The notes under the pieces are model-generated. The model saw only the letters and a list, made by a program, of their open reading frames with translations, searched no databases and was not told where the DNA came from. Positions 1 through 38,257 of a stretch of 38,257 nucleotides of DNA are shown one piece after another. Source of the DNA: Thiomargarita sp. (GTDB lineage: Bacteria > Pseudomonadota > Gammaproteobacteria > Beggiatoales > Beggiatoaceae); the NCBI GenBank assembly GCA_020720115.1, contig DYPD01000029.1, positions 1-38,257 of the forward strand, written 5' to 3'. The first letter of the stretch is position 1; every line of letters begins with the position of its first letter. A program made the position numbers and the translations under genes.

Positions 1-260
1 AGCATATGATTTTATATATCTTTTATTTTAAATATTCAGTAATCCGACTATACTTCAATCAATTGTTGGCAACCAATCGAATCACCTACGAAAAACTTTC
101 GATTAGCCTGTTGTGTTTATAGGCATGTAGCGCGTAAAATGCTCGGTCTTCCAGATTGGTAGACGCGTCTGAGTATTGACTTGCGACTCTCGCTTAATGG
201 GGTTGTAAGCCCTTGATAAATCATGTTATTAAGAGATTAAGCCAGGAGATTTTTACCCCT
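1..260. other. Gene-free leader upstream of rpsO
   Basis: No supported coding region lies in these bases. The left part is AT-rich. A weak plus-strand promoter-like pair (TTGTGT at 111-116, TAAAAT at 135-140, 18-nt spacer) could serve rpsO. An AGACGCGTCT palindrome lies at about 160-170. S15 leaders in other gammaproteobacteria fold to bind S15, but I cannot show such a fold here. AGGAG at 244-248 is the ribosome binding site for the ATG at 261. Confidence 0.4.
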
Positions 261-527
261 ATGTTGACTGCCGCAGAAAAAGCTGAAGTTGTTAAAGAAT
301 TCCAACGTGGTGTTGGTGATACCGGTTCACCAGAAGTGCAGGTTGCGCTATTATCCAAAAACATCAACGCCTTATCCGACCATTTTAAAGCCAATAAGCA
401 TGATAATCACTCTCGTCGCGGACTGATTCGCATGGTTAATCAACGCCGTAGCCTGTTAAATTACCTTAAATCTAAAGATTTAGAGCGTTACCGTGCGCTT
501 ATTGCGCGTTTGGGTCTGCGTCACTAA
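261..527 (+). CDS. rpsO: 30S ribosomal protein S15
   Basis: Small-subunit protein that binds 16S rRNA early in 30S assembly. The 88-aa product carries the S15 signatures [26 protein letters not shown] and the C-terminal RLGLRH, and its length matches the usual 88-89 aa. The frame is open from a TTG at 213, but ATG 261 is chosen because it follows AGGAG (244-248) and gives the normal N-terminus [14 protein letters not shown]. pnp follows after a 250-nt gap containing a hairpin terminator, the standard rpsO-pnp order. In other bacteria S15 represses its own translation through the leader; that is known for the family and not demonstrated here. Confidence 0.98.
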
Positions 528-561
528 AAAACCTTTGATTAAAGCTGTTACGTTACTACCG

Positions 562-597
562 CGCCTGCAAGCTGTACTTGCAGGCGTGATTGTTTTG
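562..597 (+). terminator. Rho-independent terminator after rpsO
   Basis: A perfect 10-bp stem, CGCCTGCAAG (562-571) with CTTGCAGGCG (577-586), closes a 5-nt loop and is followed by TGATTGTTTTG. The U-tract is modest, so some read-through into pnp is likely. Confidence 0.75.
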
Positions 598-780
598 CCC
601 TGGAGTAAATTTAGCCTGGGACAAATGTTACTGATGTTGCGCCGTTCTTTGTTTGAACGTGCGTCTGCCCCTCAATTAAGTGGTCAAGGCAGGCGGGGCG
701 TAGCGAAAAATGTTAGATAGGTCTGTGCAATCAGGCTGTCTACACCTAATTTCCAGACAATTCTGTTTAGGGATAACTGC

Positions 781-2877
781 ATGAATCTGCATAAGAAGCA
801 ATTTCAATACGGGCAGCACATAGTCACGCTAGAAACCGGAGAAATCGCCCGTCAGGCGACAGGCGCGGTAATGCTCAGTATGGGGGATACGGTCGTATTG
901 GTGACAGTTGTTGCCGCTAAGGACGCCAGACCTGGCTTAGATTTTTTCCCATTGACGGTAGATTATCAAGAGCGCACCTACGCCGCTGGGCGTATTCCTG
1001 CGGGTTTCATGAAGCGCGAGGGGCGTCCTAGCGAAAAAGAAACCCTCACTTCCCGCTTGATTGATCGCCCCATCCGCCCGCTGTTTCCCAATGGTTTCAC
1101 TAACGAAGTCCAAATCATCGCCACTGTTTTGTCCTTAGACCCGGAAATTGATCCCGATATTCCGTCGTTGTTAGGCACTTCGGCAGTGCTGGCTATTTCA
1201 GGACTCCCTTTTCAGGGACCTGTTGGTGCGGCTCGGGTTGGTTATATTGATGATGAGTTTGTATTGAATCCGACCGCAACTCAGTTGAATAGTTCGCGTT
1301 TGGATTTAGTGGTAGCAGGCACCCGAGATGCGGTTTTGATGGTGGAATCCGAAGCCCAGCAATTATCTGAAGAAATCATGCTCGGTGCGGTACTGTTTGG
1401 GCATACGCATTTCCAAAGCGCGATTCAAGCGATTCAAGAATTTGCTGAAGCGGTCAATACGCCAGCTTGGCATTGGCAAGCGCCTGCCGCTAACGAAGCT
1501 TTAACGCAAGCAGTGGCACAAGCGGCTGAAGCAGCGGTGAGCGAAGCCTATAAAATCCACGATAAACTGGAACGTTTAGGGCGTTTATCTGCGCTGCGTA
1601 AAGCAACTGTGGCGCAATTGTGTGCTGTGAGTGACAGCGGCGAAAGCTGTTGGAACGAAGAAGCAGTGTTAAATGCCTTTGAAAAGCTAGAAAAACGCCT
1701 TGTACGCTCTTCTGTGTTGCGTGGCGAAGCCCGCATTGACGGACGCGATACCCGCACAGTGCGCCCCATCAGCATCCGTACTGGCGTATTACCGCGCACG
1801 CATGGCTCGGCGCTTTTCACTCGCGGCGAAACGCAAGCGTTGGTAGTGACTACACTGGGTACTGAGCGCGATTCGCAGTTGATTGACGCGCTGGAAGGGG
1901 AATATAAAGAAGGCTTTATGTTGCACTACAATTTCCCGCCCTACAGCGTTGGAGAAATTGGTCGCATAGGCACGCCTAAGCGCCGCGAAATCGGTCACGG
2001 ACGCCTGGCAAAACGCGGCGTACAGGCAGTGATGCCAGCGCCCGAAGACTTTCCTTACTCAGTGCGCGTGGTGTCTGAAATCACTGAATCCAATGGCTCT
2101 AGTTCAATGGCATCTGTGTGCGGCTCAAGCCTTGCCATGATGGACGCAGGCGTACCCTTAAAAGCACCCGTCGCAGGCATTGCAATGGGTCTCATTAAAG
2201 AAGACGAACGCTTTGTGGTTCTTAGCGACATTATGGGTGATGAAGATCATCTGGGTGACATGGATTTCAAAGTGGCGGGCACGCAAGAAGGTGTAACCGC
2301 GCTACAAATGGACATCAAGATTAATGGCATTACCAAAGAGATAATGGAAACCGCACTGGCGCAAGCGAAAGAAGGGCGCTTGCACATTCTCAACATTATG
2401 CAGAAAAACATTGCCTTGCCGCGTGAAGAAATGTCCAAGTATGCACCGCGCATTATTTCCTTCCACATCAAGCCAGAAAAAATCCGCGAAGTCATTGGTA
2501 AAGGCGGCGCAACCATCCGCGCCATTACCGAAGAAACCGGCGTGAGCATAGACATCAGCGATGATGGCGAAGTCAAAATTGCTTCAGCAGATTTTGAAGC
2601 CAGCCAAGAAGCCCGTCGTCGCATCGAAATGATCAGCGCCGATGTAGAAGTGGGTATGGTTTACGAAGGCAAAGTGTCCAAATTGATGGATTTCGGCGCC
2701 TTTGTCACCATTTTGCCTGGTAAAGACGGCTTAGTGCATATTTCGCAAATTTCCGATGAGCGCGTCGAAAAAGTCAGCGACAAGCTCAAAGAAGGCGACA
2801 TCATCCAAGTTAAGGTGCTGGAAATTGACAAGCAAGGGCGTATTCGCTTAAGCATGAAAGCTGTAAACCAAGCCTAA
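781..2877 (+). CDS. pnp: Polyribonucleotide nucleotidyltransferase (PNPase)
   Basis: Phosphorolytic 3'-to-5' exoribonuclease that releases nucleoside diphosphates; a trimeric ring that also joins the RNA degradosome in many proteobacteria. The 698-aa length is normal. In order there are two RNase PH-like domains separated by an all-helical segment, a KH domain (about residues 558-610, with [16 protein letters not shown]) and an S1 RNA-binding domain (about 623-691, with [18 protein letters not shown]). The second RNase PH domain shows the conserved [10 protein letters not shown] and [13 protein letters not shown] stretches. AGGGA at 769-773 is placed 7 nt before the ATG. In other bacteria pnp autoregulates through RNase III cleavage of its leader; only a small hairpin near 640-660 is visible here. 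A strong terminator follows. Confidence 0.98.
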
Positions 2878-2894
2878 GATTTTACCCCCTCTCT

Positions 2895-2941
2895 ACGCGG
2901 TCAAATTGTGCTTTTAACGGCGCACCTGACCGCGTTTTTTT
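2895..2941 (+). terminator. Rho-independent terminator after pnp
   Basis: ACGCGGTCA (2895-2903) pairs with TGACCGCGT (2927-2935), with an inner GTGC/GCAC helix extending the stem. A run of seven T follows directly. Confidence 0.88.
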
Positions 2942-3332
2942 GCGCCTTTCTTCAAGCTTTGAGCGGTGATTTTTCGTTCCCAGAGCTTATTGGCTGAGCG
3001 TAGCCGAAGTAAGCCTAGCTGAAGTAAGCAGAATCGAAGTAAAAATTGAAAATCATATGGGTGCAATAGGAACTTTTGTTCATTACTACAACGCAAACAT
3101 TGCACCGGTTCTTTACCAGACAAAGTTGATTTTTACTGGATTATCATTCTTATTGCACCACTACCAATGTCTTTTTGTTTTGTCCATCATGATGTAGCAG
3201 AAAAAGGTAGACAACGAAAAAATATTGCCCCAACCTACTTGGCTATGATTTGCGTATGCTACCGTGCTAATGCGAATTGATACAACAATGCTTGTATAGT
3301 ACGAAACTGTTAACATCATCAAGACTCTTAGC
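2942..3332. other. Gene-free interval with a short-repeat array
   Basis: About 390 bases without a convincing gene. The short minus-strand frames here lack a start signal and recognisable protein character. The notable content is the degenerate 15-nt tandem array at 2992-3041. The rest is AT-rich and presumably carries the promoter for the gene at 3333, but I could not find a well-spaced -35/-10 pair. Confidence 0.5.
2992..3041. repeat. Degenerate tandem 15-nt repeat array
   Basis: Three head-to-tail units end in GAAGTA: AGCGTAGCCGAAGTA (2997-3011), AGCCTAGCTGAAGTA (3012-3026) and AGCAGAATCGAAGTA (3027-3041). The first unit with its left flank (GGCTGAGCGTAGCCGAAGTA) nearly matches the reverse complement of the 23-nt repeat at 35766-35811, so both sites appear to belong to one dispersed repeat family. 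Confidence 0.7.
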
Positions 3333-3944
3333 ATGATTCCACCCAATGAAACTCAAATGACACAAGATAACAAACCGCCTTCTAAAGCAAGCTGGTTGGT
3401 CGTGGCAGTCATTATATTTTTGTTAGGCGCAGTGGTGTGCGGGACGGGTTCTGCCGCTGCGGTGTTATTTGCTGCCGCGTTGACCTTGCCAGCCGTACTG
3501 AGCAAACGGCGCATTGAAAGTGGGTTGGCGGTAATCTTGTTATTGCTGTGTTTGGCGGTGGGGGCATCCATATATGCTGAGCAAGGCTTTTGCGGCGAGT
3601 ATTGTGATTATCTGCAACGCGGCAAAATTCAAATGGCAGTGAATTTACTGGAACAACTCAAATCCCCAGTAGAACGCTTTTATGCAACGCAACACGCCTG
3701 TCCCACACCCGTACAAATAGGCGCAGTGACCGCCAATAAATATGTGACAAATATTCTGCTCAACAGTAGCAATAGAGAAAAATGTCTCTACACTGCGGTG
3801 TTAAACACCAACATGGGTTTTCCTGCCAATACTACGCTGGGATTAGCCTATCTCATTCAATCGAATAGTTGGAGTTGTCACAATAAAGACACCGCCACTA
3901 CCCAACTTGATCCCATTTATCTACCCTCTAGGTGTAAAGACTGA
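3333..3944 (+). CDS. Membrane protein with C-terminal pilin-like head domain
   Basis: A 203-aa protein of unknown role. Two hydrophobic helices (about residues 20-52 and 62-83) are followed by an extracytoplasmic domain from about residue 90. That domain resembles the globular head of type IV pilins: LEQLKSPVERFYATQHACPTP, then KYVTNI, then a Cys-containing end (SWSCHN, C182) and LPSRCKD (C201), which matches the pilin C-terminal disulfide loop. It lacks the prepilin peptidase site and the usual GFTLIE helix, so it is not an ordinary pilin. ATG 3333 is used; a second ATG lies at 3357. It overlaps the next gene by 1 nt (TGATG), so the two form an operon. The pilin-head assignment rests on motif pattern, not on a search. 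Confidence 0.75.
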   Translation: MIPPNETQMTQDNKPPSKASWLVVAVIIFLLGAVVCGTGSAAAVLFAAALTLPAVLSKRRIESGLAVILLLLCLAVGASIYAEQGFCGEYCDYLQRGKIQMAVNLLEQLKSPVERFYATQHACPTPVQIGAVTANKYVTNILLNSSNREKCLYTAVLNTNMGFPANTTLGLAYLIQSNSWSCHNKDTATTQLDPIYLPSRCKD

Positions 3945-4387
3945 TGTTCAAGAAAATCCTATTATCACTGTTGTTGTTGTTTGCTCTATTGGTCGGTTTT
4001 GTGGCGATAGGAATTTATCTGGATTCTATGGCAGAACAACAAGCGACAGGATTCTGCGATGCCATTCCTTTAGCAACTCCGATTGACGTTGCGCATTTCA
4101 AACAAACCCTGTTGCACGCTCAACCTGCGATGATTTTAGGGCGCGATGAAATTGATAATCTCAGGTTTAACATCAATGCACGGCGTGATGTCATCACGGA
4201 ACAGAAGATTGCTGCATCAGGCATAGATGAATTTCTCAATAAAGCGGGCATAAAGTCGGCAGAAGAAGATAAACAAGCGTCTATTTTGGTATGGTTTCTC
4301 GGTTCTTTCCCCTATTCTGGGTATGTGTGTGAAATTCGTCTTGCACAACAGCGGGTCAGCAGCAAGCGGGTAGTCGCCATAGACTAA
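3944..4387 (+). CDS. Membrane-anchored periplasmic protein of unknown function
   Basis: 147 aa. One N-terminal hydrophobic helix (about residues 5-27) acts as an uncleaved anchor or signal peptide, followed by a soluble domain with two cysteines (GFCDAI and YVCEIRL) that could form a disulfide. I do not recognise the family. The start codon overlaps the stop of the upstream pilin-like gene (TGATG), and AGGTG at about 3931-3935 can serve as ribosome binding site. Co-translation suggests the two envelope proteins work together. It ends 23 nt from a convergent minus-strand gene, with no clear terminator between them. Confidence 0.7.
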   Translation: MFKKILLSLLLLFALLVGFVAIGIYLDSMAEQQATGFCDAIPLATPIDVAHFKQTLLHAQPAMILGRDEIDNLRFNINARRDVITEQKIAASGIDEFLNKAGIKSAEEDKQASILVWFLGSFPYSGYVCEIRLAQQRVSSKRVVAID

Positions 4388-4410
4388 ACGATTGAAAAAC
4401 ACGCGATGAA

Positions 4411-4923
4411 TTAAATAACGCAGCACATACACATTATCGGTGCATATATCGCTCCCAAGTAAAAAATGCTCATGCCGCTGCTTAAAACTAACAAACCGTG
4501 TGACAAACGCAGTAGATAGACCGTCGGTGTTTGTGCGCGTACTGAAAGCAACAATACCAACAACGCGGTCAACGGTAGCAACATGAGGTATGGATGGAGC
4601 ATCATTGCGAACTTTGTAATCCTTGGCAGATCGCCGCCAAAATCTTCAAATAAAGCAATCATATCAGGCACGAGCCAAAAAATCGTCACACTTACCGCAT
4701 TCACAATCAGCGTGTCAATGGCGATCAAATAATGTACGCTATTTTGCCGGGAACGTGAAAAATAAAAGCGTAGAACCAACCAAGTCAGTGCAACGGCGAC
4801 TATTACAAAAAAAGCAACAATGAGCAAATCCTCTCGTGTGGCAAATAGATAGACAAATAAAACTAGCGTCCAAATTGCCGTTACAAAAGTAAATGCGGTG
4901 AGTTTCAGCAAGAATAACAACAT
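4411..4923 (-). CDS. Polytopic membrane protein of unknown function
   Basis: 170 aa, almost entirely hydrophobic, with about five predicted transmembrane helices and a charged loop containing REDLL and FYFSRSRQN. No recognised family motif. The frame is open to an ATG at 4938, but ATG 4923 is preferred because GGGAG (complement of 4932-4936) sits 8 nt upstream of it, giving the N-terminus MLLFLLKLTAF. It follows the membrane gene at 4957-5436 on the same strand with a short gap, so they may be co-transcribed. Confidence 0.65.
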   Translation of the reverse strand: MLLFLLKLTAFTFVTAIWTLVLFVYLFATREDLLIVAFFVIVAVALTWLVLRFYFSRSRQNSVHYLIAIDTLIVNAVSVTIFWLVPDMIALFEDFGGDLPRITKFAMMLHPYLMLLPLTALLVLLLSVRAQTPTVYLLRLSHGLLVLSSGMSIFYLGAIYAPIMCMCCVI

Positions 4924-4956
4924 GAATGATGCTCCCATTAAAGATGGATGAACAGG

Positions 4957-5436
4957 TTAATTCTTTGTTTGCGTGACTGAATAAATCAACCCTCCAAAGA
5001 GGGCGGTTGCAAGACACCCGATGTATAAGGTTTCAATGCTGATAATGCCATACAAAGGATTCGCTACGCTAAAAGGCGCATACGGTAGAACATCTGCGTG
5101 CATAATGCTGTCAAGGGCGACATGGCTGTAGGTGCCGATAGAGGCACTGAGAAATGACACTGACCAACTGATCGGCAAGTGCTTGGATTCTCGCAGTATT
5201 TGCAGTCCCCATTCACCCAGGTATTTGCCCGATACCGCAGACAATAAACCTAAAATCGTCGCGCCAATGTAAGTATGAGAAAAACCATGCAATTCTCCGT
5301 TATCGGTGAGCATGGCATACAGTGGTTGAATATCAATGACTATTTGTGACCAGCCAAAAACCATTAACGAAAACTTGCGTTGCAAGACGGCTTTAATGGC
5401 AATTGCGGGTCCCATGTGTAGGGGTGTAAAGGGCAT
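4957..5436 (-). CDS. Polytopic membrane protein, MPFTPLHMGP family
   Basis: An integral membrane protein that opens with MPFTPLHMGPAIAIKAV and carries conserved histidines (HGFSHTY, GTYSHVALDSIMHAD), a pattern of small YdjM-like or metal-dependent-hydrolase-like membrane proteins. About four transmembrane helices. The biochemical role is unknown to me. The frame is open to an ATG at 5541 (194 aa), but the extra 35 residues are not hydrophobic, and members of this family normally start at MPFTP, so ATG 5436 is chosen. Neither start has a good Shine-Dalgarno sequence. It lies downstream of bacteriohemerythrin on the same strand and may share its transcript. Confidence 0.7.
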   Translation of the reverse strand: MPFTPLHMGPAIAIKAVLQRKFSLMVFGWSQIVIDIQPLYAMLTDNGELHGFSHTYIGATILGLLSAVSGKYLGEWGLQILRESKHLPISWSVSFLSASIGTYSHVALDSIMHADVLPYAPFSVANPLYGIISIETLYIGCLATALFGGLIYSVTQTKN

Positions 5437-5564
5437 TTTAAGGTCTTGGTATATAATCGGATAGGACTTGACAGCGGTGGGAATGGACAGTTGCGCTTGC
5501 GGTTGGCTGAGGATTTTGATTTGTTCTGGCGCAAATGACATGTGCGCCAGAGCAAGGCATTTCC

Positions 5565-5972
5565 TTAAACTACGCCCTGTTCTTGCAAATAGGGCGCGTA
5601 TTGTTTATCTACATCCAGAATGTGTTCTTTAAGCCAGATTTTGAGGAAATTTAACAGCATGTTGCTGTCTGGTGGGTTGCCTTCTTTGAACATATCCTGC
5701 ATAAACACCACTTTTTCTGCTAAGGCGTCGTGTTCGGCTTTGTGTTCTGGGTAAGTGGGATAGCCGTGTTTGGCTAATAGGGCTTCTTCAAACTTGAAAT
5801 GGGTTTTGGTGTAATCTAGCAATTCATTGAGTACCTTGTCGAGCATTTCTACGCCCTGTTGTGCTTGTACTGCATCATCAAATTGATTAATGAGTTCAAC
5901 GAGACGTTGATGTTGCCGATCTATTTCAACAATCTGTAGTTCTAGTTCTGAATTCCATTGCATGAAAGCCAT
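5565..5972 (-). CDS. Bacteriohemerythrin
   Basis: A 135-aa non-heme di-iron O2-binding protein of the hemerythrin four-helix fold. All expected ligands are visible: H21 (EIDRQH), H58 and E62 (HFKFE), H77 and H81 (HKAEH), H117 and D122 (HILDVD). The single-domain length is normal for a soluble cytoplasmic bacteriohemerythrin, a class linked to O2 storage, delivery or sensing. GGAGG (complement of 5981-5985) lies 8 nt before the ATG, a strong ribosome binding site. It has its own promoter-like element at 6078-6106, just downstream of the uvrD terminator. Confidence 0.96.
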   Translation of the reverse strand: MAFMQWNSELELQIVEIDRQHQRLVELINQFDDAVQAQQGVEMLDKVLNELLDYTKTHFKFEEALLAKHGYPTYPEHKAEHDALAEKVVFMQDMFKEGNPPDSNMLLNFLKIWLKEHILDVDKQYAPYLQEQGVV

Positions 5973-6077
5973 GACTTTTTCCTCCGGTGGTTAAACGGCG
6001 TGTGCCGCATTTGTAGTTGAATAAACGCGGGGTTGGCTGCGATTTTCAGCCTTTTTAGTATTTTTATTGAGGGCAAA

Positions 6078-6106
6078 ATGATAGCGCCTTTGCCCTTGTG
6101 TGACAA
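6078..6106 (-). promoter_or_regulatory. Sigma70-type promoter for bacteriohemerythrin
   Basis: On the minus strand, TTGTCA (complement of 6101-6106) and TATCAT (complement of 6078-6083) are separated by exactly 17 nt. The start codon is about 100 nt downstream. A GGGCAAA/TTTGCCC inverted repeat (6071-6077 and 6089-6095) flanks the -10 and could be an operator. Confidence 0.55.
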
Positions 6107-6110
6107 TTCC

Positions 6111-6136
6111 ATAAAAAATAGCAGTTATTGCTATTT
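6111..6136 (-). terminator. Probable terminator of uvrD
   Basis: On the minus strand AAATAGCA pairs with TGCTATTT across a 5-nt loop and runs straight into T residues. The uvrD stop codon TAG is embedded in the left arm. The stem is AT-rich and only 8 bp, so it is probably weak. Confidence 0.5.
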
Positions 6137-8335
6137 ATCTGAATTTTCACACTTTTGTAAGTTGGCGTAGGTCAGCACCAACCATTTCGTGCCTAACCCT
6201 TTGAAATTAACCTGTATTCTTTGGGCTGCGCCCTGTCCTTCTTGCGCTAACACTATGCCTTCGCCGAATTTGGGGTGCAAGACGCGCTCGCCGAGGATAA
6301 AGGTGTTGCTGGCTGCGCTGGGTGCGGATGTAGCGATAGGCGGCGGGGTGAAAACCGGCTGGCTGACTGCGACGCTACGCAGGCGGATGGGTTCTATGAG
6401 TTCTGCGGGGATTTCTTGGATGAAGCGCGAGGAGCGCGTGTAGTTTTCTGTCCCATGCAGACGGCGCACTTCGGCATGGGTTAGGTAAAGTTGGCGCATG
6501 GCGCGGGTGATGCCAACGTAACAGAGGCGGCGCTCTTCTTCTAAGCCGTTGTTATCTTGCAAAGCCATTTGATGTGGAAAGAGCTTTTCTTCTAATCCAC
6601 ATAGAAATACCAGCGGGAATTCTAAGCCTTTAGCAGAATGCAGGGTCATGAGTTGTACGCATTGTTCGCTAATTTCCTTAGATTCTTCTCCGGTATCTAA
6701 TGCAGTGTTGCTCAGGAATGCTTGCAGCGGTGTCATGCCGTCTAGTAGAAAGCTGTCGTCTTGGTATTGTTTGGTGGCGCTGATCAGTTCTTCTAAGTTT
6801 TCAACGCGCATTTGTTCTCGTTCGCCTTTTTTTTGTTTATAGAAAGCGCGTAAGCCGCTGTGTTCTAGTACATGCTCAGTTAATTCGTGTAGCGGTAATT
6901 GAGCGGTTTGCTGGCGTAATTGTAGAATCAATTCGAGGAAGCGCCGTAGCGCATTGGCGGCGCGTGAACTCATATCGCCAGCGACAATGACGCGGCTTGC
7001 CGCTTGCCACAGGGATAAACCGCCACGCCGTGCGACTTCGCGCACGCTTTCCACGCTGCGGTCGCCAATGCCGCGCGTGGGGGTGTTAATCACCCGTTCA
7101 AAGGCGGAATCGTCGTTGTTGTTTGCGAGTAAACGCAGATAGCCCAGGGCGTCTTTGATTTCTTGGCGCTCGAAAAAGCGTAAGCCGCCGTACACGCGAT
7201 AGGGGATTTTTGCTTGCACCAATTCGCTTTCTAGCACCCGCGACTGGGCATTAGAGCGATAGAGCACCGCGCACTCTCGATAATGCCCGCCGTCCGCCGC
7301 CCAGCCTTGAATGCGCTCAACCACAAAACGGGCTTCGTCGTATTCATTGTAGGCGGTGTACAAACCAATGGGCGTTCCTTCGTTGCCAGTAGTCCACAGG
7401 TGCTTACCCAAGCGCCCGCTGTTGTTTTGAATCAATGCGTTAGCAGCTTCGAGAATAGTCGCGGTGGAGCGGTAATTTTGTTCCAAACGCAGCAGTTGGG
7501 TGTCTTGAAAATCCTGTTGAAAATTATGTAGATTGGTGACTTTTGCGCCGCGCCAGCCGTAAATCGCCTGATCATCATCGCCTACCGCAAAGCAACGTGC
7601 TCGGTCGCCTGCCAATAGCCGCAGCCATTGATACTGAATGCTATTGGTGTCTTGAAACTCATCTACCAAAATGTGCGCAAAACGCTGGCGATAATGTGTC
7701 AAAATCGGTGGTTTATCGCGCAATAATTCAAAAGAACGCAGCAATAACTCGGCAAAATCCAACAGCCCGCTTTTTTCGCAACGTGCTTGATAATTCAAGT
7801 AAATATCGCACATCACCTGGGTATATCTGTCATTATTGACGGCAATATCCTGCACCCGCCAGCCTTCGTCCTTGTACTGATTAATCTGCCATTGTGCCTG
7901 CTTGGGCGGCCATTGTTTTTCATCTAAATTCAACTCTTTCATGACGTTACGCAGCAAACGCAATTGATCATCTGAATCTAAAATCTGAAACCCCTCCAGC
8001 AGCCCCGCGTCCTGCCAATGAATGCGCAACAGCTTATGCGCCAGCCCGTGAAAAGTACCGACCCACATACGCGATCCCGATACGCCAACCAGGTTATGCA
8101 GCCGCGCCCGCATTTCGGTCGCCGCTTTATTGGTAAAAGTGACCGCTAAAATGCCGTGCGGCGATACCCGCTCCACCTGCATAAGCCAAGCAATGCGGTG
8201 AATGAGCACGCGGGTTTTACCGCTGCCCGCCCCCGCCAGCACCAACAAATTAACCGGCGGCGCACAGACCGCCTGGCGTTGTGCGTCGTTAAGGGGATCA
8301 ATGAGGTAAGAGACGTCGTCTGAAGAATTTTGCAT
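6131..8335 (-). CDS. uvrD: DNA helicase II UvrD
   Basis: Superfamily 1A 3'-to-5' DNA helicase for nucleotide excision repair and methyl-directed mismatch repair. Near the N-terminus are DVSYLIDPLNDAQRQAV and Walker A GAGSGKT (residues 35-41), followed by AVTFTNKAA (motif Ia), DEFQDTN (motif II), GDDDQAIYGWRGA (motif III), LEQNYRS (motif IV), LMTLHSAKGLEF (motif V) and VGITRA (motif VI), ending in the UvrD-specific KFGEGIVLAQEG and GTKWLVLTYA. At 734 aa it fits UvrD rather than Rep. The frame is open to a TTG at 8425, but ATG 8335 aligns with family N-termini. It lies about 100 nt after pyrB and may be read from the same transcript. Confidence 0.97.
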   Translation of the reverse strand: MQNSSDDVSYLIDPLNDAQRQAVCAPPVNLLVLAGAGSGKTRVLIHRIAWLMQVERVSPHGILAVTFTNKAATEMRARLHNLVGVSGSRMWVGTFHGLAHKLLRIHWQDAGLLEGFQILDSDDQLRLLRNVMKELNLDEKQWPPKQAQWQINQYKDEGWRVQDIAVNNDRYTQVMCDIYLNYQARCEKSGLLDFAELLLRSFELLRDKPPILTHYRQRFAHILVDEFQDTNSIQYQWLRLLAGDRARCFAVGDDDQAIYGWRGAKVTNLHNFQQDFQDTQLLRLEQNYRSTATILEAANALIQNNSGRLGKHLWTTGNEGTPIGLYTAYNEYDEARFVVERIQGWAADGGHYRECAVLYRSNAQSRVLESELVQAKIPYRVYGGLRFFERQEIKDALGYLRLLANNNDDSAFERVINTPTRGIGDRSVESVREVARRGGLSLWQAASRVIVAGDMSSRAANALRRFLELILQLRQQTAQLPLHELTEHVLEHSGLRAFYKQKKGEREQMRVENLEELISATKQYQDDSFLLDGMTPLQAFLSNTALDTGEESKEISEQCVQLMTLHSAKGLEFPLVFLCGLEEKLFPHQMALQDNNGLEEERRLCYVGITRAMRQLYLTHAEVRRLHGTENYTRSSRFIQEIPAELIEPIRLRSVAVSQPVFTPPPIATSAPSAASNTFILGERVLHPKFGEGIVLAQEGQGAAQRIQVNFKGLGTKWLVLTYANLQKCENSDK

Positions 8336-8437
8336 GTGAGAAGTATTTTCAACCTGGTGTGAATGCGCCAAGGGCGCCTGTTTGTTGGGTAGCGTGGCTG
8401 GTGGCTGTGTTGAATTGGCGGTCAACAGGCTGGCGAG

Positions 8438-9406
8438 TTAGGCTTCGGGCGGTGAGAGGGGGACGCCCATAGTGATTGCCATGACTGCCATGCGCACGGC
8501 AATGCCGTTGCTGACTTGTTGTAGAATCACTGAGCGCGGGCAATCGGCGACGGAAGAAGTCATTTCGACGCCGCGATTGATGGGACCTGGGTGCATGATG
8601 ATGGCGTCTGGGTGGGCTTCTTCGAGTAGTGATTGGGTCATGCCATATTGTTGAAAGTATTCATGTTCACTGGGGAGTAGGGCGCTGTTCATGCGTTCGC
8701 GTTGCAGGCGTAGCATGACGATGACGTCTACGTCGCGGATGCCTTGACGTAGGTTGTGGTAGGGATGGGCGCCGAGTTTTTCGAGGTGTTGGGGCAGTAA
8801 GGTTTTGGGACCGACGGCGCGGATTTCCATGACGCCGAGGGTGCTGAGGGCGTGGATCAGGGAGCGAGCGACGCGGGAGTGGAGGATGTCGCCGACAATG
8901 GCGACGCGCAGAGGCGCGAAATCGCCTTTGTGTTGTTGGATGGTGAGCACGTCGAGCATGGCTTGCGTGGGGTGTTCGTGGCAACCGTCGCCCGCGTTGA
9001 CTATGTGCGTGTGCTGGGAGACGTGTTCGGCGATGAAATGCGCGGCGCCGCTGGAGGCGTGGCGCACGACGAACATGTCGCAGTGCATGGCTTCGAGATT
9101 GTGTAGCATGTCGGTGAGGGATTCACCTTTGCTGCTGCTGGAGGCGGTGATGTTGAAATTGATCACGTCAGCCGATAGGCGTTTGGCAGCGATTTCAAAG
9201 GTGGTGCGGGTGCGGGTGCTGGGTTCAAAAAATAGGTTGATGACGGTTTTGCCGCGCAATAGAGGCACTTTGCGGATTTTGTTGTCGCTGGGACTGATGA
9301 AAGATTGCGCCACTTTGAGGATTTTCAGGAGAAATTCGCGCTTTAAGCCTTCAATGCTGATGAAGTGCTTCAGCCGTCCGTTGGGGTCAAATTGGATTGT
9401 GTTCAT
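8438..9406 (-). CDS. pyrB: Aspartate carbamoyltransferase catalytic subunit
   Basis: Condenses carbamoyl phosphate with aspartate, the committed step of pyrimidine synthesis. The 322-aa protein carries the carbamoyl-phosphate loop FFEPSTRTR (STRTR at residues 63-67), [10 protein letters not shown] (H145 to Q148) and the aspartate-side HPGPINRG near the C-terminus. Its start overlaps the pyrR stop by 4 nt, so the two are translationally coupled. No regulatory subunit pyrI and no pyrC follow in this window. In the pseudomonad arrangement ruvX-pyrR-pyrB-pyrC, a dihydroorotase-like gene would come next; here uvrD does. Confidence 0.97.
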
Positions 9407-9894
9407 CGGTTTTGAATGGATAAGGTGAATGCGGCTATGTTGAGTTGCAGGTATTGATGGCTATCGAGTTGCAGCCGGATACCGGCGATGTCGGCTTGAA
9501 TCGGGAGTTCGCGCCCGTTGCGTTCGGCTAATACGACGAGGGTAACGCTGGCAGGGCGCCCGTAGTCGAAAAGTTCATTTAAGGCAGCGCGGATGGTGCG
9601 CCCAGTGTAGAGCACATCGTCTACTAAAATAATGTGGCGGTCATTCAGGTCATAGGGTAAATCTGAGGCACCGACGCTGGGGTGCAGTCCCGTTTGCGAG
9701 AAGTCGTCGCGGTAAAAGGCAATGTTTAATTTACCCAACGAATCAGGCAGTTGCAAATGTGGATAAAGCTGTTCGGCAACCCAAACACCGCCGCTGTGAA
9801 TGCCGATCATCAAGGGTGGCGTGGGGAAGCTTAACATTTTGCTGCGCAAAGCTTGGATCATGTGCTCTAACAGCGCGGGCACTTCAATAGGCAT
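9403..9894 (-). CDS. pyrR: PyrR regulatory protein / uracil phosphoribosyltransferase
   Basis: Type I phosphoribosyltransferase fold. The PRPP loop [13 protein letters not shown] is complete, and the [12 protein letters not shown] segment is typical of PyrR. In Gram-positives PyrR attenuates pyr mRNAs, and it also makes UMP from uracil; in gammaproteobacteria its regulatory role is less clear, and I see no pyr attenuator in this cluster. The frame is open to a TTG at 9912, but ATG 9894, one nucleotide after the ruvX stop, gives the family-like N-terminus [12 protein letters not shown] and 163 aa. It is coupled to pyrB downstream by an ATGA overlap. Confidence 0.93.
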
Positions 9895-9895
9895 G

Positions 9896-10285
9896 TTAGC
9901 GTGTGTGTGCAAACCAGGTTTCCAGGATAATTTGTGCCGCTACTGCGTCCAGATCGGTGTCTGAATCGGTGCGCTCGGCTGCGGCATGGGTGGATAGAGT
10001 TTCTTCAATGGCATAAACCGGCAGGTGATAACGCCCTTCCAATTGGCGCATGAATTTTTGCGCCGCTCGCGTGCTGTGACTGGCAGAGCCATCCGCATGT
10101 AAGGGCAGACCAACGACTAAGTTATCGGGTTGCCATTCCCGAATCAAACCGCTAATGCTTTCCCAATCGGGCTGCTGTTGTTTCGCACGGAGAATGCGCA
10201 ACGGCGTGGCAGTACCAGTGAGTTTTTGCCCCACCGCCACACCGATCTTTTTATGTCCGTAATCAAAACCAATAATATAAGTCAT
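9896..10285 (-). CDS. ruvX: RuvX/YqgF family Holliday junction resolvase-like nuclease
   Basis: A 129-aa RNase H-fold protein of the YqgF family, linked to pre-16S rRNA 5'-end processing and proposed Holliday-junction resolution. Visible motifs are the first-strand IIGFDYGHKKIGVAVG with the catalytic Asp at residue 8, LVVGLPLHADGS, the second acidic site EETLST, and the C-terminal DLDAVAAQIILE. The length is near the family norm (about 135-150 aa), slightly short. It lies 1 nt from pyrR, the usual neighbour in gammaproteobacteria, and 13 nt downstream of the Cys-rich exported protein gene. Confidence 0.94.
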   Translation of the reverse strand: MTYIIGFDYGHKKIGVAVGQKLTGTATPLRILRAKQQQPDWESISGLIREWQPDNLVVGLPLHADGSASHSTRAAQKFMRQLEGRYHLPVYAIEETLSTHAAAERTDSDTDLDAVAAQIILETWFAHTR

Positions 10286-10298
10286 TTACTTTTATGAA

Positions 10299-10748
10299 TT
10301 ATTTTGACTGAGAAGCAGCAGGAATCTGGCTATCCATCAGGCTCAAGGCATGAGCAACGCCGTCTATCAATAACAAGAGTTCATCTTGGTTGTAGGTTTC
10401 TCTGGGGGAGCGCGTGATAAACAGTTGCAGACTGCGTAAGGCATCTTGGTAGCCGAGCTTAAAGCGTTCCTTTAAATCGGTTTCGCGCTTTTCCCATTGC
10501 AGGCCATAGCCCAAGCTATAGCCGTCGCTGAAACCCTGTTGATAAATCGCGCCTTGCCCCGGACGCGGATTAGCTGAAGAACAAGCACAGCCTTCTGGTT
10601 TGGAGCAGCTATAAGATAAGGGAATGCACGCATTGCCGCAGGGCTTACTGTTTGTGGTGCAATAGCGACAGCAGGCTTCTAATGGCAATTCGGCGGAAAA
10701 AGCCGTAGTATTGAACGCAATGGCAATTAAAAAAAATATATATTTCAT
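10299..10748 (-). CDS. Exported Cys-rich protein (CCxxC...CGxxC type)
   Basis: 149 aa. The N-terminal signal peptide MKYIFFLIAIAFNTTAFSA has a likely cleavage site near residue 19. A compact cysteine cluster follows, at residues 26, 27, 30, 37, 41, 48, 54 and 56 (ACCRYC, PCGNACI, GCAC), which suggests disulfides or metal binding. The rest is a charged, helical domain with a Gly/Tyr-rich stretch (QGFSDGYSLGYG). Short exported proteins with this CCxxC/CGxxCI/GCAC signature are widespread in proteobacteria, without a function I know. It lies upstream of ruvX on the same strand and downstream of a hairpin. Confidence 0.75.
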   Translation of the reverse strand: MKYIFFLIAIAFNTTAFSAELPLEACCRYCTTNSKPCGNACIPLSYSCSKPEGCACSSANPRPGQGAIYQQGFSDGYSLGYGLQWEKRETDLKERFKLGYQDALRSLQLFITRSPRETYNQDELLLLIDGVAHALSLMDSQIPAASQSK

Positions 10749-10780
10749 AAAGTTATCAATCCATTTTAGAAAAATTGATG

Positions 10781-10821
10781 CACTGGAGTGTTGCTTTGAT
10801 GTTCAACACTCCAACACAGTG
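10781..10821 (-). terminator. Hairpin, possible terminator after the CbbQ-like gene
   Basis: GGAGTGTTG (10785-10793) pairs perfectly with CAACACTCC (10804-10812) across a 10-nt loop. The outer arms CACT/AGTG could extend it past a bulge. On the minus strand a TTTTT run begins only about 6 nt after the stem, so this is a suboptimal intrinsic terminator. Confidence 0.45.
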
Positions 10822-10826
10822 AGCAA

Positions 10827-11633
10827 CTATTTAACAAAGAATGTGTGAACTGCGGCTTCCAGGGTTTCGCGCATATCGGGATCGTCTGTTAAAGGCGTAA
10901 CCAGCGTCATAGAACAAGCTGCCAGCGGATCAACACCTTCGGCAATCATTTGTCCGGCATATACCAGTAAGCGCGTAGAAATCCCTTCATCTAAACCATG
11001 TCCTTTGAGATTACGGGCGCGGTGAGCAATTTGCACCAGTTTGCCAGCAATGGCTTTATCCACACCGGTTTCGGTGGCGACAATTTCGGTTTCCAACTCA
11101 GCTTGCGGGTAATCAAAGTTCAATGCACCAAAGCGTTGTTTAGTGGATTGTTTTAAGTCCTTCATCAAACTTTGATAGCCCGGATTGTAAGAAATCACCA
11201 ATTGAAAATCCGCATGGGCTTCAATTAACTCGCCTTTTTTATCCAACGGCAAAGTGCGGCGATGGTCAGTCAGCGGGTGGATCACCACAGTGGTATCCTG
11301 ACGCGCCTCAACCACTTCATCCAGATAACAAATCGCCCCCAAACGGGCAGCGGTGGTTAAAGGACCGTCTTGCCATTGAGTGCCGTCTTTATCCAGCAAA
11401 AAGCGCCCAACCAAATCAGAAGCCGTCATGTCTTCATTACAAGCAACAGTAATCAGCGGGCGCCCCAGTTTCCATGCCATATATTCAACAAAGCGCGATT
11501 TACCGCAACCAGTCGGACCTTTTAACATCATTGGCATCCGCCGTGCGTAGGCAGCCTCGTAAAGTGCCACCTCATTGCCAACGGCTTTGTAATAAGGTGC
11601 TTTTTTAATTTTGTATTGATCCAGGTTTATCAT
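10827..11633 (-). CDS. CbbQ/NirQ/NorQ-family MoxR-type AAA+ ATPase
   Basis: A 268-aa AAA+ protein. Walker A GPTGCGKS is at residues 39-46 and Walker B ICYLDEV at 101-107. Other family marks are [24 protein letters not shown] and the C-terminal [15 protein letters not shown]. CbbQ proteins pair with a VWA partner (CbbO, NorD) to activate Rubisco or assemble nitric oxide reductase. No cbbO, norD, rubisco or nor gene lies in this window, so the client cannot be assigned. AAGGAAG (complement of 11642-11648) lies 8 nt before the ATG. A TATAAT hexamer (complement of 11721-11726) may be part of its promoter. Confidence 0.9.
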
Positions 11634-12143
11634 CTGTCAGTCTTCCTTTAATCAGCAATGTATTGAAGTTTCTCTATTTTTGCAGCCAGATACGGGCGCA
11701 AAAATATGCTAGGCAACCCAATTATACTCATACCCGTCCTAAACTGCATTGTTCTACAACGCAAAGGGGAGAGAGGGAACACAAATCAGTTGTATAAGCA
11801 AAAACCTTGTGTTTGCCAGAGCAAATGTTGGTGTATGTAGCGCTTGGAGTCTATACGAATACGGGAATTACAGTGAAAAGTTGTCATTTTAAGGCAGTTT
11901 TTCGGTTTTCTGCGGCAACGAGTAAGGCGCAAAAACCAAGTTACTCAAGTCAACAACATCACAATTCTGGCGTGACCCAGGTGCATAGGTTTGGTCATCT
12001 CAATCGCTGTAACGCGGCTGCGTCAAAAGCGTTTTTATCATGGAGATGAGCATCTTCTCCTAAAAAGATGCTCATTTGCCCCATTTTTTAGATTCGCATA
12101 ACGAGTTAAAACGACCCGAACCATTTCGGAATGAGAGCCAAGA
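11634..12143. other. Gene-free interval upstream of the CbbQ-like gene
   Basis: About 510 bases without a convincing gene. The right side carries the hairpin at 12046-12075. The left side holds the ribosome binding site of the CbbQ-like gene and a minus-strand TATAAT at 11721-11726 without a matching -35. An 80-codon plus-strand frame at 11807-12049 has no ribosome binding site and no family resemblance. A small RNA cannot be excluded. Confidence 0.5.
12046..12075. terminator. Strong hairpin downstream of the CHCC zinc finger
   Basis: ATGAGCATCTT (12046-12056) pairs with AAGATGCTCAT (12065-12075) over 11 bp with an 8-nt loop. Ts on the right side (TTTGCCCCATTTTTT) suggest plus-strand termination, yet the nearest supported gene upstream of it is on the minus strand. 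There it lies about 70 nt after the zinc-finger stop without a T-run. Confidence 0.5.
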
Positions 12144-12347
12144 TCAGAGCGCCTTTGGCTTTTCTTGCAAAAAATACTCTGTGCCGCAGTAAGGACATTT
12201 GGCATATCCATGCCCTTCAATGAATAAATACACTCTCGGATGCGAATTCCACAAGCTCATGCCTGGCATGGGGCAGCTCAAGGGCGTTTGCTCAAGGGTG
12301 ATTTCGCAGCGATTTTGTGCGTTAGGGGTCAAGTGATTTTCTGCCAT
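12144..12347 (-). CDS. CHCC-type zinc-finger protein
   Basis: A 67-aa protein of the zf-CHCC family, related to the zinc-binding end of NDUFS6. Metal ligands are C25, H36, C51 and C54 within LSCPMPGMSLWNSHPRVYL and KCPYCGTEYFL. AGGAG (complement of 12354-12358) is 6 nt before the ATG. It follows ilvE by about 50 nt on the same strand, an arrangement I associate with gammaproteobacteria. Its molecular role outside mitochondrial complex I is not established. Confidence 0.9.
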   Translation of the reverse strand: MAENHLTPNAQNRCEITLEQTPLSCPMPGMSLWNSHPRVYLFIEGHGYAKCPYCGTEYFLQEKPKAL

Positions 12348-12398
12348 GTCAATCTCCTGAGAACAAATTCAAGTATTTTTAAGGGGCTTAAGTGCGTG

Positions 12399-13322
12399 CT
12401 AGGCAACGTAAGTCAGCCAGTGCTGATAGTCTGGGCTGCGTCCATGCACTACGTCAAAGTACTGACTTTGCAAGCGTTCAGTGATGGGTCCTCGCGCACC
12501 GTTACCAATCATGCGGTTGTCTAATTCTCGAATCGGCGTCACTTCCGCAGCTGATCCAGTGAAAAAGGCTTCGTCAGCAATGTACACTTCATCGCGGGTG
12601 ATGTGTTTTTCTTGTACCTGCATACCGTTAGCTAGGGCGAGTTTGATAATAGTGTCGCGGGTAATGCCATTGAGCGCCGAGGTTAAGAAAGGCGTATAAA
12701 GTATGCCGTCGCGCACGATAAAGATGTTTTCGCCACTGCCTTCTGCAACATAGCCTTCGGCATCTAGCAACAAGGCTTCGTCATAGCCACAGGCTAAAGC
12801 TTCTTGCAGCGCCAACATGGAATTGATGTAATTACCCGTAGCTTTGGCTTTGCACATGGTGATGTTGACATGATGCCGTGTGTAGGAAGAAGTGCGAATG
12901 CGGATACCTTTTTCGATACCTTCTTGTCCCAGATAAGCGCCCCAGGTCCAGGCAGCAATGGCTACATTGACTTTGAGATTATCTGCCCGCAAACCCATGC
13001 CTTCTGAGCCAAAAAAGGCGATAGGGCGAATGTAGGCGGTTTCTAGTTGATTTTCCCGCACCGCAGCACGGCAGGCTTCATTGATGACCATCTGATCGAA
13101 AGAAATGGGTATATTTAAAATGCGCGCCGAATCAAATAAACGGCGCGTATGTTCAGGTAAGCGGAAAATGGCGGTGCCCTGCTCAGTGCGATAAGCGCGT
13201 AAGCCTTCAAACACACCCATGCCGTAATGCAGGCTATGGGTTAAGACGTGAATGCGTGCTTCACGCCAGGGAATCAGTTCGCCATTAAACCAGATGACGC
13301 CATCACGGTCATCCATAGACAT
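12399..13322 (-). CDS. ilvE: Branched-chain amino acid aminotransferase
   Basis: PLP-dependent fold-type IV transaminase for the last step of isoleucine, leucine and valine synthesis, with 2-oxoglutarate/glutamate as partner. The 307-aa length is normal. Motifs: VLTHSLHYGMGVFEGLRAY near the N-terminus, the PLP lysine in CKAKATGNYINS (K160 by count), and EGYVAEGSGENIFIVRDG. GAGGAG (complement of 13331-13336) lies 8 nt before the ATG. A TACAAT hexamer on the minus strand near 13460 could be its -10, with no good -35. The zinc-finger gene is downstream. Confidence 0.97.
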   Translation of the reverse strand: MSMDDRDGVIWFNGELIPWREARIHVLTHSLHYGMGVFEGLRAYRTEQGTAIFRLPEHTRRLFDSARILNIPISFDQMVINEACRAAVRENQLETAYIRPIAFFGSEGMGLRADNLKVNVAIAAWTWGAYLGQEGIEKGIRIRTSSYTRHHVNITMCKAKATGNYINSMLALQEALACGYDEALLLDAEGYVAEGSGENIFIVRDGILYTPFLTSALNGITRDTIIKLALANGMQVQEKHITRDEVYIADEAFFTGSAAEVTPIRELDNRMIGNGARGPITERLQSQYFDVVHGRSPDYQHWLTYVA

Positions 13323-13524
13323 TGCAGCTTCTCCTCGTAAAATGAACCAGTTACACGATGCTGTTACAACGCTGTCACGCTGCCAGGCAGGTTTTAGTCA
13401 GTGCCCTGCACCTTTAATAAACCTGATTGCGTGAAGCAACGCGAGCATTAAAGCTTTTTATTGTAGCGGGAGTGCTGGCGATTAGATAGAAAAATATAGA
13501 GTTTTGGCAACCTCACCACTTGGC

Positions 13525-13552
13525 TTGACTGTTACTGGCGGACGCTTAAACT
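13525..13552 (+). promoter_or_regulatory. Possible sigma70 promoter for the PerM-like permease
   Basis: TTGACT (13525-13530) and TAAACT (13547-13552) are spaced 16 nt apart, about 35 nt before the ATG at 13587. Confidence 0.45.
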
Positions 13553-13586
13553 ATCCCCTCCCTTTTTTCGCACAGGTTTTCTTGCC

Positions 13587-14747
13587 ATGCCGCTTTCGCT
13601 GTCTTCAAACATCTTGTTTTCCTTATTCACGCGCACTTTTGTGTGGGGGCTGTTTTTTTTGCTCCTGTATGTGCTGAATTCTTTTTTTCTACTGATTTTT
13701 CTTACCTTTGTATTTTCTTATATTTTGGCAACGGGTTCAGCGCGTCTTGAACCTTTCATCCACAGTCGCACGCGCCGAGTGGTGTTATTTAGCAGTTTAT
13801 TTGTCAGTATTTTGCTGGCGCTCATGCTGTATTTAACCCCACAAGTGATTAAACAAGCAGAAAGCTTTGCGGCTGAATTTAGCGGCTATGTAGAACGCAT
13901 TGATCAAGAAATTTTCGACATCACACAAGAATATCCATTCATCCAGGATTGGACACAGCAATTCAAAGACCCAGAAGAAATACCAATTGCTGATGAAACA
14001 CAAAAAGCTGAAAAACCTTCGCCCACTTTATTTCTGTTTAAGCAATTGTTGGGGATGGCAAATGATGACGAAGAACCGCACAAACGCTTAGAACAAGCGA
14101 TTAGTAGCATGAAAAACATTGGCGTGAAAATTCTTTCGGTGTTATCTGCTTTTTTACTGGCACTATTGTTTTCTTTTTTAATTGTGTTGGATTTACCCAA
14201 ACTCAGCGCCGGCGTGCAGGATTTACAAAATACTCGGTTGCGTTTTATTTATGAAGAAGTCGCAGAGAGTATCCGCAATTTCAGCATGGTATTAGGGCAA
14301 GCATTCGAGGCGCAATTTGTAATTGCTTTACTCAATACCCTATTGACGACCATAGGTTTATATTTTTTAGGCATGGGACAACATGTGGCATTTTTATCAG
14401 TCATCGTATTGTTATTCAGCTTTGTTCCCGTTGCTGGCGTGTTTATCAGTTCCATTCCTATTTGCTTAATTGCACTACAAACACAAGGCATTTCTGTGAT
14501 GCTTGCCGCCATCGGTTTGATCACTTTAATCCACATGATTGAAGGCTATATCCTAAATCCACGCATTTACGGCTATCGAATGCGCATTAACCCTGTGATT
14601 GTACTCATTATTCTGACTATTGGCGGCAAGTTATTCCATTTCTGGGGGCTGATTTTAGGCGTACCTGTGTGTACCTATATTTTCGGTCACGCGATTCGCT
14701 ACCCTGTTGCTACCGCCCCAAAACCTAGCATCGCTACCCCTTCTTAA
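13587..14747 (+). CDS. AI-2E family (PerM-like) membrane transporter
   Basis: A 386-aa polytopic membrane protein with about eight transmembrane helices. Family marks are the cytoplasmic/periplasmic segment after helix 3 and the C-terminal half with LGQAFEAQFVIALLNTLLT, SFVPVAGVFISSIP and EGYILNPRIYG. Substrates across the family vary (TqsA autoinducer-2 export, sodium/proton antiport, PerM), so substrate is not assigned. An acidic linker around residues 110-165 is longer than usual. Its TAA stop abuts the ATG of the DUF4350 gene (TAAATG), so they are co-translated. Confidence 0.9.
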   Translation: MPLSLSSNILFSLFTRTFVWGLFFLLLYVLNSFFLLIFLTFVFSYILATGSARLEPFIHSRTRRVVLFSSLFVSILLALMLYLTPQVIKQAESFAAEFSGYVERIDQEIFDITQEYPFIQDWTQQFKDPEEIPIADETQKAEKPSPTLFLFKQLLGMANDDEEPHKRLEQAISSMKNIGVKILSVLSAFLLALLFSFLIVLDLPKLSAGVQDLQNTRLRFIYEEVAESIRNFSMVLGQAFEAQFVIALLNTLLTTIGLYFLGMGQHVAFLSVIVLLFSFVPVAGVFISSIPICLIALQTQGISVMLAAIGLITLIHMIEGYILNPRIYGYRMRINPVIVLIILTIGGKLFHFWGLILGVPVCTYIFGHAIRYPVATAPKPSIATPS

Positions 14748-15986
14748 ATGAATGCGCTCTCTTTCCAGCGTTTAGCCGCATTGCTGGCAATCAGCCTAGT
14801 GCTGTTTGCTGTGCTGGCGGCAGGCGTTTGGTTTATGTCAAAAATCGAGCGCGTTACCCACATCAAAGAACTAGGCTATCCAGGCGAAGCCCGCTACAAC
14901 CCGCTGTTAGCCGCACGGCGACTACTGGAAACAATGCAGATTAAAGTCAAAGCCGTCCACCATTTGCCACACATCAAACACAGCTTACAGCCAGGTGATG
15001 TACTATTTTGGGTACAAAACTACCGCGCCTTATCCGTCGAAAAAAGCCAAACGGTGTTGGACTGGGTGGCACACGGCGGTCATGCGCTGATGATTAGCAA
15101 TAGCATTGAAAATCAAGAAGATACAGAGCAAGACCCGCTCCTAGAAGCGCTGCATGTACAACAACGCAGCCTGGAATTAACCGATCAAGCCATTCTCGAT
15201 ACACCACCAGCGACAGTACGTCTGCCCGATGCCGAAACGACTTTTCAAGTGGATTTTCAGCCAGATTATGTGCTCAATCTCAAAGAAACTGCGCAGCCTA
15301 CAGAAACCCATGTTTTGCACTTGCCCCACGAAAAAGGGCATGTCACAGTTCTGAGCGATGTTTGGTTTTTGCACAACGCCCGCATCGGCGAGCACGACCA
15401 CGCCCATTTTTTCTGGGCACTGCTTAATTTACAACAGCGTCCAGAGCGCGTCTGGCTCGTATACCCACTCAACAGAGGCTTAGTGGACAACAGTGGTATT
15501 CGCCGCAAACCAACCCAACAAAGCAACTGTGAAGACTGCGAAGCGGGTGACGGCGCGGATAGCGAAGCGCCGAGTTTGTGGGCATTAGCCTGGAACAAAG
15601 CCTGGTTTCTGCTGATCAGCCTGTGCGCTTTAATCATCGCCATGCTCTGGTTAGCTTCGCGGCGCTTTGGCGCTCTGCTCACGCCGTCCTCAACGCAACG
15701 TCGCCGCCTGCTCGAGCATATCGAAGCCAGCGGCGAATTTCTCTGGCAAACCGGACAAGCCAACCAACTGCTACGGGGTTTGCGTCAAGAAGTTTTCAAA
15801 GACCTGCAACGCCAGCAACCCACTTGGCTCTCCCTTGCCCGTGCTGACCTCAGCCAATGCCTCGGTGAACACTGTGCGCTACCGCCAGCGCGAGTACAAA
15901 GTGCCCTGTATCATGTGCAATTTACCTCCACCGCCGCCTTTACCGATGCAGTGCAATGCCTAAAACACATCAGGAGAGCTTTGTGA
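14748..15986 (+). CDS. DUF4350 domain membrane protein
   Basis: 412 aa. An N-terminal membrane helix (about residues 8-30) precedes a periplasmic DUF4350-type domain (about 40-225, with GEARYNPLLAARRLLE, VQNYRALS and VLDWVAHGGHALMIS). A second helix lies near residues 285-305 (FLLISLCALIIAMLWLASRRFG), followed by a cytoplasmic tail. DUF4350 genes usually sit in an operon with a MoxR ATPase, a DUF58 VWA-like protein and a DUF4129/transglutaminase protein; the process served is poorly defined. Here the MoxR gene follows only after a toxin-antitoxin pair. The stop TGA overlaps a GTG at 15983 that opens a 14-codon frame, possibly a relic of the original next gene. Confidence 0.88.
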   Translation: MNALSFQRLAALLAISLVLFAVLAAGVWFMSKIERVTHIKELGYPGEARYNPLLAARRLLETMQIKVKAVHHLPHIKHSLQPGDVLFWVQNYRALSVEKSQTVLDWVAHGGHALMISNSIENQEDTEQDPLLEALHVQQRSLELTDQAILDTPPATVRLPDAETTFQVDFQPDYVLNLKETAQPTETHVLHLPHEKGHVTVLSDVWFLHNARIGEHDHAHFFWALLNLQQRPERVWLVYPLNRGLVDNSGIRRKPTQQSNCEDCEAGDGADSEAPSLWALAWNKAWFLLISLCALIIAMLWLASRRFGALLTPSSTQRRRLLEHIEASGEFLWQTGQANQLLRGLRQEVFKDLQRQQPTWLSLARADLSQCLGEHCALPPARVQSALYHVQFTSTAAFTDAVQCLKHIRRAL

Positions 15987-16093
15987 GTAGTGAGCAAAGC
16001 GGAACATTTTCTCTATCTGCGGTATGATTACAACTGGCGGTAAGAACAAAACGGATAACATACCTTAAAAGAATATTGTCCATACTTTCAAAC

Positions 16094-16118
16094 TTTCCAG
16101 GTTTTAAAAACCTGGAAA
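16094..16118. repeat. Near-perfect inverted repeat upstream of the antitoxin
   Basis: TTTCCAGGTTTT pairs with AAAACCTGGAAA across a single A, and Ts follow. It could terminate DUF4350 transcription or act as an operator for the TA pair. Its CCAGGTTT...AAACCTGG design resembles the hairpin at 17763-17795, suggesting a dispersed hairpin family. Confidence 0.6.
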
Positions 16119-16147
16119 ATTTTCTCCCGATTGGATGTGGAGCTAAT

Positions 16148-16378
16148 ATGACAATTGAGCAACTTGCAAGCGACGCGCTACAACTTAACTCACATGAACG
16201 TGCAATACTCGCTGAACTCATCTGGGAAAGCCTGGAAGACCCGTATTTTCTTGCTTCCGAACTATCGGACGTTGAATCACTCGCGTTATCGCTACAGCGG
16301 GATAAGGAAATCGAGCAAGGCACTGCAATCCCTTTATCTCATGCTGATTTGATGGGTAGATTACGCCATGAGAATTGA
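16148..16378 (+). CDS. Addiction module antitoxin, CHP02574/Unstab_antitox type
   Basis: A 76-aa acidic protein, MTIEQLASDALQLNSHERA then LAELIWESLED, the pattern of the small family annotated as putative addiction module components. ATG 16148 is chosen because TGGAG (16138-16142) lies 5 nt upstream. A longer frame from 16076 translates the inverted repeat and is unlikely. The last 11 nt overlap the toxin start, the usual TA arrangement. Antitoxins of this class neutralise the cognate RelE/ParE toxin and often repress their own promoter. Confidence 0.9.
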   Translation: MTIEQLASDALQLNSHERAILAELIWESLEDPYFLASELSDVESLALSLQRDKEIEQGTAIPLSHADLMGRLRHEN

Positions 16379-16661
16379 ATATCATCCCGCAATTGAACAA
16401 GAATTGCGGGAGATTATTCACTACTACAACCAATGCTCTCCAGGCTTTGGCGTAGAGTTTTTGCATGAATTTGAACGGCAAATTTTGAAAATGACTGCCA
16501 TGCCGAAGCGTTGGGCGGTTATTGAAGGCGATACACGCCGCTGTTTGATGAGGCGTTTTCCATATGTCGTTTATTTTCGCGTCATCAATGATGAAATATT
16601 GCGGGTAACAGTGATTAAGCATCAGCGCCAACACCCTGACTATGGACAAGGACGGAAATAA
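16368..16661 (+). CDS. RelE/ParE superfamily toxin
   Basis: A 97-aa basic protein, MRIEYHPAIEQELREIIHYY...GFGVEFLHEFERQI...RRCLMRRFPYVVYFRV...VIKHQRQHPDYG, the layout of ParE/RelE plasmid-stabilisation toxins. RelE members cleave mRNA on the ribosome and ParE members poison gyrase; the family alone does not tell which applies. It overlaps the antitoxin by 11 nt and ends 8 nt before moxR. Confidence 0.92.
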   Translation: MRIEYHPAIEQELREIIHYYNQCSPGFGVEFLHEFERQILKMTAMPKRWAVIEGDTRRCLMRRFPYVVYFRVINDEILRVTVIKHQRQHPDYGQGRK

Positions 16662-16669
16662 TTCTCTCT

Positions 16670-17665
16670 ATGCAACCGCAACCTATGCAACTTCCCCCGG
16701 CAAACGAAAAAATCCACAAAGCCATCGAAATAGTACAACGGATGCGCGAAGAAGTTGCGCGTGCCCTGGTTGGGCAAACACAAGTCATTGAAGAAGTGCT
16801 GATAGCTTTGCTGGCAGCGGGGCATGTACTGATTGAAGGCGTGCCAGGGCTGGGCAAAACTTTGTTAGTGCAAGCCTTGGCAAAGGCCTTTGAAGGCGAT
16901 TTTACCCGCATCCAATTCACCCCCGATTTAATGCCCAGCGATGTAACCGGACATGCACTGTACGACATGAAAACCGAGTCTTTTCATATCCGCAAAGGAC
17001 CGGTTTTCACGCATCTGCTGTTGGCTGATGAAATCAACCGTGCACCCGCTAAAAGCCAAGCGGCCTTGTTAGAAGTCATGCAAGAACAACAGGTAACGAT
17101 TGAAGGCAAAGCCTTTGCGGTGGCTGCCCCTTTCATGACACTGGCGACGCAAAACCCGATAGAACAAGAAGGCACTTACCCCTTGCCCGAAGCGCAACTG
17201 GATCGCTTTTTGTTTAAAATTCAGATCGCCTATCCCAGTGAAAGCGAAGAAATCGCGCTGCTCAAGCAGGTCACTTCAGCGAAAAGTGGGGAAAAACTGG
17301 ATGTCAGCCGCGTCAACCCAGTGATCAAGCCAGAAACCGTAGTGCGTTTGCAGCGCATTGCCGCCAGCGTACAAATGGACGAAAAACTCTACGAATATGC
17401 AGTGCGCATCGTAGCAGCAACCCGCGCTTGGGCAGGCATCAGCATGGGCGCAGGACCGCGTGGCAGCATCGCGCTCATCCGCGCCGCGCGTGCCGCTGCG
17501 CTGTTAGCAGGACGGGCTTTTGTATTGCCCGATGACATCAAAGGCATCGCGCTCGCTACCCTGCGCCACCGCATCTCACTGGCACCAGAATTGGAAATCG
17601 AAGGGCAATCAGTAGACTCAGTGCTGCGGGCGCTGTTAGAAAAAATCCCCGCACCTCGACTCTAA
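16670..17665 (+). CDS. MoxR family AAA+ ATPase
   Basis: A 331-aa full-length MoxR ATPase. Walker A GVPGLGKT (residues 57-64), Walker B LLLADEIN (116-123), NRAPAKSQAALLEVMQEQQVTIEG, sensor 1 in LATQNPIEQEGTYPLPEAQLDRF, and C-terminal GPRGSIALIRAARAAALLAGR. MoxR proteins act as chaperone-like partners of DUF58/VWA proteins, usually encoded just downstream. Here a terminator and a convergent operon follow, with no DUF58. The nearest upstream partner is the DUF4350 gene beyond the TA pair. Confidence 0.95.
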   Translation: MQPQPMQLPPANEKIHKAIEIVQRMREEVARALVGQTQVIEEVLIALLAAGHVLIEGVPGLGKTLLVQALAKAFEGDFTRIQFTPDLMPSDVTGHALYDMKTESFHIRKGPVFTHLLLADEINRAPAKSQAALLEVMQEQQVTIEGKAFAVAAPFMTLATQNPIEQEGTYPLPEAQLDRFLFKIQIAYPSESEEIALLKQVTSAKSGEKLDVSRVNPVIKPETVVRLQRIAASVQMDEKLYEYAVRIVAATRAWAGISMGAGPRGSIALIRAARAAALLAGRAFVLPDDIKGIALATLRHRISLAPELEIEGQSVDSVLRALLEKIPAPRL

Positions 17666-17759
17666 ACCCAAAAGTCTGCATCAGTCTATGGTTTGACAAC
17701 AAAGGCTATCTATCAAATTCTGGGGATAGTAAAACTATACCAATTATAAAACATGCCAT

Positions 17760-17800
17760 AAAAAACCCTCTAGGCTTCAAAAACCTAGAGGGTTTGATTT
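17760..17800 (-). terminator. Bidirectional terminator between moxR and the STAND/TIR operon
   Basis: AAACCCTCTAGG (17763-17774) pairs with CCTAGAGGGTTT (17784-17795) across a 9-nt loop. On the minus strand the stem is followed by six T, a strong terminator for the STAND/TIR operon. On the plus strand GGTTTGATTT follows, giving a weaker one for moxR. Confidence 0.82.
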
Positions 17801-17854
17801 CTATAAATGATGAATTTTGGCTATAGTAGTTGCTTCGTTCTTGTTTCGCTTGCA

Positions 17855-18301
17855 CTACATCAAATAAACAATGGCAAGCACCGCCGTAATCAAGCCAACA
17901 ATAGTGCCATGAAAAATACTCAAGGTTTCTGAAAGGCAGACCTTGAACCAACTTCCCACCGGCTTTTCTTGTTTGATTTCCTCTTCGGAAAGCATGATAT
18001 TCATTGAGAAATCAATTTGATCCTCGCTTTTTTTGGATACATGGCTATACAAGCGACGAAACAACCTTTCCTGATGTAAAAAATAACCGTCCAATGTCCA
18101 AAACGCCAATGCTGGAAAGTAGGCTAATCCGACTAATAGGATTTTTGTCGGCTGCGTCGCCTGTGTGGTTGCCAACGCGAACAGCGCGGAAATAATTACC
18201 ACGCTCCACCCTTTCAGCGCAAACGAATTGCCCGCCATGCGGTTAATTACGCCTTGAATCATTTGCAAATGGGCGATTTTGAGTTTTGCATCCATGTTCA
18301 T
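17855..18301 (-). CDS. Small polytopic membrane protein, last gene of the TIR-STAND operon
   Basis: 148 aa. The amphipathic start (HLQMIQGVINRMAGNSFALKGW) leads into two closely spaced helices (about residues 30-75), then a cytoplasmic segment with LDGYFLHQERLFRRLYSHV, and a C-terminal helix (about 125-147). I recognise the MIQGVINRMA...FALKGW...LDGYFLxQERLFRxLY pattern as a widespread uncharacterised family, function unknown. It begins 8 nt after the STAND gene stop, so it is surely co-transcribed. In that setting a membrane effector or membrane anchor is a reasonable inference, not shown. Confidence 0.75.
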   Translation of the reverse strand: MNMDAKLKIAHLQMIQGVINRMAGNSFALKGWSVVIISALFALATTQATQPTKILLVGLAYFPALAFWTLDGYFLHQERLFRRLYSHVSKKSEDQIDFSMNIMLSEEEIKQEKPVGSWFKVCLSETLSIFHGTIVGLITAVLAIVYLM

Positions 18302-18309
18302 GTTCTCGC

Positions 18310-21300
18310 TTAAAATTCGTACAACGCCAACGCGCCGCGTTTATTCAGTGGCACGGCTAAAATACAGTTTTCCGTGCCCAATGCGCAATGAAAATCAAAG
18401 CTGCGCAGTGGTAAATCGTCACCATTAGACTCTAGCAATTGCGGACGCGGCGCGGAGGGTAGTTCCAGGCTGAACAATTGCCGAGCGCGTTCCACCTCCC
18501 AAAAACGTACCGTCGCATCCGCGCCAGCAGTAATCAAATGTCCGCTGGGGGCGAATTTCGCTTGTAAGATAGCTTCAGTGTGACCGGGCAAGGTTTGCGC
18601 TTGCTCGCTTAAGCCGTGTTTGCTGACAGTAAACAGGCTAACGGTTTGGGTATTGCCCACTGCCACTGCATAGCGCCCATCTGGACTTAAGGCGGCAGAC
18701 CACAGACTGTTTTTGTCTAAGGCGCGTGACGCGCCGATTTTGTTTAATTTGCCGTTGCTGAAAGCGTAATAATGCAACTGAGAACAGTCGGCAACCAGCA
18801 GGCGTTGTCCAGTACGGTCAAACGATAGGGCAACGATTTGTGCATTGACGGTATCTGCACTGTATTGGCTGTAGTCCTGTGTCGTCAACACCGCAAGTCC
18901 GCCTTCTTCATTCCCTAAAATCAACCATTTGCCATCTGGTGAGAATGTCAGCTTGCTTATTACGCCAAATTCGGCGATCTGATCCGCCTGGATATTTTCT
19001 GCTTGCCCCAGTTGCCCCGCTTGCCAGGACCAGCGTTTCAGCTTTTTATCATAACCCGCCGAAAACAGAGATTGATTATCCGGGCTAAAAACTAACGCAC
19101 TTTCGCTAATGCGACCATCATGTCCCTTGACAGGTGCGGATAAATCACCCGCTTTACGGTCATAAACCTGTAATTTGCCCGTTGCCGAACCCAGCACCAC
19201 ATACCGCCCGTCTGCCGAAATTGCCGTAGCGGTGTTGTTTAGCTTGGCGAATGAGGGATCATCTTCCATTTTTTGATGATTGGACAATGTCATCTTCCAA
19301 CAGTGTAATGTGCGGTCATTGCTTACCGAACACACCTGCTCACTGCCAGCAACCGCCGCCAATGCGCGAACCCGTCCGCTATGTCCTTCAAACACGCGCA
19401 ACGTGCGCCCGCTGTCTACATCCCACAAGCGCAAGGCAAAATCATCGCCGCTGGATACCAGGCGTGTATCCTTATCAATAAATACCAAGCCATTCACCAT
19501 GCTGTCGCCGTATTTTTTCAACTCGCGGGTTGGGGTTAATGTTTGCGTATCCCACAAGATAATCTTGCCATCCGCGCCACCGCTGGCAAGCAGTTTAGTA
19601 TTTTTGCTTAGTGCTAGGCGCTCGACGCTGTGGGTATGACCGGTCAGTGTTTGTTTTTCTGTGAGCATCCCTTTCGCCGCCCAGTCAAATACGACGACAC
19701 GGTTATCGCGGAATGCCGTATATACTTGTTTATCTGTGACAACCAGCGCATTGATCGCAGAAGAATTTTCGTACAATACCTGTTCTACACCCGTTGCCAA
19801 CTCACGCACATAGATTCTGCCGCCCGCAGTCGCGTACAGAATCCTCGTGTTATCAGCAGTTAAAGCCAGCGCATGAATGTCGTTCGCTGTGTTTTCATTA
19901 TACAAATCTTGTTTATCTTCAAGCCCTCCAACCCACCAAGACTTTAGTGGTTGCGGTTGCACAAAGCCATTGAATTGCCACTGAATCAATTGCCCATCAT
20001 TGCCTGCACTGAAAAAATAGTTTCCTGTGGGATGGAACAACAGCGCATTGATGTTATGAAAATGTCCACTGTTAATTGACCGGTGCTGTTCAGTATGGCG
20101 TAAATCCACCAGATACAAATGCGGCTGCTCTTCATCTTGTTTTTCACTTCCCGCAAGCGCGTACTGTCCAGCGGGCGAGATCACCAGTGCGCTTAAAGGC
20201 TCAATTTTGGGGTATTTTTGCTTGTCCAAAACCAGCGTGGATTTGCTCTCTCGTGTGGTTAAACTGCTGAGGGTTATTTTGGTTTGTAATAAATGATTTG
20301 AATAAATGTCGTGCGCTTGAATTAAAAAATTCTCTTTTTCTGAAGCAAGGCTTAACTTGTCTTGTGCATCTGAGAAACGCCCAACAGATTCCAAAGTAAT
20401 CGCTTCAGATAAATGCAAGTCAAACTGATAGCGCCGATCTAACATCCCTTTCCAAACAACACCGAGTATCACAATGAGTAGAAGCGCTGCGGCTGCCTGC
20501 AAAGAACGTTTTATGCAGTATTGTCTGTTTTGTATCGCCTGGCTTGCGCGTAAGAAAGCCTGAATATCGGTTAAAACATTTTCGTCATCTGCCACATACC
20601 GACTCAGCCATACCCGCTTCGGCTGAAGTTCCGCAACCCGCTGGCTTGCTGCCGCTAATTTACCCCCTGTCCAGAAGGTCTGTTTACCCTCAGTTTTCCA
20701 GCGCAACGCATCTCTAACCCGCTGGCTTGCTGCCGCTAATTTACCCCCTGTCCAGAAGGTCTGTTTACCCTCAGTTTTCCAGCGCAACGCATCTCTATAT
20801 AAATCATGCAACAGTGCGCCATCTTCAGCATCCTGCCCCGCCCATTGGCGCAAGCGCGGCCAGTACATAATCAAGGTTTCGTGGCTAACATCCAGCATCG
20901 TATCTGGTTCTAGCGCAAGTTCTTTTATTTTATCCGTCATAGTGACGCGGTGCGTAGGCGGGGTAAGAATATGGTTTGCTGGGTGGCGGTAGATGTGGAG
21001 TAATTGGCTTAACTCAGCGTGCAGATTGGCATAATCTTCATCGTCATCGCTAAATAACGCGCAGACATCGGCAAACCTGACCACCCGCCTGACCAAGCGT
21101 TTATTGACGTTGTCATATTCAACTAACGCAGCAAAAATTTTAGCCAATTTTTGTTGGTTTTCAGGTGTTAAGGTATAAAAAAGTTTTTCCAGCGTATGCA
21201 CTAAGGCGGCTTGTAAGGGATTGTTGGTTAAGTCATGTTGTTTGTCGATCTCACCTAAATAGACTTGTAAATCCGCTTGCTGTGCAGGCAATAGGCGCGG

Positions 21301-22377
21301 CGCAATCTGGACGGCGGACAATTGCGTAATGGCTTGATAATCTTGTAATTGGATTTCAATAGAGGGGGGGAGTGGTGGTATTTTCTCAGCATTTTTTAGG
21401 GCTTTAACCCTAAAAATGCCACCCGCTTTTAATTCTTCAGTGCGATCTTCCGCCTTAAGCCAACTGCGGTAGAGGGCGTGTTGCAATAGGGGCAAGCGGT
21501 CGGGAATGTAGTAGGGTTTTTCATCAAGTGTGGGCAATTCTTCCATCGCATTTAATAACTGCCTCACCAAATCCTCTTCCATTCTACAATCATAGTTTTG
21601 TTTTTTTAGTGGTTTACGAATGGCTTGCTCACGTTCCTCCTCGCTCATACGCGGTAAAAGATAAACCGCATCGCCAATAGCCTCCGCCAGTCCTTCCATT
21701 TGGGTACAATGTTCCAAATATTCCGGGCGCATGGTGAGAATGACAGCAACATCGGGGTGCGTTGCAGCAGTCAGCAATAATCTGACAAACTCAATGGCAT
21801 CCCCTTGTAAACTGTCGTCGGTATAGCGGAACAACTCTTCAAATTGATCGATCAGCAGGAGATAACGCGGGGGCAAGCGTTTAGTCTCAGTCTCTGAGCT
21901 TGACGGGTCTTTATCCTCTGTCTGGTTTTGAAGTGGCGGTGAATGAAGCTGTTCAAGTAAATCCTGGAAACTATAAGAACCTTGCCTTAAATCCCCCTCC
22001 AATAATTCAATCAGCATGTCAGGGCTGTCTGTCTGCACATACAAGCTCTCTTGGTAGGCAGTATAAAAACCGCTTTGCGAGTTTTCTAACAAGCCCTTGG
22101 CAAGCTCGTAATAAGGTGCCGACCCTGGACGGCAGTCAGCAATATGCCAAGCATGAACGCTATCTGTTTCCAATTGGGGTAATAAACCGGCTCTGACTAC
22201 TGAGGATTTGCCACACCCAGATACCCCAAGTACCGCAAGCAAGTGTATGTCTGTTGCAAAACAGTCGATCAATTTTTGCTTTAACAGCCCAATCTGATCA
22301 TCCCGCCCACAAAGCAAACTGGCTTCTTGTTTTGTGAAAGGTCTTAAGCCAACATAAGGATAGCGATCTGCCGTCAT
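18310..22377 (-). CDS. STAND-type P-loop NTPase with C-terminal WD40 propeller
   Basis: 1355 aa. The N-terminal PYVGLRPFTKQEASLLCGRDDQI is the signature before nSTAND1-type NTPases. Walker A GVSGCGKS is at 51-58 and Walker B YLLLIDQFEE at about 172-181, followed by MRPEYLEHC and a helical winged-helix-like arm with RLPLLQHALYR and DVSHETLIMYWPRLRQW. A transmembrane helix near residues 625-645 (ALLLIVILGVVWKGM) precedes WD40 repeats filling roughly residues 690-1340 (GGADGKIILWD, SSGDDFALRLWD, TAGADATVRFWE). Such proteins act as signal-dependent switches. The start overlaps the TIR stop by 4 nt (ATGA). An exact 27-residue tandem duplication occurs near residue 530-580. Confidence 0.93.
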   Translation of the reverse strand: MTADRYPYVGLRPFTKQEASLLCGRDDQIGLLKQKLIDCFATDIHLLAVLGVSGCGKSSVVRAGLLPQLETDSVHAWHIADCRPGSAPYYELAKGLLENSQSGFYTAYQESLYVQTDSPDMLIELLEGDLRQGSYSFQDLLEQLHSPPLQNQTEDKDPSSSETETKRLPPRYLLLIDQFEELFRYTDDSLQGDAIEFVRLLLTAATHPDVAVILTMRPEYLEHCTQMEGLAEAIGDAVYLLPRMSEEEREQAIRKPLKKQNYDCRMEEDLVRQLLNAMEELPTLDEKPYYIPDRLPLLQHALYRSWLKAEDRTEELKAGGIFRVKALKNAEKIPPLPPSIEIQLQDYQAITQLSAVQIAPRLLPAQQADLQVYLGEIDKQHDLTNNPLQAALVHTLEKLFYTLTPENQQKLAKIFAALVEYDNVNKRLVRRVVRFADVCALFSDDDEDYANLHAELSQLLHIYRHPANHILTPPTHRVTMTDKIKELALEPDTMLDVSHETLIMYWPRLRQWAGQDAEDGALLHDLYRDALRWKTEGKQTFWTGGKLAAASQRVRDALRWKTEGKQTFWTGGKLAAASQRVAELQPKRVWLSRYVADDENVLTDIQAFLRASQAIQNRQYCIKRSLQAAAALLLIVILGVVWKGMLDRRYQFDLHLSEAITLESVGRFSDAQDKLSLASEKENFLIQAHDIYSNHLLQTKITLSSLTTRESKSTLVLDKQKYPKIEPLSALVISPAGQYALAGSEKQDEEQPHLYLVDLRHTEQHRSINSGHFHNINALLFHPTGNYFFSAGNDGQLIQWQFNGFVQPQPLKSWWVGGLEDKQDLYNENTANDIHALALTADNTRILYATAGGRIYVRELATGVEQVLYENSSAINALVVTDKQVYTAFRDNRVVVFDWAAKGMLTEKQTLTGHTHSVERLALSKNTKLLASGGADGKIILWDTQTLTPTRELKKYGDSMVNGLVFIDKDTRLVSSGDDFALRLWDVDSGRTLRVFEGHSGRVRALAAVAGSEQVCSVSNDRTLHCWKMTLSNHQKMEDDPSFAKLNNTATAISADGRYVVLGSATGKLQVYDRKAGDLSAPVKGHDGRISESALVFSPDNQSLFSAGYDKKLKRWSWQAGQLGQAENIQADQIAEFGVISKLTFSPDGKWLILGNEEGGLAVLTTQDYSQYSADTVNAQIVALSFDRTGQRLLVADCSQLHYYAFSNGKLNKIGASRALDKNSLWSAALSPDGRYAVAVGNTQTVSLFTVSKHGLSEQAQTLPGHTEAILQAKFAPSGHLITAGADATVRFWEVERARQLFSLELPSAPRPQLLESNGDDLPLRSFDFHCALGTENCILAVPLNKRGALALYEF
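20635..20797 (-). repeat. Perfect 81-bp tandem duplication inside the STAND NTPase gene
   Basis: Bases 20635-20715 are repeated exactly at 20716-20796. The unit is 27 codons, so the frame is kept and the protein contains RDALRWKTEGKQTFWTGG plus nine following residues twice in succession. Exact identity points to a recent slippage or unequal-recombination event, or to an assembly artefact. Confidence 0.9.
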
Positions 22378-23360
22378 GATTTTTCGTCCATTGCCTGAAC
22401 CTTGTGAATCACTGTACTGATAAATTGTTCTATTCTGCCACCCTTAGCACCTCGTAGTAGTTTTTTATATTTTTCATCAGAGATGTTTTTAATTTCCCTG
22501 AGTGGTATCTCATGCCGCCACACGAGCACGGGTATGTTGTTATTCACAGCAACACGGTATTGTTCATAAGCATCATTGGTTATACAACTTTCTTTATCAA
22601 GCAAAAGAACAAAGAGTTTACAACCTGCGCTAAAAAACTCGAACCTAGCTTGCGCGTCTACTTGTGGTAAATCAAGCGTCAAATTATCCAGCGGTGCGAA
22701 GCTAATCTTGTAACCTTTTAGTTCATTAGCAATCGCTTGGCGTTGCGTGGCGAGTGAACTTGGAACAATTGAAAGATACACTGTGTTTCGGCGAGGTTTA
22801 CCTAGTTGTTCTTGGCAAGTTTTGACCAGCTCCACAATTGTCGCTGCAATATCGTCTATTTTTTTATAATAAATGATATTCTTATTCTTCAAGGCTTGTG
22901 TTCCAAACCGAGAATTTCCATCAAAAAATCTTCCCACCTTTAACTGTAGTAAACACTCAAGTATATTTTGAATGTCTTGTTGCCTTCCTTTAGAAATATA
23001 TTCTGAAATTGAGTATTGATATTTTTCAATAGCAATTAATAGGATTCTTTTGCAACCAGCATGCGCTATTCTTGCCTGTACTTCTTCTATAGTCCAGTTA
23101 CTATTAAAATACGCGGGAGAAACAAAAGCAACAAATATGCAAGAGGTTTTTGCTGATTCTAATATGGATTGTTGTACGGGGCCATCTTGAAGTGATTCCG
23201 TATCAAAAAATACCAGTAGCTCTCTCCCTAAACTACTACCACTACGTTGTTTAATATAAGTTACAGTTTTCGTAACCCATGTCTCAGCACGTTTAGAATA
23301 GGGGGCATTATCAAATCTTGCATAACTAAAAAAAACTTCTGTTTCTTTATTTTCATTCAC
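22374..23360 (-). CDS. TIR-domain protein, probable NADase effector or adaptor
   Basis: 328 aa. The N-terminal half is a TIR domain: VFFSYARFDN (about residues 9-18), LVFFDTESLQDG, and FVSPAYFNSNWTIEEV, where E93 falls at the catalytic glutamate position of NAD-cleaving TIR domains. A second Rossmann-like region (about 190-300: VYLSIVPSSLATQRQAI, KLFVLLLDKE, NIPVLVWRHEIP) resembles DUF4062-like or degenerate TIR folds. GTG 23360 is chosen: GGAGGAG (complement of 23367-23373) is 6 nt upstream, and the GTG overlaps the preceding gene's stop as GTGA. A longer frame to 23399 would translate that ribosome binding site. It is coupled by ATGA to the STAND gene. Confidence 0.9.
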   Translation of the reverse strand: MNENKETEVFFSYARFDNAPYSKRAETWVTKTVTYIKQRSGSSLGRELLVFFDTESLQDGPVQQSILESAKTSCIFVAFVSPAYFNSNWTIEEVQARIAHAGCKRILLIAIEKYQYSISEYISKGRQQDIQNILECLLQLKVGRFFDGNSRFGTQALKNKNIIYYKKIDDIAATIVELVKTCQEQLGKPRRNTVYLSIVPSSLATQRQAIANELKGYKISFAPLDNLTLDLPQVDAQARFEFFSAGCKLFVLLLDKESCITNDAYEQYRVAVNNNIPVLVWRHEIPLREIKNISDEKYKKLLRGAKGGRIEQFISTVIHKVQAMDEKS

Positions 23361-23647
23361 AACACACTCCTCCTCCCCAAAAGCATTTGAATGATACAAG
23401 ACGAAGATTGTTTGGTTTGTTCTGTGGCTGTACCTGTACCTGTAGCAGTCCCAGTGCTTTTAGCCTCATCAACTTCTTCTGGCGATTTGCATTTGGGGTT
23501 ACTAGATGTGCATGGTACTGGGGTTTCTCCACCATTGGCAGCAACAAACCGCGCCCACCCACGATCAGCCCCTATCCCCAGCAAGAACAAAAAACTTACC
23601 AGCATCACAGCCAAATAGACTAGCTGCCGAACAAACTTTCTTTTCAT
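23357..23647 (-). CDS. Small membrane-anchored or exported protein leading the TIR operon
   Basis: 96 aa. Basic start MKRKFVRQ and one hydrophobic segment (about residues 9-26, LVYLAVMLVSFLFLLGIG), then a polar tail with cysteines at 46, 53 and 84 and a low-complexity TGTATGTGTATEQ stretch. AGGAG lies just upstream of the ATG. Its stop overlaps the TIR GTG start by 4 nt. I do not recognise the family. As the first, translationally coupled gene of the operon it may be a sensor, anchor or secreted ligand. Confidence 0.68.
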   Translation of the reverse strand: MKRKFVRQLVYLAVMLVSFLFLLGIGADRGWARFVAANGGETPVPCTSSNPKCKSPEEVDEAKSTGTATGTGTATEQTKQSSSCIIQMLLGRRSVL

Positions 23648-23789
23648 GGCTTTTCTCCTACCTGTATCCTGAAAAGAGCCTTAGTGCTGTTGTTCAGCGA
23701 ATAAAACCAGAATAACCTCTTTCGTCAGTATGCTAGGATGATGTAGTATTTTCATTGTTTTTACCTAAAACGGGCGAGGGATAAACCAA
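23648..23789. promoter_or_regulatory. Divergent promoter region of the TIR/STAND operon and the kinase operon
   Basis: These 142 bases separate two divergent operons and must hold both promoters. I could not assign a well-spaced -35/-10 pair on either strand. AGGG at 23777-23780 is the likely ribosome binding site for the kinase. A shared operator here would couple the two operons. Confidence 0.45.
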
Positions 23790-26700
23790 ATGAGTAAGAA
23801 TGCCGATCCGAGAGATGAACTCTATGAGTTGTATGCGTTAAACCATTTGCATCGTCGTCCTGATTTGTCGTTGTCAAAATTGGAAAATGCCGACGAAAAT
23901 GCGCTGTGTGAGGCATTGCCTTTCCTGTTTAAGCCTAATCGTTTACTGGCGTTACACGCAGGTGATGATAAAAAAGGTGGACGCCCGACAGACGATCCCT
24001 ATAACCGTTGGCTGATTAAGTTGGACTTACCCAAAGCCTTACCTGTGATCGCTGTCGTCAATAGGCAGTGGCAGCTATCACTATGGCATTACAAAAATGA
24101 TGCAAACTCAGGCGGACTTTTTCCACTCAGTGTAACCTCAGAGAACTTGAAAAACAACTCAAACGCCCCACCGGACACGAACATCATCTTGCTGCCAAAG
24201 AAGGACACAAACGCAGAATACCAGCGTGACACCTTTGAACTGATACGCTTTGAAAAAGCGTGCAGTTCAAAACACATCTATTTAAGCCTGTTTACACAAT
24301 ACTCCGAGCATTTTTTACGCCTCGATTCCAGTAATTTTGAGTCAGACTCTCCTCAAATTTCCTATTTTTTGACACGGATTGATTTTCCAACGGAGCAAAC
24401 GGATCAAGAGAAAATACTTTCTAGGCAAATTGGCGGTTGGGACGACAGCACAAGTTTCTTTTTTAGTTGGGGTGAGGAACAGCCGCTTTGTCAAGAGGCA
24501 CCGAAAGGCATGAGTGGGAGTAAACGGCTTGATCTTTCCGATGAATTAGCAGATGCGAAGCGGCGACTATGGGCGGCGGCAGAACGAGACGACGCACTAG
24601 CCCTAGGCGGCAATTTTGACGCGATTTTGTTTCGTGTGCGTCCGTCGGCGGAATTTGTTCAATTTCCCATGCCCGGCTTAGTCAGGTGTGCGGCTGTTGT
24701 TGCTGCGCCAGCACAGGAAGAATTTGGAACACCCATAAATCAAAAGGATATTGGACCGCTGATTCTGGCAGGTTGTGATGATTACCGCTTGTATGTCCTG
24801 AATAAGGAAGGAAAGGAGTTGGGGAATATCTTTCTGGATGGAATGATTGAGAGTATTCTGATACTTCATGATGACGCTAATTGTGTAGATTTGGCAATTA
24901 TCGTGCGGGCAAAAGGCGTTTATTGCGCCCGTTTGTTTTATGATCAATTAAAATTTCAAACAACTGTGGTTGAAAATGGACACCCAGTGTTGCATAAACG
25001 CTTTATTGAGCGTCTCATCAAGGTGTTAAACACACAATCTCAGTGGCTTGAAACACAATTAAAGCATTCGGAACTTGAGCAGCAAATCCTTGGTTTACTG
25101 GCACTGCTGCATCAGCCTTCCGTAGAAAATCTAAACATATTTAAAAGTTTCTTACCTAGGTTAAATAGCAACGCCGCCGAATGGTTAATATATTTACTGT
25201 ATCGCTGGTGGTGTGAGGTGCAAAAGAAGCCTTTATCCGCATTAGAGAAAATGCCTTTGGAACGGCGTATTTTCAAACTTTTCCAATGCATGGTTGATGA
25301 GCCAATGCAGTGCCGCCTCCAGGCTGCGCTATATCGGTATGCAGGATGGTTACAAACCATTGATTCAAAACTTGCGCCCTCCAGTGAACTTGCACGATTC
25401 ACTGAACTAGCTAGAACGTTAGAGCGTAATCATCTGCCTAAACAAGAATTTACTGCCACTGCTGCATTGAATAATTTAGCGAATTTCCGCCACTTGATAC
25501 TGAGTTTAGTTTATAGCGACGCATGGCGTAATCAGCGCCCTCATCCAGAGAAAATACCCCAGTCAGGACGGATAAGCAGTATTTTAATGTTACCATCAAA
25601 AGAGAATGAACATGCGCAGCACACAGTAGTAGTTAGCGTGCGTAGCAAGCAGAAACAGCAGAAACTTAAGACGTTTTGCTGTATTCCTTTTGGCGGAAAG
25701 TTACCAGAATCGCTTGATTGGTCACCCGATATTGACGCAGCAAGAATATGTGCAACGATCCCTGATCCTCTTATCCATCAAATTCTAATTGTCACGAATG
25801 ACCGTATTGGTTGGGCAACTTATAATCAAGCAATTATTTGGCATACAGAACTGCCACCCTTCAAATCCGTCTGGACTGCCGCATTCTCGCATGACGGCGA
25901 TTATCTAGTAGTTGGCGGTGAATGGCATTTCAGTCTTGAATCTCCAGCCCCTCTTTATGTCCTGCAACGCAAAATCATTGAAAAGCATACTACTGAAAAA
26001 GGTGCTAAACACCGGCAGCATTTAGATGAATGGAAGCCGTTGCCAACCAGAGGACTTTTACCACCACAGAATCGTCAGCGTGTACGCATTACCACCTTGG
26101 CATGGGCAAAGGCGGAAGGTGAACAACGTGATTTATGGGCAACTGCGGGCGGGCGTGGTGAAATTATCTATTGGACTGATGCGCAAGCTGTGTTAGGCGC
26201 ACAAACCGAACGTCCTGCTCAAATTGCTGGTATTGTTGGCACGGCGCAAACGGCTTTAGTGATTTTGCATTTGGCTCGCAAAGGAGAATATCTAGCTATA
26301 TGCGGCGGCGAAGATGGCGTGGTACGCGCTTTTGACAAACATGGACGCTTGTGCTGGCTCAACGTGCTGCCAGGCAGTATCTGTGGCATAACGGTGCGAT
26401 CACAAAAGCCACTTGATCCGCATGATCCTTACGCACCGCTTGCAGTTTTGTGTGACGAGGAGCATTTGTTTTTATTTGATGAAAACGGCTTGCAACGCGG
26501 TATCCTGCATTTGCCGCATTGGACGCTTTCTTGTCTGGCGCGTGCCAATATTGCCGGTAAAGCCTATCATCTAATCGGTGATTTAACCGGTAAAGTGTTG
26601 TTGGTGAAGGAGTTGCCTAAAGAACAAAGTGCGCTTGCGCTGTGTAGTGGCAATGCACAAGCTTCTTTTAAGCAATGCTATAACGAATACGCTAAGTCAG

Positions 26701-29666
26701 ATTTTTTGTCAGACTGTTGTGCGTCTGCTTATGCCAGTTCCCATCCGCTACAAGCTGCTTGGGCGGCGCAAGAACTGATAATACGCGGGGAATTTGAACC
26801 GATTTTAGCGTTATTAGAGGCAATTAAAGGTGATTTTGATACTGCAAGCAGAACATTGCGCCCGCTGATTTTTCATGCCTTGGGGAAATCATTTAGCAAA
26901 CCGCCGAGCGGAATATTCCCAAATTTAACACACCTTATTGGATCAGTGCGAGATGGCGTACTAGCCAGTTTTCTTCATGCAACGCCCCATGAGAGTAATG
27001 CCAATAAGAGGTTGGCAAATCATGTTTTCATCATTGCGCGTAATAAAGCATTAAAGGAACAGCGCCCTTTCACCACGCAAGCTCTGCTGGAAATGGTGCG
27101 GATTAGACCAGACATTTATGTGCGCCGCGTTGAAAGTATTTTGATTGAAATCATCAAAAAACCGAATGTGCATCAAAACACAAATTTTCTTGAAGGATTA
27201 TTTGTGGCCTTCTTTTCATCATTGCAATTGAGTGAAGTGGGTATTTTGGCGGCACTGGCTAATATTCCAGAGAAATACCCAAATTTGAATAAACGATTAG
27301 TTACGCCAGACTTCAGAGCAAGATTTATCACTTTATTGGATACTGTGTCTTGGAGCGTCTTTTCTAGCCAAGAAGCGGCTGCTTGGCGTTTTAAGAAGTA
27401 TTTACTGCATGATGGTGGAAAATTTGAGGCAGATGAGTTTGAGGCAAAACTGCTCCATGCGCAAAGCATGTTACAAAGAAACGCAGTGTCCGATGCCAGT
27501 TTGATAAAGCAGTTTTTATCTTTTCTGCCCAACATCACCATGCTGATGCCATCAAATACAACAAACCTACCTTTGCTCTGGCGGTCGTATGCTGATTGGA
27601 CGAATGAGATTCGCCAACTATTCCGCGATAGTCATTTGCTTGATCCGAAAGCTGCGAAAAAAAAATTGCAAGATGTTATTAAAGTATTGGAAGAACCTAA
27701 GCTTGCTGAAAATGAACCGGTTTTATTGAATAACTTTACTCTACTATGGAAAAATTCGTGGCTTAAAGCCTGTCGTGAAAAGTTAAACGAATTGCCGTCT
27801 CAAAGCAAAGCTAATTCCGCCAAACCCGACCAAGTTCTTTCATTTCCAGGCATTATCGCCCACATCAATTCCATGTTGAAAGAAAAAGGATTCAACACCG
27901 GCGTGTTTTATCGCTTGCTGGAAGTTCCCGCACAAAACAGCATCCTGCGAGTGTTAAAACGTTACCCACCTGATTTGTCCAATGCTTTGCAAACCGTGAC
28001 GGTAATTAATGAGAATGAGGAGGATCGTCAAGTCTATTTCAGCCAATATCTTTTCACTGGCGGGCATCCTGAACGCTTATATTGGGAAATACATGAAGAT
28101 CCCAAAATTGATAATGGCAGTTTTTGGTATAAGCACCAATTGGTGCAAGGTGCGCATCTTGAATTACCGTATTTAGAGCCTTTTCATGACGGCTACCGTG
28201 CGGGTGGTTTTCTGATATTGGAGGATACAAAGAAGCCTATTGAGAAGGTAAAAGAGCAGGGTATGCTGGCGAAAATGACAAAGCTTTTTTCTTTTCTCCG
28301 TTCGGAGCAAGACATAGAAAGGCTGACTGCTGAAAATGAACAAGCACTTTTGGAACAATTTCATCTATTGAAACTATGTTTTCAGCAACAAGAAACCGAG
28401 TATGAAAACTATCTCAACGAATTTGAACAGTTGCTCACAAATCAGTATAAGGTGGATGAACAATTAGTAAAGCAAGCACAACAAGCCATTGTCGAGATTG
28501 CCATCAAACTCAGTTATGCCGATGGCGCAGTGCTGTGGCAACCGGAACCGAAAGACGAGCGTTTCTTGGAGGCGGTGGCAGCCGCCAGTCCGATAGAGGA
28601 GTATTCAAAACTGTACAAGGAACGTAAGTTATGGCGTAAAGAACAAGATTTTGTATCGGTTAAATGCTGGAAAGAAGGTGTTGCGCAATTTGCACCGAAT
28701 TGGTCAGATAGTCCTGACAAACAGCACTCTTTATCAAAGGAAAACTCGCACACTGCTCATTACCGCTTATTGGCTAAACTCAATTCTCTGGTCAGTTTGC
28801 CAGTTAAGTTTGCTGACAAGGTATTGGCAGTGTTGACGCTACACAGTTATCAAACTTATGCTTTTGATGAGTTATGTTTGAAACGTGTGAACAAGCTGCT
28901 GGAGCGTAGCCACTGGTTTTTACATACTTTGTATTTGCAACAAGAACGCAACCAGGAGCGCCATGCCTGGGAAGGCGCGATGCTGCATGAAATTCGCTCG
29001 GAACTCAATCCATTGAAGCATCGGCTTGATCAGGCAATGCGAATGCCCAAGCCGGAAAAATATTTACGCATTGCCCAGCGCCAAGTGGAAGAGCTGTATC
29101 ATTTGGCAGATAATTTCATGGAAATTAGCGGTCACTCCCATGCGGATTTCAGTGCGGTGATTGATGCGCCGGGGGCTGCGGTGGAAAAATTTTTATGCGA
29201 TTATCAAGATACGATTGAGAAAACCGAGCAAACCTATGTGCTTAATCCTGACGATCACAGGGATACAATCTGGCACACACAGCTACAAGGCAAGCCTGAA
29301 GTTTTCTCCCGCGTAGTGCGCAATCTGTTGCACAATGCGTTTAAGTATGGTGGCGCAGGTGCGGAAATTCACATTGATGCCGATATGCAAGCCTATAAAG
29401 ACGGTTATTATTGGCACTTAAAAATTAGCAATCCAGGGCACATGACCCGCGAAGAAGATGATTTGAAATTCGTCCCGCGTGCCCATCCCACTGACCGCCC
29501 CGAAGGGCATCGTGATGGCGCACACGTTGGCTTGGCGGCGAGCAAGCAGTGCGCGTTAGCTTATCAAGCGCATTTGACCTTGTATAATGACAAGCAAACT
29601 GGAAGGGTGGTTGCCGAATTAGGGTGGCCGCTGGCACAGCAACCTGCAAACAGCGAGGAACAATAG
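23790..29666 (+). CDS. Giant soluble sensor histidine kinase with beta-propeller and GAF domains
   Basis: 1958 aa with no transmembrane helix seen. The N-terminal about 580 residues are unrecognised and probably hold beta-rich sensor repeats. Propeller-like repeats occupy about residues 590-950 (SVWTAAFSHDGDYLVVGG, LWATAGGRGEIIYW, YLAICGGEDGVVRAFD). A helical region follows, then a GAF-like domain (about 1555-1710), the phosphoacceptor segment GAMLHEIRSELNPLKHRLDQ with H1733, and a HATPase_c domain with N-box RNLLHNAFKYG (N1849) and G-box GAHVGLAASKQ. The stop overlaps the GTG of the receiver gene (TAGTG), so kinase and receiver are coupled. The signal sensed is unknown. Divergent transcription from the TIR/STAND operon is the main clue to function. 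Confidence 0.88.
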   Translation: MSKNADPRDELYELYALNHLHRRPDLSLSKLENADENALCEALPFLFKPNRLLALHAGDDKKGGRPTDDPYNRWLIKLDLPKALPVIAVVNRQWQLSLWHYKNDANSGGLFPLSVTSENLKNNSNAPPDTNIILLPKKDTNAEYQRDTFELIRFEKACSSKHIYLSLFTQYSEHFLRLDSSNFESDSPQISYFLTRIDFPTEQTDQEKILSRQIGGWDDSTSFFFSWGEEQPLCQEAPKGMSGSKRLDLSDELADAKRRLWAAAERDDALALGGNFDAILFRVRPSAEFVQFPMPGLVRCAAVVAAPAQEEFGTPINQKDIGPLILAGCDDYRLYVLNKEGKELGNIFLDGMIESILILHDDANCVDLAIIVRAKGVYCARLFYDQLKFQTTVVENGHPVLHKRFIERLIKVLNTQSQWLETQLKHSELEQQILGLLALLHQPSVENLNIFKSFLPRLNSNAAEWLIYLLYRWWCEVQKKPLSALEKMPLERRIFKLFQCMVDEPMQCRLQAALYRYAGWLQTIDSKLAPSSELARFTELARTLERNHLPKQEFTATAALNNLANFRHLILSLVYSDAWRNQRPHPEKIPQSGRISSILMLPSKENEHAQHTVVVSVRSKQKQQKLKTFCCIPFGGKLPESLDWSPDIDAARICATIPDPLIHQILIVTNDRIGWATYNQAIIWHTELPPFKSVWTAAFSHDGDYLVVGGEWHFSLESPAPLYVLQRKIIEKHTTEKGAKHRQHLDEWKPLPTRGLLPPQNRQRVRITTLAWAKAEGEQRDLWATAGGRGEIIYWTDAQAVLGAQTERPAQIAGIVGTAQTALVILHLARKGEYLAICGGEDGVVRAFDKHGRLCWLNVLPGSICGITVRSQKPLDPHDPYAPLAVLCDEEHLFLFDENGLQRGILHLPHWTLSCLARANIAGKAYHLIGDLTGKVLLVKELPKEQSALALCSGNAQASFKQCYNEYAKSDFLSDCCASAYASSHPLQAAWAAQELIIRGEFEPILALLEAIKGDFDTASRTLRPLIFHALGKSFSKPPSGIFPNLTHLIGSVRDGVLASFLHATPHESNANKRLANHVFIIARNKALKEQRPFTTQALLEMVRIRPDIYVRRVESILIEIIKKPNVHQNTNFLEGLFVAFFSSLQLSEVGILAALANIPEKYPNLNKRLVTPDFRARFITLLDTVSWSVFSSQEAAAWRFKKYLLHDGGKFEADEFEAKLLHAQSMLQRNAVSDASLIKQFLSFLPNITMLMPSNTTNLPLLWRSYADWTNEIRQLFRDSHLLDPKAAKKKLQDVIKVLEEPKLAENEPVLLNNFTLLWKNSWLKACREKLNELPSQSKANSAKPDQVLSFPGIIAHINSMLKEKGFNTGVFYRLLEVPAQNSILRVLKRYPPDLSNALQTVTVINENEEDRQVYFSQYLFTGGHPERLYWEIHEDPKIDNGSFWYKHQLVQGAHLELPYLEPFHDGYRAGGFLILEDTKKPIEKVKEQGMLAKMTKLFSFLRSEQDIERLTAENEQALLEQFHLLKLCFQQQETEYENYLNEFEQLLTNQYKVDEQLVKQAQQAIVEIAIKLSYADGAVLWQPEPKDERFLEAVAAASPIEEYSKLYKERKLWRKEQDFVSVKCWKEGVAQFAPNWSDSPDKQHSLSKENSHTAHYRLLAKLNSLVSLPVKFADKVLAVLTLHSYQTYAFDELCLKRVNKLLERSHWFLHTLYLQQERNQERHAWEGAMLHEIRSELNPLKHRLDQAMRMPKPEKYLRIAQRQVEELYHLADNFMEISGHSHADFSAVIDAPGAAVEKFLCDYQDTIEKTEQTYVLNPDDHRDTIWHTQLQGKPEVFSRVVRNLLHNAFKYGGAGAEIHIDADMQAYKDGYYWHLKISNPGHMTREEDDLKFVPRAHPTDRPEGHRDGAHVGLAASKQCALAYQAHLTLYNDKQTGRVVAELGWPLAQQPANSEEQ

Positions 29667-30172
29667 TGAATATTTCTTCCAACATTCAGATAAATTCAAA
29701 AGAAATCAAGCGGATTTTACAAGACAAGCAGATTCTATGGGTAGATGACCGCTGGGAACAAATCGAGCCATTTATTGATGAGTTGGTGGATAATGGTTAT
29801 ATCGCCGAGGAAAACATGCAGGTGGCGTTTGATTTAAGCAGTGCATTCAAGTACCTGGGAAATAAAGATCATCGGGTTGATCTGGTGCTGATTGATTTGA
29901 ATATTTCTTCAATGCCAGAAGAACTGCAAAAGTTGCGGAAAAAATATTTTCAGACTGAAATCCTCAATCATGGGCAGTCTTTGGGAGTCTGGCTATCACA
30001 ACATCGTCCGCACATAAAATATGCCTATTTGAGTGCGCTGGTGGGGCATTTTGATAGACAGGCACATCCTTCACAAGCCGATGCGCTGGTTATTGGCAAA
30101 AATTTCAATATCAAAGATTTTCCTGGCTGGTTAGCGGGGGTTTTGTCGTCTCCGTCAGACGTTAAGACTTGA
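29666..30172 (+). CDS. Stand-alone receiver-domain protein
   Basis: 168 aa from GTG 29666, which follows GAGGAA and overlaps the kinase stop by 1 nt; the frame stays open further upstream but that would lie inside the kinase. The receiver landmarks are all present: acidic pair D27/D28 (QILWVDDRW), phosphoacceptor D77 (VLIDLNI), S123 (YLSALV) and K145 (VIGKNF). No output domain follows, so it is CheY/Spo0F-like. A longer than usual stretch separates D77 from S123, which makes it an atypical receiver. It is the obvious phosphotransfer partner of the upstream kinase. Confidence 0.85.
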   Translation: MNISSNIQINSKEIKRILQDKQILWVDDRWEQIEPFIDELVDNGYIAEENMQVAFDLSSAFKYLGNKDHRVDLVLIDLNISSMPEELQKLRKKYFQTEILNHGQSLGVWLSQHRPHIKYAYLSALVGHFDRQAHPSQADALVIGKNFNIKDFPGWLAGVLSSPSDVKT

Positions 30173-30223
30173 ACTCATTCACAAGTGTTGCGTGCGGTAT
30201 GAAAGTTTCAACTCCATTCTGCG

Positions 30224-30250
30224 CTTTCATGCTGCAACGCAGCATGAAAG
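30224..30250. terminator. Perfect 12-bp hairpin between the receiver and phaE
   Basis: CTTTCATGCTGC pairs with GCAGCATGAAAG across a 3-nt AAC loop. There is no T-run, so it may terminate poorly or serve another role. ATGAAAG also occurs at 30199-30205, so an alternative pairing is possible. TATACT at 30255-30260 could be a -10 for phaE. Confidence 0.45.
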
Positions 30251-30312
30251 CCACTATACTTTGAGGGAGCCTGTTAGTTGATTTACCCAAAATCCCTTAA
30301 AGGAGACTTTCC

Positions 30313-31464
30313 ATGATGAGCAAATCTGCATTTCAAACCGAAAGCTGGCGTGCCGTACAGCAGCAATTCATTGATAATTTTCTAAAATTGCAAAAAGAAG
30401 CCTGGCACACCCTGACCCCACAAGAACACTGGCAAGGCGCGTTTGATGAGGTTTGGCAAACTTTGCATAAAGCTGCCGAGTTAAACCCTGGCAATGCTTT
30501 GAGCCAAAACCTATTACAGCAGTTCTTTCAACAAGCATCCCAGTATGTTCAATTACAGGAGGATTTTTTACTTAAAGTACAAAAAGCTGCCTATTTCTCT
30601 GAAGCCCATGATCTGTGGCAAAGCTGGGCGGAGCATTTGCAACGCCAGTTCAATCAAGTCAGCCAAAGCAACTTGCTGGATAATTGGCAAAAGCTGGGTG
30701 AGCAGTTCTTCTTGCAGATGCAAGAGCAGGTTGAAAAACTTCAGGCTTTGCAATTTAAATTACCAGAGGATTGGGCACAGCGACAGGCAGAAAACCAGGC
30801 ACTTTGGCAGTCATATCAAAGAGCGCAACAGGATTATGTGGCGTTTTTCCAGCAGGTTGGACAACAAGCCAGCACCTTGCTACAAGCGCGTTTGCAGGCA
30901 TCAGACGCAAGCGGCGACTGGCGTATGACTTATGATGCTTGGGTGGATGCGGGTGAAGAAGCTTATGCAGCAGCAATTAATACCGAGGCTTATGCAGAAA
31001 TCAATGCACGGGTCATCAATAGTTTGTTGCTGTGGAAGCAAAACAGCCGAGAATTGATGAATGAGTTGCTTAAAGCATTGCATTTGCCTAGCTATAGCGA
31101 CGCGCAGCGTTGGCAAGCTAAAATCTATGCTTTGCAAAAGGAACGTAGTGCCTCGTTAGCAGCGCAACAAGCACAATGGCAGGCGCAATTGCAAGCAGCG
31201 CATACGCAAAATGAACAACTGTCCACAGAGTTGCTGACAATCAAACAAACCAGTGCCGCAGAAATCGGACGTTTGCAAGAAGAATTGGAAAGCAGCAAGC
31301 GCCATTTACAACAAATGGAAACTCAGATAACGCGACTGGATGCAGTGCAAAAGGCGCTGGATGAAGCTCAGGTTCAATTGCAAGCGCATAAAACTAAGGA
31401 AAAAGCTGTGCGTAAACCTGCTTCTACGCGGAATGCTAAAAGCCCACCGGTAAAATCCAGTTAA
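30313..31464 (+). CDS. phaE: Class III PHA synthase subunit PhaE
   Basis: A 383-aa mostly helical, Gln/Trp-rich protein. The central AYAAAINTEAYAEINARVINSLL and LHLPSYSDAQRWQAKIYALQKE match the PhaE region that ends in the conserved LPTRxEVDxLHxRIYELRRE-like segment. A coiled coil (about 285-360) and a basic tail (KEKAVRKPASTRNAKSPP) follow. PhaE forms the active class III polyhydroxyalkanoate synthase with PhaC. No phaC lies within this window, which is unusual since the two are commonly adjacent. AGGAG at 30301-30305 is 7 nt before ATG 30313; a second ATG follows immediately at 30316. A terminator follows. Confidence 0.85.
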   Translation: MMSKSAFQTESWRAVQQQFIDNFLKLQKEAWHTLTPQEHWQGAFDEVWQTLHKAAELNPGNALSQNLLQQFFQQASQYVQLQEDFLLKVQKAAYFSEAHDLWQSWAEHLQRQFNQVSQSNLLDNWQKLGEQFFLQMQEQVEKLQALQFKLPEDWAQRQAENQALWQSYQRAQQDYVAFFQQVGQQASTLLQARLQASDASGDWRMTYDAWVDAGEEAYAAAINTEAYAEINARVINSLLLWKQNSRELMNELLKALHLPSYSDAQRWQAKIYALQKERSASLAAQQAQWQAQLQAAHTQNEQLSTELLTIKQTSAAEIGRLQEELESSKRHLQQMETQITRLDAVQKALDEAQVQLQAHKTKEKAVRKPASTRNAKSPPVKSS

Positions 31465-31514
31465 ATGGTGGGTGAAAATCCTGCTTGCTTTAGTAGAAAA
31501 ATGTGGGGTTTAGC

Positions 31515-31548
31515 CCTCTGGCGCTATCTGCGCCAGAGGCTTGTTTTC
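31515..31548 (+). terminator. Terminator between phaE and the convergent transglycosylase gene
   Basis: CCTCTGGCGC (31515-31524) pairs perfectly with GCGCCAGAGG (31530-31539) across TATCT, followed by CTTGTTTTC. It sits between convergent genes and can act in both directions. Confidence 0.78.
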
Positions 31549-31555
31549 GGCGGGT

Positions 31556-33181
31556 TTAGATTCTTTGTGAGGCGGGAATGAGCAGTTTTTTACCGACGCG
31601 CAAGGTGGTTCTGCGTGTAATGCCGTTTAATTCGCAAAGCGCCTCTACAGTGGTGCTGTAACGCTGGGCTATACCATCTAGCGCCTCGCCTTGACGGATT
31701 TCGTGGACATGCCCGTTGCGTCGCTGGCTTGCTGGAGTAGGCAGGGGAACTGTATTTTTTGCTGAACGGTTTGCGCCCTTGCCTGCGGGTGGGTTATGGG
31801 CAGTTTTTTCGCTGCCTTTTTTAGACGATTGAGCGACGGCTATTGTGCCTTTGCTGTCTGGCAGTATGAGGGTAGCTCCCGCCCGCAATCGAGTTTTAGG
31901 TTTAATGCCGTTGAGTTTGCAGATTTTTTCTACTGTGGTGCTGTGGCGGCGAGCAATGGCTGCTAGATTGTCTCCTCGACGAATTTTATAGGGTTTAAGC
32001 TGGGCTTTTGGCTCACTTTTCTTGCTGTTTCCAGATGCTTCTTTCCAACTTGACAGATTGGGCTGCCCGTTTGGCATCTTGTTGTCTACGTTGGCTAAAC
32101 GCACGCGGAATTTTTCAATGCGATCCATGGGGAGAACAAGAGAGAAGGGTCCTTTGGGGTCAGTCACATCATGTTTAAAGCCAGGATTTAACCGTCGTAA
32201 TTCTTGCAAAGGCAGGTCTGCTAATTGAGCAGCGAGTTTTAGGTCTATTTGTTCGCCTACATCAACAGTGCTTATGTAGGGTTTATTGGGAATTTCTTCG
32301 AGGCTGATGCCGTAATCATCGGCTTTTGCAATGATTGTGGATAAAGCCATGAGTTTGGGAATGTAGGCTTTGGTTTCGGCGGGTAAATCAAGCGACCAGT
32401 AATCAGTGGGTTTACCTTCTGCCACATTCTTGTTGATGGCTCGGCGCACATTACCCTCTCCGCAATTATAAGCGGCAATGGCATTGAGCCAATTGTTATC
32501 AAGATTTTTGTGCAAAACCTCCAGATAATCCAGGGCAGCGTCTGTTGCCGCCATCACATCGCGGCGCCCGTCGTACCAGCCGTTTTGTTTTAAGCCAAAC
32601 ATGCGTCCGGTGCTGGGAATAAATTGCCAAATACCTTCAGCTTGATAGGGTGAACGTGCGTCTGGACGAAAGGCACTTTCTACAGCAGGCAGGAGGGCAA
32701 TTTCTAAGGGCATCCCGCGATTTTCCAGACTTTCTACAATGTGATGCAGATAGGGAGAAGCGTTTTTGCTGAAGTCGGAAAAATAGCGCCGATACTTTTT
32801 GTAAGCATCTAAAGTGTCTGCAAATTTTTCTTTATCCTGCTGGGGCAGTAGGACATAACCAGAACTAATACGCTGCCACAGATTTTCTCCCGACGCGCTT
32901 TCACTTTGCTCGGCATCTTCTTCGTCTGAAACTTCAGCGCCTTTGTCGCTTGGGGCTTTTTTGGCAAACGGGGAGGGATAAGTTTCGTCAGAGAATAGAA
33001 TATTCTCTCCGCTGAGCGGCTTAAATAAAGCGGCTTTGCTGGTAGCTAAATCAAGCTTATATTCTGGTAATGCTGTATCTTCCACCGTTGTCGTTTCCGG
33101 TACTTGGGGAAGATTGGAGCAGCCTGTGCCAAGTAGCAGCAAGGGCAGCAGAAATATCAGCTTATGCAGGTGTGGTATCAT
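31556..33181 (-). CDS. MltD-type membrane-bound lytic transglycosylase with LysM repeats
   Basis: An outer-membrane lipoprotein that cleaves peptidoglycan glycan strands to 1,6-anhydromuramic products. Lipobox LLGTGC (acylated C21 from this start). The SLT domain has the catalytic glutamate in LPAVESAFRP (E168), then EGIWQFIPSTGRMFGL and NAIAAYNCGEGNVRRAI. Two clear LysM modules end the protein (YKIRRGDNLAAIARRHSTTV, HEIRQGEALDGIAQRYSTTV), with a divergent third one between the SLT domain and the first. GTG 33208, ATG 33190 and ATG 33181 are all possible starts; 33181 is taken because TGAGA sits a few bases upstream and it leaves a compact signal peptide. Confidence 0.93.
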   Translation of the reverse strand: MIPHLHKLIFLLPLLLLGTGCSNLPQVPETTTVEDTALPEYKLDLATSKAALFKPLSGENILFSDETYPSPFAKKAPSDKGAEVSDEEDAEQSESASGENLWQRISSGYVLLPQQDKEKFADTLDAYKKYRRYFSDFSKNASPYLHHIVESLENRGMPLEIALLPAVESAFRPDARSPYQAEGIWQFIPSTGRMFGLKQNGWYDGRRDVMAATDAALDYLEVLHKNLDNNWLNAIAAYNCGEGNVRRAINKNVAEGKPTDYWSLDLPAETKAYIPKLMALSTIIAKADDYGISLEEIPNKPYISTVDVGEQIDLKLAAQLADLPLQELRRLNPGFKHDVTDPKGPFSLVLPMDRIEKFRVRLANVDNKMPNGQPNLSSWKEASGNSKKSEPKAQLKPYKIRRGDNLAAIARRHSTTVEKICKLNGIKPKTRLRAGATLILPDSKGTIAVAQSSKKGSEKTAHNPPAGKGANRSAKNTVPLPTPASQRRNGHVHEIRQGEALDGIAQRYSTTVEALCELNGITRRTTLRVGKKLLIPASQRI

Positions 33182-33387
33182 TAGTCTCATAAGTTGTATT
33201 AATATCACAGTTTCAGTATTAACTGAAGTAAAAAAATATTTCTAAGCGGGTCATTTGCCTTTTGTCAAAGTATTTTCCAGGCTAATCTGGCTAAAAAGCC
33301 GCTTTCGCCGTGTGTCTAGCCTTGTTAGGATCGGTGTCTCTATTTTAGACATTCTATAACCTCCATCATTTTTCCAAGGATACTCAA

Positions 33388-33948
33388 GTGACTGAACAAA
33401 ACATGCCTTCTATTGAGGAAGCTCGCCGCGATGCTGATTGTTTATGCAGCACCGCACAGGTCGAACAGGCATTGCAAGGCATGGCGCAAGCAGTGACGGG
33501 GCGCTTGCAGGCAGCGAATCCTTTGTGCTTAAGTGTGTTGACTGGCGGCATTATTTTAACCGGGCAATTGTTGCCGTTGTTGGATTTCCCGCTGCAATTG
33601 GACAGTATCCATGCTTCGCGTTATCGCGGCACTACACGCGGCGGCGAGCTGCAATGGAAAAAGTACCCAGACACTGAGTTGCGTGGACAAACAGTGTTGC
33701 TGATTGATGATATTTTAGATGAGGGTTTAACGCTGCGGGCGCTGGTGGATTATTGTCAAGCGCAGGGAGTTAAAGAGGTGCTGACTGCGGTGTTGGCGGA
33801 AAAACAGGGCGCACGTCATTCTGATGGCTTGGCGCAGGCAGATTTTACCGGTTTGCACATTCCTAACCGTTATGTGTTTGGTTATGGTTTGGATTATCAC
33901 AAATATTGGCGTAACGCACGCGGCATTTACGCCGTTAAAGGATTTTAA
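33388..33948 (+). CDS. hpt: Hypoxanthine-guanine phosphoribosyltransferase
   Basis: Purine salvage enzyme converting hypoxanthine or guanine plus PRPP to IMP or GMP. The 186-aa protein has the PRPP loop VLLIDDILDEGLTL (about residues 103-116), the SRYRGTTRGGELQW flexible loop and the C-terminal YVFGYGLDYHKYWRN. GTG 33388 is the start, with AAGGA at 33376-33380 placed 7 nt upstream; ATG 33403 is the alternative. The methylthioinosine-type phosphorylase starts 2 nt after its stop, so the pair can funnel hypoxanthine from methylthioinosine straight into IMP. Confidence 0.94.
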   Translation: MTEQNMPSIEEARRDADCLCSTAQVEQALQGMAQAVTGRLQAANPLCLSVLTGGIILTGQLLPLLDFPLQLDSIHASRYRGTTRGGELQWKKYPDTELRGQTVLLIDDILDEGLTLRALVDYCQAQGVKEVLTAVLAEKQGARHSDGLAQADFTGLHIPNRYVFGYGLDYHKYWRNARGIYAVKGF

Positions 33949-33950
33949 GC

Positions 33951-34700
33951 ATGGCAGAATTAGCAATTATCGGTGGCACTGGCATTACTTCGCTGCCGGG
34001 GATGGAAATTAAACGCAAACGCGCAGTTCACACACCTTATGGCGAGCCGTCTGGACCTGTCACCTACGGGCATTATTGCGGCACAACTGTGGTATTTTTA
34101 CCACGTCATGGGTATGGGCATCATATTCCGCCGCACCAAATCAATTACCGCGCTAACCTCTGGTGTTTGCAGCACATAGGTATCCAAACCGTGCTGGCGT
34201 TTGCTGCGGTTGGCTCTATTCACCCCGATATGCAGCCTGGCGATCTGGTATTTCCGCACCAACTCATTGATTACACTTGGGGACGTCCGCACACCTTTTT
34301 TGAACAAGGCTCGCACCAAGACCAGCCCGTAGCGCACATTGATTTTACCGATCCCTATTGTGAGCGTTTGCGCAAGTGTTTGATTGATGCGGCAAGTGTC
34401 ACCTCGTTGCGGGTGCATACCCAAGGCGTATACGCCGCTACGCAGGGACCGCGTTTGGAAACCACTGCCGAAGTGGATCGCCTGGAGCGCGACGGCTGCG
34501 CCATTGTGGGCATGACCGGAATGCCAGAAGCGGCGCTGGCGCGGGAATTGGAGCTTTGCTACGCTACCTGTGCGATTGTCGCTAACGCCGCTGCTGGACG
34601 CGGTGCGCCCACTATTACGATGGATGAAGTGGAAGCCAATATGAAAATCGGCGTGGAGAATGCCCGCACCCTGCTGGCGGAACTCCTGCCGTTGATCTGA
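33951..34700 (+). CDS. S-methyl-5'-thioinosine (or thioadenosine) phosphorylase
   Basis: A 249-aa member of the PNP/MTAP family 2: IIGGTGITSLPG at the N-terminus, FLPRHGYGHHIPPHQINYRAN, TQGPRLETTAEVDR, VGMTGMPEAALARELELCY and VANAAAGRG. The small NAAAGRG active-site segment and the hpt neighbour match the Pseudomonas type that acts on methylthioinosine, releasing hypoxanthine and 5-methylthioribose-1-phosphate. Specificity cannot be proven from sequence; MTA phosphorylase is the alternative. Only 2 nt separate it from hpt. Confidence 0.9.
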   Translation: MAELAIIGGTGITSLPGMEIKRKRAVHTPYGEPSGPVTYGHYCGTTVVFLPRHGYGHHIPPHQINYRANLWCLQHIGIQTVLAFAAVGSIHPDMQPGDLVFPHQLIDYTWGRPHTFFEQGSHQDQPVAHIDFTDPYCERLRKCLIDAASVTSLRVHTQGVYAATQGPRLETTAEVDRLERDGCAIVGMTGMPEAALARELELCYATCAIVANAAAGRGAPTITMDEVEANMKIGVENARTLLAELLPLI

Positions 34701-34757
34701 ATTTAAGAGCACTTAAGCATTACCGCCCTGTTATTGTTGCCGTTTCATTGATGCGCT

Positions 34758-35889
34758 ATGAATCCCTTTCAAACCCAACTCGGCAATCCCCAATCTCAGG
34801 GCTGGCAACCCGCGCAAACTCGCCTCCGCGCCTTGCGCCGGGGAGAAAATCCCTACCACGCGGGCAACGCGCTGCCGCCCAATTCGCCGGTATTTTTCGG
34901 GCGCGAGGATATTTTGCAAAAAATCCGCGCCCGCCTGCTCAGCCCGGACAAACCGCAATCCGCCAGCCTGCTGGGCGAGCGGCGCATTAGCAAATCCTCC
35001 CTGCTCAACCAAATCGCCGTGTCCCTGGCGCAAGAACCCGGCTTGTTGGTACTGCAAGCGAATATGCAGGCGTTCACGCATAGCGAGCAGTCCCAGTTTT
35101 TCCAACACCTGCACACCGCGTTGTGCCGGGGTTTGGGTATCGAAGCCGCTGTGCCGGTCAGTGATTTCGCCGGATTGCGCGATTTTATCGAAGAACAAGC
35201 CCAGACTTGCCGGTTTGTGGTGATACTCGACGAAGCCGAGCGGCTCATCCGCAATCCCCATTTTGGCAACGATTTTCTGGCTAATCTGCGCACTCTGGCT
35301 TACGAATCCCGTTACCGGCTGGGCTATCTGACCGCCACCCGCCACCCGCCTGTCGCTGGAGCAAGAATGCCGGACGCACCACAAGGAAGAATCCACCTTC
35401 TGGGGCATTTTCGGGCTTCCCTATATGTTGGGCTTGTTGAGCGATGCGGAAAGCCTGGCGCTCATCTGCGAACCGTTTCAAGCCACTTTGGAAAAATCCC
35501 CGCCTGCCGAGGCATTTCGCGTTTACACCGGCAATCACCCGTATTTTCTGCAACTGGCGCTGTGGGAAAGCTGGGAGGCGCAGAAACAAGACCGCGCCGT
35601 GAATTGGCGCTACTTTGGTCACCAATTACGCCAGAACTATTATCAACCGCTGTGGAATTGCCGCACACCGGATGAAAAAACCTGCCTGCGCCATGTCGCT
35701 GATGGCGGAGTGGCGGCAGACAACCACATCTCGGTAGAATTAGAGCAACGCGGGCTGCTTGCTTTTACTTCGACAAGCTCAGCACAAGTACTTCGACAAG
35801 CTCAGCACAAGCGCCTGCGCAAGTATTCGCCGAAGATTTCGCCGCATTCGTGCGCCAACAAAACCAGCCATCAGGAGAATCAACCGTGA
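34758..35889 (+). pseudogene. Broken P-loop ATPase (AAA_14/ORC-like)
   Basis: Intact pieces spell an ATP-binding protein: FFGREDILQKI, LLGERRISKSSLLNQI as a degenerate Walker A, and RFVVILDEAERLIRN as Walker B. At about 35345-35352 the frame shifts by +1; after it the coding sense resumes as LSLEQECRTHHKEEST, then LPYMLGLLSDAES and GNHPYFLQLALWESWE. A 46-bp pair of 23-nt repeats at 35766-35811 shifts the frame again. Beyond it, frame 0 reads APAQVFAEDFAAFVRQQNQ, the likely original end. The Walker A Gly before Lys is Ser (ISKSS), consistent with decay. The current downstream frame ends as GTGA over the next gene. Confidence 0.82.
35766..35811. repeat. Perfect tandem pair of a 23-nt repeat inside the broken ATPase gene
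   Basis: The unit, beginning TACTTCGACAAGCTCAGCAC and ending AAG, occurs twice without mismatch (35766-35788 and 35789-35811). The 46 added bases are not a multiple of three and change the reading frame. The reverse complement closely matches the first unit at 2992-3011. Confidence 0.92.
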
Positions 35890-36254
35890 CAACAGAAACC
35901 CCAGAAATCAAGCCCACCGGCTTTATCACATTTGCTAAAGACCTGCTATATTCCGCGATTGCCGCAGTGCCCGCAGTCAAATACGCCCTCGGCGTGGCGG
36001 GTATCGCGGCGGCGGCGGGCTTGATTTTTCTGCTGCTGCGCGACTGGCGCACGGCCTTTTTCAGCATCCTGGGCATGTTGTTTTTCATGGGCTTGCGGTT
36101 CATTTTCGCGGGATTGAGCAAAACCATTCCCAAAGCCGCGCAACTGACTTTCATCTGGTTTTTGCTGCTGCTCTTCATGGCGATTTGCGCCATGCTGTTT
36201 TCCTCGGTATTTTTCCAATGGCCGCTGCCGTTGGGCAAGTGGGCGATGGGGTGA
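35886..36254 (+). CDS. Small membrane protein following the broken ATPase
   Basis: 122 aa from GTG 35886, with AGGAG at 35874-35878. It has three to four transmembrane helices (KYALGVAGIAAAAGLIFLLL, FFSILGMLFFMGLRFIFAGL, FIWFLLLLFMAICAMLF). No recognised family. The same frame continues upstream without a stop into FAEDFAAFVRQQNQ, so in the ancestral state it may have been the C-terminal membrane domain of the ATPase rather than a separate gene. The other reading gives a GTGA overlap with the ATPase stop. Confidence 0.6.
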   Translation: MTTETPEIKPTGFITFAKDLLYSAIAAVPAVKYALGVAGIAAAAGLIFLLLRDWRTAFFSILGMLFFMGLRFIFAGLSKTIPKAAQLTFIWFLLLLFMAICAMLFSSVFFQWPLPLGKWAMG

Positions 36255-36297
36255 GTCCGGCGCACTGACGCGGCGGTGTTGCTGAAGGAGCGGACGA

Positions 36298-36547
36298 ATG
36301 GATTTCATTCTGACTGAACACGCACGGAAGCGTTGCGCGCAACGAAAAATCAAGTTGGAATGGATTCGGGGGGGCGCTGGAGAAGCCGGCGCGAATCGAA
36401 GGCGACGTTACCGACGACAGCTTGGCGCATGTGCTCTGGCCCGTGCCTGACAAAGGATTTCAGGTGTTACGGGTAATTTACAACGAGACCACCGAACCCG
36501 TGGCGGTCGTCACCGCTTATTTTGACAATGAGGTCATTTTGCCATGA
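36298..36547 (+). pseudogene. DUF4258 family gene with a frameshift in a G7 run
   Basis: ATG 36298 follows AAGGAG (36285-36290) and reads DFILTEHARKRCAQRKIKLE. A run of seven G at 36368-36374 then breaks the frame. Removing one G continues as ALEKPARIEGDVTDD, HVLWPVPDKGFQVLRVIYNE and VVTAYFDNEVILP to TGA 36545, the usual DUF4258 course. DUF4258 proteins are small RelE/BrnT-like candidates for toxins. The stop overlaps the DUF2283 start by ATGA. It may be a true pseudogene, a slippage-switchable gene, or a homopolymer error. Confidence 0.78.
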
Positions 36548-36762
36548 AACTTGAATTCGATCCGCTCGCGGACGCCGCTTATTTTGAAATCGCCCTCGCC
36601 GAGGTCGAAAGCAGCAGGGAAATCGAGCAGGGTATTATCGTGGATTACGACAAGAACGGACATGTCGTGGGCATCGAAGTGCTTTCCGTCAGCAAACGTG
36701 GACGGGATTTGTTCTCCGTCTCGCGCGTCGCAATAAGGCCGGCAGCGCGGCTGGGCGCTTGA
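36544..36762 (+). CDS. DUF2283 protein, partner of the DUF4258 gene
   Basis: 72 aa: MKLEFDPLADAAYFEIALAE, IEQGIIVDYDKNGHVVGIEV, LSVSKR, the typical DUF2283 pattern. These small proteins are often encoded directly after DUF4258 genes and are suspected antitoxin-like partners; this is a suggestion from gene pairing, not a proven activity. It appears intact although the putative toxin gene is frameshifted. Confidence 0.85.
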   Translation: MKLEFDPLADAAYFEIALAEVESSREIEQGIIVDYDKNGHVVGIEVLSVSKRGRDLFSVSRVAIRPAARLGA

Positions 36763-36771
36763 ATTGCCACA

Positions 36772-37767
36772 TTGAGACCAGGAAACCTTCCCCATGACCC
36801 TCCCCCCGCCCTCGCCTACATCCTCCGCCACGCCTGGCTGTGGCCGCTGGTGTTTTGGCTGCGACCTTTGCAGGTGATTTCGGAAGCGAAGAAAAATAAG
36901 CGAGAAATGTGGGAACTCTGGTGCGCGTTGCTGGGCGGCGCGGCTTGGGGATTTATCGGCGGGGTGATTTTATATTGGCAGATCGGCAATCCGCATATTT
37001 TGTGGGTCATGCCGCTTGCTGGCGCTGAAGCTGTCGCTGTCACGATCCTGCTGTTCATTATACTCGGCATTACTGCTGGCATCTATTTGAATTTATTTAT
37101 TATTCAATTCATTTTATTGATCCTGGGCGGACTGGTGCTGGCGCTGGCGCTGTGGGAAGTTTTCTATCGTCTGAAATATCAACGCGGCATACCAGATTGG
37201 GCGAAATATACATTACTGTTTGCCTGGTTTCTCGGCATCCCCGCCGCCAGTTTTGCCTTTCTGCCACATTTGCCGGTCACGGAAACGCCAGTGTGGGGCA
37301 GCACATTTCTGGTCTCAATCGGCTGGGGATTTGTCAGTGGCTATAGCGGCTACTCGTACTCTGCTTTCTCCAGACAAACCCTGCGCGAACACAGCCACAA
37401 AAGAACGGAGTTTATCGTTGGCTTGTGGCTGTTGTGCGGGATATTCGCAGCGGCAGCCTGGCTGCTGGGTCCGCACACCCAGCAACTCAATGAGAAACTT
37501 GACACAATGGCGCTATTTTTAATCGCCACGCCCATTCTGTTCACCGCGTTGCCGCTGTATCCGCTGATTGTGCTGGAAAATCTGCGTCAAACTCGCGTCG
37601 CGTTTCTGCGGAGTCTAACAAAAACGGAAAACCTGCTGCCGCTGCGCTTCCAAACCTTTGCCTATCCTCTGCCCGGTTTTTACCGCCTATTCAAAAACTA
37701 CAGCCTCCTGCGCGGTACACCAGAAACCGTGAAACTGCTGCAAAAAATTCAACTCGAAAGCCTGTAA
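36772..37767 (+). CDS. Polytopic membrane protein, probably a truncated gene
   Basis: 331 codons with about eight transmembrane helices (LLGGAAWGFIGGVILYW, LFIIQFILLILGGLVLALAL, FLVSIGWGFVSGYSGYSYSAF, ALFLIATPILFTALPLYPLIV). The track-consistent start is a weak TTG at 36772. A better-looking ATG at 36794, preceded by AGGA, is in another frame and would join the main frame (LAYILRHAWLWPLVF) after one base change in the C-rich stretch 36797-36810. The frame closes at TAA 37765-37767, but clear coding sense resumes in the same frame immediately after. No family recognised. Confidence 0.6.
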   Translation: MRPGNLPHDPPPALAYILRHAWLWPLVFWLRPLQVISEAKKNKREMWELWCALLGGAAWGFIGGVILYWQIGNPHILWVMPLAGAEAVAVTILLFIILGITAGIYLNLFIIQFILLILGGLVLALALWEVFYRLKYQRGIPDWAKYTLLFAWFLGIPAASFAFLPHLPVTETPVWGSTFLVSIGWGFVSGYSGYSYSAFSRQTLREHSHKRTEFIVGLWLLCGIFAAAAWLLGPHTQQLNEKLDTMALFLIATPILFTALPLYPLIVLENLRQTRVAFLRSLTKTENLLPLRFQTFAYPLPGFYRLFKNYSLLRGTPETVKLLQKIQLESL

Positions 37768-37989
37768 GAAGGCAGCGCGGCGCGGGGCGCGAAAAAACTG
37801 GCGCATGACAACGAATGGGCGTTGCCGTTCAGCGGTGCGCTGGCGGTGTTTGCCAATCCCGCCACCACTGCGCCCCTGACTTTGTGCGGCGAGGCAGCGC
37901 GTTCGGTTGCGGTATTGGCGCGTAAGATTGAAAAAGAAGATGAACAGCCGTTGCGGGTGTTTTTGGGGGATTATCCGCCTAAGCCGAGC
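37768..37989 (+). pseudogene. In-frame coding remnant after the membrane protein stop
   Basis: Directly after TAA 37765, and in the same frame, the bases read EGSAARGAKKLAHDNEWALP, then FSGALAVFANPATTAPLTL, then RSVAVLARKIEKEDEQPLRV and FLGDYPPKPS, a plausible protein tail. A CAA-to-TAA change could have created the stop. The remnant runs into a short dispersed repeat at 37993. Confidence 0.6.
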
Positions 37990-37992
37990 ACA

Positions 37993-38013
37993 CTCGTTCC
38001 CACGCTCCTGCGT
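37993..38013. repeat. Fragment of a dispersed repeat of the TCGTTCCCACGCTC type
   Basis: TCGTTCCCACGCTCCTGCGT resembles one arm of a common proteobacterial intergenic repeat whose other arm would read GTGGGAATG. Here the second arm is missing, and CAATGCC follows. Confidence 0.5.
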
Positions 38014-38036
38014 CAATGCCATTAAGTTAAGGGAAT

Positions 38037-38255
38037 TTAGAAAGAGATTTTGCATAATCGTTTGAAATAGTTTAAAAGAGTTTTTGAGGAGGAATTTTTT
38101 CTAGGTGGAGGAGGTTTATCGCAACGATAACGTGTCGGATTTGTTAGAAAAAGTTTCTCTAATTTGTTCATGAGTTTATCAATGTTTTTTTCACTATAAA
38201 GTAAATCAAAAGCATGGTTTTTAATTGCATTAGGGGTGGAGCAACACCCCGCAAG
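38037..38255 (-). CDS. C-terminal fragment of an unidentified protein, cut by the window edge
   Basis: 73 codons read in from the right edge to TAA (complement of 38037-38039): NHAFDLLYSEKNIDKLMNKL, EKLFLTNPTRYRC, then the basic tail KPPPPRKNSSSKTLLNYFKR. The basic C-terminal tail recalls some insertion-sequence transposases, but there is too little to assign it. AT-rich, unlike the GC-rich genes to the left. Confidence 0.5.
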   Translation of the reverse strand, partial: LAGCCSTPNAIKNHAFDLLYSEKNIDKLMNKLEKLFLTNPTRYRCDKPPPPRKNSSSKTLLNYFKRLCKISF

Positions 38256-38257
38256 AT

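What the first reader, a model, noticed from the sequence alone, without database searches (positions are those of the whole stretch)
23790..29666. 1958-aa soluble histidine kinase with an unassigned 580-residue N-terminus
Very few histidine kinases are this large without membrane helices. The order is an unknown N-terminus, propeller repeats, long helical region, GAF, phosphoacceptor and HATPase. The phosphoacceptor box MLHEIRSELNPL is atypical and the HATPase domain is compact. The unknown N-terminus and the 600-residue middle have no clear assignment.
Basis: partly seen in the sequence, partly recalled or inferred. Interest (0 to 1): 0.7.

Follow-up and report, generated by a model that had tools for sequence, protein, structure and literature searches.

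The report
Giant sensor kinase beside immune genes
A very large soluble sensor kinase and its small partner protein sit head-to-head with genes that look like a bacterial immune (cell-suicide) system, in three related places out of three that could be examined, which suggests that a phosphate relay may control that system; no experiment has shown this yet.

Summary
The 1958-aa ORF at 23790-29666 is real and is a soluble histidine kinase: H1733-E1734 is present in 5 of 5 family members that reach it (window included), and a family profile matches solved kinases (best E 1e-9). The 'unassigned' N-terminus is a probable divergent second propeller (weak evidence); 960-1340 is predicted helical. AlphaFold models were poor. 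The kinase stop overlaps the start of a divergent single-domain receiver that keeps its phosphoacceptor residues; such a receiver follows 4 of 4 kinase genes whose 3' end is assembled (one copy decayed).

The new point is the neighbourhood. In 3 of 3 kinase loci whose upstream side is assembled, a divergent operon encodes an effector-like protein (TIR, TIR, metallophosphoesterase) and an nSTAND1-WD40 NTPase. Two further relatives carry a STAND/AAA-type ATPase in place of the kinase. I read this as a rare candidate conflict (anti-phage-like) system in which a propeller sensor kinase and receiver signal to an NLR-like executioner. Parts and linkage are shown; signalling, defence and direction of control are inferred. 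It resembles Detocs in principle, but no receiver-effector protein was found among the neighbours scanned.

The parts
23790..29666 (+). Sensor histidine kinase, 1958 aa (P0001), soluble
23790..24989 (+). Residues 1-400: beta-rich N-terminal region, at least one propeller-like blade at residues 323-378 (24756-24923)
   Evidence: secondary structure of a low-confidence model; hhalign blade match; weak PDB propeller profile hits
24987..25544 (+). Residues 400-585: predicted helical stretch between the two beta regions
   Evidence: low confidence
25557..26669 (+). Residues 590-960: beta-propeller region (GGEDGVVRAFD at 839)
26667..27809 (+). Residues 960-1340: helical solenoid-like region; conserved P986-L987...AAW motif
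27822..28394 (+). Residues 1345-1535: unassigned; second GAF tested and not supported
28470..28871 (+). Residues 1561-1694: GAF domain
   Evidence: below cut-off; above cut-off in relative G504 (29.6 vs 28.6 bits)
28986..28988 (+). Phosphoacceptor His codon, H1733 (HEIRSEL)
   Evidence: H and E in 5 of 5 family members that reach it, window included
29295..29609 (+). HATPase_c, residues 1836-1940; N-box NLLHNAFKYG 1845, altered G1 box SNPGHMT 1880, DGAHVGL 1909
29666..30172 (+). Single-domain receiver, 168 aa from GTG overlapping the kinase stop by one base; acidic pair D27-D28, D77, S123, K145
   Evidence: Pfam Response_reg only E 0.13
23357..23647 (-). Small 96-aa ORF with hydrophobic N-terminus (19-residue mean 2.53), first gene of the divergent operon; its stop overlaps the TIR start (GTGA)
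22374..23360 (-). TIR protein, 328 aa from GTG behind a GGAGGAGGA stretch; second half unassigned
   Evidence: TIR_2 E 3.7e-8, above cut-off
18310..22377 (-). nSTAND1-(one TM)-WD40 NTPase, 1355 aa; ATGA overlap with TIR gene
17855..18301 (-). Small membrane protein, 148 aa, PADLOC candidate PDC-M50A
   Evidence: (E 6.1e-44)

Best explanation
The kinase and the receiver are the sensing and relay arm of a candidate conflict (anti-phage-like) system whose executioner is the divergent operon (small hydrophobic peptide, TIR, nSTAND1-WD40, small membrane protein). Proposed path: the propellers and solenoid bind an intracellular signal; H1733 is autophosphorylated; the phosphate passes to D77 of the single-domain receiver; the receiver, in which no output domain was found, changes by contact the state of the nSTAND1-WD40/TIR machine, whose TIR would then deplete NAD+. 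Shown here: the parts, their catalytic residues, the tight coupling of kinase and receiver, and the conserved linkage. Inferred: ligand, phosphotransfer, contact with nSTAND1, direction (activation or restraint), TIR activity, and defence itself.
For: Kinase core and receiver residues. The receiver follows the kinase in 4 of 4 kinase genes whose 3' end is assembled: window, G010:C90, G001:C50, and G001:C180, the last with two stops. A TIR/TIR/metallophosphoesterase + nSTAND1-WD40 operon lies divergently in 3 of 3 kinase loci whose 5' side is assembled: window, G001:C232, G010:C90. The three linked nSTAND1 NTPases score higher with each other (206, 198, 152 bits) than with any of 13 unlinked copies from four genomes (at most 121), and fall in one group with a single kinase-free copy, G000:C52. 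Expected by random placement within 5 kb: 1.2, 0.7 and 0.5% per genome (counts). In two further relatives the same sensor is fused to a STAND/AAA-type ATPase. The gene before the kinase-free sibling operon at G000:C52 is an HPt phosphotransfer protein, PF01627 E 3.4e-10. G010 has an integrase beside the block.
Against: Only three loci, two of them in one genus. Immune genes cluster, so random placement is too lenient a null. The nSTAND1 sibling at G000:C52 has no such kinase. The three kinase-linked nSTAND1s are not a clean clade (one side of a branch in only 47% of bootstraps; 72 of 500 label shuffles as low). G504, a kinase-type genome, shows no receiver of this family at E up to 0.01. The G1 box of the ATPase domain is altered and HATPase_c is below the Pfam cut-off. 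No PADLOC model matches the kinase. No expression or phage data.
Confidence: 0.5

Rival explanations
1. An ordinary cytosolic two-component pair that merely shares a mobile island or hotspot with an independent TIR-nSTAND1-WD40 system.
For: The nSTAND1 module also exists without the kinase (G000:C52). Integrase or transposase genes lie near the G010 and G001 loci. Flanking genes differ between the window, G001 and G010.
Against: Same divergent arrangement in 3 of 3 loci whose kinases are 26-34% identical to the window's, with effectors exchanged, and linked nSTAND1s closest to each other.
Confidence: 0.28
2. A Detocs-like defence in which kinase and receiver act alone, the receiver being a phosphate buffer, with an effector outside the locus.
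For: Same pairing of a histidine kinase with a stand-alone phosphate-absorbing protein as reported for DtcA and DtcB (passages of PMC11728103).
Against: No receiver-effector fusion (DtcC) among the neighbours scanned. No DtcA/B/C sequence was obtained for comparison.
Confidence: 0.12
3. The kinase has lost catalysis and serves as a scaffold or ATP-gated switch.
For: HATPase below the Pfam cut-off; G1 box NPG[HQ]MT instead of the usual DxGxG (recalled) in 4 of 4; no Pro at H+5.
Against: His, Glu and N-box conserved; receiver Asp conserved in 3 of 3 intact copies.
Confidence: 0.1

Closest known systems
Detocs (defensive two-component system: DtcA kinase, DtcB buffer, DtcC response regulator)
   Same: Histidine kinase paired with a stand-alone receiver in an apparent immune setting.
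   Different: No receiver-effector protein found among neighbours scanned; effectors are TIR or phosphoesterase with a separate nSTAND1-WD40, in a divergent operon; propeller sensor. Detocs sequences not compared.
nSTAND1-centred conflict systems with TIR or calcineurin-type effectors (eLife 2021, PMC8195603)
   Same: The divergent operon (TIR or metallophosphoesterase + nSTAND1) has parts that paper lists.
   Different: Linked here to a histidine kinase and receiver; the passages I read mention receivers only as independent of histidine kinases.
MoxR-vWA beta-propeller ternary systems (eLife 2020, PMC7159879)
   Same: Propellers and NTPases in a conflict setting; the MoxR gene at 16670-17665 also passes the bpMoxR cut-off (40.4 vs 27 bits).
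   Different: No vWA match in the kinase or in the neighbours scanned; that MoxR fits generic AAA_3 far better (213 bits) and lies near DUF4350. The paper reports no histidine kinase among vWA-associated effectors.
Soluble GAF histidine kinases
   Same: GAF-DHp-HATPase core.
   Different: About 1550 extra N-terminal residues of propeller and solenoid; altered G1 box.

Membership tests
Histidine kinase | DHp phosphoacceptor His followed by Glu | tested here: met
   H1733-E1734; 5 of 5 members that reach it, aligned to PDB kinases
Histidine kinase | DHp+CA core by profile | tested here: met
   PDB profile E 1e-9 over positions 779-986; but Pfam HATPase_c below cut-off and no HisKA match
Histidine kinase | N, G1 and G2 ATP boxes | tested here: inconclusive
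   N-box present; G1 is NPG[HQ]MT and G2 DGAH[VI]GL in 4 of 4
Two-component receiver | Acidic pair, phosphoacceptor Asp, Ser/Thr, Lys | tested here: met
   Present in 3 of 3 intact copies, the Lys not in the same alignment column in all; Pfam E only 0.13
Detocs | Third gene: response regulator that carries the effector (DtcC) | tested here: not met
   No receiver match in the neighbours scanned
Detocs | Homology to DtcA/DtcB | not testable with these tools
   No Detocs sequence found: 4 of 449 E. coli genomes without an intact ssb-yjcB match were viewed
nSTAND1 conflict system (neighbour operon) | nSTAND1 NTPase with effector-type neighbour | tested here: met
   PF20703 E 2.4e-69, TIR_2 above cut-off
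nSTAND1 conflict system (neighbour operon) | Effector-associated adaptor (EAD/Death-like) domains | tested here: inconclusive
   None seen in Pfam scans; the nSTAND1 table shows only 25 of 51 families
MoxR-vWA beta-propeller ternary system | vWA-propeller protein | tested here: not met
   No vWA match at E up to 1 in the kinase
Anti-phage defence system | Protection against phage | not testable with these tools
   needs experiment

The most novel reading that the evidence does not exclude
A phosphorelay-gated NLR-like immune system: one propeller sensor family that drives STAND-type executioners either by direct fusion to an ATPase (G005, G574) or through a histidine kinase and single-domain receiver acting on a separate nSTAND1-WD40/TIR machine (window, G001, G010).
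Probability: 0.4. Interest if true: 0.8.

Novelty: new variant of a known kind. Interest (0 to 1): 0.55.

Why it matters
If true, it would join two signalling logics that are usually separate in bacteria, histidine-to-aspartate phosphorelay and NLR-like NTPases, and would offer a way to tune or reset a suicide response, since phosphorylation is reversible. Exchange of the C-terminal output (kinase or ATPase) on one sensor family gives a direct genetic test of what the sensor talks to. The listings of the paper searches named in the report showed no paper describing this combination.

Tried and rejected
AlphaFold models of residues 1-975 and 960-1958 (4 and 3 sequences) had mean pLDDT 46 and 44; I used only their secondary structure and made no fold search. 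A second GAF at 1345-1535 was tested by hhalign and not supported. Viral contigs, plasmids and phages gave no relative. MoxR at 16670-17665 as part of a ternary system: judged unlikely, although it passes the bpMoxR cut-off, because AAA_3 fits far better, a DUF4350 gene lies near it and no vWA was seen. An empty site in G001 next to the PhaE gene: by its ORFs that gene has other neighbours, so no clean empty site. A DUF4062-like second half of the TIR protein: no DUF4062 match at E up to 1; left open. A conserved small peptide gene before the effector: convincing only in the window; in G001 and G010 the open frames are weakly hydrophobic (best 19-residue means 1.39 and 1.65 against 2.53), and in G001 the first start codon is a GTG at codon 18. 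A Detocs sequence for comparison was sought in E. coli at ssb-yjcB; the four sites viewed held Avs4 (two), a restriction-type island, and one hypothetical gene. The three class-level hits (G051, G171, G378) and the hits outside G000, G001, G005 and G010 match only the kinase core; they were dropped as generic kinases. In one search I left out six fragmentary nSTAND1 loci (G000:C142, C179, C64, second C63 piece; G001:C151; G005:C127), so 13 unlinked and 3 linked loci of 22 were compared.

Full report
Observation. The ORF 23790-29666 is present as described, 1958 aa. It has no membrane segment by hydropathy. Pfam gives only sub-threshold WD40, GAF and HATPase_c matches and no HisKA. NCBIfam lists 17 models at E up to 0.1, 16 of them kinases over the C-terminus, best E 1.7e-8, all far below their cut-offs. 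A profile of three family members matches 16 PDB sequences at E up to 0.01, all histidine kinases, best E 1e-9; some cover only the ATPase part. In single-sequence comparison H1733 pairs with the H-box His of AdeS and of 7z8n. In a five-row alignment (window, G010, G001:C50, G001:C180, G504) His and Glu of the H-box are present in 5 of 5; the N-box, NPG[HQ]MT and DGAH[VI]GL are in the 4 rows that reach them.

N-terminus and middle. The first 400 residues are predicted beta-rich, 400-585 helical, 590-960 beta, 960-1340 helical, from models of low confidence (mean pLDDT 46 and 44; the helical stretch up to about residue 1030 is better, mostly 63-82). Residues 323-378 align with 834-894 of the same family profile (hhalign pairwise E 6.6e-4, probability 27%). 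The family profiles hit designed and natural propellers in both regions; these hits are mostly sums of short repeats, individually weak. In seven members WD40 is the commonest weak Pfam match, 4 of 7 at E up to 1. I therefore a propeller and 1-400 a probable second, divergent propeller. Residues 1345-1535 remain unassigned.

Family. Long matches were found in 4 of 42 genomes of the order (G000, G001, G010, G005; the same four), in no new genome of 369 drawn from the class, and in two more of 398 drawn from the phylum (G504, G574). Searches of 150 relatives of each of those two added none; the rows listed overlap strongly. One scan of the collection of 84,980 species genomes with two peptide patterns returned three loci, on contigs of the same lengths as G001:C50, G010:C90 and G005:C1, titled Thiotrichales bacterium BB31, Thiotrichales bacterium BB2 and a MAG labelled Dichelobacter nodosus, isolate SulCav_GS09. 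Viral contigs, plasmids and phages: none. The family is rare, or rarely sampled.

Two output types. Kinase type: window, G010:C90 (2026 aa), G001:C50 (C-terminal 1441 aa, contig starts inside the gene), G001:C180 (272-aa fragment, 56% identical to the window), G504:C168 (1792 aa, ends just after the H-box, 32 bases before the contig end), and G001:C232 (N-terminal piece that runs into an IS110-like transposase frame, match below the Pfam cut-off). C232 and C50 could be two ends of one interrupted gene; this is not resolved. ATPase type: G574:C375 (2418 aa) and G005:C1 (split by masked gaps) share a C-terminal region (E 4e-112) with an AAA_16/STAND-like ATPase (AAA_16 33.9 bits in G005, above the cut-off of 32.6; 30.8 in G574, below), followed by two genes of 412 and 577 aa in G574 with counterparts in G005 (E 1e-9 and 4e-64).

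Receiver. The gene after the kinase starts at GTG 29666, overlapping the kinase stop by one base; in G010 the overlap is 4 bases. The alignment of three receivers keeps an acidic pair (DD, ED, EE), D77, S/T123 and a Lys at or near 145. Pfam barely sees it (E 0.13); the only PDB hit at E up to 1 is a response regulator at E 0.13. Searching six family genomes with the receiver profile found it beside each kinase 3' end that is assembled (4 of 4; C180's copy has two stops), one weak extra match in G010 (E 0.0025), and none in G005, G574 or G504. In 369 class genomes only the window's copy was found. The missing receiver in G504 counts against an obligatory pair, or is an assembly gap.

Neighbourhood. 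Divergent from the kinase lies an operon of four tightly spaced genes: a 96-aa ORF with a hydrophobic N-terminus, TIR (GTGA overlap), nSTAND1-TM-WD40 (ATGA overlap), and a 148-aa membrane protein matching PADLOC candidate PDC-M50A. G001:C232: TIR and nSTAND1-WD40. G010:C90: metallophosphoesterase, 125-aa ORF, nSTAND1-WD40, SLATT_2 membrane effector. That is 3 of 3 kinase loci with an assembled 5' side; C50, C180 and G504 cannot be judged. In the ATPase-type loci I saw no separate nSTAND1: none on contig C1 of G005, none among the four neighbours scanned in G574. G574 has a patatin gene divergent from the sensor; the neighbours of the G005 sensor were seen as ORFs only, not scanned.

Is the linkage chance? 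nSTAND1 matches: 12 stretches (9 loci by my count) in G000, 7 in G001, 4 in G010, 2 in G005. Random placement within 5 kb gives 1.2%, 0.7% and 0.5%; product 3.7e-7, or 5.6e-5 counting the genus once. Clustering of immune genes makes this too lenient. The three linked nSTAND1 proteins score higher with each other than with any of 13 unlinked ones and group with one unlinked copy, G000:C52 (support 97/99), but the linked three are one side of a branch in only 47% of bootstrap trees, and 72 of 500 label shuffles need as few changes. C52 has a metallophosphoesterase-TIR fusion (its TIR match is below the cut-off), a 203-aa ORF, nSTAND1-WD40 and a protein with two hydrophobic segments, without this kinase; about 100 bases upstream on the same strand is an HPt protein. 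I recognised no kinase among the ORFs of 150 aa or more beyond it, by reading alone. One case, so only a lead, but it again puts a phosphorelay part beside this nSTAND1 lineage.

Mechanism. I propose sensor, kinase, receiver, then nSTAND1/TIR by protein contact; no DNA-binding or other output domain was found in the receiver. Whether phosphorylation fires or restrains the executioner is open. NAD+ depletion is established knowledge for many TIR domains; here only the domain match was tested.

Literature. In PMC7159879 (passages) receivers but no histidine kinases were found among vWA-associated effectors. In PMC8195603 (passages) receivers are described as occurring independently of histidine kinases, and nSTAND1 is named in systems with TIR, calcineurin and other effectors. 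Detocs is described in passages of PMC11728103, PMC11249213 and PMC10952713; the original paper was not among the 8 listed and is recalled only. PMC12839542 (passages) mentions Schlafen RNases fused to a minimal histidine kinase and wHTH near BREX, another case of a kinase module in defence. PMC10907252 (passages) lists nSTAND1, TIR and metallophosphoesterase domains at retroelement loci of Thiohalocapsa. PMC13174449 (abstract and first part of Results) makes DUF4062 a TIR-like NADase. The listings of searches (6 of 7; 15 of 924; none; 3; 1) showed no paper with this combination; searches were for Detocs terms. The library lacks most subscription papers.

Verdict. An unusual but genuine histidine kinase. 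Alone it is a new large architecture; with its neighbours it is a good candidate for a new variant of an immune-like system with a phosphorelay. Interest 0.55, because three loci support the linkage and nothing functional has been tested.

Noticed in passing
L063 (G000:C52) 5855-14506, - strand: Kinase-free sibling system: HPt protein, metallophosphoesterase-TIR fusion, 203-aa ORF, nSTAND1-WD40, protein with two hydrophobic segments.
   Followed up: partly
L065 (G574:C375) 4527-17636: Sensor fused to a STAND/AAA-type ATPase (2418 aa), two further genes shared with G005, and a divergent patatin gene; a second system type.
   Followed up: partly
window 23357-23647 -: Small hydrophobic 96-aa ORF with a ribosome-site-like GGAG, coupled to the TIR start; weaker frames lie at the same place in L038 (1549-1809 +) and L033 (9393-9773 -).
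   Followed up: partly
L021 2592-3635 (G010:C90): Tyrosine integrase about 470 bases downstream of the receiver gene, so the block may be mobile.
   Followed up: no
L024 10575-11393 and 11696-12217 (G001:C180), receiver at contig 9962-10417: A decayed second copy of kinase C-terminus (56% identical to the window) and receiver with two stops, next to a transposase.
   Followed up: no
window 14748-17665 and 30313-31464: DUF4350 and MoxR genes on one side and a PHA synthase PhaE-like gene on the other; the block seems set between unrelated genes, but no empty site was found.
   Followed up: partly
L033 3713-4324 (G010:C90), - strand: SLATT_2 pore-type effector gene directly after the nSTAND1-WD40 gene, E 1e-27.
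   Followed up: no
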